Shown here: positions 1 through 64,000 of the stretch, one piece after another
How the letters are laid out: each line of letters begins with the position of its first letter
Numbering within the stretch: the first letter of the stretch is position 1
Assembly (NCBI GenBank): GCA_026419775.2
Contig: JAOPGA020000552.1
Span: 1-64,000 of the forward strand
Source of the DNA: Acrasis kona
Taxonomy: Eukaryota; Heterolobosea; Eutetramitea; Acrasida; Acrasidae
Length of the DNA: 64,000 bases
Direction: 5' to 3'
Translations under genes and position numbers: made by a program
The notes under the pieces: model-generated
Told to the model about the DNA's origin: nothing
Databases searched by the model: none
What the model saw: the letters and a program-made list of their open reading frames with translations, nothing else

Positions 1-325
1 CCAGGATAATCTGAAACCTGGCTTTGTTATTCGAGGCATTTTTAAATTTTGGGGAGCGCCATATTATTTGACGCAGCGAGGAATTGAAGGAAGCGAAGAA
101 ATGTCAGAGTTGCCGGAAGACTGGAAGAGGTCCATTTATGCTAGTATGCTAGGATATGTTAGTATGGACACTTTCAAGCGATTCAACAAGCACTTTAGAG
201 TTCTCAAGCCTCTCTCTGTTCTCCGAAAAATCTCTACAATACTCATGGAAACTTCCCGTTCCATTTGGACCGCTCGATGTGTTTACAAGGCAAACTGTGA
301 ACACGAGCAATCACCTTCCCGGTGA
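1..325 (+). CDS. Partial ORF, possible retroelement C-terminus
   Basis: The reading frame starting at base 2 is open from the window edge to a TGA at 323-325, giving about 107 residues with no start inside the window. The last 60 residues contain a basic segment ending IWTARCVYK, which resembles the W-x-x-R-C pattern often found near the C-terminus of LINE-type reverse transcriptase proteins. No catalytic motif is visible, so this is only a suggestion; it could equally be the 3' end of an unrelated host gene. It lies about 190 bp left of a piggyBac element, in a region otherwise made of transposon remains, which makes a mobile-element origin plausible. Confidence 0.25.
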   Translation, partial: QDNLKPGFVIRGIFKFWGAPYYLTQRGIEGSEEMSELPEDWKRSIYASMLGYVSMDTFKRFNKHFRVLKPLSVLRKISTILMETSRSIWTARCVYKANCEHEQSPSR

Positions 326-513
326 TTTGTATATATAATTTTTTGTGTAAGGTAACTCATCAATAACTATTGACGGGGGTTGTAAAACTACCAATAAACT
401 TTCAGGCTTATCCCTGTTTTCTAAAAAAAGTATCTATAGTTCTTTTTTCTGTATTATTAAAAGGGAAAGTGTTCTCACCAACAAGTGTGTACACAGCATC
501 AGAGATGACAAAA

Positions 514-553
514 TTAACCCCTACAAAACCATAGGAGAGACCCGGGAAAACTT
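514..553 (+). repeat. piggyBac left end: TTAA plus terminal inverted repeat
   Basis: TTAA at 514-517 is followed by CCCCTAC (518-524) and, after a spacer, by CCCGGGAAAAC (541-551). The first seven bases match the other element end in inverted orientation, and the second block matches CCCGGAAAAC there at nearly the same distance. This two-block layout, a short terminal repeat plus a subterminal repeat, is typical of piggyBac ends. Confidence 0.8.
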
Positions 554-695
554 TATTTTGTAACGACCAATATGGGTTTGTTTATCCCTCAGTCTAATTT
601 TAATTTAATATTTTGAGAGATATCCCGACGATTACAACCCACACAATGATTTTGACAAACACATAGAACATCGTAGAACTCATATAAAAAATATT

Positions 696-1397
696 TTAAT
701 TCATCAATCTTTTAATACACGTCTCTAAACTTCCATCATAACTCACAGTGTCAACCAACACACTATTCATATGTGCTTTCAGTTCATTTAATACTACATC
801 CTCTTCAGGAACTGCTTCAAATAACTCTGCTATAGTTATTTCAAGTAAAATGTATACAATGCGTTTTGTTCCTTTATACGATAATGCTTGCTTTAGTTCG
901 TACCGAAAGAAATCATTTTCGTCCTCAAAGCATCTAGTTAAACAACCAGCATAAAGTAGTACAATTAATGTTGGTGACTCTTTAATGGCGCTTGTTACGG
1001 TATCCATCAAATTATCTCCATTTTCAATGCGATGTACATCACACCACGTACTGCCTTTTTCGATTTGTTCCATTTGTAGATACACAGACGATGCAAATGC
1101 ACACCCAACAGGAATGTTTCCTGACCTCCATCTATATAAAATGATTCTTTTAATGTTTGGAGGGTTATTAAATTCTGGTTGTTTGTAGTCACAGCTCTTT
1201 TCATGACAGTATACAGTATTTTTTTTATGTGCTTTGTATCTACATCCATTCAAATAATGTTGACAATAGAAGTATGTTGTATCACCTTTTGTAGATGTTT
1301 TGCGTTGAATGCCTTTAGTACGCGCCTTTTTTGTTGAATGCTGGGGGGTGTTGGTTGGTTGTTGTTGTTCAGTGTCGCTTGATTGTTGTGCGGGCAT
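696..1397 (-). CDS. Zinc-finger plus TIR-domain protein carried by the piggyBac element
   Basis: This 233-residue protein starts at an ATG (1395-1397). Residues 1-35 are a Gln/Thr-rich, basic tail. Residues 42-71 hold four Cys (45, 52, 64, 69) with a GCRYKAH core, resembling the FLYWCH/WRKY-like fingers common in transposase N-termini. Residues about 82-195 read as a TIR domain: a first strand with IILYRW, a strand ending TWCDV (117-121), a BB-loop-like RIENGDNL, helix SAIKES, strand LIVLLYA, then FRYELKQAL with Glu167 where enzymatic TIRs carry their catalytic Glu, and final strand RIVYILL. Enzymatic TIR domains cleave NAD+; others act as adaptors, and which applies here is unknown. The gene lies inside the transposon, 110 bp downstream of the transposase stop and on the same strand, so it looks like cargo or an accessory gene. 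The TIR call is from pattern only, without alignment. Confidence 0.7.
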   Translation of the reverse strand: MPAQQSSDTEQQQPTNTPQHSTKKARTKGIQRKTSTKGDTTYFYCQHYLNGCRYKAHKKNTVYCHEKSCDYKQPEFNNPPNIKRIILYRWRSGNIPVGCAFASSVYLQMEQIEKGSTWCDVHRIENGDNLMDTVTSAIKESPTLIVLLYAGCLTRCFEDENDFFRYELKQALSYKGTKRIVYILLEITIAELFEAVPEEDVVLNELKAHMNSVLVDTVSYDGSLETCIKRLMN

Positions 1398-1506
1398 GAT
1401 GTTTTTTTTGTGGTTGGGTAATAAATTTGATGATCAACCAAGATAAAATTGATGATTTTTGATGATTTATAATGATGGAATTTACAACAATACAAGGATA
1501 TGTTTA

Positions 1507-3945
1507 TTATGCAGAATCAGAACCCTCAATAGTTAGTTGTGGCTGTTCTATTTCCTCTTGTGCTTCTAAGACCCTATCCCTAGTTTGCTCTAAAGTAATA
1601 TCTCCAGTGTCATTCTCATTTGCATCTGGTATGTTTGCAGCAAGAACATGTTCTCTATGATAGTGCTCAAAACATTTTTTATGTAACCATACACCACACC
1701 TCTGGCATTTGTGAGAACATGAACTATTTTTTTTACAATAGAAACAGCTTTTCTTCCTTTGATTACTTTTGATTAGATTGTGCTGCACTCTGGATTGTCT
1801 AACTCTTGCATTATGTTCAGTGGAGACATCAACAGTTAATTTATGAAGGAAACTCAATTGTGTAAACTGTCTCTTTTTATCCAACTGTGCTCCTTCTCTC
1901 ATAATGAGATATGCATTCACAATACATGCTTTCAAGGCCATGAAGAAATATGCTCTGGTCCACTTTGTATTTCTGTGAGGGTGTGGATAGTAGTTACCAA
2001 TTTTTGCATCAGAACAATCAACACACTGCATACAGTAGTTGTAAATAGTTTGGACATCTAAAACATTCTTTGAATTATTGATCACTGATGGAGTAACAAA
2101 ATTGGTCAAAAAGTTGACAAGCTTGTTATCTACTAGAGAAATAGCACTCACTTTCTGGTCAGGGCTTGATCTCCAACTAGAACCTCTGTCATTACCATTG
2201 TTGGCGCCAGACTTCTTAACTTCATTGGTCAAATTTTTTGCCTCATTGATCAAAGGATTGAATAACCATGATGGTCTGTTTGATNTGACAGTTGACACAG
2301 AATATACATTAGGAAACTCTTCATTAATCTTGTTAACTAAATTCAAACTACCATAGTAATTATCAGTACCCAACAAGAATTTTTTGTCCTTTGGCAGTTT
2401 CTGTAGTTGGTTGGTAACAATAGAAGTTGTGTCTGTATCTTCTGATGACTTTGATCCTTTGTATAACCAAAAGTTATAAACATAACCCAATTTATCAGAA
2501 AGAGCATAAAACTTTAAACCATACTTGATTGGTTTGTTGGGCATAAATATTCTAAAGGCACAGATACCTGTGAACTTGGCCATCATCTCATCAACACTTA
2601 TAATTTCATATGGCCTCCAGAACTTTTGAAAAGCTTTATTGAAATGGTCCTCTATCCACTCTTGATCAAAATGCAGAAATTTATGTACAAGTAACCACTT
2701 ATTTTTAGACATCAAATGTTTGATGTTGGGATTCCCATAATGGAGACTACCTGGTGGTGTCTCTTGCCAGTAGTTATTATGTTCAGGATAAGGTTGAATT
2801 CCCATTACTATACAACAAGCAATATAACACCAAAACATTTTCTTGGTTATAACTTCTGGGGGTTTGAAATCTTGTGGGAGACTCTCTTTCCACTGCTTAA
2901 ATGAGATGTATGGAAGTGGAGCAAACAATGTAGGATTCTCTTGCTCTGCAGTTCTCTCTTGCTGGTAATTCTCCATCTCTATGCCATAGTTCTCATCTTC
3001 CTCTTCTTGCTCTTGTTGTACATTAGCCTGTTCTTGCAACTGCTGAGCTCTCTCTTGTGCAGTTTGTGTTGATTCAGAGACCTTGAATATGGTAATGACT
3101 CTCGGCTTTTTGAATGCTCCTTCTTGTCTGTCCCTCTTTTGCTTTTCCCTAAATTGTGCTCTTTGTGTTTTGATTGTAAGGGTGTTGTTGTATGCTGCAT
3201 ACATATTAGACATATACAGAAAATGGTCTTCAGCATCTTGATTTATAAACAACTTCAAATGATCAAGAGCAGTTTTGCACTTGATTGGGACACCCTGTGG
3301 CCCAAAATCCTCATCTGCTTGTTGGTTATACTTGATACCAAAATCTGTCTTGATTTTTTCTTGTCCCCACTTTTGAAACTCTTCCTCTGTCCTAACTCTA
3401 TTTTGACAAACTGTAGGATCACATGCACATGCAGAAGTACAAACAACTTTAGAGTTTGCACATATACAACCTTTGCAAGTACATGATGCTCTTGTACAAC
3501 AGATTTGTTTTGGTTGTGTTGAAGCTGATGCTGATGTTGATGCATTAGAATTAGATTGTTGGGCATTTTCTTCAAAAGTAGGTGTTTCACCAGGTGGGGC
3601 TCTATTTTTGCATAATTCTATTGTACATTTGCATTTTGTTGTACAATAGTGATTATCAGTTTTACAAACACAATTAATGCATTTACATTTTTTGTTAGTG
3701 CAAAATGATTTAATGTTTGGTTGTGGGGGTTGAGTGATTGGTTGGGTGACTTCTTCTACTTCATCAAAGTTGTCATCTGGATTATCTGAATTGGCCAAGA
3801 TTAAGTATTGTTCTTGGATTGGTGTTAATTCCTCAATATCATGTTCCAATCCCTCTATTTCCATATACACCCTTTGTATAATATCACCAAGATCTAATTC
3901 ATTTCCATCAGGATTCTGGCTTTGAACATAATTAGCAATTGACAT
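1507..3945 (-). CDS. piggyBac-family transposase with N-terminal CXC-like Cys clusters
   Basis: An 812-residue cut-and-paste transposase. The catalytic core shows the piggyBac signatures: SVDEMMAKFTG with Asp452, FRIFMPNKPIKYG, LLGTDNYYGS with Asp528, and CVDCSD (Asp643 or 646) followed by RNTKW and a hydrophobic helix. The C-terminal segment has Cys/His spacing CFYC...CSHKCQRCG...HKKC, the cross-brace finger that binds element ends in this family. Unusually, residues 82-114 and 149-182 are two tandem Cys-rich modules (CxCxxCxC...C...CxCxxxxC) resembling CXC/tesmin-TSO1 domains. An acidic Gln/Glu-rich linker follows (300-335). At about 810 residues it is longer than the insect piggyBac protein (about 600), and the extra length is this N-terminus. 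One unknown residue comes from the N at 2285. The ATG (3943-3945) is the first in the frame. Confidence 0.93.
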   Translation of the reverse strand: MSIANYVQSQNPDGNELDLGDIIQRVYMEIEGLEHDIEELTPIQEQYLILANSDNPDDNFDEVEEVTQPITQPPQPNIKSFCTNKKCKCINCVCKTDNHYCTTKCKCTIELCKNRAPPGETPTFEENAQQSNSNASTSASASTQPKQICCTRASCTCKGCICANSKVVCTSACACDPTVCQNRVRTEEEFQKWGQEKIKTDFGIKYNQQADEDFGPQGVPIKCKTALDHLKLFINQDAEDHFLYMSNMYAAYNNTLTIKTQRAQFREKQKRDRQEGAFKKPRVITIFKVSESTQTAQERAQQLQEQANVQQEQEEEDENYGIEMENYQQERTAEQENPTLFAPLPYISFKQWKESLPQDFKPPEVITKKMFWCYIACCIVMGIQPYPEHNNYWQETPPGSLHYGNPNIKHLMSKNKWLLVHKFLHFDQEWIEDHFNKAFQKFWRPYEIISVDEMMAKFTGICAFRIFMPNKPIKYGLKFYALSDKLGYVYNFWLYKGSKSSEDTDTTSIVTNQLQKLPKDKKFLLGTDNYYGSLNLVNKINEEFPNVYSVSTVXSNRPSWLFNPLINEAKNLTNEVKKSGANNGNDRGSSWRSSPDQKVSAISLVDNKLVNFLTNFVTPSVINNSKNVLDVQTIYNYCMQCVDCSDAKIGNYYPHPHRNTKWTRAYFFMALKACIVNAYLIMREGAQLDKKRQFTQLSFLHKLTVDVSTEHNARVRQSRVQHNLIKSNQRKKSCFYCKKNSSCSHKCQRCGVWLHKKCFEHYHREHVLAANIPDANENDTGDITLEQTRDRVLEAQEEIEQPQLTIEGSDSA

Positions 3946-4373
3946 TACTTGCTGCTGATATTGTCGTTCATCTCTTCTTCTTTTCCTCTCTTTCTCACCT
4001 TTTCTTTGTTTACCCCTAAATACAGTTAATGTTTCTTTAAAATTAATGAAGGGTGAATGCTGATAAGAATTAGATTACTGGCAACAGCAGCTAGCCTCTG
4101 TTCCACAACAACTCAATAGTATTATTAATACTAAAGTGCACGGAGTGTACGCCGGCATTCACGTATCTATCTACAACTGTACAAGTACACGGAGTAGTAG
4201 TATTACTTCACATCCGCTGAGCTTCATCATTCATCCATCTTTACCACCCTTCGTTGACGCGACGTACATACATATTGAATCAAGCCTTCAAGTTGTGCGG
4301 CGATTTCGAAAATGTTACAAAAAATATGAAACCAAATATATTCAAGTTCAACCGGTGCTTTCTTTATTTATTC

Positions 4374-4411
4374 GGTGTTTTCCGGGTGTTTCCGGGTAGG
4401 GTAGGGGTTAA
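4374..4411 (-). repeat. piggyBac right end: terminal inverted repeat plus TTAA
   Basis: Read on the minus strand, the end begins CCCCTACCCTACCCGG (4407 inwards) and then has CCCGGAAAAC about 20 bp in. TTAA follows at 4408-4411. The short CCCGGAAA unit occurs twice here and once at the left end. Confidence 0.8.
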
Positions 4412-4420
4412 CAGGTGCAT

Positions 4421-5253
4421 TTAAATCATCTGATAGGACTGGGTTGGTGCTGCTTTGAGTTCTTCTAGCCTTTTTCTGAAGACAATTTGCGTTCCAATTT
4501 GAGGGATGAGGTCAATGTCTTTCTCGGTCAACTTGACCAACACTTCACCATTAATTTCATTTGAAGAGAACGTTATTGTTAAACAAAACCTTAATATAAT
4601 ACTTACCAATGAGCTTTTTAAGTTTGCATGAACAAAGCCATTGTAGCACTTTATCATTGTCAACCTTGACCAGCTCTGTGTCATTTCCGCCCTCAATCCA
4701 CTTACAATGTGCCTGTTGCTCCAATATATCATCTTAGTCAAAGTCAACAAACTGCCTTTCTGCAGTATAGTGGTTCAATTGGTTGTCATGTCCAAACTTG
4801 TAACAGTTAGAATGTTTATTACAAAAATAAACTCACCTCATACGGTCTAATATCTGCAAAATAATACCAGTGGTTTGATACAGTGTTTGGCTGTTCTTTA
4901 CCAAGACCAGCAGTATATCCCCATTTAATACGAGAGCATAATATTTTAAATGACCAGTATCAATGAAATGACCCTGTCTTGGAAACTGCCCCTTGTTCCT
5001 CTTTCCGTAACAAAGAGGTAGCTGCACAACAACCACTGTGCCAACTTGAATGCTTATATGTAAGTGAATGTGTTATGTTACATTGTATTTACCTTTTACA
5101 AGCCCTCTTTGCAGCTTTTTGGATCCTGTTTAAAATAAGTTCAATTTGGCCTTTAACCAAGGCATTCTCTGCCACAATGTCACTAAGAGTTGCACTATTT
5201 ACACCTAGTACCAATGACCTGATACACCCTCGCACAGCTTCATTGGGTGTCAT
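4421..5253 (-). pseudogene. Broken SAM-domain gene
   Basis: A spliced minus-strand reading can be followed from ATG 5253. Exon 1 (5253-5093, starting MTPNEAVRGC) ends at a GT donor. Exon 2 starts after a CACAG acceptor (near 5041) and runs to a GTGAGT donor near 4838; exon 3 follows a TTACAAG acceptor. Joined, the frame reads through an in-frame TGA (exon 2, ...GSFH*YWSF) and an in-frame TAA (exon 3, ...VDFD*DDIL). It ends in a C-terminal SAM domain: DKVLQWLCSCKLKKLI, then FSSNEINGEVLVKLTEKD, IGTQIVFRKRLEELK. The two SAM halves are in different frames and no canonical intron reconciles them without removing conserved residues. SAM domains mediate protein or RNA binding, but this copy is probably dead. 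Its stop (4421-4423) is 10 bp from the transposon insertion. Confidence 0.6.
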
Positions 5254-5308
5254 TTTTATTGTATGTTAATATCATAATAACTATCAATTTGACGTTGATA
5301 ATACAATT

Positions 5309-7240
5309 CCCGATACGAATATTTGAGCTTCCTAAGTATAATGGCTCAGGAAAAAATCAAAAATCGTTGAGCTTGAGTTTGGATCGAAATTATTTTTTGA
5401 TTTTTTTCTGGAGTAATATATGTCAAAAAGCTCAAATATGCGTATCTGGAGTTTCTGTAACTAGTTTTTCAACTTCAGCATAAGTTAACATAAGTCACTT
5501 TTAAAATCCCCGATCCGAGTATATGAGCTTCTCAAGCGTTCTATCTCAATAAATAATTATAAATCGAAGTTTGGGTTTGGGTCGAAATTATTTTTTGATT
5601 TCTTTTCTAGAAAAATATAGGTCAAAATGGTCAAGTATGCGTATCTGGAGTTTCTGTTGCTAGCTTTTCAACATTATCTTTTTGTCGGCGAAAGTCGATT
5701 TTTAAATTCCCGATACAAATATTTGAGCTCTTTAAGCATACTAGCATAAGAAAAAAATCAAAAATCAAAAAACTTGGGTTTGGATCGATGTAAAATTTTA
5801 ATTTTTTTATGGAGAAATATAGGTCAATAAGCTCGAATATACGTATTCGGAGTTTTCGTCCCTCGCTTCTCAACTTCATTTTAGAGTCAGTGAGAGTTGA
5901 TTTTTAAATTCCCGATACGAATATTTGAGCTTATAAAGCATAATAGCTCAAGAAAAAAATCAAAAATCATAAAGTTTGGGTTTGAGTGAGATTCAAATTT
6001 TAATTTTTTTCCTGGGTAACATAAATTTAATCGCTCAAATATACGTATTGGGAGTTTTCGTCGTTGAGATTTCAACTTCGTTTTTGTGTCAGGGAAAGTT
6101 GATTCTTAAATTCCCGATACGAATATTTGAGCTTCCTAAGTATAATGACTCAAGAAAAAATCAAAAATCGTTAAGCTCGGTTTGGGTAGAAATTAATTTT
6201 TGATTTTTTCTTGAGTAATATAGTTTAAAATGCTCGAATAAACGTATTCGGAATTTTTGTCTCCAGGTTTCCAACTTTACCTTTGAGTCAGTGAGAGTTA
6301 ATTCTTAAATTCCCGATACGTATATTTGAGCTTATAAAGCATAATAGCTTAAGAAAAAATCAAAAATCAATAAATTTGGGTTTGAGTCAAAACTAAATTT
6401 TAACTTTTTTCCTGGGGGATATAGTGTAAGACGCCCAAAAATACATATTCGGAGTTTTCGCCCTTGGCTTTGCAACTTCACCTTCGAGTTAACGAAAGTC
6501 GATTCTTAAATTCCCTATACAAATATTTGAGCTTCCTAAGTATAATGACTCAGGAAAAAATCAAAAATCATCAAGCTTGGGTTTGGGTCGAGATTGATTT
6601 TTGATTTTTTTCTGGAGTAATATAGGTTAAAACGATCAAAATTGCGTATCTGGAATTTTCTTCCCTACGTTTTCAACTTCACCTTTGAGCCAGCGAAAGT
6701 CGATTCTTAAATTTCCGATACGAATATTTGAGCTTCTTGAGTGGTCTAGTTTAAGAAAAAATTGAAAATTGATATGCTTGGGTTTGGGTCGATTTTTTTT
6801 TGTTTAGAGCTCTATTACGAATAAGAAGCTTAAATATTCGTAACCGAAGTTTAATGTCAGATTGATTATAGCAAAATTAAAACTCCGAACACGAATATTT
6901 GAGCATTCTGACCTATATTCCAACAGAAAATAATAAAAAATCGATTTTGTTACAAACCCTAACTTTTCGATTTTTAATTTTTTTATGAGCTATTCAGCTT
7001 AATAAGCTCAAATATACGTATCGTGAATTTAAGAGACAACTCTCACTGACTCAAAGGTGAATTTGAAAACCTAGGGACGAAAACTCCAAATATATTTAAA
7101 TTCTAACCTATATTTCTTCAGAAAAAATCAAAAGTTAATTTCGATATTTAATTTATGCTGAAGATGAAAAGCTAGTAACTAGATACGCGTGTCTGGGCAT
7201 TCTGACCTCAACAAAGGCTATGTTGCTCTTTTTTGTAGCT
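5309..7240. repeat. Tandem array of about 200-bp units, each an imperfect hairpin
   Basis: The core cgatacgaatatttgagct recurs with small changes at about 5311, 5511, 5711, 5913, 6115, 6314, 6515 and 6716, a spacing of 199-202 bp. A ninth diverged copy starts near 6886. Each unit also contains, about 120 bp later, an inverted version of the core (for example agctcaaatatgcgtatc near 5430), flanking inverted AAAATCAAAAATCG-like arms, so a single unit could fold on itself. After about 6960 the sequence runs in the opposite orientation: the 7021-7110 segment is the reverse complement of the spacer between units. Short ORFs here share IRIFEL-like peptides only because they translate the repeat; none looks like a gene. 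Confidence 0.85.
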
Positions 7241-8225
7241 TTCTACTGTATAGTTAGTTTTTAACAAGCCCCGAAGCGATCAAGAAGTAGACATTAATAT
7301 ATTCCTGGTATAAACACAGATGTTCAAAGACAAAGACAAAAAAGAAGCACCAATATAAACAGACCTTGTGTACTCTAGAATTCTTGAATTTTTTTACATT
7401 TTACAAAACCGTTAGCTTTATCTCGCTCTCACAACCCGACATCCAACCACTCCATTGTATCACCAACCAAAAAATCCAGAACATGAGCCGATGCAAAAGC
7501 AAATTCTGCAAAACTCTAAAAATCGCTTGCCCATTTCACAATTATACCTGTGACATCCAACGGCCCACCCTTCAAACCGCCGGGCTCCTACACCCAACCC
7601 CCATTTCCTTTCCCCCAATTCCAAACCCCAAAATCCAACACCCCCTAAAAGAAACACATCAATGTCCTGGAAAACCTACGCCCCGCTTACATTGATGTTA
7701 CGCATGCTCCAAATACAATTAGTTTGCCGTCACCGGAGTAGTGTAATAAGTAAACCTTTCTTGCTTGTAATAAAATTACTGTTTATATTTCTAGGAGTTA
7801 TTTGTCCCTATGTTTAAACTATTCACAATTCTGCCATTAGGGAAAAAAGGTTTGTCTCCTTTGTCCGTTTCTTTTATTTCTAGGTTGTATGTTTTGCACA
7901 ATTTATTCAACATGTACCAGTCATTCTTTACAATAAAGAAACAATCGCTAACTTTGGTAACTTTTTGGCTTCTTGGTTGCTAATAACTTATGACCTAATA
8001 AAGAGAATAAATAAAGCCCATATTTGCCTTACATAATAAGTAATGGCCCAACCTTTAAGCATTCTTGTACAAACAGGACTTTTCAATCAAAGCTCTCAAG
8101 CAGTGGCGCAAAAAGAATGAAAAGCAAACATTTAAGTAGAGCATCAAGGATCTCGCGCTTGGCTTTTACGAGGATGAAAACTTCCAAGAGGCCTACAAAT
8201 TTATCAATCAACTCACAGTTGAAGT
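7241..8225. other. No convincing gene; includes a C-rich patch
   Basis: Between the satellite array and the transposase relic no gene can be supported. Bases 7430-7690 stand out for C-rich plus-strand composition in an AT-rich neighbourhood and carry a 71-residue ATG-initiated frame at 7482 (Cys- and Pro-rich) that I do not recognise. Around 8060-8220 the plus strand has a short stretch reading like protein (ALGFYEDENFQEAYKF) but with stops, probably another relic. Confidence 0.4.
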
Positions 8226-9624
8226 TTAAAATTGAGTTGTTTCAAGCTCTAATAGAACTGCTTCAATCTCAGAGAGACAGTCAGTTATAACAGTGACATT
8301 TTGACTATCTCTAGAGCGCCTTAAAGCTTGGAGTAATCCATACAATTCTGCTCTATAGTTGTTATAACTGACAAGTGCAAAGTTACTATTTATGCCAGTC
8401 TACTTGGTTACACTAGTATGGATGTAGTTAAGCGTTTTTCTAGTAAGATACCAGTCAAAAAGCCACTCCAAGTGTTGGTTCCCTGTCGCTTCATCTCTCT
8501 CAGGTTGATCTGCGATAATTAAATGCAGAACTGGACGAACCAACACATCCATCTTTAAATCAGCATGATAAACTACAATTCCATTATAAAAGCTCTTAGG
8601 GTTATCAACAGCTCTATGCGCAAACTCATGTAAGTTTAAATTGTTTGATCCAGTATTTTACTCTTCATCTTCTCTCTGTATTTATGATATGAATATATCA
8701 TAATAACCCCTATACGCACTTTTGGAACAACCAACGTTCCTTGATTTATTAAAGTGATCAGAGAACCAGTTCACTAGTAACAATAAAGCCCCATCATCGC
8801 AATGCATTTTCAACAATTTTTGGTAGTGTTCAGTGTTATATACATGATGCACCTTTGTTGATGGTTTTGGAATAAATTGCAACTCTCTGATAGTTGTAGT
8901 ATCGCTGAATATTTGGGCAATATTTTCTTCAAGAGGATAGTATGTTACCTCTTTGTTATTAATCTCATACTTTTGGCAGTCAATCTTTGAGAACTTCATA
9001 TTATCCTCTATTCTTGTGTAATTGCGATGGTTTTGAATGGAGAGCTGGGAATATTAACATCATCCTCTTTGTTAACAGCTTCATGTACCTCTTTCAATTT
9101 GATTATGTCATCTTGTGTAAACTCATTATCTCGGTAGAATCTATATATATGCCCGAGTCCTTTTAATGTACTTGTATAAGGAAGAATACCATTTGCTTTT
9201 GGAGCATGAACTTTCTGATAATCCCTTTTGGTAGCTGCTAAGATACTGTACAATCGATCCCAAAAGTACATCAGGATCTCGGTTACAAGCATTGTTCGCG
9301 TCCGTTTTTAATGTGGGGTAGCGCTTTTTATTATCATGAATTACATTCTTGATGTGAGCTGTGACAGGGTATTCTTGATGGTGGCTGAATGAATTGCATG
9401 ACGGGCAAACAAACAATTTTTGTCTACATTTGAGACAGATGAAATTACTGCGCTCATCATCATTTTTGGTGACATCAACTATCAGACCACCACATTTGTC
9501 ATCTCCGTCGACTCTTTTACATGTCAAAATATTGATTAGAAGCTCGTTGTTGTATATTATTGTCTTGACGGCGTCTAATAATTCGGTTATCATCAGAATC
9601 TATATCTTCGCTGCTGTCACTCAT
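8226..9624 (-). pseudogene. Degenerate TNP2-like transposase with RNase H-like tail
   Basis: Pieces in two frames on the minus strand form one decayed transposon protein. A start MSDSSEDIDS (ATG 9624) is followed, after a frame change, by a Cys-rich stretch (CxxC x2) at 9593-9300, then HAPKANGILPYTSTLKGLGH in another frame, then from about 9000 the original frame again. Diagnostic parts are VYNTEHYQKLLKM, LLVNWFSDHFNKSR, SAYRGYYDI, and after two stops FYNGIVV...RPVLHLIIADQPERDEATGNQ, matching the flow of TNP2 (CACTA-type) transposases. The frame then continues into an RNase H-like segment: YRAELYGLLQALRRS...VTVITDC, with the Glu and second Asp but without the first YTDGS Asp, and with one TAG. 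It has at least two frameshifts and three stops, so it is not functional. The TNP2 label is tentative. Confidence 0.5.
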
Positions 9625-9691
9625 CTCCTCTTGATTTACATCTTCCTGCTTTCTTTTCTTTTGATTTTGAGACCCTGCTATGTTGTTATAG

Positions 9692-10152
9692 GTAACAAAG
9701 CTTTGAAGAACAGCAAGGTTGTCAATAAAGTTATTAACAATTGCGACTTTGACATTACTACAAAGGAGGGCCACAAGAAATACAAAGCACTGTTTGTTGA
9801 CAGACTCAAGGAAAAATACCTTCTTCTGCTAAAAGAAGACAAGACCTTAAATAAGGGTGTCCGGGCATTGATCAGTGATACAATGAAGTATGGCAAGAGG
9901 AAGGACAAAGTGGAGAAGAAGGCCAACAAGAAAGAAAAAGTTGACCTCTACAAAATTGCCAAACAATGGAACATGTCGCCTGTAGAAGTTCTTAAAAGGC
10001 TTGGCGATCAACCTAATGTGTAAGAGGATGCAGCAAGTTCTCAACCAAAGAAGAAGGCCGCAGCAAAGAAATCGGCACCCAAGAAGAGAGGAGACAGCGA
10101 TGATGACGACGATGACACTAACCAAGAAGACAGTACTGTCCAAAAAGAATAA
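9692..10152 (+). pseudogene. 3' fragment of a Lys-rich protein gene with in-frame stop
   Basis: After a good splice acceptor (TTGTTATAG, ending 9691) a plus-strand frame encodes about 110 residues (starting NKALKNSKVV, ending KQWNMSPVEVLKRLGDQP). A TAA at 10021-10023 then interrupts it. The same frame continues with a typical basic/acidic tail (KKKAAAKKSAPKKR, then DDDDDD) to a second stop at 10152. No 5' exon is visible because the upstream sequence is a transposase relic on the other strand. It therefore looks like the stranded last exon of a host gene cut by transposons. The tail resembles nuclear or nucleolar proteins, but I do not recognise the family. Confidence 0.4.
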
Positions 10153-10185
10153 ATAGTTCGTTAATGTACATTTATGTTTACTGGT

Positions 10186-12109
10186 TTATGAGAGCATACC
10201 ACCATGACAATACAGTTCTACGCACTGATAATGATGGTTATTAATCCAATATTTTTTGGTGCGTAGCACAAAATAACTTGGTGAATGATGATCAGCAGCT
10301 TCTTCTTGACTGGATTGTTCTAATTCCTTTGCTCTTTCTTTTTCTCTTTTCCTTCTCGGCACATCTCTCATCCGATGAGCCTAGGTTGGGATTGTTTAAA
10401 TTTCCCTTTGTTTACAAGATGGGACTGCCAGTGGCGTACTCTTTTGTGTGGTGTTACTGTTTTTAGCTGAAACAGGAGTACTGCCTTCAGCTACTTTGGC
10501 AACGTATGTTTCATAGGAATGATTCTCAATTTGCCGCAACAATTCAACCGCTTCTTTTACACTGGGTTTGTTTGTTCCATAGCGAATTAAGAAACGATCG
10601 GCCATGTTGTTAAATGCTTCAGCTGGATTGTTTGTCATGTTTAAATCAAGTCTACCCATACAACAATTTGCCCACATGGTCCGAGGGAATAGACAATTGT
10701 CTACGAGACATTGCGTCTTGTTTTCGATAATTATTGTTTTACCGAACCAAGTCGATTCTAAATAATCACGCAACCTCTCGCCTTCGTCTTTGCTTGATGT
10801 CCACTTGAGTAGGAATTGGTTGATCAGATCATCAATGGCGCTTGCGTCGTCTCCCATAATGATTTGTGTGAGCCCTTCATTAAATTCATCTCTCTTCTTT
10901 CCATTCTCAAGGTTTAAGAACTCGTTAAAACCTTTGATGTTCTTGTCAATGTATCTATAGACTGCCTGCTTGAGATGAAAATCGCATCCAACTACAACGG
11001 CGTTTGGAAGTACCTCTTGGATGGCGTTGATATGTGCTCTTTCAAAGTCTGTTGAAATGTATATCTTGTTCAACTTTTGTAGATTGGGTGCAACATTGAA
11101 CACAATGTCCCTCCATACCCTCAAATCTTCAACCTGCCTTGGATTGACACCAAATAAACGCAACAGGATATGTGTCAGTAGATCCAGAGAATTGAACAGA
11201 TATGACGAGAAGTTGAGATATCTTCTCTGGAACTATTTTAAACGCACCATCTGCATGAACCTGGTCATGCTGTTTTACACTTTTGAGAATGTTGGCCATA
11301 TATGGTGAGGACCACATAACATACAGTCTGGTGCGACAACATATGTTTGAAAAAAGTTCTTGTTCCATAATGTTTTTGAGAGATCCGATCGAATTCCAAT
11401 GTCAGCAAAGGTGATCAAAGACTTTGTTTCGACAATTTTTACGACTTGCCTTCTCTACATGCTTCTTTGTAACAATCCACGTAGGGTCGGTAATCTTATT
11501 ATCAGATAGGAGTCGGTTGAGAGATGCGGCAATTTGGTTTGTGTTGCTCTGTGTTCTGTTGGTGTCTATGTACTTGTTAAGCTGTTGTTGTCTCTCATCA
11601 CACAAAAACACTTCCTTCACCTGATCGCAGTGTTCATGTTGGTCAAAAATTAAGTAATACTTTTCACCATTCTGTTCATACTCCTTTATCTTGCACTGCT
11701 CTTCGCTCTTTTTGTCAGGTGCACCGCCGATGTAATTTTTATGTGTGCAACTGAATGTCCGAGAACCATCTTTGTTGTGAACCCTTCCATTTCCCTGATT
11801 CTTGAGTTGAAATTTATTCTGGTCAATGATGATTTGGGTGGGGTTGCTGCCGCTGCTCTTTGGCACTGGACGACCATCCTCTTGTTTAATGTTACCACCT
11901 CGTTTACGTTTTAGCGGTCTGCTGACCTCGACAGCGTTTGTGTGGTCTACAACTTGCTCTTGAGTGTTCATGGGTGCTGTTTGCTTTAATTGTGAGCCGT
12001 AATTGTTATTATTGTTGTTGCTGCCCGAAAGTACAGAAGCCATCTTCTCCGCCATGAACTTCATGAAGAACTCGTTCATTAAACTTTGGTCAAAGATCTG
12101 TCCATTCAT
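10186..12109 (-). pseudogene. Broken MULE (Mutator-like) transposase
   Basis: From ATG 12109 the frame encodes an N-terminal Asn/Gln-rich region, a nuclear-localisation-like RPLKRKRGG, and a FLYWCH-like finger (SRTFSCTH...CKIKEY...DQHEHCDQ). A TGA follows at 11402-11404. The same frame continues with VHADGAFKIVPEKISQL (first catalytic Asp of MULEs) and ...TYPVAFIWCQSK. A one-base frame change near 11150 leads to YISTDFERAHINAI and VVVGCDFHLKQAVYRYI (the second Asp and the C/H motif), then TNNPAEAFNNMADRF. Two further stops precede a Lys/Arg-rich C-terminal piece ending near 10186. MULE proteins cut and paste elements with long inverted repeats; none was found by eye. Three stops plus a frameshift make this copy inactive. 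Confidence 0.75.
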
Positions 12110-12927
12110 GTCTTGTTATTTTCGTTTGTTTGGTTGTTTGTTGCCTTTGGTTCGCTTAAATATTTTGGCCATCCAGCATCTACTAAACCTTCTAGTGTCA
12201 CATGATAAAATTATTGAATGACTCATGATCCGAAGATGTTACAACGATCTCGTCGCTAAATATAACTCGAAATTATATATTGGGAACAATCCTAATTTAT
12301 TCCCCAAAGGCACGGTTTTCTGGGCCTTTGGGTTTGAAGGTTAGGCATGTGCCGTCGCCACCACCTTACAAGAACATCACATGCAGTTCTCACAAGCAAG
12401 GATTATCATAACACTCTCTAGATAAATCAGATGCTCGTTTATGGAATGTGGTCGAAGATGGCATCGTTTCGGTAAATCTCACATGCAATAATGGTGTAAA
12501 ACTTTGATAGTCTAATTTGACGATACCGTCCATCGTTATTGAAACTCATTAAGATGAGTTCCACATCCCTAAGGTGCTTAATTGTCACAAAAGCCCAGGT
12601 AGAACAACCTTGGAGGAGATTCGTAAAAGAGAAGCACCACAAGTGTAAACGGTCATTGGATGAGCCGACAAGTGGCTGGTTTTAAACATGCATCAATAAG
12701 ATCGAGTACGGAAAATGACTCTGTACGACAGCAGAAGGCTCACTGATCCAATCCAACAATCTTGGTGACTGAGTTCAACTCCCCAACAACCACCAGAACG
12801 GAACGTTATAATGAAGTACGCTCAACTATGTCACAAGGTTACGACAACTGAACAGCTTAATATAAAAAGGTTTATTGATACAGACGAACATTCTATTTAC
12901 ATTTTCGGTTTACATTCCTCAAGTCAA
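12110..12927. other. Mostly empty; one unrecognised minus ORF
   Basis: No RNA gene or recognisable protein is seen. A minus-strand frame at 12439-12680 reads like protein (LVGSSNDRLHLW, then FVTIKHLRDVELILM) but lacks an ATG and is closed upstream by TAA. It could be an exon of an unknown gene or another relic. Confidence 0.3.
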
Positions 12928-13527
12928 TTATGTTGACCTTGTTGTCCTACGAGTGATGCCCCTATCCATCATACTCTCTCTATTCTTCAAGTCTTCAATC
13001 TTCTTACACAGATCTTCTGCTTCCGTCAGGTCGGTTGCTAAATTCTGCTCCAGTGAATATGTTAGTGGCCATCTACTAGGATCAGTCATGCAGTCACAAC
13101 ATCTAGGACACAGAAGTACAGTATAATTCATTCCACACCGAGGGTTAATTTTGTTTATTGGTTCTTTTCTGGTACATTTATTACAAAGTGTAGCCCAGCA
13201 ATTTCTGCAAGTGTGACGGTTAAGCATCCAAACTTCGGAGTCGCACGAATGACACACCTCATCATCGTGGTGATTCCTCATTATTCGTTTACGAAGCTCA
13301 TCCTTGCTACGTGGGGTATTAGTCATAAAAAATTCAACGAAATGATGGTATGACCTTGAATGGTTGTGGTGTCCAAGCCTACTCTGCAAGTCGTGCGACT
13401 TTTTTTGTATTGTAGATTGTACCTTCTCAAAAGCTTCTGCTTCTTGAGGTACTAAGCTTTTGATCCTATCTATGCGTTTTGCTACTAGGCACGAATCTGC
13501 AATGGTGTTAGTTCTGTGATGTGACAT
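12928..13527 (-). CDS. FYVE-type zinc-finger protein
   Basis: The start is the ATG at 13527 (MSHHRTNTIAD); the frame is open further upstream but only with non-ATG codons. The 199-residue protein has a helical N-terminal half (residues 1-75) and a zinc finger with order CHSCD, RHTCRNCWATLCNKC, and LLCPRCCDC. The RHTCRNCW core corresponds to the R+HHCRxCG signature of FYVE fingers, which bind phosphatidylinositol 3-phosphate on endosomes. The usual second basic cluster is changed (Trp after the Cys), so it may instead be a FYVE-related finger that does not bind lipid. The C-terminal 50 residues are a predicted coiled coil (TEAEDLCKKIEDLKNRE). The role is inferred only from the finger. No neighbour points to a pathway. 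Confidence 0.65.
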   Translation of the reverse strand: MSHHRTNTIADSCLVAKRIDRIKSLVPQEAEAFEKVQSTIQKKSHDLQSRLGHHNHSRSYHHFVEFFMTNTPRSKDELRKRIMRNHHDDEVCHSCDSEVWMLNRHTCRNCWATLCNKCTRKEPINKINPRCGMNYTVLLCPRCCDCMTDPSRWPLTYSLEQNLATDLTEAEDLCKKIEDLKNRESMMDRGITRRTTRST

Positions 13528-13996
13528 GTTTTTTATTTTTTGAAATTGAGGATGAAATGGACGGTTCAAATCCTGAAACCAGTATTATTTTTAGAATATT
13601 ATCCCAAAATAAAGGATAATGATAACTTTTACAACATTCAAAATAGGTCCGCAAACCTCAAGAAGATGTTTCTGTTGATCATATATCGCATATTAAATTT
13701 TTAATTTGATTTTCCTCCAGAGCGATAATCTATCTGGCTATTATAGTTGGCACATCCGGTTCACTCCAATTATCCTATTAAAACTTTATTATTTTGACGT
13801 CGTACTCTAGCAGTCGATGCAAAACATTAATACATCGGAGCTGAGGGCTTTGCTTTTGAGGAAAAATACTTTCCTACTTCCTTATTTTTTCATGGGTAAA
13901 TAACCCCTATTCAGTAGTATTGTCATTTATGGTTGAGATATTGTTGTTTTTGGTATATTTAGTTCTTTAATTAAAATACACATTCAAGTGTTAGAA
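13528..13996. promoter_or_regulatory. Shared upstream region of two divergent genes
   Basis: About 470 bp between the FYVE gene (minus) and a small ORF (plus). It is AT-rich with no ORF. No defined promoter element can be named, but its position means it must hold both promoters. Confidence 0.35.
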
Positions 13997-14290
13997 ATGG
14001 ATGATGAAGCAAGGACAGAGTGCACAGATGATGATTTAAGCAAAATGATATCTTTAGAGCTTGAACAGATAGCCAAGCAGAAAATAAAAAAGGATGAGGA
14101 GCAGCCACAAACGCAAGCAAAAATCTTACAGGAAGAAATAAAGTGCACATTCAAGCAGGAAGATATTGTTTTTATAGAGTATGACCCCTCTACAAGCACC
14201 AACAAAAAAGTAATGGTACCAGCGCCAAGGGTGCATAAAAAAAAGAAACAGACATATGACGAGTACATTAAGCATTATGAGTGGAAATAA
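13997..14290 (+). CDS. Small acidic/basic protein, unknown
   Basis: A 97-residue frame from ATG 13997 (the frame upstream has only GTG before a stop). The N-terminal half is acidic and helical (DDDLSKMISLELEQIAKQ). The C-terminal half has Lys runs (VHKKKKQTYDEYIKHYEWK) that could be a nuclear signal or nucleic-acid contact. No signal peptide or membrane segment. It converges with the 98-residue minus ORF whose stop is 75 bp away. Biased composition and an open frame support a real gene, but the family is not recognised. Confidence 0.5.
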   Translation: MDDEARTECTDDDLSKMISLELEQIAKQKIKKDEEQPQTQAKILQEEIKCTFKQEDIVFIEYDPSTSTNKKVMVPAPRVHKKKKQTYDEYIKHYEWK

Positions 14291-14365
14291 ATAAAACGTT
14301 GACGAAAAATGTAACATGCGAACCTTCTTAGCTTATCGATGCCAGTGCTGACGGCCAACAACATT

Positions 14366-14662
14366 TTACTCAAGTTGCTCACACGCCACGACAAAGGCTG
14401 CATATTCATCACTTTTGATGTCCAAATACCGTGTACACGTACATTTACTTCGCAGCTGAACATCTCCATAAATCCTATAAAACATAACGAAGCATTGCTC
14501 TGGAAGAGTGAGAACCTTATCTTCTTCAATTAAAATGCAATATTTTTTACTTGATAACCCCAGTTTGATTTTTCTGTCCCTATTGTCAACAAAACTGATC
14601 TTGTATTTATTGTAAAGATGGACAACTACATTCAAACCAAAAAACAACAATACACAAGACAT
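14366..14662 (-). CDS. Small unknown ORF overlapping the RAD21 start
   Basis: A 98-residue minus frame begins at ATG 14662 with a hydrophobic N-terminus (CVLLFFGLNVVVHLY) and ends IKSDEYAAFVVACEQLE. The internal sequence (KKYCILIEEDKVLTLPEQC, VMFYRIYGDVQL) looks like a folded beta-rich domain. The odd feature is position: its ATG and the RAD21 ATG share the palindrome ACATGT at 14659-14664, leaving no space for either 5' UTR. A shorter start at the Met of VMFYRIYG is possible. Not recognised. Confidence 0.45.
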   Translation of the reverse strand: MSCVLLFFGLNVVVHLYNKYKISFVDNRDRKIKLGLSSKKYCILIEEDKVLTLPEQCFVMFYRIYGDVQLRSKCTCTRYLDIKSDEYAAFVVACEQLE

Positions 14663-16286
14663 GTTTTATAGCGTAGAATTATTTTCAAACAAGAGTAATA
14701 TTATATTCGAAGCTATAATCACTATTGCAGATCCATTAGGAATGTTGTGGCTTGCTGGATCATTGAAGGGACAGGGTCAAGCTAACAAGAAGATAACAAA
14801 GCAAAGAGTCTTAAGTTCTGATATCCCAAAACTGAGGTAAAAAGAATCATCACAAATAGCCATCTTATTTTTCAGTAATCAGCTTCTAACGTCACAGAAC
14901 AAAGATATGACGCTTCGTATAACTGGAACTCTACTCTTAGGTGTAGTCGTAATCTATCAGAGAAAGATCAATTATATGATCGCGGATGTAGCAAGTGCTA
15001 TGGACAGTGCATGCCTGATGGAAACTCAGTCATCAAGACAAGTCAACAGTGCCATCGATCTAAAACCATCATCCAAACACATTACCATCACACGACCAGA
15101 GATTGATCAAGTTGAACTGCAACTATCCATGGAGAGCATGACGCTGTTGAACAATCAAGATCTAGTCAACCAATGGGTTTGTTGTTTCGCCTTTGATCCT
15201 ACTTTTACACTTTGACAGAGCAAGAACCTATTACAAAAATGCAATCAAGACGTGTCTTTGGTGGAGAACAGTAACCTTGACCCCATGACCATTGTAGTGA
15301 GCGCTGTGGAGAGTCATCATCACTCAAGCCAGCAACAAGATGAACAAGATGACCACCAAATCAAAGTACATTCTATCCAGGTCGCAGATGAAGATTTATT
15401 TAATTGTGCCATTCCAATGGATGACTTATTCGCTACGATGGAGCAAGGAGGCGAAGAGTTTGGAGGAGGAGACGTTGGAGGATTTGATGCTTCTCCACAT
15501 GACGACGATGATGATCATCACCTTCAAGTCATCACAACCACTCAGAAGCAGTCAAAGAAGAGAAGAGCACCCTTTCACATTGACCATCAAGTGTGTCTGA
15601 GCAATGACTACCTTCGATCGCACCTCAGCGCACAGGCCATCATGCCAACTAGACAATCTCACACCCACACAAATCACTCACATGCACTCAACAATCAGTT
15701 TGAACACTTGCTCAAGCACTGCTGCATTGAACCCATCAGTGATTTTCTACAATGCCACTACGAAATGATTACAAGCCACCAACCACCATCAAAAAGACAA
15801 AAAGTACAAGAATTCCATTCGTCATTAGCACAAGAACCAATTCAACCAATGACAAGTGACCATGGTGATGACAATGATCAGAGTGACGACATGATTGGCG
15901 TTGGTGGTGGATTCGAAGCATGGGACGAACCAATTGACGAGCCCGTTACCTCAACAAACGACGCCCCCACCACCCTTCGTCGCAAGCACAAAAAAACGAA
16001 ACCGGGTCATGTAAAATCGATGCAGCAACGATCCTTGCAAACGTTGAAGAATCTACAAGACATTATGAAGCACGACATGGACCCCATCACATTGAGACAA
16101 GTGATGCACACGTCAAACAAGATTAATACGCAACAACGAGCGAATACATTTTATCACATTTTGGTGCTATCTACGAAGAATTACATTCGAGTGGAACAAG
16201 AAAACGTTGCATGCTTTGGTCCCATTTTAATCTTCAAATCTGATAAGTTCGATACGAGTCAAGTTACACAAGTGTCACAGTGTTAA
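14661..16286 (+). CDS. RAD21: Cohesin kleisin subunit RAD21/REC8 family
   Basis: The kleisin closes the SMC1-SMC3 ring that holds sister chromatids together. Exons inferred: 14661-14694, 14731-14836, 14876-15176 and 15219-16286, giving 502 residues. Spliced, the N-terminus reads MFYSVELFSNKNPLGMLWLA, then KKITKQRVL, LRITGTLLLGVVVIYQRK and MIADVASAMDS, the conserved SMC3-binding domain of kleisins. The first intron (36 nt) is a multiple of three without a stop, so an unspliced frame hides it; removing it restores the family pattern. The middle is His/Asp/Gln-rich and low complexity, as usual for the linker cut by separase. The last 90 residues (TLRQVMHTSN, NTFYHILVLSTKNYIRVEQ) form the C-terminal winged helix that binds SMC1. 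I cannot tell mitotic RAD21 from meiotic REC8. Confidence 0.88.
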
Positions 16287-16362
16287 ATATTAAATTTTTG
16301 TATTATTGCATGTGTTGTTGTTGTTGGTTGTAATATTAAATTGAACATGTCGAAGAACCTTC

Positions 16363-16986
16363 ATGAATACTAAAAGTTTGGATTTTTTATTTTCTATTCC
16401 TCCAAGAATCAAGGGCGTGAAGCCAATCATACCCGAAGAATCAAACGAGATTCAGGTTGTACAAAATGAACAAGTCGAAGAAAAAGATGATCCACAATCT
16501 TCTTCAGGAAATGATCACACAAAATATAGCAAGAGTAGAGGCGGCAGTCACTCTGGCGCAAAGGCAAAATTCGAACCAACCAAAATGCCCTGCAAGTTTT
16601 ATCAAGAAGGCAGATGTTCGAAAGGCAGCGCTTGTACATTTAGCCACGAAATTGAACAAAAACGTAGTCTCGATTTGTGCAAGTTCTTCTTGATTGGCGC
16701 GTGTACAAAAGGTGATTCTTGTGTATACTCGCACGACACGACAACGTTCCCCTGCAAACATTTTCACATTCACAACAGCTGCAGGAGTGGCGATGCTTGT
16801 CGCTTCTCCCATCAGCCCATGACTCCACGCCAACAAGAACTCTTACAGAACCAACAAAAACAAAACGAAAAGACGAACGAAAAATCATCAGGCGAGCAAC
16901 AGATGGATCATTTATTCGAACTGTTGGAGGGACCAAAAGAAACAGATGCAACTATTGAATTGGGAAGTGTATTTACAGTAAATTAA
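16363..16986 (+). CDS. Triple CCCH zinc-finger protein, ZC3H4/6/8-like
   Basis: 207 residues from ATG 16363. Three consecutive CCCH fingers occupy residues about 76-152: CKFYQEGRCSKGSACTFSH, CKFFLIGACTKGDSCVYSH, and CKHFHIHNSCRSGDACRFSH. The order, spacing and the last finger's CxxG-C-FSH followed by Pro-Met-Thr resemble animal ZC3H8/6/4 and Drosophila su(sable), RNA-binding proteins acting in snRNA transcription or in restricting non-coding transcription. A short conserved-looking stretch near the N-terminus (FLFSIPPRIKGVKPIIP) precedes an acidic linker. CPSF30/Yth1 is the main alternative, but it has five fingers. The gene follows RAD21 by 76 bp, and its stop is 4 bp from the stop of the convergent coiled-coil gene. 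Confidence 0.78.
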   Translation: MNTKSLDFLFSIPPRIKGVKPIIPEESNEIQVVQNEQVEEKDDPQSSSGNDHTKYSKSRGGSHSGAKAKFEPTKMPCKFYQEGRCSKGSACTFSHEIEQKRSLDLCKFFLIGACTKGDSCVYSHDTTTFPCKHFHIHNSCRSGDACRFSHQPMTPRQQELLQNQQKQNEKTNEKSSGEQQMDHLFELLEGPKETDATIELGSVFTVN

Positions 16987-16990
16987 ATTA

Positions 16991-19238
16991 TTATTGATAC
17001 ATTGGCGTGCGTTTGTGTAACATCTTATACGATGACAACTTGTTGGATGGCTTGTTGACCGGATGATTCTTGACTTCTGATTTTGGTTTCTCATGAATGG
17101 GCGGCGACTGTACCACCGCGCTGTCCAACGCTGGACTGCAGCATGATCTTTGTTCTTGATGCGCTATGGCGAACTTTCTCAGCGTGGCAATTGACTTTTC
17201 GTACTTTTCGTTCAACAAATTGTATTTAACATGCCACTCCATCCATTCCTCTTGCGTCTCCAGTGTCTGGCAACATTGGTCCGTGTACTTTTTGATGGGA
17301 TGTTGAATGTTATTGTTGCGGTTTGCCTTCATCAACATGGCCTCCATTTGTCCGTTCTTCTCAATGACCGAAACCAGCTGCTTGTCCTTTTCTGCAATGA
17401 TTAATTCCAAATCATTAAATGCACCAGTCAATGCCTCATGATCTGCCGTCAAGGATTGAATGGTGCCGTGTGCTTGTTCTAGTAAAGTGTTCGAATCCAT
17501 TTGTGGGTCGGATCCACTCATCTTTAGGTATTCACATTTCTTCTCCAACATTGTGATCTTGTTCAGGTACTTTGCGCTGTTGACTTGTAGCGAGTGCTTG
17601 TGAGATTGTTCCAGGTCATTCTTCTCCTCTTGAAGCTTTCGCAGCGTATGATTGGTTTGCTCCAGTTCCTTCCATGTCCTCTCCCATTTCGACCTCTCTC
17701 TTGAAGATTCGTCCTGAGACATTTTGAGTTTTTGATCAACAAGTTCCAAATCCTTTTCTAATTTGTGTATCTTCTCATCACGCATGTTCAATGATTGTTT
17801 GAACTTTTTGTTGGAAGCATCGCATGTATTGAAATCCTGTTGCAGCTTCTTATTGTTATTGTGCTCCTTTTCCAACTTTTCTGTCAACACGGATAATTGT
17901 TGGTCAAGTTGATCTACTTGTGTCTCCAATACTTGTACAGTTTGATGTGTTTCTCTTTCCGATGATTGAGCGAATTCTCTGGCTTGAATTTCCTGCAAAT
18001 GTTCATTCTTTACAGTATTGATTTGGACTTGATACTCACTTAATAACTTGGCATCATCACAACGCTTTGATTCTAAATCAGAAATCTTCTCATTTAGCAA
18101 GTCCATTTCGTTTCGAACAGCCTGACTGCACATTATTTCTGTATTCTTAATTTGCTCATTGAGCGATGCGACCTTATTTTTGAAGTCATGAATTTGCTCC
18201 TTCATAGCGTTCATTTCGTCATGTCTCTCTTGGTCTTGTTTGCTCAGAATGTCGTTGTTACTCATCAGGTTCTTGTGACTAGATGCTAGGCTTGTATTCT
18301 CATTTTTGAGGTGATTGATTTCCACGTCCAAAGTGTTATTCTTTTGCTTTTCGCTCATTAAAGTATCGCATAGCTTGGTGACTTCTTCTCTGAGCTGACA
18401 TATTTCTATAGAATCTTGTTCCCTCTGCGCTTCTTCCTTTTGTAATTTATCCAGTAGACCATCTTTTGATTGATTGGCACGACATAACTTATCCTCCATC
18501 ATTCCTAAAATCTTTGTGTTTGTGGAGTTCTCTTCACTTGTTGATTCTAGATGAACTTGTAAAAGATTATTTTGATTTTGCAATTGCTCCAACTTTCTAT
18601 AAACAGTTAATCATTTAAATAACAATTGATGATTACAGTTCCATTTTGGTCCTAGCTGAGTTTTCCTTTTCGAGTTCAGCACTCAGTTGCTCGATGACTT
18701 GATCCTTCTTTTTCGCTTGTTCTTGTAGTTTTCTGGAAGCCTTCTCCTCTCCAGATGCCATTTTTAGAAGACGATCATTTCTTTCTTTCAGTTTTGCGTT
18801 AGCAGAGTCCTTTGTTTTGATTGAACCCTCTAGCCTTTGTCTCTGCTGTTCTTCTGACCTCAATTTTACATTTAGTTGTGAAACTCTCTCACTCAGTGTC
18901 CTAACTTGGTCTTTACTGTCTTCTGTTGAAGTCTTTTGTATTTGATCGTTCAGATGGTTGATAGTATCTTGCATGCGGATTTGTTGTAGTTGCAGTGTTT
19001 TATTCCTAGCCCGCTCTCTTTCGAGCTCTAGAGATCTTTGATCTAGTTTTGTACTCAAATCCTCCAAGTCAGACAAAACATCACTTGAAAAGTCCATATC
19101 GAAGCTGAGGTGAGTTTTATCCTCCGTAAATAATATGCTGCTTTGATTCATCACTTCGTCTTTGACGACTTCGCCTTTCAATGGCCTCTCGACAAGATGT
19201 TGTATATTAGTCACATCTCTTAAAGGCATGCGATTCAT
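16991..19238 (-). CDS. Long coiled-coil protein
   Basis: Two exons, 19238-18637 and 18596-16991, joined by a 40-nt GT-AG intron (18597-18636), give 735 residues. Splicing changes ...RTKMEL into ...RTKMELKLEQLQNQ, keeping the heptad pattern. The N-terminus (MNRMPLRDVTNIQ) and an acidic stretch with FDMDFSSDVLSDLEDL precede almost 550 residues of Glu/Lys/Gln-rich heptads. The C-terminal 100 residues are Pro/Ser-rich and basic (KSEVKNHPVNKPSNKLSSYK). Proteins of this shape are structural parts of centrosomes, kinetochores or Golgi tethers. No diagnostic domain or membrane anchor is visible, so the location is unknown. Confidence 0.8.
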
Positions 19239-19343
19239 TTATAACGAATATATAGCCGCCTATTTTTCGGTCAATCTAGATTACAATCAAACAAAGACAA
19301 GGTCGCGGGAGCTTCTCAAATTGAGTAAAATTACAATATAAAT

Positions 19344-20378
19344 ATGAACCAGCCGGCAACAACGAGGAAGCAAAGAATACTAGCATATGCTGTGGCTGTG
19401 TTTGTAGTTGGATTTTTATTCGTGGCATTTATAATCAATAAACCTCCGGATAATGGGCAGGACACTGTTTTAGGAGAGCCAAACGGAAGTGAGGGAAACA
19501 AAAATTCGAAGGTGGATGTATCCAAAATCATTACAGGGTTAAAGAAAATAATTGACGAAAAAGATGATGTTATAAGGTCACTAAAGGAAAAAGCAGGAGC
19601 CCCAACACCTAAAGACATAAAAGACACGAAAGATGGGCAGTGTAAAAACTCCATTTGCAACACCAAAGAGAAGCGCGTTGTATCGTTTGGACTTTATGGT
19701 TCCGATTCAAGATATACTACTGGTGCAATCCACAATACAGAGTTGGTCAAATACATTATGCCCGGCTGGGTCACACGTTTTTATGTTGATGGTTCTGTGC
19801 CCAAGGACGTAATATCCAAGTTAAAAGATAACGGAGCAGAAATTGTTGAAATCTCTGACATCAAGGGAGGCATTGCAGGTATGTTTTGGAGGTTCTTGGT
19901 AGCAGATGACGAGAACGTGGATCGTTACATCATTCGTGATGCAGACTCTAGACTTTCCATGCGCGAGCGTATGGCGGTTGAAGAATGGATAGACAGCGGT
20001 AAACACTTCCACGTGTTGAGAGACCATCCCAACCACAATTTTAACATGAACGGAGGATTATGGGGAGGAGTAAAGGGTGCTCTGGGAAGCAAAATGTCCG
20101 AGCTCGTCAAACAGTGGAAGAGCAAAGACGCTTACCTCGCGGACATGGAGTTCCTGGGTAGCGTAGTATGGCCCATTGTCGAAAAGAATCACATGGCTCA
20201 CGGATCCTATCATTGCGAACGATATCCCGACACCATACCTTTCCCAACAAGAAGAGTCAACAAGGAGATTATTGGTGGAGTTTACGATGACCAAGACAGG
20301 CCGAGAGAAGGTGATTCAGCATTGTTGACGGAAGTACCATTAAAGTGCAGAAAACATCCAGACTACATTTACGGTTAA
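19344..20378 (+). CDS. Type II membrane glycosyltransferase-like protein
   Basis: 344 residues from ATG 19344. Residues 1-11 are cytosolic, 12-31 a membrane helix (ILAYAVAVFVVGFLFVAFII), then a stem of about 80 residues. The luminal domain begins RVVSFGLYGSDSRYTTGAIH, followed by GWVTRFYVDGSVP, GMFWRFLVADDENVDRYIIR and RDADSRLS. The Asp-Ala-Asp at 199-201 sits where many GT-A enzymes coordinate a nucleotide-sugar metal ion; after it come HVLRDHPNHNFNMNGGLWG and SYHCERYPDTIPFP. This fits a Golgi glycosyltransferase-like enzyme, but the donor and acceptor cannot be read from sequence. It converges with the kinase gene (41 bp between stops). Confidence 0.75.
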   Translation: MNQPATTRKQRILAYAVAVFVVGFLFVAFIINKPPDNGQDTVLGEPNGSEGNKNSKVDVSKIITGLKKIIDEKDDVIRSLKEKAGAPTPKDIKDTKDGQCKNSICNTKEKRVVSFGLYGSDSRYTTGAIHNTELVKYIMPGWVTRFYVDGSVPKDVISKLKDNGAEIVEISDIKGGIAGMFWRFLVADDENVDRYIIRDADSRLSMRERMAVEEWIDSGKHFHVLRDHPNHNFNMNGGLWGGVKGALGSKMSELVKQWKSKDAYLADMEFLGSVVWPIVEKNHMAHGSYHCERYPDTIPFPTRRVNKEIIGGVYDDQDRPREGDSALLTEVPLKCRKHPDYIYG

Positions 20379-20419
20379 TAAAATATTTACATTGTTTAAT
20401 TAAGATTTTTGTTTGATTG

Positions 20420-21241
20420 TCAAGGGCTACTCGGCGATCCCTGTATCCACTGGTGGTTTTGGACATCTTCTGATGTGTAGCGTTTCCGTCTGTCTGGATT
20501 CAAAATGTTTATAATGAGGTCTTTACACGGATTGGATATTTCCAACTCATCAAGAGGTATCAAGAACTGACCCATCATTGCTTGTTTCGCTCCGAGGAAA
20601 GGCAGACGACCTGCTAAAAGAGCATAAAGACAACATCCTAGAGACCACAGGTCCACCTCAGGACCCCGATAGCTTTCACCAAGTAGACTTTCTGGCATAG
20701 CATAAAGAGAGTTTCCACGAAAACCTGTCAACAGTTCATTGGGTTTAAAGTATCGGCTGAGACCAAAATCACACAAACGTATTTGGTCATTATCATTGGT
20801 GCAGATATTGGCAAGTTGCAAATCTCCATGTTGGATGCCTACTTTATGCATGTGGTTCAAAGCAGCAAACGTTTGTTTAAAATACCTTCGGCAGGTGGGC
20901 TCCGAAAAAGTCCTGTAAGGGTCATAAACAGACTCTAGTGGGCCTCCACTTGCATACTCCATGACTAAATACATATGCTTGTCTCCTTCAATATAATCTT
21001 CTAACTTTATTATATTCGTGTGGTTAGTACTCCTCATTACACTAACTTCAATTTTAACTGACTCCTTGAGAAGTGGTATTGCCTCAACTTCCTTCTTGAT
21101 ATATTCCTTCACTGCCACTTTTCTACCAGTACGTATATCTTTCCCAAGGTACACTTTTCCAAAGCTACCCTCGGCTAGCTCTTCTTCTATTATGTAGTTC
21201 TTGCCGATGCTACACATACCGCTCTCAGGTCTGAAGCACAT
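20420..21241 (-). CDS. Ser/Thr protein kinase, CAMK/AMPK-like, atypical catalytic loop
   Basis: 273 residues, essentially only a kinase domain. Gly-loop AEGSFGKVYLG (23-33), ATP lysine VAVK (Lys45), helix-C Glu in KIEVSVM, hinge LVMEYASGG, DFG as LCDFGLSRY (158-160), APE as AMPE (181-184), and VDLWSLGCCLYALLAGRLPF in the C-lobe. The overall pattern fits SNF1/CAMK-type kinases. The catalytic loop reads QHGDLQLANI instead of HRDLKxxN: the HRD Arg is Gly and the catalytic-loop Lys is Gln. Asp and Asn are retained, so activity is possible but regulation by activation-loop phosphorylation (which needs the HRD Arg) is probably lost. No regulatory domain is attached. Confidence 0.88.
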   Translation of the reverse strand: MCFRPESGMCSIGKNYIIEEELAEGSFGKVYLGKDIRTGRKVAVKEYIKKEVEAIPLLKESVKIEVSVMRSTNHTNIIKLEDYIEGDKHMYLVMEYASGGPLESVYDPYRTFSEPTCRRYFKQTFAALNHMHKVGIQHGDLQLANICTNDNDQIRLCDFGLSRYFKPNELLTGFRGNSLYAMPESLLGESYRGPEVDLWSLGCCLYALLAGRLPFLGAKQAMMGQFLIPLDELEISNPCKDLIINILNPDRRKRYTSEDVQNHQWIQGSPSSP

Positions 21242-21971
21242 GAATAAGATATTGTTTTAATTTTTCCCAAGGAGTGAATGTGCTAATTTCTAAGGGCACC
21301 TTGGTATCGTCCAATCGAAATCAAAATCAATTTTGGACAAATAAGAGTGGTTAACATATAAAGAAATAGTCTTCTATTTATATTTACAAACAACTCTATA
21401 TCATGTTTTGTAATGGCGTAGCAAAACCGTAGACGGAGGTATTTCGGACAATGTTGTGGTCATACAAATATTTCATCATACTCTTGGACTCCTTTACTAG
21501 AGAGCAAAGTTGGTGTGTGGATCACGTTGAATTTGATTTTTGGAATAATAGAATTGTACTGTGGTAATCCAAATTATTGCACGCGATGTTTTCAGGCATT
21601 CTATTTCTTACATTCGTTCATAATTGAGTGCACCAAAATGAGTTTGCAACAAACGACCATTTGCGAATTTTCAATGTAGATTGTTGTATTTATTATACGT
21701 TACTTGTATCTAAAATAACGGTAAACAACACACCATTGCTGTTATGTCGCATCATGTGAAAAAGTCATCCCTCTATTTAGAAGCATCTTGTCCATGAATA
21801 TTGCTGCTCATACCATGCTATCATCCTAGATTAAGTGAAAAAAATAGATTCCAGCTACATCATCAATGCTTGGAGTTTTATGCTTGTTCTGTAGGGTATT
21901 GCGGGTAAATACGGTCGGAGTCCGTTTACACAAAACTGGAGGTAGTACTTCAAAAACAACACAGCAAATAG
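21242..21971. other. Intergenic, 730 bp
   Basis: Separates the divergent kinase and ABC transporter genes and must contain both promoters. AT-rich; no ORF, RNA gene or clear repeat seen. Confidence 0.4.
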
Positions 21972-24900
21972 ATGACTCACACCCTCGATGAAGTCAAGTC
22001 TGTGAGTGAAATATACAAAGAAGAGGCCGAGGAAATCAAATCTGCTATTCCCAACCAATCAGGTCAAACTGAAATCTCACACGTGCAACCTGTCGCAGAT
22101 GTGGTGGAGGAAAAGATTGCACTCGCGGACGAAAAGAAGTTTGTCGACCCTCAAGACCCAAAAATATCCACGCCGCTCAGACTAATACCGCTTGTTGGTC
22201 TTGATTGGATTCTAGTCATATTGGGATTTTTATGTTTCGCAGCCATGGGCGTCATGCCGATAATATTCTTTTTTGTTTTGGGAGATCTTATAGGTGCATT
22301 GTCGAATTCAAGTGACGTCGAGGCGACGAGGTGAGTTCGAACGATTGATCCGCTCATTCAATTTGATAGGAGGGTAGTGAACGAAACCGCTTTAAAGATG
22401 ACATACATTGCCATCGGCGCATTCTTCGCCGCTCTTTTAGGAAAGGCATTCCTAGGCACAGCAGCCCAACGAATAGCCATCCGCATCAAAAGTTATTACT
22501 TCCACAGCATCGTCAAGCAAGAGATTGGATTCTTCGACATGAATTCTACGGGTCAAATGATCAAAACGTTGAGTGAGGATGTGGCCAAGCTCACGACCGT
22601 GTTCGACATTGATCTCATGAATCTGGCTCAGAGCGGAGGTCAAAGCTTGTTGGGATTCATCATGGCCTTGGTCACGTCGTACGAGGTGGGACTTTTAGGC
22701 TTCACGTCCCTTCCGTTGATGTTCGTGTTGGTCGTCGGCTCGGCGATCGCCATGGACTTGTTGGCGAAGAGATCGTCCAAACAATTATCGAAATCGGTAT
22801 CCACGGTGAACGAAGTGTTGTCGAGCATGAGGACGGTGAGGAGCATGGCAGGAGAGGACAAGGAGCTGAAGAGGTATTCCAACGAAATTGGAGCGGCCAG
22901 CACCACCGGCGTCATATCCGCCGTCTGCAACGCGGTGTCTTCGTCGTTGATCGTGTTCTTCGTGTGGGGTGCCATCGGACTGGCCTTTTGGTGGGCGGGA
23001 AGATTGTTGGAGGCAGATCGTCTCAGCATCAACAATCTCATCAAGATGTGGGGCTTCATGGTCATCACCGTGACCGGTCTACAATCGTTGCTCAACAACA
23101 TACCCAACGTGGTCAAGGCACAATCGTCCATCGTGTCCCTGCTGTCGGTCATTTATCGCAAGCCAGCCATTCCCTACGCTGGCGGTGCAAAGATTGACAA
23201 CATCAGGGGTCACATTGTGTTCGACAATGTCACGTTTAGATATCCTAGCAGACCAAAGATTGCGGTGCTCAAGAACTTTTCGTTGGACATGCAACCCGGT
23301 AAATCGGTGGCGCTGGTGGGTCAATCGGGATCGGGCAAATCCACCATCGTGGGATTGGTAGAAAAGTGGTACGAGCCGGAACAAGGCACCATCACCATCG
23401 ATGGAATCGACCTCAAGACCATCGATTCGCAGTGGCTACACAGGCACGTCGGCATCGTGTCGCAGGAACCAACGCTGTTCGCCACCACCATCGCCAAGAA
23501 CATTACCTATGCAGTGGACACCATCAACTACAACACTCGTCGCTTGTTGAGGAGGGACGATCCAAACATTACCGATCAAGAATTGGAGAGCAAAATGATT
23601 CCCACCAGTCAAGAGACGATCGAAGCAGCAGCCAAATCAGCCAACGCTCATGACTTTATCGTCAAGTTGCCGGAGGCATACAACACGGTGCTCGGCGAGA
23701 GGGGCATATCGCTATCGGGCGGTCAAAAGCAACGAATCGCCATCGCGCGCAGCGTGTTGCAGAATCCAAGCATATTGCTGTTGGACGAGGCGACATCTGC
23801 GCTGGACACCAAGTCGGAATCATTGGTGCAGGATGCGCTGGAAAAGTTGATGGTGGGTCGCACCACCATCGTGGTGGCACATCGATTGACCACGGTTCAG
23901 AACTGTGATCAGATCGTGGTCATGAAGCAGGGAGTGGTGGTGGAACAGGGCACTCACATGCAGCTCATCGACAAACCCAACGGCTATTATAACGCACTGG
24001 CCACCAAACAAAAGAATTTTGGAAAGAAGAGTCACTCGCACGGCGACCAGCCATCGTCGAGCAGTCAACACGGCGGCGATGACGAAAAGAGCGACCTGGA
24101 TACCAGCAGCAGCAGCAGCCAAGACAAGAGCACCGATCAATTGGTGCCACAAGAATCAATTACGACCACCTACACCAGTCCCACCACCCTAGAACCAGAT
24201 CAATTGGTGCAGAATATCGACGCGAGCATTCAACCACAAAGCGTCAACGAACCTCAACTAAGCAAGCGCAAAAAGTTATCAAAAAAGAAACAAGCCAAGC
24301 AACGACTCAAGAAATCGGATGACTTTTCCAACGCAGAGGAGATACAAGACGTGCACGAACCAAAGGTCAAATCGTTCCTTCCCATCTTTGCTCTGTTCGG
24401 ACTGGACGTGTTGTGCATTCCGTTGTTTTGTTTGGGTGCTGCTGGTGTCGGTGCCACGCCCATCGTGTGCATGCTCATCTTTGGAAGAATTACCAACAAG
24501 GTGGTGCCTGCGCGTAACGACGACGGCAGCTTGATTCCGTTCCCGCCCGGATATAGCGTTGCTGCTGGCCTAGCGCAAGAGGCATCTCATCTGGCCATCA
24601 TCGCAGCCTGTGCCTGTGCATGTCAATTCTCGAATTACTTCTTCAGCAATTATGCGAGCGAACGATTCGCCACTCGCGTCAAGCGTCACATGTTCAAGAA
24701 TGCGCTGCAACAAGAGATGGGTTACTTTGACATTGTCAAGGGCGGTCGATTGTTGGCCATATTCAGCGAAGACGTGTACAACATCAAGGATGGATTCACC
24801 AGTCGATTGGCCAACGTGTCGCAAAACATGTCGCAGTTTGTTGTGGGCGTGATATTGGCCATGATCACGTCGTGGCAGATGAGTTTGATCATGTTGGGCA

Positions 24901-26195
24901 CGTCGCTGGGCACCACCTTCTTGACCATCTGCATCACTCATGGATTCGTGGTTCACTTTCAAAAACAATTCGCAAAGCACAGCGGCAGTGCCATGGTGAC
25001 CGCCACGGAGGTGATCGGTGCCATGAGGACCGTGAGGAGCATGGCAGGAGAGGACAGAGAGATGAGAAGATTCGATCAAGATGCAGATCGTGCCATGAAG
25101 AGCGCCATCGGATCCACCATTGCCGCCAGCATTAGCTTCGGCATCGTCTTGTTCTGCGTGTGGGCGGTGACCGCGCTGGCACAGTGGTACGGGGGCAACT
25201 TGTTGGCACAGGGAACGCTTCCAGCATCAGCGCTCACCCAAGTGACGGGCAACATGACGTTCGCCATCATCGGATTGTCGCTGGCCATGATCGAGTTCGG
25301 CAACGTGAGCAAGGCATTCCAGAGCAGCGTGAACGTGTTGAAGATTGCCGCCAGGAAATCACAAATACCGCTCAGAGGCGGCGTCAAGTTGGAGGGTGGC
25401 ATTCAGGGCAATGTTGATTTGGAGAATGTGGACTTTGCTTATCCATCCAGACCCAACGTGACGGTCATGAAGAACTTTTCTCTCAAGATATCCAGGGGAC
25501 AGCACGTTGCGTTGGTGGGCGAGAGTGGATCTGGCAAGAGCACCATCACCGGATTGATTGAGAGATTTTATGATCCCATCAGCGGAGTGGTCAAGGTGGA
25601 TGGAGTGGACCTGCGCACTGTGGATCCAGAGTGGTTGCACAAGAACGTTGCCATCGTGACGCAGGAGCCAGTGCTGTTTGCCACCAGCATTCGTAATAAT
25701 ATTACTTATGCAGTGGGTCATGATGCGGTCACGTTCGATCAGGTGCAACAAGCAGCCAAGGCAGCCAACGCGCACGATTTCATCATGACCCTTCCTGATG
25801 CCTACGATACCATGATTGGAGAGAGAGGCGTCAGTATGAGCGGCGGTCAGAAGCAGCGCATCGCCATCGCTAGGGCCATGTTGCAGAATGCTAGCTTGTT
25901 GTTGTTGGACGAGGCCACCAGTGCGTTGGATACGGAGGCCGAGAGTTTGGTACAGGCTGCTCTCGATAAGCTCATGTTGGGAAGGACCACCATCGTGATT
26001 GCTCATCGTCTGAGCACCATTCAGGACTGTGATGTGATCGTGGTGATGAGGAGCGGAGAGATTGTGGAGAAGGGAAATCATGCCGAATTGATCGCCAAGA
26101 AGGGTGCCTATTTCAAGTTGGCACAGAAGCAGATGGCATTCGGTGGTGGAGATGATGCCGGTGGTATAAAGGTAGAAATAACCGAAAATGATTAA
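21972..26195 (+). CDS. Full-length ABCB-type (P-glycoprotein-like) ABC transporter
   Basis: Two exons, 21972-22330 and 22370-26195 (39-nt intron), encode 1,394 residues in the order TMD1-NBD1-linker-TMD2-NBD2. NBD1 shows GQSGSGKST, ISLSGGQKQR and ILLLDEATSALD with the H-loop VVAHRLTT. NBD2 shows GESGSGKST, VSMSGGQKQR, LLLLDEATSALD and VIAHRLST. Both sites look catalytically competent. The linker (about 650-760) is Ser/Gln/Lys-rich. Membrane domains carry the ABCB pattern FFDMNSTGQ and RTVRSMAGED in both halves. Such proteins export hydrophobic compounds or lipids at the plasma membrane or organelles; the substrate is unknown. Exon 2 is much more GC-rich at third positions than neighbouring genes. 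The first exon holds the cytosolic tail and first helix. Confidence 0.95.
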
Positions 26196-26217
26196 ATTGA
26201 AATTGTACAATATTTAT

Positions 26218-26778
26218 TTAAAATGTTGGTTGAGCCTTGCCCATGTCGATCTTCATGTTTTGGTCTTTGGTTGGTTCGTATGACTTTCCGGTTGCGATGG
26301 CCTTGAAGTAACTGTATAGCTGGACCATTCTGCTGGCGTACTCATCCCAATATTCAGCACCCTCAATGTCGAATCTCAACAAGCACATGTCTGGCTCTTC
26401 GAGACCCTTGGGGAACCATGCTCTCAAGATTTCGTTCCATAACTCTTCCATCTTCTCCTTGTCCTCTACTACGGTAACCTTGCCAATCAAGCTTAACCAT
26501 GTGGCAGTCTTTACGTCGGAGAATGACAAGTTTGCATCGCTATTTTGTTGAACTTCGTCACATTTGATGCTGGCCTTTCTGGTGAAGAACCAAAGTGATT
26601 GTCCGTCAAACTCAAGTTTTTGCATATACATTGGTCTGGAATGGAGAGATTTGGTCTTGGTGGATTGTGTGGTTAACATTGCAGTTTCTAGTGTCTTGAT
26701 CAAGCTCTTCAACTTTTCAATGTTTTCTCTGCTTGGTTCGTGTTGTTCGCTGTTGGTGAATTCTTGGTTGCCACTCAT
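26218..26778 (-). CDS. Pyridoxamine-phosphate-oxidase-like FMN split-barrel protein
   Basis: 186 residues from ATG 26778. The sequence resembles bacterial general stress protein 26: TAMLTTQSTKTKSLHSRPM, LWFFTRKASIKCDEVQQN, DANLSFSDVKTATWLSLIGK and LLRFDIEGAEYWD. This family forms a dimeric split beta-barrel that binds FMN, and is not the vitamin B6 oxidase itself. A likely role is a stress-related flavin-binding protein in the cytosol (no targeting signal). It converges with the ABC transporter (22 bp between stops). The 370 bp upstream (26779-27148) lies between it and the divergent NHL gene and shows no other feature. Confidence 0.8.
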   Translation of the reverse strand: MSGNQEFTNSEQHEPSRENIEKLKSLIKTLETAMLTTQSTKTKSLHSRPMYMQKLEFDGQSLWFFTRKASIKCDEVQQNSDANLSFSDVKTATWLSLIGKVTVVEDKEKMEELWNEILRAWFPKGLEEPDMCLLRFDIEGAEYWDEYASRMVQLYSYFKAIATGKSYEPTKDQNMKIDMGKAQPTF

Positions 26779-27148
26779 TTTGTTGTGTTTTTTGTGTTAT
26801 TTGTTTTTGTTATTTTTTCGGGGGTCTATTTATTTCATTCTATTAGCCGAGATCCCGATTGTAATTTAAATAGAATAAGGCTTTATTTTTAGTACTTACT
26901 GATCTAACTGTATTATGGAAATAGATTATCTGTTCTGGGGATACATTTGTCAAAAGTATTCCTCCTCTACCTGTGGTGTGACGGAGGTCCTATCGGCCTA
27001 GCCTTGCTTTTAATCGCGTTGTCTCGTGTGAAATTGAATTACCCATTCGTCGTTTTAGGCCGCCTTGATGTTGCTTTACAAAAATCTATTGGTCCAAAAA
27101 AGCATTTGGTTACTAAAAGAATTATTCACTGGTTATAATCAAACAAGC

Positions 27149-30100
27149 ATGTTAGCGCATATCGTTGCACTGTTGTTCCTCTTTATGCTCGTTTATTCTC
27201 AAGGACCCACAATAAGAACGTTTGCCGGAGGTCCATTTGCATATTCATATGAGAACATTCAGGCAAATACTAGTCTTATCAATCCGAAATGTGTGGTACA
27301 TGATAGTCAAAGTAAAATACTATATTTATGTACCATGAACAGAATACAAGTATATAATATCAGTAAGTATTGTCATGCAATGTTTTTTAACATGGTGTTA
27401 GGTAGCGGACTTTTATACACATTTGCAGGAAATGAGAATGGAGGATACAATGGCGATGGTATTCTAGCGACATCGGCCTATCTAAATTCACCGACCGGAG
27501 TTGCCATAGACAATAAAAATAACCTTGTTTATATTGCAGACAAAGGAAACCATCGCATTAGGGTCGTCAACCTATCGAACAACATCATATCAACAGTAGC
27601 TGGATCAAATACGTCGGGAATTGTAGATGGCGTCGATGCCTCCATCTCCAAACTAAACAGTCCAAGTTCAGTTGCCGTAGATGATAATCTTGTGTATATT
27701 GCAGATACAAGCAATCAACGCATTCGAATGGTGAATTTAACAAGCGGAATCATTAGAACAATTGCAGGAAATGGTAATCCTGGATCCAACATCAACACTG
27801 CACAGGGCTCCGTTGCGACAACCAGCTGGCTTTATAATCCATATGGGGTCGCGGTGGACAGTGTAATGAAAAACATCATCTACGTAGCAGATACACAAAA
27901 CAGTTACGTCAAGGCAGTCAACAGAGCAAGCAACACGGTGACAGTAATTGCTGGAACTGGATATGGTGGGTTCAACGGCGACAAAATTGACGCAAAAACA
28001 GCAAAACTAGGTAGCCCCACAGGGATTATTATGGGCCCAAACAACACAATCTATATTGCAGAAACTTCTAGCAATTGTGTCAGAACGATCGATAACCAAG
28101 GCATCATATCTACTGTCGCGGGAACATGTGGTTCGAGTAATGGGTATGGCGGTGACAATGGCCCCGCCAAATCTGCGCTCATGTTTCAACCATACGGAAT
28201 TGGCATAGACGGCACCAACAACATCATCTATGTTGCTGACACGAACAATTATCGCGTTCGATCAGTCGCATCCAACTACATTTCTACAATTGTGGGGGTC
28301 GGATTTGCCGGCTTCTATGGAGATTATTCGAATGATTTATCAAGTGTGCGATTCAATTTGCCTCAGGGAATGCTGATAAACAACAACATCATGTATATTG
28401 CTGACTATAATAATAATCGTATACGAGCCATCAACCTTAACACCAACATGACCACTACATTTTGTGGTACAGGTGTTCAGGGTCAACTTGGCGACAATGG
28501 TGACGCAGCATCCGCACAGTTGAGCAGTCCTAGAGCAACGTCCATCAATAAGGATGTGCTATATATTGTTGATGTAGGTAGCAGTCGTATTAGAGCAGTG
28601 AATCTAACAAGCAACATTATAACAACGATTGCGGGGATAGGTTCAGCAGGGTATAATGGGGACAACATGGCCGCGACGAGTACCAAATTGTCTTTACCGT
28701 CTGCAGTAAACTTTGATGTTACCAGAAACGTTGCTTACATTGCCGAACAGAACAGTCATCGTATCAGATTATTTAACCTCACTACGGGAAATATTACTAC
28801 GATTGCAGGAACTGGTTCTGGTGGATACAACGGGGATAACATTGCTGCAACGTCAGCTAAAATATATAGCCCATATGGTTCAGCACTAGATGTTGTCAAC
28901 AATCTTATATATATTGCAGATACCTCGAACCATCGCATTCGAGTGGTGGATAGAACAACCGGCAACATTACAACATTTGCTGGAACAGGTGTAGCTGGAT
29001 ACAATGGAGATAACATTGCAGCAACATCAGCTACTCTTTATAGTCCCTACGGAGTCGCTGTAGACAATGTGAACAACCTTGTTTATATCGCAGATACCTC
29101 AAATCATCGCATCCGAATAGTCGATACGACAACTGGTATTATCAGAACACTTGCGGGAACAGGTTCAGCAGGATATAACGGAGATAATGTTGATCCACAA
29201 ACTGCCACACTTTATAGTCCTACTGCAGTATTGGTAGACGCTGCAAATAATAGAGTCTTTATTTCAGATCAAAACAACTATAGAATAAGAGTTGTATCGC
29301 CCATCTCTACTGCAACACCTACTACAACACCTACACTTATTCTGACACCTACTCCAACTCCCACGCCTTCATCTACGCCCTCACTTACTCCAACTCCCAC
29401 TTCTACACCCACCCCTACTTCATCACCATCGCCCACTCCCACACCAACACTCACACTTACTCCGACACCTACTCCAACTTCAATGCCTTCATCTACGCCC
29501 TCACTTGCCCTAACTCCGACACCCACCCCGACTCCAACGCCCTCACTTACCCCAACGCCCACTGCTACGCCCACACCAACATCAACCCCCACGGCCACTC
29601 CTACACCCACCCCTACTTCATCATCCTCGCCTTCATCTACTCCAACTCCCACACCTACTCCAACTTCATCACCCTCGCCAAGTCCAACTTCGACACCCAC
29701 CCCGACTCCAACTCCCACACTTACTCCAACTTCATCACCCTCGCCCACTCCCACACCTACTCCAACTCCGACGCCCACCCCGACTCCAACACTCACACCT
29801 ACTCCAACACCCACGCTCGCCTTAAAAACTTGTAACGGAGTATCTGCAACAAATTCAAATGTATGCTCTGGTAGAGGTGCATGCTCATTACAAAATACTT
29901 GCGACTGTAACTCTGGTGCCATCGGATTTGATTGTGAAATTAACCTTGATGGTTTAGGAGATAACTTTTTCATTTTTAATAGCAAGAGCATTACAAATAC
30001 CACAAACATCGACGTATCTAAACGCGTACAGGGTTCTACGGGAACCATACCTTACACAGTCACGACCGATTCAAAATTATCCTTACAATTAGATTCAAAC

Positions 30101-30793
30101 AAGGCGCTCTGCTTCAACCCATCTGTATCCATTGCTGGCTTTCAGACGTTTATTGCATTCAGTTATCCAACTCTTCCAATTGGCGTAGGTACTGGTATCA
30201 CGCTAGTTCAAGAGTCGGGATCGAATAACATCAAGTCAATGATAGACATTCAGAGTAATGTCCAGCAAGTCCTTTTACTCAAATCCGACACAGAAAGTAG
30301 TGCACAAGCTAGCTTACAATCAAACACTGATTACTTGCTTATACTTGGTGCTGATAGTGACTTTAGTTACGTACATTCTAGTATCATTGACTCGAAGCGC
30401 AATACTATCGCATCCACGTTGAATTATTTGGTGGATGGAGAGTTAGTAGATGCAATCGCTGGTGACAAGTTTTTTATATGTGTCACCACAAGCTTATCTT
30501 CTGCAAGAAGTGTACACGCTGGTGGCACGATGTTATTATCTTATTTTGGTTCAAAGAATGGAAGTTCGCTGGTGGTGCCGAACAATACAACAACACCATC
30601 GCCTATTAAACGAGGCAATATGTTGAGCGATGGTTCTATTGCGGGTATTGTTATTGGCGTTATCGCTTTCTTGGTGTTGGTCGTCGTAATTGTGGTTATT
30701 GTGGTTGTATTGGTGGCATCATCAATCAAACATCGAAAGAAGAAGATTCCAGTTCAAACATCAATTGAAATGAAAAATAGTAACAATATTTAA
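27149..30793 (+). CDS. NHL-repeat type I membrane protein with Pro-Thr stalk and EGF-like module
   Basis: The start chosen is the ATG at 27149, because it places a signal peptide first ([17 protein letters not shown]); an upstream in-frame ATG at 27068 would add 27 residues. A 39-nt intron (27363-27401) without a stop is inferred: removing it turns a disrupted repeat into [19 protein letters not shown], matching the others. The spliced product is 1,201 residues: about twelve NHL repeats (pattern GYNGDN...SP.GVAVD...[12 protein letters not shown]), a Pro-Thr/Ser stalk (coded by about 29310-29820), an EGF-like [19 protein letters not shown]...CDC module, a beta-rich domain, a membrane helix ([17 protein letters not shown]) and a short basic tail. 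NHL propellers bind proteins or ligands, so this is probably a cell-surface receptor or adhesion protein. Confidence 0.88.
29310..29820 (+). repeat. Coding Pro-Thr low-complexity stalk in the NHL protein
   Basis: A stretch of ACNCCN-type codon pairs encodes mostly TPTPTP with inserted Ser, Leu and Ala. Third codon positions vary, so the repeat is kept at protein rather than DNA level. Such segments are usually O-glycosylated rigid stalks. Confidence 0.85.
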
Positions 30794-33138
30794 AATCAAA
30801 CTTTTGGTGCAAATAGGGCATAGAAGACATTATGTTTCGATTGTCTAGAGTTAACAGATAATGCAGTTGTAGAACCAAGATGCGTTGATCATTCCCCCGC
30901 ACTTGAGAAAAATTAGTAATGAATACGCTCCACAGCAAGCAGTCCTCTTTCAAGATGATTAGGATAAATTAAACACCAATATTTCCAATAACACACATAT
31001 TACCACACGCTTTAGAATTTTACTTTTGAAACCGTACATTATTGTTTAATCTCTCAGCAGTCCCCACATGACGTACTACTCTAATTAGCATGGTTCTTTC
31101 TCTTGACTCTCGGTCAATTATATCCTACTCATAAAAATACTTTTAGCTTGATGGCCAAAATCGACGTTGACCACCACAATTGATTCTATAAATAATAGAT
31201 TTGACATGACATTCGCCTAATACAACCGTAATTAACGATCCAGAATCTGCTATTTAAGAGACCATACGTACCGCGAACAACAAAAAGCACCGTACCAAAA
31301 CCCATCTCATTCCTGCTAGCCACCTTACTTGGCCACAAACCACCAGTTAGTATTACACAGCACTGCTAGAATACTTTGATTTAGAAGAACACTTAGTACT
31401 AGTATATGACATTACTACTACTCTCGATAGTTTGGAATATAATAAATTCCATTACTTGATACCACACCATTAGTATAATACTTACATTACATCATATTTG
31501 GAGCCTCGGAGCAAATTACGACCATGTCATCCTCTAATCTCATACTATCAACGTTGCCAGTCCTACTGCAATACAGGTCACAGTCAGATATTCAAAGTCA
31601 TGACCTTTTCATTGAAAATGAAGTACTTTTTCAGAGGTACCACAACACTCACATGTACAAATAAATTCTTTGCTTATAATTGATCTGGATTAAAATTCTT
31701 CTAGTTGTCGTCCAATTGCTGTGTACCTAACATTGACATTCAACAACCTGCACTGTCTATTTCTGTGATAAACCAGGTATGCATTTGAAGCACATACAAA
31801 AATTATAATATAATATGTACAAACTTTATTTCACTACTTCTGTCCTATATTAATGCGAAGGTATATGTCAACTCTGGGTCTCGGCGTACTTGTCTACCCT
31901 CTCGTCAACTCTAAGTGAATTAATCACATTGTACTATTTAAGCAAATATACATAAAATCAACATCGACAGGATGCATCTCAATGTTCCTTTAGCCTATCC
32001 AAACCTCGTGACTACATTACTTTACTGGCTGTGATCTCAGTAAATGCAATACTCCTCACCATCAACCTGATGTGTCTTGCACTTTTATCCAACACAACGA
32101 CAAGTGGTTAATCTCAATATCCTTTACAATCACAACTACTAGTTGCACACAATAAAATATTTACATTGCTGTCAACCGATAGACCCATAATTATACGAGT
32201 ATACTATGCAGTTCAAACGTGTATATAAACTCATTGTCATCCAACCGAAAAATCAGTCTGAGCTTCTGCTTAGATTAAGTAGCGTTTTTGTTGCTTGGGT
32301 TAATAAACTCTGGTTTAAAAAAATAGAATAACCATCATCTGCTTGTCTTGAAATAGAGTACATACTGATTGTCAAAAACTCCCTGAAAGAGTCGACGAGT
32401 CAGTCACCTCACAACTATCTAGATAGTCTTATCTACCACACATTGATAAAGAGATAGAACTCTAACACTACCTCCCCACCTTCTCTTTCTCACTTGTAAC
32501 GGTCAACCAGGACGACTTTTGTTGGTTCCCCTCGATACACATCTCTTTTAATGCATGCTGTGTGATACGTTGATTTTTGAAAATCTGATATAAAATAAAC
32601 ACACTATAGCAATAACTACGAAGATTTGATTTTGTCATCTTGATGAATTTTGCCCAACCAGTATGAATCCCATATGTGAGGTGAGTTACATTCTGCAAAT
32701 ATCACTGTCTGCAACGACAATGATTATCATTCCATGCGATCGCTTTCAAACTGATGTTGACCTTAAATGTTTCCAAATTTTATAATTGATTTCCTCACCA
32801 AGACGGTATCACAATAAATTTTGTTATACATAATTCCTTCTTCTTTTTGTTTCTCCGATTAAAAATGATTCTACGCATTGGATCCTTCGCCCTAAAGGTA
32901 CGTGAGTTTCCCTAACCGTTTCATTCCTTGATACATTCCTCGTTCGCACTTGAGTTTTTGATAAAGAAGAACATAACGTTGAGCACCTAACTTCGATATT
33001 TTGTAAGAATTAAATAAAGAATAATACACCATAACAAATTAAACTTTTTTACTAGCGATGGACCAATTTGTATGTACATATTATTTGTCGAAAGTAAATC
33101 ATTTAATTTTTAGTGTTTAATGTATTTGACTTGAGGCG
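30794..33138. other. 2.3-kb stretch with no recognised gene
   Basis: Only short unconvincing frames occur (for example 31498-31683 plus and 32468-32698 minus). I see no tRNA B-box arrangement, rRNA, CRISPR-like or tandem structure. For a genome this compact it is unusually long, so it may hold non-coding RNAs or decayed DNA that cannot be recognised by eye. Confidence 0.4.
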
Positions 33139-34498
33139 TTATGGACATTCTTTTGGTACTGCTACAATCATGACATTCTCTGGTGATGTTTCCTGATCGC
33201 AATAATAAATTAGCTTGCTGCTGTATCCGTGTTGATTCAAATAATGTACTCTTCCCATGTCAATGATCCTCTATCATTGTTAGCTGCATATGCATACGTT
33301 TCACTCACCTTACACCGATTACCAATAATGTATTTTTCGTGAGGACTCAGTCCCTGTTGCTGCTGCTTAGGTTCTTCTTGTTGGTGGTCTTTAAATACAA
33401 TGTCCCAACTAGATAATAGTTTGTAGCACTCATAATCCTGTTCTGTAATGTTATGTTGATTCAAGTATTCTGCATCTGCTAAGGGTTAGAGGAAACATAT
33501 AAGTGACTTACTTGGATAAGAATGATAGCTGGTACAATGATGACAACATAGTGCAATGAATATTCCTTTTACTTGATGTTTTGATGATGTTAAGCATTTA
33601 AGCGTCAGGTCGGTAGCGATACCGCACAAATGTTTGCTTATGGCACAAGCACGGGAAGGATCATGTTTGAATGGCAGTTTGTCAAATACTAGATGGGCAA
33701 TGTCTATCGTTATGCGATCAACTTGAGCGTAAATTTCACCATGGTCGTTCCTATACTGAATGTGTGAATCACTTTTATTATGCACTGTTGTTCTGTCTAT
33801 AAGAATGTATTGTTGCAGGTCATCATTTTGTGGTTCGTTGAGCGAGTCGATACCTTGTTTGACTGCAAGTGATAGGTTGGCTGATCCACAACCGAACTCA
33901 ATGTAGTCTACGTTACTGGATAAGCATTGACTCTTCCGAAGTAGGTCTATAATGCGCAAGTGCTGGCCCCCGTGTTTGACGCTCAGCATGTTGGATTCAA
34001 TCTTGGAGGCGAGTATAGAATCATTGCTGTACTCTTTGGATATCGTATAGTCCTTGTATACTTCCTCATATATTAGCTTTACTTTGGCAGCCATGCTTAG
34101 GATGGCTTGTTCCGTCATACCTTCTAGCATTTGACTTAATCTGGTAGTTTTTGGTTGAAGATTCAAATATTTTCTTTTCAAATAGACAACGCTTTGGGTA
34201 TCGTCATCGCGCCCTTGGTTCACATTCTTTTGAAAATATGGTTGTGAGACTAATTGTTCAATTTTGATATTGGTGTTGCATTTCTTCAAATGGCGTTGTA
34301 TATCGTGTTCATATATTGTGTGTGAAGGATCTCTATCAATTTTAAAATAAAACATTAAAGAACAATTTACACTGGACAAGGTATCCTCTTTTCACCAGAC
34401 ACACCATGTGTATGACAATGGGTTTGATTGGGGGCTCTTTTGAACTTGCACCACTTCCCTTTCTTTGTGATAAATGTGCACCTGTCAGAATTATCCAT
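33139..34498 (-). CDS. TRM13: tRNA 2'-O-methyltransferase TRM13
   Basis: TRM13 methylates the ribose at position 4 of certain tRNAs. Four exons are inferred: 34498-34371, 34332-33512, 33478-33309 and 33270-33139, with GT-AG introns of 33-39 nt, giving 416 residues. Exon 1 (MDNSDRCTFITKKGKWC...HCHTH) forms the CCCH finger and runs across the first splice into GEKRIPCPVDPSHTIYEH, the CHHC finger typical of the family. The core has YIEFGCGSANLSLAV (SAM binding), AISKHLCGIATDLTLKC, IALCCHHC and, after the last splice, RCKRIIDMGRVHYL and SPENVMIVA. The third exon has a NAGNAG acceptor (TTAGCAG), so one residue may vary. Its ATG is only 9 bp from the first ATG of the divergent methyltransferase gene. 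Confidence 0.92.
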
Positions 34499-34507
34499 CT
34501 TGTAAAA

Positions 34508-35379
34508 ATGCTGATAACAAACCTTTTTAACAAGATTATCCCTAATGTGCTTGTCCGTAGGTATGCGAAGATAGATAGAAAAACAATGTTAGTTTGTGTT
34601 TCGATGTTGTTAACAATAATAGAGTTGAGATACATAGGGGTGTTAGGGGTGCAAAAGCCAACAGACAAAAATATTTTGAGTGGGTGGACAGGTCCAATCC
34701 TAAAATACAGCATAATGACCATCTTTTATATGTTCCCAGTTCTGGTTATGAGGTATATCACCATGGGGAACACATTAGATCTCAATTTCCAGGTTTCAAC
34801 ATGGAGGAGTGGATTGGGGTGGACCAAAATCCTGACATGAAAGTGCACATTGAGATTTGTTGTGGGTTTGGCCACTGGTTGGCAGCACAATGTATGCAAG
34901 ACCAAAATAAAAACTCAATTTACATAGGAGTTGAGAAGTGGCATAAAAGAGCAGTACATTCACTAACTAGACTACTTAGCAAACAGGAAACAATGCACTG
35001 CAAAATGATAAGTTGCGAAGCCCTGTTTCTTCTGAAGAACGTACTCACAAACTGCTTGGTTGATAACTTTTACATAAACTTTCCCGAACCATGGTCCAAG
35101 ATTAGCAGAAGAATGATCAACAAGGAATTTTTGGAACAGATAGCACTCAAAATTAAAAAGAATGGACTCCTCTACATAACCTCTGACAGCGAGGAATACT
35201 CAAACTATTGCAAGTCTCTTTTAACATGCATGCCAGAATGGGAAAATGACCTACAGGACCAACCTGACGGTAGAGTGTTAAACCAACTGGAGGGATGTGT
35301 ACAAACCAATGCTGGATTTGAGGGTGCCATGAGAGCTTCTGGTTGTGATATTTATTACTTGCGTTACAAAAGAAAATGA
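34508..35379 (+). CDS. TrmB-like tRNA (guanine-N7) methyltransferase
   Basis: The main frame from 34579 to the stop at 35379 encodes HIEICCGFGHWLAA (SAM-binding loop), IYIGVEKWHKRAV, NCLVDNFYINFPEPWSK (the NFPDPW-type motif that defines TrmB), RRMINKEFLEQIALKIKKNG and LLYITSDSEEYSN. These features fit the m7G46 tRNA methyltransferase family. Human METTL1 is the family's eukaryotic form, but the divergence here is large. The start is unsure: an ATG at 34508 with 13 codons joined by a possible 32-nt intron (34547-34578, GTGCTT...GATAG) restores frame, giving 279 residues. The gene is head-to-head with TRM13 and converges with UBC12 (18 bp between stops). Confidence 0.78.
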
Positions 35380-35397
35380 AAAGTATTTAATTAAAGT

Positions 35398-35946
35398 TTA
35401 ATATTTTGAATAGTTACCCCTCATGTAGTTGTTGGCGATTCTCTTAAATTTATCGTAATCTTTCTCATATACGTTTGCTGCCTCTGTATCTAGGGGATCG
35501 CTGGGGTTTGGTTCCAAGAACAAAAAGTGTAGACCGGTGAAGATGGCGTTTAAGTTCAAAACTGGTTTCCAATCCTCACGCAAAATATTCAAACAAATGT
35601 GCCCCTCTTGATCAATGTTTGGGTGATATACTTTAGTCTTACATAAAACCTTTGGAGGTTTGATTGGATATTCATCAGGTACGCTAATGTCGAAAACGTG
35701 TGCATGGTTCTTCCAAATGCCTTCGTCAGGTGAAAGAGTCAGAGTGAAGTGATTTAAAAGATCCACATTTTCTGTTTTCAAATTATCCGACCACTTTGGC
35801 TCTAATTCGTCCAAATCCTTTTGTACACGAATTTCATATCCCTTCTTACGCACTTCACCTCCTGACACGATACCGGTAACAGATGCGGTTGCTTGTTGGG
35901 TTTTTTGTTCTTGTTCCAACTTCTTCTTTTGCTTAAATCCGATCAT
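35398..35946 (-). CDS. UBC12: NEDD8-conjugating enzyme UBC12 (UBE2M)
   Basis: This E2 transfers NEDD8 to cullins, switching on cullin-RING ubiquitin ligases. The ATG at 35946 is preferred over the longer frame (non-ATG) because MIGFKQKKKLEQEQ matches the N-terminal tail with which UBC12 docks to its E1. The UBC fold shows IRVQKDLDEL, SPDEGIWKNHAHVFDI, YPIKPPKVLCKTKVYHPNI, the catalytic Cys in GHICLNILREDWKPVLN, and FLFLEPNPSDPLDTEAA. The Cys-Leu-Asn-Ile-Leu-Arg-Glu-Asp-Trp-Lys context and the C-terminal MRGNY are specific to UBC12 rather than other E2s. It has 182 residues, the usual length. A Gln/Val-rich insert (residues about 17-40) lies between tail and fold. Confidence 0.93.
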   Translation of the reverse strand: MIGFKQKKKLEQEQKTQQATASVTGIVSGGEVRKKGYEIRVQKDLDELEPKWSDNLKTENVDLLNHFTLTLSPDEGIWKNHAHVFDISVPDEYPIKPPKVLCKTKVYHPNIDQEGHICLNILREDWKPVLNLNAIFTGLHFLFLEPNPSDPLDTEAANVYEKDYDKFKRIANNYMRGNYSKY

Positions 35947-36419
35947 GTCTTGGGGCTTGAGTGTGTTTAGGAAAAATAAGGAACTACCAATCGAACAGGA
36001 AAAAATCGGACAACCCAAGATGGTTGACTAGTCAACCAACAAAAGCTGATCGATGTAAATGAGATGAGAAGCAAGAATGGTTGGAGAGAAGAATGTAGAA
36101 ATATGAGATGTTAAGATGAGTTTAAGTCATATCACATTTATCTGCTGTCATCAAGTCATAATATTGAACAATCATCTGGGCCATAGTCCTAAATAATCAA
36201 AATCTCAGTAATAAAAGACTCCTTGAACAATTTATCCATGAATCTGCTCCAATCATGTAGTATAATTTTCAATTCCAATGAAAAGTGGTGTCAAGGTCTA
36301 CTCTCCTCCCAGAATCTTCGAACTCCACCGTGTTCATCAATATTTCCTTCAAATAAACCTCTTATAAATTGTAATGTTCTCAGGTTGACCTTTATTCACA
36401 TTCAAAAAACTAGACGAAC
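35947..36419. promoter_or_regulatory. Shared upstream region of UBC12 and NOC4
   Basis: 470 bp between two divergent housekeeping genes. An 83-residue plus frame at 36223-36474 overlaps the NOC4 start in another frame and is probably not a gene. No defined promoter motif is recognised. Confidence 0.35.
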
Positions 36420-38281
36420 ATGGGGAGGAGAGGCGAAACCAAAAAAACCAAAACCACTGCAGAACCTGAAATAAAAACAAACAAGAGAAAGAGAAACGTC
36501 AAATCAAATACGACCAAAGAAGCACCAGCAAAACATGCAAAGTCTTCCGAGTTAAATTTTACAAAAATTGATGACATTTATGAAGTAGAGTCATCAGTCA
36601 AGGAGGACAAGAAGAACTCAAACTTGATAGTGGAACTCTTCTCGTTTGTTAAAAAAAGTAAAAATGATCAGCTCGTGCGAGAGGCAGAGCAGGCACTACA
36701 ACGCATCTTTTCACATGCATTCGAATCTGGTAATTTGGAAATCAAGTTGACGGAACAAAAAACACAATCAATCACTAAAGATGCCGACTCACTCAGCGTG
36801 AAACAATTCAAAACGTGGATGTACCAGAGGTACACATCATTCAGAACGTACCTAATCCAACGTGCCATCTCCGAATCAGAAGAGAGGTACATTGATGCGC
36901 TGCTCGCCTTGTGTCGCTTGGAAATGAACAGCCTGCCCACTCTCAACGATGCTGATGCCGAACTATCAAAGCTCAAGTCAATCACCAATAACGAAACCCT
37001 TGGCGTGGTGATTACACAATTATGTTTTGAACAAGTACAGGAATCATCCGTCATGGATTTATGCAAGCACTTGAGGGACGAGTATTTGGACAGGTACCAT
37101 GATGTCAGGTACTTTGTTTTGGAATTACTCAGGTAAAACATCATTTCCTTCGATTTTAACATGTGCGCAGTGATAAGGTCAAGAATGTAACAAAATCATC
37201 TCCAGTATCAGCAATATCAAAGACCATACTCTCGCTGGTGGATAAGCTATCGGTCGTTGATGACGATAGAAACATTTCCTTCTACTTGAAGAATGGATTG
37301 AGCTTGGACACGTATAGAAAGGGTTTCACACGTTTTTGGTTATCCTTTTTACAATTACCCAACCTGCCATACATTGCTTATCAAATCATTTTGGCACGCA
37401 TGGATGATTACATTTTGAAACAGTTCCAGGATCCATTCCTGTTGAATGATTTCATAAGCGCATCGTTCAGTCAGGGTGGTTTCGTATCGTTATTGTCCAT
37501 CAAGTCATTGTTCACGCTCATTACCAAATATAACATGTAAGTCAGTTGTTGGTGATGACGTGCTAATTATACGTGTAGGGTATATCCAAACTTTTACGAT
37601 AAACTATACACCATCATCACGCCCGAACTATTCGAGATGACTTATCGCGCAGAGTTTTTGAACATTTTTGATACATTGATGACGTCAACGTGAGTGCATG
37701 CGTGATTCATGAATCGCTAATACATCATCAGACAGCTCACCGAATACATTGTGGCAGCATTCATCAAGAAACTAGCCAGATGTGCACTATTCACTTCGCC
37801 ATCGAGCACATTATACCTAATCAACATGGTGCACAATTTGATTTATAGACACCCTCAGGTCAAATTCCTCGTTCATGATGCAAGCAGAGTGGAGAAACAT
37901 TTATCAAGGAGACAAAAGGCAGCAGCAGCAGCTTCTCCACTGCTCATACAAGAATCACATCACAACCAATCGGACACATTTGATTTTGACAGCAAGAATT
38001 TAAAAGAATGTGGAGCCATGCAGAGTTCGTTGTGGGAATTGGAGACCTTGAAGAAGCATTACAGCGCAGTGGTCGCTGATGCAGTCACCCAGATGCAAGA
38101 AATGTTGGTGGAGAACAAGGTGCCCGTCGGAGTGAAGCAATTGGTGCAACTAAACGATGATGCAGTAATTCAAAACGAGGCCTCTCGTACTACCCTTCAA
38201 GAACCATCCATCGAGTTTAGAAAACAAGCCAAACTAATCGATCCGGATCAAGATTCACTATTCAAATCATTCCAAATGTAA
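36420..38281 (+). CDS. NOC4: Nucleolar complex protein 4 (NOC4/UTP19)
   Basis: NOC4 works with NOP14 in 40S ribosomal subunit maturation. Four exons are inferred (36420-37132, 37171-37536, 37579-37689, 37732-38281) with GT-AG introns of 38-42 nt, giving 579 residues. Features: a Lys-rich nucleolar-type N-terminus (KKTKTTAEPEIKTNKRKRN), helical repeats, then the CBF/Mak21-type domain with YRKGFTRFWLSFLQLPNLP, VYPNFYDKLYTIITPELF, AAFIKKLARCALFTSPSS and LINMVHNLIYRHPQVKFLVH, and the C-terminal CGAMQSSLWELETLKKHYSAVV. This last part matches the family's conserved SSLWEL...HYHP-like block. It is somewhat longer than the human protein because of a linker before it. Confidence 0.9.
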
Positions 38282-38344
38282 ACATTAAAAATTAAATTTT
38301 ACTTCTTCTTTGGCAATGTTGGACTTGCAGGAGAGCTCACCTTG

Positions 38345-41300
38345 CTACCGGTGACAGGCCTTCTTCTTTGGTGCCGCTGACTCCGTAATCTCCACCGCAT
38401 CTGGTTTCTTCATGAACAATGTGGCATAATAATTGGTCAAATCTAATTTGGTCTTGTAGCGACCGCTCAACTCTTGAATCAAGTGCTTCCTGCTCACGAA
38501 CGGCTTGCTGTAACCAGTGCTCATTCCTCTCACGATTCGATTGGCGTTCAGACTGGTGTGTCTGACCAGCGGACCCAGCGCATGTTCGCTCACAATCATT
38601 CCATCGCACAGCGGTCCAAACATGGGCATGTTCTTCTCCTTGGTATGAACGTCCACTCGATACATTTCGTTGGCGAGCGGATAAATCACAATGTGAACGA
38701 AATTAAACTGGCTCACGATCGTATTCTTGAAGTAATCCCTGGTGTGTTCGCTCCAAATCACATTCACGTGATCGTTGCCAACGTGTCTCTTTTTATGAAT
38801 CTGTTGCAATTCCTTGGTGCTGGTGGGCATCATGGTGGGCACGTGATACATGACCTCCGTCTTGTAATCTGCATAATAGGGCGCACATTGCCCGGTGCTT
38901 CCGTTCTTGTCCAATCCACCCAAGAATCCCTGATGAGTGCTCAAATCAACAATCCATCCGATGCTCTTCAAGAACTTTTCGTACAATTCGCTGCCGCCCT
39001 CGTTGGTGAACAATTCTTGTTGCGTGTCCTGACCGGTCTGAACGTAAACGATGCCAATCTTGTGCGTATCTCTGCTGGGCGTGTTATCCAACACCCTCAA
39101 GCTTCTCAATAGTTTCTGATTGCTCTGCAATTGGATGAATCGATCCCTCAATTGCAAATTCAAGAATCCCATGTGACTCAACAAGATTCGACTCATGCTG
39201 AATTTGCCCTGACTGTTATACTTGTACTCCACCACGGGCGCCTTGACGCTCGTGTCCAAGTGCAATAATTTATGCTGCAGTTCCTTGGTCACCGTTTGTT
39301 CCTGATGGGCCACCGTGTGAATGGCCTGCACGATCGTGTTGATGATTTGATCGTCATCTTGTTGCATCAGCGGCGTATATTCACAATTGTTCATAAAGAT
39401 TTGATTGCTAGGATGTTCTGGCGTGTGATTGAGCAATCCTTCGCTGGTGGATCCCATGTATTTGCCTGGTTGATCCACCAGCTGTTCGGGCGCATCGCCG
39501 AATAACAATCTGGCATCCCACGAGTACCTGCCGGTGACGTCTCTGATCAAGATGGTGACGCCTGGACCCGACTTCTCGTCCGGTTGTTCTATGCACGTGA
39601 TCAAGAACATGTCGTCAAAGATAAAGTGCCTCACGTAGTCGCTCACGTCTGCTTCCAAATGATCGAGCGCTTCTTGTTGTTCGGTCACGTGCGTGCTGGT
39701 TTGACTGCTGTTGTTGAGACATGGGAAGTGAGCCACGTGGTTCAGCATGTGCGATAGTAGGTATTCGCTGGCCAACGATATGGCGTCGACGTGATCCTGC
39801 GGCACGCTGGTGGTGGGCGACGTGCCTCGCAGCACTCTGGGCGCGTTGAGGCTGACTTCGATGGCACTGATGATCCTGCTGACCACGTCCCTATCGGGCA
39901 TGATGCGATCGTGACCCACCATGACCCAATCGCAGATGCAGTACAAACCTTCTTCGATCAGCTTGTAGCTGGTCTGCGTGGCGCTGTTGGATAGCAACTG
40001 GAGTTGGATCGGCACTTGTAGCGCGATGGTGTCCACGATGGAGAGGGCGACGTTGGGATCAGCGACTTGAAGTGATGAGTAGAGAGGAGTCAACGTGTTG
40101 AGCACTTCGTAGATGGTGATGAACACTTCTGGTTGGTATTCTCTCATGGGCTTGGCGCCATGGTTCTTGAGCAGATCCAACATGGCCCTGATGAACGTGA
40201 TGGCCACGAATGGGTTGAGATAGATTTCTTCGTGGATCAATGTGCTGATGCACCACATGACGTGTTGAATGTTACGGGTGCTGCGTTCTTCTTGCAAGCT
40301 CTTTAGGAATGTGTCCGAAATGTCCACCTTGAGATTGACGTAGATTGGATTCTTTTCTGATTCTTCTGCACCTGCAAAGTGATTGGGCAGGCATATGAGC
40401 GAACTGATCAACGTGATGCATGCGCTCCTGAGTACTTCTGGATATTTTGACTTGTCGGTGCCCGATAGAATCATTCCGCACACTCTCATGTAATGAGGGA
40501 TCAACGTATGACTTCCTTCCAATTCGTAGGAGAAGATCTTGCAACTGTTGAGAATGATGGCGCTGAACACGATAATGTCATCCTCTGCCAATCCATCTCT
40601 GATGGCGTGATAGAATAGTGCCAAGTTTTCTCTTTCGAATGGACGACCTCCCTTACGACAATAAATCCTACACAAGGCTGCGTATGCTACCGCTCTTCCT
40701 TCGTTGAATTGTGGTTCGCGATGATTGACGGCCTCGAAGAACCACGGCCCGAATACTTGAAGTATGGTGTTACCATCGGGTGCGTATGGAAGATGAACGT
40801 CGGTCGATGATTGTTTTAATTTGGCGAGCGGAGGGTCGGTGCCGACGTATGCTAGTAACTTGGTGATGAATTGTATGCCTTGGAAGGCCTTTAGATGAAT
40901 TTCTGGATCCAAAAGCCTGTTTGGGTTGCCGACCACGTACAAGAACATGTTCCAAGCGTAGTAAATGTACTCATCGGGCAGATCCAGCTCAGTGGTAGGG
41001 TTGCCCACGTTAGGATTGGGATTATTGTTTTGATTGAGTCCTTTCCATTGGATCTATAAAGGTTGGTTGCGTGTAATGTTTGGAACGTACCTTCACAATT
41101 GGCGTACCCTCAGTAGGACCGTAAAGAAGATTAATTACTCTCTGTGTAAGCGCAATACAGACGCTGTTCCATTGTTTGATGGTGGCCATGTGCCTTCCCC
41201 ATTGAACTGCGTAGGTTTGTAGGTGGCACCACATTACCTTGTCATCGCTTAGGGAACATAACCATAATTCGAACAGGACCTTCAGAAGGCCATAGTTTAG

Positions 41301-41943
41301 TTCGGTTAATCCTTGCTGTTATTACGGTTAAACAAACGTTAAAGTGTTGTTGACTACCTTTCCTCTAATTGTAGAGTCGGTAACACCAAGAATGATCTTC
41401 AAAATGTGATTCCAAGTATCTTCTCCAATCATTTCTCCATGTAGACCCATTTGTAAGAAAATGTCCAAAACTCTGTTTGCCAAGAAAATGTGGTCTTTGA
41501 GTGGATTATAGGGACTAGGAGCTGAGGTTTGAGTGCTCTGTCTGGCTTCAAAAATGAAGGAAAAGTGGTCGAAAATTTCCTACGGGTTTTGTTACTCAAA
41601 TGTAGAATGAATAACGTACCTGAATAAATCTCTGTAAATCGTTTTTAATTGGTTCTGGCCTGTCATTATCATTAAAGAGCCACCTTTGATAAATGTCAAT
41701 GGCCATGTTGATGACTTCGTGGTCGTCTATTGGAAGCTGGAAACTTTGTCCTATTACCTCCATAGCCCAATTGACATGTGATGCTGTTGTTAATTGGGAT
41801 ATGGCGTGCTCATACTGTGCATGGAAATACCGTACAATAGATGATACAACTGTACGCTTAACCAGTAAGGGGAATCCCTTTAGAATATTCTTCTCAGGAT
41901 TAGATGCCACGAGCCCAAGGTCACTTATCCACGGGAGCAACAT
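38345..41943 (-). CDS. RALGAPB: Ral GTPase-activating protein beta subunit (RALGAPB)
   Basis: RALGAPB pairs with an alpha subunit to switch off Ral-type GTPases, acting in vesicle traffic and TOR signalling. Four exons are inferred: 41943-41620, 41579-41358, 41315-41091 and 41053-38345, giving 1,159 residues. Conserved parts: VNWAMEVIGQSFQLPIDDHE, VVLFELWL-like helices and QWGRHMATIKQWNSVCIALT, GRAVAYAALCRIYC...FYHAIRDGL, and a C-terminal Rap/Ran-GAP-like domain with HKIGIVYVQTGQDTQQELF, YEKFLKSIGWIVDLSTHQGF, VIWSEHTRDYF and FNFVHIVIYPL. The beta subunit normally lacks the catalytic Asn thumb. Exon 4 is notably GC-rich while exons 1-3 are AT-rich. Near its end a second frame (TGSKVSSPASPTLPKKK) looks more natural than the annotated ...KKKACHR, so one base may be wrong there. 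Confidence 0.9.
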
Positions 41944-42184
41944 CTTAATTCACGATACAACTTTAGTCTGATGGTGACACTTCCCTTACAAAAAACTGAT
42001 CCTATGTCAAATTACAATGAACTTCCAGTCTGGATGTACACTACACAAGATCTCCTAAACAATATTCCACCTGCTCTGCAATAAAAAACTTTGTATTATA
42101 GCATCCTGACCATATCGAAACTTATTTACGAGATACTGTATCCCCTCGATTTGAAAACCGATTGTAACCAGTTTGAACTACCAA

Positions 42185-43230
42185 ATGTCACAAAACATCT
42201 TCAAGACAAGTGGTACATTTTCGTCGTTAAATTCAAGCAGCGTATTTAGTAACACATTGAAAAAGAAACCAAATCCTAAGATCAGTGATATCATACAGAA
42301 GAATCTTGAACACAGTAAGAAGATAACAACCTCATCATATCAGAGTCAGAACGAATTATCGTCCCAATCATACTCCCAGTCATCACAAAACGATTGCTTC
42401 TTGAAGAACACATTCATCTTACCAGATCGGGCAACACAGACCGACACTCAGACTCAAAGGGACTTTAACAACCTCCAAGCACATAAGGTTTTGATTAAAG
42501 AACGTGAGCTTATTTCAAGAATAGATGCCATAGATGCTTCCATAAAATCACTTCAAGATGTCAACACACAAAACTCCAATGACATTGCAGCACTTAAAGA
42601 AACTATAACCACATTATCTAGGACGATTGAGGAGAACAGTCTAAATCAAGAACAAGTCATAATCTCCTTGTTTGATAACTTGAAACAATTTAATGCATCT
42701 TCAGCCAAAGAATTAAGCCATCAATTAACAAACACATTTCAACAAACAAGATCATTGTCCAACGCCACGTTAACATCCATAGAGGACTTATCATCAAAGG
42801 TATCAAAATTTCAATATATGCATTCATACCAACGTTTTCATAGTTCAACGAGATGGACGGACAAATTAAATCATCAAGCCACCAACTTTCATCATGCTTG
42901 TACAAAATTCAGAACATGGAAACCACATTGAAGAACGTATCACTGACAGTCAATTCCCTTGATCAAGAATCAGATTTAAACGCATCACTCTCGCTCAATC
43001 CTACCTCACTCAAGTCCTTCATCGCAGAAGAAAAACTACGAAACCAAATAAACCAAACACTAGAGAAAGAGTTGACTTCATGTGATGACACCAACGACTT
43101 GTTCTCAATGGATACATTTGAGGATACGTACACTCATAATCAGAAAAAGAGAGGGAGATCAAAGAAGACTCAAGAAGAGGGAAACAAAAATCTTGTTACA
43201 AAGTCTATAAAGAAGCGAAAGCGTTTTTAA
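42185..43230 (+). CDS. Coiled-coil protein with basic C-terminus, unknown
   Basis: Exons 42185-42799 and 42844-43230, joined by a 44-nt intron, give 333 residues. The splice turns ...EDLSSK into FNEMDGQIKSSSHQLSS, continuing the helical pattern. The N-terminal 110 residues are Ser/Gln/Asn-rich. The middle (about 105-250) is a heptad coiled coil (DAIDASIKSLQDVNTQNSND). The C-terminus ends in two Lys/Arg clusters (KKRGRSKKTQ, KKRKRF) that look like nuclear-localisation signals. A nuclear structural or meiotic-axis role is conceivable, but no family is recognised. It is divergent from RALGAPB (about 240 bp apart). Confidence 0.72.
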
Positions 43231-43972
43231 ATTTTTTATTTGTAATATTTCTTGTAATTGGATCAACCAGAACACGTTGACTATGCATTGACCAACTCTG
43301 CAAGATATAAAATGGATAGAAGCATAAGCAGCCATGGTCCTACCTACAAGAAATCTTGTACTGAAAGCGATTATCAAAGATACGAAAACAATACATTAAA
43401 TCCATCAGCAGAGGAAGGTATTTTTTGAATTTCGGAGAAGTGTCGAACTTATTTTTGGCATTCTTCAGACTTTGGGTTGAGTTTTCTCCACAACTACACA
43501 ACTGCTAAGCTGGTGCTTCAATATTATTACGTCGGACATATAGGAGAATAGGTATGAGTTCTTTGCTTTCAAAAAACTATAAGATTGGCTCCTGTAACAA
43601 GTGTCGACTTTATTATATTAGAGCCGCGGGAGGACTTGTTCTGACAAACAATTTACAACGTCTTGACAATACAACAGACAATAAATTGGAGGAAGAGCAG
43701 GACTGGTATCAAAATGCGTATCACGCAGTAGCCTAAAAATTTCGGTTCCCACCGACTAGCATCCCTTGTTCCTACCCATATAAACCACTTTCCTCTAAGT
43801 ATCCACCGAGATAACATAGACATGTAGGTTCAATAAACTATACTTTTATATTTTAAAGTCTTTGTTTGAATGATAATAAAGCCGGAAAATTTATTATTTC
43901 ATAGATCGTTGTAATTGGATCAAAGCCTTTACGATTCAGAAAAAAAGATAAACCCTTATAGCTCGTATTAGG
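43231..43972. other. Upstream region of kinesin; possible small gene 43312-43736
   Basis: A two-exon plus-strand reading is possible: ATG 43312 to a GTATTT donor near 43416, and an acceptor GAATAG near 43551 joining in frame to GMSSLLSKNYKIGSCNKC, ending at 43736 (about 97 residues). The implied intron of about 135 nt would be three times longer than others here, so support is weak. The remainder is AT-rich with no feature. Confidence 0.28.
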
Positions 43973-46900
43973 ATGGTTTCTACAAACATTAGGGTGGTGG
44001 CGCGTTTTCGTCCCATCAATGCGAGAGAGATTGCAGAGAGCGTAGGGATGAAAGTAGACATTAAGTACTATGAGGGCACCAGGGTTGAAATCGAAACCAA
44101 CAGCATGTCGATATTAGGGGATAACAAATATACATTCGATCACGTTTTTGGACCAGAAACTACCCAAGTAGACTTTTACGAAAAAAGCTGCAGACCTGTT
44201 GTAGAGTATGTCATTAAAAATGTTATTACTACTAATAGCCGATTGCAGTGATGTCTTGAAGGGGTACAACGGAACAATCTTCGCTTACGGTCAAACTGGA
44301 GCAGGCAAATCTTGGTCCATGATGGGTGCATTAAACTCTGAAGAAAACAAAGGACTTATGCCCCGCGCAGCTAACGCAATATTCCAACTTATTCAAGAGA
44401 GTGAAGAAGGCTCCGAATTTAAAGTATCCTGCTCCTATCTGGAAATATACAACGAGTCCATTCAAGATTTATTCAATACAGAAAACAAGAATCTAGGGAT
44501 AAGAGAATCTCCTGATAAGGGTATCCACGTCGCAGAGTTAACCGAACAGTACGTAGGTAGCGAAGAGGAAATCTACCAACTAATGGAAATGGGAAGCAAC
44601 AACAGAGTAGTCAGCTTTACTCATATGAACGCCACTTCATCAAGAAGTCATAGCGTGTTCATAATTAGAGTGGAACAAAAAACACCTATGGGCATATCAA
44701 AGCATGGTAAACTCAACCTAGTTGATTTGGCTGGATCCGAAAAAATCGGAAAGACTGGAGCAACAGGACAAACTTTAGAGGAAGCTAAAAAAATTAATCA
44801 GTCTCTATCTACACTAGGTCAATGTATCAACGCGCTTGTAGAGAAGAAAGGGCATGTTCCCTACAGAGATTCAAAATTGACTCGTGTACTACAGGAATCA
44901 CTTGGCGGTAACAGTAAGACCACAATGATTTGTGCATGTTCACCTCATCCATTTAACTTGGAGGAGACAATTTCAACATTAAAGTTCGGACAAAGAGCAA
45001 AAAGTATAAAACTTAGCGTGAGAGTTAATGCTGTTAAGAGCTCAAAGGAGCTACAAGCTATCGTTGAGAAGTTAACCATACAGGTCAAACAACTGAAAAA
45101 ATCCAATGCCAACTTGCTGAAGGGAATAGAATTACTAAAAAGTGGCAAAGAATTACCATCAGAAATGCAAAACGAAATTTTGTCCGCAGCCACTGAAGCA
45201 GCTAATAACGCTAGCCAAGGCTCGATAAAAAAGAAAGAAGGAGATGAGAATGAAGACGAAGAGGAAGAGGAAGAAGACGGAACTGGTCCATCTAGCGAAC
45301 CATTGAGATTAGCCCAACTGCAGGTGCAATTAGATAATGTAGAGGCAAAGTACAAGAACGATATTGAAATATTAGAAGAGGAAATCGAAGAGATGCTCAC
45401 TTCGAATAATATCATGAAAGAAAAATATGACAAGGAGGTAGAAGATAGAGAATCTCTTGAGGAAGAACTTGAGTCGATATTAGATGAAAACGATAAACTA
45501 GTTAAAAAATTGGAAGATGCTGAAAAAGAGATTCAATATGGCAGGAAGGAAATTGAAAGCGAGTTAGATGAGGCGCTCAAGACCATCGAAGAACTTGAGG
45601 ACAACGTTGTAGATTTGGAAAAACAAATAAGAGCTGCTAGAGAAAATGCTAATTTAAAGCCGTCAACCGGCACTGTGAACGATTTTGTAAAGAATATTAG
45701 TGATGCCGAGGCCAGAGGCAAGGTCATGGCAGAGCTGAACGCACTTCGAGAGAATGACAAGTTACAAAAAGAATTAATAGAAAAGCTCACGAATGAGTTG
45801 AATAGAGCGCAGGATGGATACAAGGAGGAGAAGATTAGCAATGTGGAGCAAGACAGTGCGATAAGTCAGCACGAGGAGGCTCAAAAGAGGGCAATGGATA
45901 AACTAAACAAACAAGTTGAACTTTTAACACAAAAAATACAGGAATCGGAGAGGGATGCAAAGGAGAACGAGGATGCAATGATGGAGTATGAAACCGACAT
46001 TAATCGATCTGAGGCACAATTAAAAGCCTCGAAACTTGTAGAATCGACCTTGAATTCATCTCTTGAAGATATGAAGAAGAAGCACCTTGAACTTGATGAG
46101 GCTTTGGTCTCCATGAAGCTGACATTACATAATGCAGAATTGGTCAAGAAGGGTGTTAAGAACATTGAACCAGAGTTGCGAGAATTCCTAATGAATGAGT
46201 ATAGAAATAACTCAAAGGCAGTTCGAGATCAATGCGACGCACGCGAAAAGAACTCTTCCGAAACAATTCGTAAATTAAAAACAGAGTTGGACGAAGAGAG
46301 AGCAAACTGTGACAGCCTTTGTGCAGACTATGAGAGGCAGATAGAGGCCAAGGAAAAATTAATTACCGAACACAAAAATACAGTAGAAAGTCTCGAAGCC
46401 GAAGTAGAAGAATCCCTTGTAGAGTACGATCGCATCAAGGAAATTAATAAGACGCTGGCATCCGGAGTCAAGACAGAACAACAAAATAACGAGACCAAAA
46501 ACAAGGAGTCGGCAGAAATCAAAGCAACATACGAGAATCACATTAAACAGCTCCAGACTGATCTTGAGCAGTTAACGATCCAATGCGAAAAGTTAAAAGA
46601 ACAAAAGGGGGTTGCCTCTCCAGCGTCACCAAGCGGAGGAGGAAATTTAGGAAGACTATCCAACGAACTCATGGAGCTAAGAAATACTTACCGCAAGTGT
46701 GAATTCGAGAGAGGAAAGTTGGAAGAAGAAGCCAACGCATCCAGACGTCAAATACAAAGCGAGAGATCAAAACTACGCACTTCACAACAAAAGGTAGAAA
46801 TTCAAAAAGAAAGAATTGCTGAGCTTACGAAAGAGGTCAGTTTGGTACATGCGCATCAGACCTATCGAAAAGACGAGAGAGAAGAATTCAAAAAGAAACG

Positions 46901-47051
46901 TGAAGCCTTGTTGACCAGAATTGAAGAATTAGAATTAGCGCTGGAAGCAAAGGAAAAGAACAACAATATCATAAAGAAGAACAAGATCATCAAACCCATT
47001 ACCAAGTCGATCGTGTTGAACAATGTAGAGGCCAATAAAAACAATCAGTAG
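43973..47051 (+). CDS. Conventional kinesin (kinesin-1 type heavy chain)
   Basis: A plus-end microtubule motor. Exons 43973-44205 and 44249-47051 (43-nt intron, GTATGT...TTGCAG) give 1,011 residues; the splice yields RPVVDDVLKGYNGTIFAYG. N-terminal motor domain: P-loop GQTGAGKSWSMMG, switch I NATSSRSHSVF, switch II LVDLAGSEKIGKTGA, then KKINQSLSTLGQCINAL and YRDSKLTRVLQESLGGNSKT. The neck and stalk run from about residue 340 to 980 with strong heptads. An acidic Glu-rich insertion (DENEDEEEEEEDGTG, about 412-427) follows the neck. The C-terminus is basic (IIKKNKIIKPITKS). An N-terminal motor, fast-type neck and lack of FHA/PX domains favour kinesin-1; a cargo-binding IAK motif was not seen. 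Confidence 0.92.
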
Positions 47052-47079
47052 TTTTGTAAAACGTAACTTTTATTTTTGT

Positions 47080-47824
47080 TCACCTTAATGGTAGAGGACC
47101 CATGTATCCAATTCTAGTGGGTTCTTTTACGGGTGGGAGACGGTTCGTCTTAAACTGACATCTACTCTTGATGTTACAAACATCCTCAACGTATTTAACT
47201 ATTCTCGTTAAAACACAGTGTGAGATGAATTGACTTACTTTGATAGTTTATCATTTTGGGTATCCTATGCACTTGTGTTCTTGGATATCTTTTTCTTGGT
47301 AGAATGGAAGCCTTTCTTAACTCATACACTGTCTTGTTCTTTCTTGCGTCCAACGAAAGTTTATGATTAGCGACGTTTCTACCCATTTTGCGTTTTAATG
47401 TTCTGTGTGGTTTGAATGGCTTTTCGTTTTCGAGGTTTTGAACTAGTTGCGTTTGTTTTTCAATGTCTGCGAGTCTTGGTGCCACCATGACATATTTTCT
47501 ATCATATTCTGGATCATGTACGATTTGAACCCAACCATCTCTCATGGCATGAAGTGTGAAATCTTTTCCTTGTACAACATTGTAAGAGGGCCAGAATTTA
47601 TTTCCTTTCTGTCTTATGATGATTTCACCCGCTTTGATTTTGAAACCGTGGTGGATTTTGAAACCAGGCCTTCTGCTTTTGTTATCACTGTTTTGTTTTG
47701 TAGAACCACCACTTTTCTTGGTGGCAGTACGGACTTGTACGTTCGAAAATATTGAAGGGCACGAAATTATACGTGGAGAGAATCGTGTGGCAATCCTTGC
47801 TCCTGAGACTAGATTGCGAAACAT
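47080..47824 (-). CDS. MRPL27: Mitochondrial large-subunit ribosomal protein bL27m
   Basis: Exons 47824-47239 and 47198-47080 (40-nt intron) give 234 residues. A basic presequence without acidic residues (MFRNLVSGARIATRFSPR) indicates import into mitochondria. After it come VRTATKKSGGSTKQNSDNKS, the hallmark bL27 N-terminus near the peptidyl-transferase centre, and FKIKAGEIIIRQKGNKFWPS, GKDFTLHAMRDGWVQI. The second exon adds INYQIKYVEDVCNIKSRC and a Pro-rich end. About 110 residues beyond the bacterial bL27 core form a lineage-specific extension. The start codon is 38 bp from that of the divergent Mut7-C gene. Confidence 0.9.
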
Positions 47825-47862
47825 GTTTAATATTGGCCAACCGAAGTTACAAAAAATCTAAC

Positions 47863-48669
47863 ATGACAGAAGAAGGCACGAATCAGATCGGAAACAACTT
47901 CAAGTATGTAGTGGACTGCTCTTTGCCTGCATTAGCGACACATATGTAATGCACAGCTTAGCAATATTGCTCAACATTTCATAGGCGTGTTCTTGGTGTG
48001 GATACACTTTACGACCCAACATTTAGCCGGAATTACATACTATTTCTAGCAAGAAGAGACCATCGGATAATCGTCACGCAATCCACCAAACTAAGATCAA
48101 TGGTGGAATTGATCTTGTTCAATAGGGAAAGAAAAAGATTAAAAATCACAGAATACCAAGAACTATATGAATCGGCGCTTGACCGTGAAAACAATAGGAC
48201 ACAAGAGAGGTTATTCGAACATGAAAAATCAAGGATCAAACATTTGAGTTCCGGACAAATATTAGAAAGAATAGAAATGATGAAGGAGGAAGTGGCCATG
48301 GATGATGAAGATTGGTTTGAATACAAAGTATGTTTCATCCGCACAAAGGGAAGGCACGAACAATTACGCGAACTAGTGGACAAGCTGAAATTAGTATTCA
48401 TTTTAGATCGCGCATTCGATCACTGCACAAAGTGTAATGGAAAGTTAATCAGAATAGATGATAAATCACAAGTAGTCGGCGAGGTAGAAAACAACGTTTA
48501 TAATAATAACAGTAAGTGTTTGATTCATTACACATTAATCTTGATAGAAAATTTCTCTCGTTGTGGGGATTGTGGAATGCTTACGTGGGGTACCATGCCA
48601 AACAGAGATCAAGATTCATTTCAAAAGGCAATACGATTTTGTGAAAAATATTCTTTTAAACAAACATAA
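47863..48669 (+). CDS. Stand-alone Mut7-C RNase-domain protein
   Basis: Three exons (47863-47945, 47985-48511, 48548-48669) encode 243 residues. The first splice gives VVDCSLPALATHMRVLGVDT, the PIN-like start of Mut7-C domains (family pattern: a strand with Asp, then a helix LAxxLRxLGxD). The third exon follows a stopless 36-nt intron; removing it brings CTKCNGKLIRID and FSRCGDCGMLTWGTMPNR close together, the C-x2-C zinc ribbon that ends the domain. Between them is an unusual charged helical insertion of about 100 residues. Mut7-C domains are putative nucleases found in bacteria and in the animal exonuclease Mut-7/EXD3; here no 3'-5' exonuclease domain is attached. Confidence 0.78.
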
Positions 48670-48686
48670 ATTGTACATTAAATATA

Positions 48687-51600
48687 TTATGATTCATACA
48701 TATTTCTCTTCTTGACTAGTTCTGATGGTTTTATTCTAATCTTTTTTAATCTCCTAGGTGCAGTATTCTTGATGACTGGTGATGATGGCAACGCTTGTTT
48801 TAAGACCATATCAAAGTCATTCATAGAGTCACTCAATTGTACATTTCCATTATGATCGTTATCGCTACCATTATGTATGGGAGTGATTTGTCTATATGCT
48901 GATTGTAATCTCTGGGCGAAACTGGATCGACTCTCCGAAAGGACGAACTTGCTCTTTAATGGAGTAAGGTTAGATGAGTCGTTAATGATGTTCTGGGCAG
49001 ATGCGATCATATCATTTTCATGAACAACGGATTGATCAACCGGCGGTGGAGGTGGTTGAAAGATTTGATCATAGTCCTGTGGATTCTCCAATAGTGATGG
49101 CATGTCGTATTCCTCTTGTGCAGGGGTTAGTTCAGCAAAGCTCCTCTTATCATTCAATATATCCAATTGCTCAATGTTTTTGATCTTTCTACGAGATATC
49201 CTAGGTAACACTTGTTTAGGGAGCATTGTCGAATGATTCAATGGCATCATCACGTTGGTTAGTCCACTACCCATCATGTCCTCTTCATCGCCCATGGATG
49301 TGTACTTCGAATCAATCATAAAGAACCAATCACTCAGCTCAGGTGTCAATGGTGTCAGTTTACTCACAATATGCTTCTTGATGCTACTGGTTGCAGTGTT
49401 GATTGATAATTTGCCACTAGATGATGTGGATGAAGGTGGTGGCGAAGGTAATCCACTACCAATACCATCTTGATGATCGGTAGTAATGTAGAATTTAGAA
49501 CGGTACAAGGAGTCATCCGACGAATCAATCAATGGCACTACATCGCTACCTTGTTCCAATATATGATTCGATTTGATCATTCGTATGTACACCATCATCA
49601 TGTTTACGCAAAACAACAACAACGCAATACTGCACGATGCCATTATAATAAACAACAAGAAAGAAAAACGAGTAGAGGACGACGATTGTGAACTAGGAGG
49701 TATCAACGGCGGTGATGGAGGAAATGTCCACATGTCACTGGTACACATTGATAATTGACATTGAAGACCCAACGAAAAAATAATAGAGGAAATTTGAAAT
49801 ACTTCTGGTTTACCCTTCAAACTTCTGCCATCATCCACTACTTTTTGATTCATGATGTTGCTTTGTGACAGCGCGATCATATAATTATTTTTAAAAAATG
49901 AATTTGCATCAAACCCAATTAACTCAATCAAAATGTCACAAATTACATTCAAGCTAAATAAATCCAATAATTGTGCTTGAATCGAATAATGAGTAGAGTT
50001 GCTTTGAATAATTTTGAGAGTCAACCTATAATCATAACCAATTTGCCAATTACAAGTCATTGATTTTGAAGATGATGATGATGAAGAATTCAAATTGTGT
50101 TGAATCTGAATGTACCTATAATCAGATTCGTTCAATCCCAACTGTGCCATGATATACAAATCACTGTGATTACTAATCATCCACGATTCAATCACATTAC
50201 CAATCGTTGCATTGCTGATATAAAAATTAACAAAGCTTTCCTTATTGTATACATTATAGAGTTGATCGTTCACCACTAATGATCTCCTTATCTTGATTTG
50301 ATAATTAAACACGTTGCTCATTTCGATGATTGAGTTAGAATAAGGGTTCGTATATTCTCTGATGGTTACATTCGATGAGGAATATAACAGTGATTCGTAG
50401 TTATTATCAATCGTGATTTGTTGATTATTGTTATCAAAGTGGTCTAGGTGCAGTAGTTGATTCCAGTTCATGTAAACAATAACGTTACACATGGTACACG
50501 ATGAAATGTAGGTGATGGATTGGTTGGTGTCAATAAGGTCGATTCGAAATAAAATGTTGCTGTGGATGGATAGATTGGGAGTTATACATGTGCAGGTGTT
50601 GTTTGTAAATGACTGTGCTGGGGTGGTGAATGTGGTGGTGCGTGTGGTGTAATCATAGTATGAACATGATAGTGACGATGATGATTGTTGACTTGGTTTA
50701 TAGGTTAATAGTATAATGTCGTTCATTGATACTATGCTGGTGTTAATTGACGATAAAGAGTAGATGATTGGGGTGGTAGGTGTTTGAGTAGGTGTTGGTG
50801 TAGGCGTAGGCGATTGAGTGAGTGTGTATGTTGGTATAGAAGTACGCGTAGTATTAGTTGTTGATGTTGGTGTTATGGTAATTGTTGAAGTAGGTATTGG
50901 GGCGAAAGTGGGCGTCAATGTTTGGGTAGGTGTAGAAGTGGATGTTGAGAGCGAAGTTGGAGTCGATGTCGGAGGTGAAGAAGTAGCCATTGTAGGAGTA
51001 TATGTAGGAGTAACTGTTGATGTTGTGAAATTTGATGCAGGTGTTGGCGTTGGCGTAGCAGAGAGTATCGCCACAGTAGGAGTTGAAGTGGGAATATATG
51101 TAGGAGTAGAGGTTATATTAGGCATAATTGTTGGAGTAGGCGTTGGGGTGGGTGTCGATGAAGTAGTGGAAGTAGGTGTTGGAGTCTGTATATGTGTTGG
51201 AGTAGGTGTAGGTGTTGGAGTTGGAGTAGGTACAGGTGTTAGAGTGGGTGTTGGTGTCGGTGTGGGAGTTTTCGTGGGAGTAGGTGTTGGAGTTGGAGTG
51301 GGTGTTGATGAAGGAGTGGGTGTCGGCGTAGGCGTTGGTGTGGGAGTAGGAGTAGGTGTTGGAGTCGGTGTAGGCGTGGGTGTCGGAGTAGGCGTTGGAG
51401 TTGGTGTGGGTGTGGGTGTAGGTGTGGGTGTAGGTGTTGGTGTCGGTGTAGGCGTTGGTGTGGGAGTTGGTGAAGGAGTGGGTGTAGGAATGGGCGTTGG
51501 AGTAGGCGTAGGTGTTGGAGTCGGTGTAGGCGTAGGAGTGGGTGTGGGTGTTGATGAAGGAGTGGGTGTGGGCGTTGGTGTAGGAGTAGGTGTTGGAGTA

Positions 51601-53021
51601 GGTGTTGGAGTCGGTGTGGGTGTGGGCGTTGGGGTAGGCGTTAGTGTGGGAGTAGGTGTTGGTGTTGGTGTTGGCGTCGGTGTTGGCGTCGGTGTTGGTG
51701 TTGGTGTAGGCGTTGGTGTGGGAGTTTTAGTAGGAGTAGGCGTTGGAGTAGGTGTAGGTGTTGGTGTCGGTGTGGGTGTCGGTGTAGGCGTTGGAGTGGG
51801 AGTAGGTGTTGGTGTCGGTGTCGGCGTAGATGTTATAGTAGGCGTAGGTGTAGTCGTAGGTGACGCAGCTATTTGTTCAATCAAATCAATAATTACAAAT
51901 CAAATACTTACTCAACAAGTGTACACTCTTCACTCCAAGACCGCAACCATATAATCGATTATTAGCAGTATCCAAACATGGACGTCCCTATCACGATCAT
52001 TAACAACATCCACACAAATATTTCGACAACTCACCTCCAAAGCAGGCCCTGTGTATTGTTGCCAAGTAAAAGTAGTAAAATCGCTAGATGGCATCATCAT
52101 AAATGCTTCGCTAGGAAAAGCATCAAAAGTCACTATAAAATAAGCTTGACCATCTCTACTATCCACGAACATCCCATAGGGGTTCCAGCTAACACCACCG
52201 CTACATGGCCCCGATGAGCATGAATGCGATACAGGTACCATGGAGTCTAGACTGGAGTAGCGAATGGTGAAGTATTTATTGTCTCTAGATTGAGGTAAAA
52301 TGTACAAAATGTGATTGGTCACATCGGCAGCAATGTATGATTTGTTATAAATTGTGCTCCCGAATGGAATGGTGGTTATAAGCTGTGGTAAGCTGGAGCT
52401 AATGTTGAAAAATAATATTTGACAATTGGGTTCGTGTGATACGAAGAACGCAATGTTATTTGTTTGGTCGATATCTCTCGATGATTCTAAGCTATCTACG
52501 TATCCTGTAAAATCTAATGTGTTCGACACTGCGCCCGAAGATGTTAGGCTTGAGATTTTGGTCTCGTTTGCTGCTGTTTTATACGTGAGGTAAAATAGAT
52601 TGGTAGATATACACAGCACGCCAGCGTATAACGTAAATGTTTTGGGAAAAGCAGTTAGCGGCCCTCTTCTAGAAAGTGAACCTCCTGCAATGTTTCCGTA
52701 CAGCATAGAATAGGAAGTTTTACCCGATTCTAATGTCATAGCGCTAAAAACTCCGGGCATTGCTGACGAACAACACTGGAATACCGCATTTACATTTAAT
52801 CCACCTCCCGTTTTTGTGGCCATATTGTATTGATATGAGATACTATCATCATAGCGTGCTTCTACGAATTTTTGATACGAAAAATCGCATGATATATCCT
52901 TATTTATTGTTGTGCTGTTGTATATAACTGTATTGAAAGTTAAATCTAGACTACACCTGGATATTTGTACGATAATCATAAAAAGAGTACACCAAAAAGG
53001 TCCTATCCTGGTTGTTATCAT
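48687..53021 (-). CDS. Large type I membrane protein with extended Pro-Thr stalk
   Basis: Exons 53021-52035, 51987-51912 and 51868-48687 (introns of 47 and 43 nt) give 1,414 residues. The ATG at 53021 places a signal peptide first ([16 protein letters not shown]). The N-terminal ectodomain (about 330 residues) is beta-rich with repeats like [16 protein letters not shown], suggesting a propeller. The second exon reads [16 protein letters not shown]. Next come about 330 residues of nearly pure Pro-Thr, a Ser/Thr-rich spacer, a second beta-rich ectodomain with paired Cys, one membrane helix ([19 protein letters not shown]) and a cytoplasmic tail of about 290 residues ending [14 protein letters not shown]. 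The layout parallels the NHL protein at 27-31 kb. Probably a receptor or adhesion molecule; ligand unknown. Confidence 0.85.
50770..51868 (-). repeat. Coding Pro-Thr repeat, about 330 codons
   Basis: On the plus strand this appears as endless GGTGTAGGCGTTGGAGTGGG-like runs. The encoded peptide is TPTPTP with rare Ser, Lys, Leu or Ile breaks. Synonymous third bases (A, C, G, T) alternate freely, so no exact DNA unit longer than a few codons persists. The opposite strand gives long but artefactual Val-Gly frames. Confidence 0.9.
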
Positions 53022-53355
53022 GCAACCAACGGTTTGGTTTGTGGTCGGGAAAATATGTATCGGATATGGCCAAATAAAGAAGTTAATCAACCTTGGATTC
53101 TAGAGGAGGGAGAGATACCAAGAACGAACATTTTGATATAGCATTAGACAATAGTTCGTTGGTAATTATTGAGATACTCTGCTTAAAACGATAAATCAAT
53201 TGAAATTCGTATATTCAAATATCTGGTTCTATGAATCTCAAGACATTGTATAGTTGAAGGAAGAAGGAGAGCTCATATATTCAACATTAACTCCACAATG
53301 TTTTGAGTTTAAAATAGTAGAGTACAATATGGGTCTTGATTAGACAGATAAACAT

Positions 53356-54606
53356 TTATTTTCTGACACTGTTCAACAAGGCTAAATCATTGGCAGCAGC
53401 AATGTCCAATACATTGACGTTGCTCAACACTCCTTCATCGTTGATGTATGTTGGTCCGCCGACACCAGAGTTTACAGAGCTTCCTGCATTACCACCCATG
53501 ATACTGCCATCATTACCTCCAAGAATGTTACCTAATCCAATGATTCTTTGCTTTCTGGCACTGTTCAAAGCAGCCAAGTCATTGAGAGCATCAACATTCA
53601 ACACACCAACATTGCTTAAAATACCTTCATCATTGACATAAGTTGGACCTCCCACTCCAGAGTTGATAGAGTCACCAGCGTTCCCTCCTAGTACACTGCC
53701 TCCATTTCCTCCAAGGATGTTACCAACACCTAATATACGCTTCTTTGCGCTATTCAACAAATGAAGATCATTAGCAGCAGCAATGTCCAATACATGAGCG
53801 TTACTTAATACTCCTTCATCGTTGATGTATGTTGGTCCGCCAACGCCGTTGTTGACTGAGCTTCCTGCATTACCGCCCATAATGCTACCATCATTACCTC
53901 CAAGAATGTTACCTAATCCAATGATTCTTTGTCTAAGTGACCTATTTCTGTTGTTTCTTTTGAATCCACTGTTCAACAAATCGACACCATTAGCAGCACC
54001 AATATTCAAGACGTTGAGGTTACTTGCTACACCTTCATCATTAATATAAGTGGGACCAGAGGATCCGGAGTTAACTGAGCTCCCAGCATTACCACCCATG
54101 ATACTGCCATCATTACCTCCAAGAATGTTACCTAATCCAATGATTCTTTGTTTTCTGGCACTGTTCAACAATGCGAGATCATTGGCAGCAGCAATGTCTA
54201 ATACATTGACGTTGCTCAATACTCCTTCATCGTTGATGTATGTTGGCCCGCCGACACCAGAGTTTACAGAGCTTCCTGCATTACCACCCATGATACTGCC
54301 ATCGTTTCCACCGAGAATGTTACCTAATCCAATGATTCTTTGCTTTCTGGCACTGTTCAAAGCAGCCAAGTCATTGAGAGCATCAACATTCAACACACCA
54401 ACATTGCTTAAAATACCTTCATCATTAATATAAGATGGACCCCCCACACCTGAATTAATGGAGCTACCTGCGTTGCCACCCATTATACTGCCGCCGTTTC
54501 CACCTAGAATATTACCAGCTCCAATAATTCTCGAAGTAGGAGAAGCTTTTGCGCATACCACAAACAGAGCATAGAATAAAGCGAAGGACATAACTACTAG
54601 TCTCAT
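53356..54606 (-). CDS. Secreted precursor of six Gly/Asn-rich repeats separated by basic sites
   Basis: 416 residues from ATG 54606. Signal peptide MRLVVMSFALFYALFVVCAKA, then six repeats of about 62-72 residues. Each has IIGLGNILGGNDGSIMGGN, AGSSVNSGVGGPTYINDEG, and a hydrophobic LNVDALNDLAALNSA tail. Units end in basic stretches (ARKQR, AKKR, RSLRQR) directly before the next IIG, fitting R-x-x-R / KR type processing by a furin or kexin protease into separate peptides. The last unit ends SVRK and stop. Repeats 1-2 are closer to 5-6 than to 3-4, showing a two-unit duplication. There are no Cys residues in the repeats. No family is recognised; the organisation resembles fungal kexin-processed repeat proteins, but an uncleaved secreted fibre is also possible. 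Confidence 0.85.
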   Translation of the reverse strand: MRLVVMSFALFYALFVVCAKASPTSRIIGAGNILGGNGGSIMGGNAGSSINSGVGGPSYINDEGILSNVGVLNVDALNDLAALNSARKQRIIGLGNILGGNDGSIMGGNAGSSVNSGVGGPTYINDEGVLSNVNVLDIAAANDLALLNSARKQRIIGLGNILGGNDGSIMGGNAGSSVNSGSSGPTYINDEGVASNLNVLNIGAANGVDLLNSGFKRNNRNRSLRQRIIGLGNILGGNDGSIMGGNAGSSVNNGVGGPTYINDEGVLSNAHVLDIAAANDLHLLNSAKKRILGVGNILGGNGGSVLGGNAGDSINSGVGGPTYVNDEGILSNVGVLNVDALNDLAALNSARKQRIIGLGNILGGNDGSIMGGNAGSSVNSGVGGPTYINDEGVLSNVNVLDIAAANDLALLNSVRK

Positions 54607-55059
54607 GGTTGATTCTTGTGTTTGTGTTTTGTGTTGTTGTTTTGATATATTAATTTCTTATGATGGATTGTTATTTATAGTTGGATGTGTCAGATGTAAA
54701 TGTATGGATTTGATACTAGTTAGGTGATGTTGAAGTAGATACGTTTGCAAATAGACCTTTCTTCTTGTTATCCGCATCTGTCGATTTTATGATTCGAGCC
54801 AATAGCACTGATTTTGTATTACTGATTTGATGGCATGCATTATTTGGTTAAGATTGTCAAAATTAAAACATTGATATTGTATTACAATGAGATAGAGTTT
54901 GTGTTGAACTTTATGTTTCAATGATTGTGTGTATGACTGTAGTAACATGTTATCGTCATTATTTACAATGTGCCTCTTCACGTCCATAACTGGACAAAAA
55001 GTCTCAAAGTTGTATGGGTTATTGAAGAAATGTCTCCCATCAATCAAAACAACAATAAA
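54607..55059. other. Intergenic region between divergent secreted-protein genes
   Basis: 450 bp. A minus frame from ATG 54987 to about 54787 (66 residues, MDVKRHIVNNDDN start) reads partly like protein but has no recognisable feature and lies in the promoter space of two genes; I would not call it a gene. Confidence 0.35.
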
Positions 55060-56307
55060 ATGAACGCACAAATAGTACTGTTCACACTGCTTTCATTTGT
55101 GTTGTACATTACTGCTCAGGGGCATGTAAAAATTGACTATGCCGCCATGAAAAAGCAGGTCGAGTTTAAGAGCTTCAATAGCGTCTGTAAAAACAACATC
55201 AAGGAAGCATCATCCATTCCTACAACCAACTTCTCAGACGCCATCAAGAAGGATATCAAGGAGAGTATTGAGAAGATGAAGAAGCTTGTGAGTGGACACA
55301 ACAAGAAAAGCAACGAGAATGCCAACGGTTCTGACGTTGCCAATCATCTCAAACAGCAATGTAACAATATTAAGGCTGATATCGAATCCAAAATCGAAGT
55401 TGCCACAGCAGTAAAGCCTGGAACAACCCAAGATATTACCTCATTTATCAAGTTTTGTAATGATAAAGTAAAATCTGTAGAACAAGAGGCCAAGAAACAA
55501 CAACCTGAAGTTCAGATCAAGATCAAGAATGATATAGCATCACTCAAAAAAATAACTTCATCCCCTCAAGTAACCCAACTAAAAAAATCAAGAAGGAACA
55601 CCAACTTCCAACAAATGATTGATTCATTGTACCTCAAATGCACCAGGGAAGCCAACCTTGTACTAGATAAGATTAAGGATATGACCAAGCCAGCGGCATT
55701 AACAGGCCTTGACGAAACATATGAAGCTTGCTACGCCAAGAAAAAACAATTGGAAGAGAGCAAGAAGTTATTTACTGCACCCACTGGTGTTCGTAAACTG
55801 GCCTCACCATCCTCATCAGAGCTTAGCAAGAGACTCGAAAAATATGGAGAGAGCGTATACGCTTATGAGAAGAATTTAGACGATAACTTGAAGACAGTTT
55901 TTCAAGTCGATGCTTGCATCGAAGACCGCCCAGGCGACGAGGAATGTGTTACAGAGCTCTATCAAAACCTTTCTAAACCTGTTCCACAAGTACCCGACAT
56001 GCTTAAAGAACTAAAAGCGGAGTACTCAAGACATGTCAGCATCATGGGACATTGCGTACAGCAGGCAGATGATATTATCAAGAAGCACCTTCCTGTAAAC
56101 GGAAAGTTCCCCAAGTTGGACACGCCAGTCAAAAAAGATTCTGGATCCTTGAAGGCAAGATCGTCAAAGAAGACCAGTTCAAAAGTGGTTGATTTGCCAA
56201 AATCAGAAGAGGAAGATGATGATGTTGAGCCAGACACAAAGAAGGGTGGCTTAAAAAAGCCCTCCATTTTAAGAAGAGCACCTAAGCAAGAAGTTGCGCT
56301 GCCATAA
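55060..56307 (+). CDS. Secreted Lys-rich helical protein, unknown
   Basis: 415 residues. The ATG at 55060 is chosen since it starts a signal peptide (MNAQIVLFTLLSFVLYITAQG); the frame is open upstream without need. The mature protein is mostly helical and Lys/Glu-rich with about eight scattered Cys (SVCKNNIKEA, KQQCNNIKADI, KFCNDKV, YLKCTREA, EACYAKK, DACIEDRPGDEECVTE, GHCVQQ), which could form disulfides between helices. The C-terminal 60 residues are low complexity, basic then acidic (KARSSKKTSSK, EEEDDDVEPD). No membrane anchor or GPI signal. Not recognised; an extracellular or vacuolar protein by signal only. Confidence 0.72.
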   Translation: MNAQIVLFTLLSFVLYITAQGHVKIDYAAMKKQVEFKSFNSVCKNNIKEASSIPTTNFSDAIKKDIKESIEKMKKLVSGHNKKSNENANGSDVANHLKQQCNNIKADIESKIEVATAVKPGTTQDITSFIKFCNDKVKSVEQEAKKQQPEVQIKIKNDIASLKKITSSPQVTQLKKSRRNTNFQQMIDSLYLKCTREANLVLDKIKDMTKPAALTGLDETYEACYAKKKQLEESKKLFTAPTGVRKLASPSSSELSKRLEKYGESVYAYEKNLDDNLKTVFQVDACIEDRPGDEECVTELYQNLSKPVPQVPDMLKELKAEYSRHVSIMGHCVQQADDIIKKHLPVNGKFPKLDTPVKKDSGSLKARSSKKTSSKVVDLPKSEEEDDDVEPDTKKGGLKKPSILRRAPKQEVALP

Positions 56308-56326
56308 TAAATACGAATGTTAACAA

Positions 56327-56478
56327 TTAATCTTCTTCTTCATCTCTCGATTTTGTTGAGTTTGGGCTCATTGTGGTGATTGACGAATGATCATGGGTGG
56401 TTTCGATATTGCAATTATTATCGAATTTGTCGAAGAGAGTTTGTTGTAGAACGATGATGGATCTCACGACCTCTGGTG
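56327..56478 (-). CDS. Possible last exon of an unidentified minus-strand gene
   Basis: Within the otherwise empty 56308-56793 stretch, a minus frame reads APEVVRSIIVLQQTLFDKFD and ends acidic (SRDEEED) at 56327. It follows a GTTGAG acceptor, and a GTACAA donor about 36 bp upstream keeps frame with QWSEE. Further upstream the frame has a stop, so neither a start nor other exons can be fixed. It could be a short gene or a remnant. Confidence 0.28.
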
Positions 56479-56793
56479 CTCAACGATTTTTTGAAAGATT
56501 ATATTTTGTACCTTCTTCACTCCATTGTCTGTTGCAGTAAAGCGTCGTCAACGTCGTCAAATCATAATAGTACCTGGTTGATTTTCTTTACAATTCAGAA
56601 GGAAGACAAAAGGGGCAACCTAGCTAAAAGTGAGATCTTAAAAACGTTGACAATAGTGTACCAGTGTTCACACAAGTGACATAAGTCAAGTAAGAAAACA
56701 AAAATAAAGTAAATTTAGTTTTTAATAAGAATAAAATTCTTTAAATTTTCAAGACCATCCAATAGTCCAGAAACTTGAAAAAGCTATGTTCTA

Positions 56794-57231
56794 TTATAGC
56801 GAAGCACACACCAATAGTGCTAAGGCTGCAAGCGTCCAATTTAGTGTTTGTACACTACTGCCGCTGGATAGGTTGACTCTTTGAGGTAAAATTTTAGTAA
56901 GTTCGACCGCAGATTTTGGTGGTCTTGTGTTCGATGTCTCCTCTTCAACTACCACTACTCTAAGATGTGTTTGTTCTTGAATACACACTTCAGTCTCTGG
57001 GTCATAGCAAGTTTCGCCGCAAAGCTGATTGTTCAACTTGCAAATAAAGTGGTTTCCTGACAAGGTTCTGAAGCAAGATTCTTTGTCTATTGCATAACAA
57101 TGTTGGCCACACATATCACTTCCTGAGGGACAATTCAACTCTGGTGTAGCTGTGCTTGCTCTAATCGACAAGGTTGAAGCAGAACTCAGTGCAATTAGCA
57201 ACGCAAGTATTAACAATGTATATTTGATCAT
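56794..57231 (-). CDS. Small Cys-rich surface protein, probably GPI-anchored and carbohydrate-binding
   Basis: 145 residues from ATG 57231 (earlier in-frame codons are non-ATG). Signal peptide MIKYTLLILALLIALSSAS. The Cys module reads CPSGSDMCGQHCYAIDKESC, then FICKLNNQLCGETCYDPETEVC, a duplicated CG-x2-CY pattern like the CBM52-type/Carb_bind modules of fungal glucanases. A Thr/Pro-rich spacer is followed by SSGSS and a hydrophobic end without a charged tail (LNWTLAALALLVCASL), the layout of a GPI-attachment signal. It probably sits on the outer surface and binds glucan- or chitin-like polymers. The carbohydrate-binding call rests on Cys spacing only. Confidence 0.68.
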   Translation of the reverse strand: MIKYTLLILALLIALSSASTLSIRASTATPELNCPSGSDMCGQHCYAIDKESCFRTLSGNHFICKLNNQLCGETCYDPETEVCIQEQTHLRVVVVEEETSNTRPPKSAVELTKILPQRVNLSSGSSVQTLNWTLAALALLVCASL

Positions 57232-57479
57232 GTTTGTTGTATTTTCTTTCGCCAAGTCTTCATCCGAAGAGGTTTTTAATATGGTATTATTAGAAGAATT
57301 TTAAACAAATATGTATATCTACTTTAATTTTAGATAAGGGCTACCATATAAGTATACAGACAATTGGAATTTCATTGTAAGGTTTGGTACTTCCTTCGTT
57401 AACACAACAATGTCAAGATTATTCACTTCAATTCTACAGAGGCCCCAATGTCAAAAGATTGTAAACTGTCAACAAAATA

Positions 57480-58256
57480 ATGCAAACCTTCTGGAGCCAT
57501 TGCTGCAGAGAATACTTTTATGACTCAGAATTGTTGATGTTTTGTATTTTAATTGTCGCCTCGTTTCAAATATCTTTTTGGACTTTGAATGCAGCCCTAA
57601 TCTACCTGGACACACACAAAACAAGATTCGATAAATATCGTATTCAATCTAACAAACCAAAAGTATCATTGCAGCCAGAATTAGTTTCTAAAATACGCAA
57701 GAGCATCGTCAAATATACAATTACTGCCTCTCTGTTCACACCAATACTCTATCTGTTGCTAAACATTAAGGGCCGTGTTGACATGCGTGGTCCAACACCA
57801 CCAATTACAACAATCATATGGCAAACTTTGTTGTTTATTTTCACAGAGGATACTTTATTCTATTGGGGCCATTATTTACTCCACCACAAGTCATTATACA
57901 AATTTCACAAAGAACATCATACCTATCAACAACCAATAGGCATTGTCGCCGTTCTCTCCGATCCATTAGAGAGCTTAATTCAAATCCAGTCTGCAGTATG
58001 GCTTGCCGCGGCTTTGCTTCCCCATAAACACATTTTCACTCTCATGGTATGGATAATAATTCGTGTTCACCAGACAGTCTATGCTCACGGCGGCTACAAC
58101 ATTCCATACGTCCACATGAAACATTACATTCCATCTTTATTCTTGGGATGCAAGCCTCATGATTATCATCACAGGGTAGGAAAATACAATTATGGATCGT
58201 TCTTTTCATTTTGGGATAAAGTAATGGGTACTTATAAAGAGCCTGACACAGAGTGA
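57480..58256 (+). CDS. Fatty-acid-hydroxylase-superfamily enzyme, C4-sterol-oxidase-like
   Basis: 258 residues from ATG 57480. Histidine clusters that hold the di-iron centre: HYLLHH (131-136), FHKEHH (142-147), and HDYHHR (227-232), with an additional YAHGGYNIPY (about 201-210). Four or so membrane helices (FCILIVASFQISFWTLNAAL, ITASLFTPILYLLL, TIIWQTLLFIFTEDTLFYWG). The N-terminal DKYRIQSNKPK and the WDKVMGTY end match C-4 methylsterol oxidase (ERG25/MSMO1) and relatives, which act in the ER on sterol precursors. Other members hydroxylate fatty acids or sphingolipids. The substrate is inferred, not shown. A second unused ATG lies 70 bp upstream in another frame. Confidence 0.85.
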   Translation: MQTFWSHCCREYFYDSELLMFCILIVASFQISFWTLNAALIYLDTHKTRFDKYRIQSNKPKVSLQPELVSKIRKSIVKYTITASLFTPILYLLLNIKGRVDMRGPTPPITTIIWQTLLFIFTEDTLFYWGHYLLHHKSLYKFHKEHHTYQQPIGIVAVLSDPLESLIQIQSAVWLAAALLPHKHIFTLMVWIIIRVHQTVYAHGGYNIPYVHMKHYIPSLFLGCKPHDYHHRVGKYNYGSFFSFWDKVMGTYKEPDTE

Positions 58257-58394
58257 TGTCCATAACAACAATAAAATTACAACATTAAACTTTCATTACT
58301 TTTAAATTGTAAATTGTCTTACCTGTCTGTAAACAAGGTAAGGGTGAACCTTGAAGATTTTTATTTTAACAAATTACATTACAAGCAATGTCGT

Positions 58395-59327
58395 CTATTC
58401 CGTGCTTTGTGAGGTGAAACGGTTGGAGAGGCCCATTTGCTTCTTGAACTCTTCCATGGTCGCATCCTCTCTTGCTTGGTAGTCAGCTAATTTCTTCTGA
58501 AGCTCTTCTTGTTTGCGCATTTTTGCATTGTTTTGTTTGTTCATTGATTGTATGAAAAATGCTTTTTCATTGTCAACGTCATTAATCAAGTCGTCGGAGA
58601 CACCATACTCATCGTCAAGATCGTCACGTCGAACGTGGGCCGCACGTTTCTTTTCTAATTTGGCCTTGAAGCTGCCTGGATCTGGTTTTGGGACAAGTTC
58701 TTCTAGATCAGACTCTCTTCTTTTGTTGTATAGTTTATCTTGTACTTTTCTTCTCTTGAGATCATCTTCACGGTTCATGATGTCTCTGTTGGTGTCGCTT
58801 GTATTGGGTGCTCTTGGGTCTTGGTTGTTTCTACTTCTTTTAATGTTTGCTTCATCTCTTCTAAAGTCTATAACCTCATCATGGTCAATAACGTGATGAT
58901 CGGAGCCCTTAAAGTTCCATTTGTGATTGGTTCTTTCCTTGGAGAGTGATTGGATTCCACCCTCTTTGTAATACTCTGCTGGTAATTTACCTCTACAAAA
59001 AATGAACACAATTGAAATGCCCTGATCTTACTTGTTCCACCTCTTAACAAATTTTTTAAAGTAGTGTTGACATTTTTTGGTGTTTAATTCGTCAAAGTAC
59101 TTTTTTTTGCTTTGAAGAAGCCAAGCTCTAAATTCGGCATTCTTTTTGAAATAATCGTCAGTTGTAAGTAACTCCGAAACACCAGCTTTTTTCTTTCTCT
59201 CTTCTACTTTATCGCTAAGTTTTTTAAGTTGTCTTTCTAGTTCTTCTTCCGAGTTTTCTTCATTCTTTCTATCCCGTTTATAATCGCGATGGTCATCATC
59301 ATCACCAGACCTCTGTCTCTTGCTCAT
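58395..59327 (-). CDS. SCI1-like nuclear protein
   Basis: Exons 59327-59032 and 58992-58395 (39-nt intron) give 297 residues; the splice yields VKRWNKGKLPAEYYKEGG. The N-terminus is a Lys/Asp-rich nuclear-type stretch. The block FKKNAEFRAWLLQSKKKYFD...HYFKKFVKRWNKGKLPAEYY has the layout (FxxWL..K...L......F..F....N.GKLP..YY) seen in plant style cell-cycle inhibitor 1 and related metazoan proteins. The rest is charged and helical (KLADYQAREDATMEEFKKQ). These proteins are poorly characterised nuclear factors linked to splicing and cell cycle. It is head-to-head with the Yellow/MRJP gene, 41 bp between start codons. Confidence 0.65.
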
Positions 59328-59368
59328 ATTTATCTCGTGTGTACTACTTTACAAAAACTAAAGAAAGA

Positions 59369-60870
59369 ATGAAGACACTTTGTATCTTTTTGGCGATAAT
59401 ATGCACTTTCACGCACATAGTACATTCACAGTTAGAATTAGTCAATTCTTGGAAATACTTGGATTTCAACTTTAAATCTGAACAGGACAGGACAAAATAC
59501 ATAAATCAGCAACATTATAAGAATTGTTTTATTGCGGGTATAAAACTTGACAGCAAAGGGGATATATACGTTAGTGTACCAAGGTGGAAGCCGAATGTCC
59601 CAGCAACCCTCGCTAAAATATCCAATGGGCAACTTCATGTATAAACAAACTTCGACCGAACTAACATATTCTAGGCATTTCCAAGTTGGGATATGAATGA
59701 TGTTTCCAATTCAACAAACGGGATTAGAAGTGTACTCGGTTTTGAAATCGATGCAAAGGATAGAATGTGGATCTTGGATCAGGGAAGAGTTGTGGACACA
59801 CCTGGAAATCCAACATTAACTGTTGTAAGTCTTTTCCACACCAACAAATTCGTATAATAATAAGTGGGACTTGAAAACACAACATTTAGTATACAGACAT
59901 GTTTTTGATGAATCCATAGCCCCAATAGAGACTGCTTTTTTAAATGACATCGTCGTTAACGCAGATGCAAACATTGCTTACATTTCCGACTCGGGAATAC
60001 CGATATCTGGTTCAAAACAATCACCTAGGCCTGGCATCATATCCATCAACATCCAAAGTAATAAAGCGAAAAGGCACTTGGACAATCATGCATCCACACA
60101 AGCGGTAATTCATGTTTTTCTTACTATTAATAATACAAATAGAATCTTGAAGTATGGCCGGTTGTGAATGGAAAAAAATGTTTCAGAAACGAACCCATGA
60201 AGACAGGTGCAGATGGAATAGCTCTTTCATGCGACGGAAACAAATTATATTGGACCCCTCTAACAAGGTATTGTAAAGTACTTCAATGTTTTTAATCATT
60301 TGTAGTCGAAGGTTGTATGGCATCAAAACAAGTGTTCTACATTCGGACGATCCAGAGGTCGAAAAGAACGTGGTGGACTTGGGAGACAAATCAAGCATAA
60401 GTGATGGATTAATAGCTTCCAACAAGGGAGACATGTACATTACTGCTTTAGAACAAAATGCCATTTATCATGTCAGCGAAAAACAAATTGGACCATACGT
60501 TGAACAAAATGCAAAAGGAACAGAGAAGCTTCTATCCATGTCCTTGTTAACAAATGACACTGAACTTTTATGGCCGGATACATTAGCACTCAAAGATGGA
60601 TATTTATATTCAACTAGTAACAATTTGTGTTCGTTTTTGGGAGGAGAGTTGGATTGGAACGCACAAAACTTTAAAATTCACAAAATCAAACTAGTGAACA
60701 GTCCAAACAGTTATGTATTTGGATGTGATATGGGAGCGACAGATGATTTTAGGGCGGTCAAGATTGCTCTTATTTGCTGTGCGGTATCATTGTTTGTATT
60801 GTCAATGGTGATAGTAGTAATTATAGCGCTTAGAAAGACCAACAAAAAGACAAGGTACTCTGAAATATAA
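59369..60870 (+). CDS. Yellow/MRJP-family protein with C-terminal membrane anchor
   Basis: Five exons (59369-59638, 59675-59824, 59865-60104, 60143-60267, 60306-60870; introns 36-40 nt) encode 449 residues. Signal peptide MKTLCIFLAIICTFTHIVHS. Family markers: WKYLDFNF, DIYVSVPRWKPNVPATLAKI, VLGFEIDAKDRMWILDQGRV, ADANIAYISDSG, GADGIALSCDGNKLYWTPLT, and LLWPDTLALKDGYLYSTSNN. Together these define the six-bladed propeller of the Yellow / major royal jelly family, known from insects, some bacteria and scattered protists. The C-terminus adds a membrane helix (IALICCAVSLFVLSMVIVVI) and a short basic tail, absent from insect members, so it should sit at a membrane with the propeller outside. The ligand is unknown. 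Confidence 0.88.
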
Positions 60871-60977
60871 TAAAAAATACATTTCAAGATTGTGTCCTCT
60901 TGACTCTGTCTTGATCTTTTGTTACAAAATGATCTATCGAAATTTCACAGCGATTATTCCTAAATTAAAAAGGATCA

Positions 60978-61959
60978 ATGGCTACCAACGCAACAACAGT
61001 TCCCATCGTGAACAGTTTTGTGGACAGATACAAACAGATCTTTTCACACAAATATGAATCAATGTATATCGTGCAGCAGTATCCAAATACATTCCCTTTG
61101 ACATTTGTTGCACTCTATGTTTCGATGGTATTTTTGCTACCAAAGGTTTTGGTGCGTATACCGGCCACAAAAGAGGGTTTGAACCTTGGTAGATTAATGT
61201 CCTTATGGAATTTATTCTTATCTATTTGGTCTGCTGCCATGGTTCTTGGTGCTGGAATCCCATACGGTGTAAGTTTAGTTGAGAGTTTCATCTTTAATCT
61301 TTCAAGCTACATTTATTGACACATGGTTACTGGGATAGTGTTTGCGACGAACAAGGCCTCCTAACCCAAGAAAATACATTGCAATACTGGATGTATGCCT
61401 TCAACATTTCCAAATTTGCTGAACTTATTGATACGCTACTACTCATTCTCAAGCATCCAAAGAGACCAGTCCCATTCCTCCATTGGTACCACCACATGAC
61501 CGTATTATTGTTTGTATGGTATTCTGATGTATGGAAATTCCCAGGAATTATTTTCATTGTAGTCAACGCCACAGTAAGTCCACTAATCATACATTTCTCA
61601 CTCATTCATTTTTAGATCCACATGTTCATGTACTTTTATTATTTCCTCAAGGAATCTGGATACAAAGTCAGCGAAAGGTATTATGCTCTACCTCTGACCG
61701 TTGGACAAATCTCTCAAATGTTTTTGGGAATGTTTGTGAATGGATCATGGATATACATGTATTACGTACAAGGTCGTAAATGTGCATGCCAAAATCCTTT
61801 GGCCATTAGCATTTCATGCGCCGTCATGTACGGTAGTTATTTATATTTGTTCTTATCCGTAAGTTCCTCATGTGTTTTGATTTTAATCATTTGTAGTTCT
61901 TCTATGGAAGATATATCGTGAAGAAGAGTGACGTGAGGTCAGTCAAGAAGGAACAATAA
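60978..61959 (+). CDS. ELO-family very-long-chain fatty-acid elongase
   Basis: ELO enzymes perform the condensation step of fatty-acid elongation in the ER. Four exons (60978-61268, 61307-61573, 61616-61858, 61897-61959; introns 38-42 nt) give 287 residues. Motifs: FELIDTLLLILK-like SKFAELIDTLLLIL, the catalytic HWYHHMTVLLFVW (HxxHH), MFMYFYYFL (tyrosine box) and VGQISQMFLGM. A luminal start with NATT and about seven helices fit the family. The C-terminus IVKKSDVRSVKKEQ carries Lys residues suitable for ER retrieval. It lies 107 bp after the Yellow/MRJP gene and converges with the next gene. Confidence 0.93.
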
Positions 61960-62024
61960 ACATAATTTGATTTTTTTATTCCACATTATTTACATTACAT
62001 TTGTCCACTATTTGCTTTTTTTAC

Positions 62025-63730
62025 TTATATAAAATTTATGACAGCCTGTGCGGCAATTAAAACTCCAACTGCAAAAAGTCCAATCAACAAAGTTGCAGAG
62101 GGTAATTTAAAAGGGAGCCCTTTACCAGGCTGGTCACCCTCTGATTTTGATTTTTTAGATTGTGTTTTATATTTCCTTGAAGCTACAATGGGTGTAGGAT
62201 CAGGTTCTCTATTCAAAAGCTTACTGTAATCAGCAAAAGGATTTGCGTATGAATCGTGAAAGTAAATCATTTGAATTGCAAGACCTGTCCACGCTGATGC
62301 TGCCGTGTGAAGAACTGGAAAATATCTCCATGATTCTCCACTAAGTTCATTTCCAGGCCAGACCTTGGCACCTTCCGCGTTAATGCTTGCTACTATACCA
62401 TGACCGTCTCCTTGTGCGGCATTTACTTGCACTTGCAAAAGAGAAAAAGCGAGGTCGCCAGCGCTATTGAATAATTGCTGTGTGAATGTATCGTTACAGT
62501 TATCATATAAACTACATTGATCTAGTGCTGCTTTGAACATTGCCATTGATGCACCGGCACTATTTTCTAATTGTATTCCGGTACCACCTGCAGCAAATAG
62601 TGCTCCCTGATACGTTCTGGTGTAGCCATTCGTATCGTTGGCGTCCTGGTACACAATATTATTTTGAATCAACCATTGAAGGGAACTAATGTCCCTTGAA
62701 GGGTCAGGATCAACTCCGGAAAGTATTTTCCATGTTTGACCATCAGTGGGAATACTTATGCTGTTCCAAATATCTGACATTGCGCCGTTATCATCGGGAA
62801 TGGTACCAAGCTTGTAGCAACCAGTGTTGCTATCAAACATGTTTGATACAAAAGAACTAGAGTGTGTCATCATTGTTTGATAGATTGGTAGCTGTGTAAT
62901 ACCGAACAATAGTCTCGAGGCAGCAAATATGTCAATATTATGCTCAATGCTGCGATAATTAACTTGAACATCGGATATGCCATTCCAATAGTACCCGCCA
63001 GAGTATCCTCCCCATGGTAAATCTACAAACAGATTGTTGTGGATGAAGTTGATCATTCGCATGGCACATTTCAAAGTATTTATATTTTTTGCTAATAATA
63101 TAGTATCTACCAAGAGCTAGTATTACAAATGCCATGTTCCCTGGCGATACAGTATTATCCATCGCTGCAGGGGCATAGCTTAGGTCTATGCCTGGATTGT
63201 AGTAACGATTTACAGTATCAGCACTTGAATAGGAAGCTCTAATTCTTCCATCACCAACGACATCCATATCAGTAAGCATTACAAGAGTATCACAAATTTT
63301 CTCAGCCAAGTCTGTTCTGTTTGCATTCATAAGCTTTGATTGTAAATCTTAATGTTCAAGTTGTTCTTACAAATATTGCTGCTACTGCTGAATCGTAAAC
63401 ATCTGATCTCATGGATAGTAGATAAGAAGTCATGGTACCATAGTCTCCATATGGTGTTGACGGTGTAGCAAAGTCCCATCCAATTCTAAATGTCTGAGGT
63501 AGTCCATAATACTGGGCTCCGCGTGAATTTAATTGCTCTTCTAGAAAAGTGGAAATGCAGTCCAAGTTGGCTTCGTATCCTTTCTTTTGGCTCTGACATC
63601 CTAGTTTTTTCGAAGACTGAATTTGGGCCCATGGTGTATGTTGGATTGTAACCCATGACGGTAGTCCACTATCACAGAAGCAAGCACTAACTATCGCAGC
63701 TATTAATGCGATAGATACGTATCTACACAT
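62025..63730 (-). CDS. Six-hairpin-glycosidase-like secretory protein with C-terminal anchor
   Basis: Exon 1 (63730-63371) begins with a signal peptide (RYVSIALIAAIVSACFCDSG). After a 37-nt intron, exon 2 starts at 63333. Between 63110 and 63092 the frame must change: a 19-nt GTAGAT...ATTAG segment would be an ultrashort intron that exactly restores frame (549 residues), or one base is missing. Conserved-looking parts are FRIGWDFATPSTPYGDYGTM, PGIDLSYAPAAMDNTVSPGN, FVDLPWGGYSGGYYW, NYRSIEHNIDIFAASRLLF and WPGNELSGESWRYFPVLHTA, which fit alpha/alpha-toroid glycosidases (the EHNIDxxA block is seen in bacterial homologues). It ends in a membrane helix (LLIGLFAVGVLIAAQAVINF). Substrate unknown. 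Confidence 0.65.
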
Positions 63731-63901
63731 CTTAAATTATTATCAAGGCGGTTTGTTAGTCGGTTATTTTCTTGTAACAAGCAAATAAGAAGAGATATGC
63801 GTTCGTACTGTACGGAAATGTGATAACGACAAAACTACGTCCGACGCAAAAGACATGTAAAGTTTAAATTCGAAAGATGTCATTTAATAGAAAGTAATTG
63901 C

Positions 63902-64000
63902 TCAATTGTTATCAGCAGGCATACCGACCGTAGTGTTTTTAGGATCTCTGTACAACTTTCTCTTCTTTTGAGTGATGGGGGTCTGGACAGTACTCATTCT
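63902..64000 (-). CDS. C-terminal end of a gene or small ORF at the window edge
   Basis: The minus frame is open from the window end to a TGA at 63902-63904. It has an ATG at 63997 (MSTVQTPITQKKRKLYRDP), giving 31 residues if this is the start; otherwise it is the tail of a longer gene outside the window. Basic QKKRK is the only feature. Confidence 0.35.
   Translation of the reverse strand, partial: RMSTVQTPITQKKRKLYRDPKNTTVGMPADNN

Follow-up and report, generated by a model that had tools for sequence, protein, structure and literature searches.

A piggyBac transposon lineage of Acrasis kona carries a conserved second gene for a predicted TIR-domain protein

The window analysed was a stretch of 64,000 nucleotides of Acrasis kona DNA (contig JAOPGA020000552.1, referred to as C260). 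It contains a compact piggyBac element in which a transposase gene and a gene for a small protein with a putative finger and a predicted TIR domain lie on the same strand. The features were as follows.

514..4411, no strand assigned: piggyBac element of family A (contig C260), 3,898 bp with both TTAA copies counted
514..550, plus strand: left end, on the side of the TIR gene, with TTAA, CCCCTAC and a subterminal CCCGGGAAA block from 541
696..1397, minus strand: second gene, finger-TIR protein of 233 aa, with homologues equally placed in families B and C
699..1157, minus strand: TIR domain by predicted fold, residues 81-233
897..899, minus strand: codon of Glu167, aligned by phmmer to the Glu of SARM1 DWVHKE
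1191..1265, minus strand: putative zinc finger, residues 45-69, C45-x6-C52-x12-H65-x3-C69
1507..3945, minus strand: piggyBac transposase ORF of 812 aa, uninterrupted, with one X from a single N at 2285
4379..4411, minus strand: right end, on the transposase 5' side, with TTAA, CCCCTAC and two CCCGGAAA blocks, one from 4396 and one from 4386

The original prediction had described two TTAA sites with inverted CCCCTAC ends, subterminal CCCGG(G)AAAAC blocks, and an enclosed transposase with a second ORF on the same strand, and this anatomy was borne out. The TTAA target-site duplication was present at 514-517 and 4408-4411, exact TTAACCCCTAC occurred in the window only at 514 (+) and 4411 (-), and CCCGG(G)AAA blocks were confined across the whole window to 541 (+), 4396 (-) and 4386 (-). 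Both ORFs were found between these ends, the second beginning 109 bp past the transposase stop codon and ending 182 bp from the end of the element. The TTAACCCCTAC motif by itself was not decisive as boundary evidence; with one mismatch allowed, the expected number of matches was 0.55 and 2 were obtained, a count that was also reached in 10 of 100 shuffles. The boundaries were deduced to be firm because the identical end pair, together with a longer common inner sequence, recurs with differing outer flanks at C247 (681 bp) and C77. The family A left end was further found at C271 and C7/C178, and TTAA duplications at both ends were likewise present in C570, C10, C612 and C799. Scans for end motifs gave no enrichment over a reversed-pattern control (12 forward and 14 reverse matches versus 23 and 18; 2 and 9 versus 14 and 12; 9 and 12 versus 15 and 15), so matches with two or three mismatches were deemed mostly chance, and an end was accepted only where family sequence adjoined the motif.

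The transposase matched DDE_Tnp_1_7 with an E value of 1.8e-37 (129.9 bits against a Pfam cut-off of 22.4), and D452, D528 and D643, in the motifs VDEMM, GTDNYYGS and QCVDCSD, presumably correspond to the piggyBac DDD contexts. In the transposase tree, the elements bearing the TIR gene formed one clade (FastTree support 0.991; ultrafast bootstrap 92). The sister clade includes end-to-end elements (C612, C799) that have no TIR gene and space for the transposase alone.

Three element families with different ends carry the TIR gene downstream of the transposase and on the same strand in the A. kona genome. Matches to the gene were found on 22 contigs, with transposase and TIR gene in this order and orientation at 8 of them (C260, C570, C10, C886, C559, C736, C782 and C160). 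In three TIR elements the two TTAA ends lie on the same contig (C260 at 514-4411, C570 at 6755-10570 and C10 at 8795-12839), and among these the element of the window alone has both ORFs unbroken. The TIR gene lies between both ends on a single contig in families A and B, and the family B left end is common to six loci with six different flanks. The left end of family C is found on the TIR contigs C782 and C160 and its right end only on the other contigs C449 and C659, so that a whole family C element was not seen in one piece. The ends at C449 and C659 (2 mismatches of 18) were accepted because both adjoin a related transposase and common sequence past the motif.

At 13 of the 22 contigs, a TIR gene or fragment was found with no matched transposase alongside (C178, C7, C245, C652, C677, C521, C453, C407, C623, C389, C342, C837 and C555); as 56 of 97 candidates were scored in the transposase search, a weak remnant beside a TIR gene could be missed. 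Several of these copies are truncated or stop-bearing, and the contigs form near-identical pairs in C7/C178, C245/C652, C453/C407 and C342/C837. The TIR contig C741 is cut off at the contig end. C247, a 681-bp short derivative, has both family A ends and neither gene, from which it follows that mobility may not need the TIR gene in cis. C77 was rejected as an 8.1-kb cargo-carrying element; by eye, its inner stretch (about 19311-26948) has inverted ends of its own and TTGTCGACT on both flanks, and it was therefore interpreted as a separate transposon lying within a short derivative of family A.

Between families, residue identity of the TIR proteins is about 43%. Within families, the informative pairs gave dN/dS values of 0.11-0.26 overall, with 0.128 for C260-C245, 0.218 for C782-C736, and 0.107 and 0.255 for two pieces of C570-C10, all with 95% ranges below 1. 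Uninformative pairs were C260-C7 and C260-C178, at 2.1 each (95% ranges 0.31-3.46 and 0.27-3.59; 9 differences in truncated fragments), and C782-C160n, at 0.52 with 3 differences only; C570-C886 and C570-C741 had no synonymous change and 3 and 1 nonsynonymous changes, respectively. Comparisons of family A with B and with C were saturated with dS undefined, and the values obtained at high dS, 0.173 for B-C (dS 3.1) and 0.301 for A2-C (dS 1.8), were not helpful. It is nearly certain that the TIR gene is under purifying selection within families and that the element anatomy is as described. Since the gene occurs in one transposase clade, in at least three families, and under purifying selection within families, we infer that it was captured once before the families split, was kept as part of the element and is useful to it. 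Other copies lacking the gene had been named in advance as the sign of a one-off insertion or a host gene; instead the gene recurs in other families with low dN/dS and within one transposase clade, and a one-off insertion or host gene was ruled out by this recurrence.

The TIR reading of the 233-aa protein was weak by sequence, with a score of 17.6 bits against Pfam TIR_2 (cut-off 28), and firm by predicted fold. In structural comparison of the predicted fold, the best matches were TIR domains, SARM1 first, and the closest folds included the NAD+ hydrolase SARM1 and TIR-1; the TIR domain of the original prediction was in this way upheld, and a predicted structure lacking the TIR fold, which had been named beforehand as grounds for refutation, was not what was obtained. 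The TIR_2 cut-off was reached by one of six element copies scanned (C782, 28.8 bits), two fell below it (the second being C570, 14.6 bits), and no TIR_2 match was returned for three (C886 and the partial C245 and C10). Glu167, previously proposed to be of the catalytic type, aligns with the Glu of SARM1 DWVHKE as stated above and is retained in 15 of 17 readable copies, and in all 12 rows selected for one alignment. The residue beside it in the phmmer alignment is Trp in SARM1 and Phe in the window protein, and conservation of the Glu does not in itself prove catalysis. Among five proteins run in PADLOC, C782 and P0003 (a relative described below) weakly matched the TIR-Argonaute and SAVED-TIR models (E 0.0016-0.018) and the other three matched none; an NCBIfam scan returned nothing meaningful.

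The putative finger follows the pattern C-x5/6-C-x12-21-H-x3-C across copies, and neither the 7-row nor the 5-row finger alignment shows any change at its four putative ligands. Both the finger sequence and the terminal sequences are distinct in each family. The earlier assignment of the finger as FLYWCH-like was not supported, as no FLYWCH match was returned in Pfam scans with E up to 10, in which HMMER filters remove most weak matches; the H-x3-C spacing also differs from the H-x-H that we take to be typical of FLYWCH. Among four fingers scanned, that of P0002 alone gave a match to Sina_ZnF, below the cut-off (14.2 bits, E 0.06, cut-off 32). Pfam scans of isolated fingers, PDB searches by sequence and fold lists, which are filled by the TIR part, gave nothing usable on the finger class. 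Two PDB sequence matches (API and a proteinase inhibitor; E 0.016 and 0.025) were taken as chance.

In 37.35 Mb of the assembly (published genome 44.02 Mb), the Pfam profile PF13676 found a TIR gene only at C782 (3 candidates scored) and PF01582 found nothing. Because the search was made exon by exon over 37.35 of 44.02 Mb and did not recover the window's own copy, it could have passed over a host TIR gene of diverged sequence. Relatives of the TIR protein numbered 0 of 86 candidates in a single-sequence search and 3 of 3,928 in a profile search, namely, P0001 from A. kona (TIR_2 20.2 bits), P0002, a finger and TIR protein of 228 aa on a 3,904-bp contig (20.0 bits), and P0003, a TIR protein with no finger (E 0.025; 26.1 bits). 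Glu is also kept in P0002 and P0003. The transposase search (residues 330-812) yielded 2 of 2,727 candidates. No relative was confirmed among 20 stretches from a viral contig collection, or among 6 and 10 stretches from a prokaryotic genome contig collection.

TIR proteins are familiar from immunity and from programmed cell death, and small eukaryotic cut-and-paste transposons usually carry just what moving requires. The finger-TIR protein is probably an active TIR enzyme of the SARM1/bacterial type. It is quite possible that this enzyme serves the element as an effector, whatever the target, and an NAD-consuming effector is our best guess. The finger would bring the protein to its target, which may be nucleic acid or a protein partner; the TIR domain, turned on by clustering, would then use up NAD+ or make a nucleotide signal as an effector serving the element. 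The least sure step is the gain: by analogy, the protein may shut out a rival element or a virus, or halt the host cell that is replicating one, as SpbK does for ICEBs1; this was judged rather unlikely. We tentatively propose that one of the core genes of a eukaryotic DNA transposon lineage encodes a TIR-type immune enzyme, which would exclude rival elements or viruses or disarm host silencing.

Alternatively, the protein could be an anti-silencing or transposition factor, whose finger would bind the element's own DNA (e.g., the subterminal blocks) and whose TIR domain would use local NAD+ or self-assemble, so that the element stays expressed or a transpososome is built, an outcome comparable to VANC of VANDAL. 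The restriction of the CCCGG(G)AAA blocks to both element ends and the family-specific terminal sequences and diverged finger are consistent with such a factor, as is the report that A. kona encodes almost the full set of universal RNAi components (PMC11589745). Against it, neither Pfam nor a PDB sequence search placed the finger in a DNA-binding domain family, and such a role does not need a catalytic-type TIR domain; it was considered doubtful. It is improbable that the enzyme acts in selfish addiction or host manipulation, harming or altering cells in favour of carriers, e.g., via cell death or aggregation. The predicted closeness of the fold to the SARM1 NAD+ hydrolase and TIR-1 would fit, and the host is described as an aggregative multicellular amoeba (PMC11589745). 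Against this, no candidate antidote gene was seen, the element's coding strand having only two ORFs of more than 110 aa.

Many TIR domains are non-enzymatic scaffolds that signal by assembly, and this, with the Phe in place of the SARM1 Trp, could suggest an oligomerisation module for element proteins with no catalysis. That reading is also improbable, and slightly more so, since Glu persists through three families that are about 43% identical, as well as in P0002 and P0003. Accidental pick-up of a host gene by a single element copy, as the unexpectedness of a TIR gene in a piggyBac element might suggest, is very improbable, being contradicted by recurrence in three families and purifying selection, and PF13676/PF01582 searches of limited reach met no TIR gene outside the element family.

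Retention of the TIR gene through the divergence of three families indicates that the element gains enough from the protein to offset the cost of carrying it. Either eukaryotic transposons use immune-type enzymes for themselves, like some bacterial mobile elements, or TIR chemistry acts in transposition or silencing escape. A TIR-bearing transposon is also a concrete vehicle for movement of TIR genes between lineages, and the host genome paper stresses horizontal transfer. If the reading as an immune-type core gene is true, the lineage would parallel, in eukaryotes, the TIR defence genes that bacterial mobile elements carry, and could be a way by which TIR genes spread among eukaryotes; the claim is testable with one small protein.

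The element resembles the piggyBac superfamily in its TTAA target, short inverted ends and DDE_Tnp_1_7 transposase, whereas elements of the A. kona clade also have a conserved TIR-domain gene beside the transposase. Unlike SARM1 and TIR-1, the 233-aa protein has no ARM or SAM region and instead has an N-terminal finger. VANC of Arabidopsis VANDAL elements is likewise a transposon-encoded accessory protein, but of another element type, and anti-silencing, reported as shown for VANC, is hypothetical here; to our knowledge VANC has no TIR domain. Teratorn, a piggyBac element fused to a herpesvirus, also has genes besides the transposase, but is reported to span 41-182 kb and to hold about 90 further genes (PMC6431247), compared to one small gene in an element of 3.8-4.0 kb. 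A mobile element of Bacillus subtilis, ICEBs1, likewise carries a TIR protein. Its TIR gene spbK gives protection from phage SPbeta (PMC8880864), and the product SpbK is an NADase that clustering activates (PMC12847820). In that case the carrier is a conjugative element of bacteria, and both NADase and anti-phage action have been shown, whereas the A. kona element is a eukaryotic cut-and-paste transposon with a putative enzyme.

The window element, a member of piggyBac family A, is 3,898 bp long and spans window positions 514-4411. Its ends, TTAACCCCTAC, both point inward, and exact copies of this sequence occur in the whole window only at these two sites. The subterminal blocks were found once at the left end (CCCGGGAAA) and twice at the right end (CCCGGAAA), and nowhere else in the window. 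The boundaries and both ORFs of the original prediction were borne out, the inverted ends enclosing a transposase and a second ORF on one strand:

1507-3945, minus strand: transposase ORF, 812 aa, matching DDE_Tnp_1_7 (129.9 bits)
696-1397, minus strand: second ORF (the finger-TIR protein), 233 aa, 109 bp downstream of the transposase ORF and 182 bp from the element end

The TIR gene is part of the element, and more than one element family has it. The assembly of the heterolobosean Acrasis kona (37.35 Mb, 1,021 contigs, numbered here with the prefix C) gave 24 matches with the window protein as query and 26 with the C782 protein, on a combined 22 contigs. Eight of these contigs have a transposase, or a remnant of one, immediately upstream of the gene and in the same orientation, namely C260 (the window), C570, C10, C886, C559, C736, C782, and C160. 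The C741 gene runs into the contig end, and no matched transposase adjoined the gene on the remaining 13, which include truncated fragments, stop-bearing fragments, and four near-identical pairs. The gene recurs beside the transposase in three families, A, B, and C, against the earlier alternative of a one-off insertion. Loci L017 (on C453) and L019 (on C407) are 99.6% identical over 1.7 kb, each with a family B TIR-gene fragment and no matched transposase; the ORF just upstream of the fragment is, by eye, presumably elongation-factor-like.

The ends of family B are TTAACCCTCTGACGACC, and two elements retain both:

C570, 6755-10570: family B element, 3,816 bp
C10, 8795-12839: diverged family B element, 4,045 bp

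With small differences allowed, the family B left end was found at six loci, each with a flank of its own. Family C left ends, TTAACCCTCCTAGCACCG, occur at C782 and C160 in differing flanks, and its right ends, TTAACCCTCCTAGCACTT, on C449 and C659 adjoining the 5' part of a transposase; no complete family C element was found on one contig of the 37.35-Mb assembly. Both ORFs are intact in one of the three two-ended elements, that of the window; the frame is broken in the C570 transposase and in the C10 TIR gene, and the C10 transposase also has a stop close to its start.

Several further repeats were observed. C247:44505-45185 is a 681-bp family A derivative with both ends present and neither gene matched. 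On C77 (locus L066, C77:18900-27500), a stretch of about 7.6 kb (approximately 19311-26948) with its own inverted ends, GCGGATATCTGAAATGTAC..., lies between copies of TTGTCGACT inside a short family A derivative, and its ORFs gave weak SWIM and ubiquitin matches, both below the Pfam cut-off. At window 319-429 lies a dispersed repeat, roughly 110 bp long, which recurs with 97% identity at C521:1963-2070 and C559:19448-19558, the latter sitting between two pieces of family B transposase. A tandem array at window 5305-6792 (unit 201 bp, 7.4 copies) resembles sequence adjoining the C7 and C178 element copies.

TIR proteins of different families are 42-44% identical. Both ORFs had been proposed for dN/dS analysis, and within families, leaving out pairs with few or saturated changes, the TIR gene gave 0.128 (0.058-0.255; 119 codons) for C260-C245, 0.107 (0.031-0.232; 126 codons) and 0.255 (0.100-0.640; 87 codons) for the C-terminal and N-terminal pieces of C570-C10, and 0.218 (0.124-0.406; 111 codons) for C782-C736; the C10-C570 transposase gave 0.065 and 0.092. 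Since single copies decay freely after insertion, the measured ratios are expected to lie above the true ratio under selection. The C570 (6755-10570) and C10 (8795-12839) elements have an identity of 0.68-0.88 in their 5' halves, against 0.89-0.97 across the TIR gene and left end, where one 13-base block reached 1.0; dS was 0.28-0.29 for the TIR gene and 0.85-1.34 for the transposase. From these sequence comparisons, it is possible that a TIR/left-end module was swapped between the two.

In transposase-core trees, with family C represented by the decayed C736 copy only, the TIR-bearing families formed one clade (FastTree, 0.991; IQ-TREE ultrafast bootstrap, 92), within which the pairing of C with A was weakly supported (0.645; 66). 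C341 and C839 also fall within it, and their similarity to C570 ends before the TIR gene. Two elements of the sister clade (0.953; 96) retain both ends:

C612, 66622-69304: sister-clade element
C799, 5102-7786: sister-clade element

Both have broken transposase frames and only about 115 bp beyond the transposase stop, and neither gave a TIR-gene match with the window or C782 protein as query. The simplest history is a single acquisition before the A/B/C split; alternatively, the sister clade may once have had the gene and then lost it. As to the source of a single acquisition, a PF13676 search of the 37.35-Mb assembly matched only the C782 element copy, the window's and all other copies being unmatched, and PF01582 gave no match there; therefore, no host donor is visible within reach of these searches. 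The profile search beyond the assembly yielded P0002, which combines a finger with a TIR domain and is encoded on a 3,904-bp contig; it shares 39-41% identity with families B and A and branches outside A, B, and C with weak support (62); P0003, also from profile searching, is a TIR protein without the finger.

The catalytic-type Glu claimed earlier (Glu167) aligned with the Glu of SARM1 DWVHKE, which is probably E642, the position mutated in entry 7cm7. This position is Glu in all 12 rows chosen for protein alignment A3 and in 15 of the 17 genomic copies with a readable motif, a count that excludes two chance matches outside the family and unreadable fragments such as C623; the exceptions are C178, a truncated fragment with Lys here, and C389, which has a stop. 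The SARM1 Trp adjoining the Glu is replaced by Phe. Together, the predicted fold and the Glu would place the element protein with the enzymatic TIRs. One TIR-gene fragment (C160:220-660, P0001) is named 'Bmpr2' in a public protein set, likely owing to a chance N-terminal match, as the N terminus of the C782 copy matched BMPR2 at 14.9 bits (E 0.12).

N-terminal to the TIR domain, families A, B, and C and P0002 share four invariant positions, C-x5/6-C-x12-21-H-x3-C. In the predicted family B model, this region comprises two paired strands, a further strand, and a long helix (block pLDDT 71-85). The label FLYWCH-like was not upheld: Pfam assigned no family to any of four fingers searched in isolation and returned no FLYWCH model, a search that could still miss a weak likeness, and the nearest zinc-finger match was Sina_ZnF to the P0002 finger (E 0.06). 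By inference, the putative finger may bind zinc and DNA. The main rival view of function, drawn by analogy with VANC (PMC5735166), is that of an accessory factor that would work on the element's own DNA. Our best single guess, also by analogy, follows ICEBs1, whose TIR gene spbK guards the population against phage SPbeta via abortive infection (PMC8880864). SpbK is an NADase activated by clustering (PMC12847820). On the ICEBs1-type reading, the putative finger would recognize a target, the TIR domain would become clustered, the clustered TIR would consume NAD+ or produce a signal, and the element would benefit.

The A. kona genome paper describes 44.02 Mb, 16.8% repeats, and much horizontal transfer, and the terms piggyBac, TIR domain, and Toll are absent from its main text (PMC11589745). 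A 2026 preprint describes a bacterial TIR protein acquired by eukaryotes, and a word search of it for Acrasis, transposons, piggyBac, and zinc fingers gave nothing (PMC13142454). Among the open-licence papers listed by literature searches on the subject, no title reports a TIR gene in a piggyBac element. Teratorn is a piggyBac element already known to have extra genes (PMC6431247), and the A. kona families likewise carry a gene besides the transposase. The likeness to SpbK and ICEBs1 lies in a TIR gene borne by a mobile element, although ICEBs1 is bacterial and the A. kona element is a piggyBac known from sequence.
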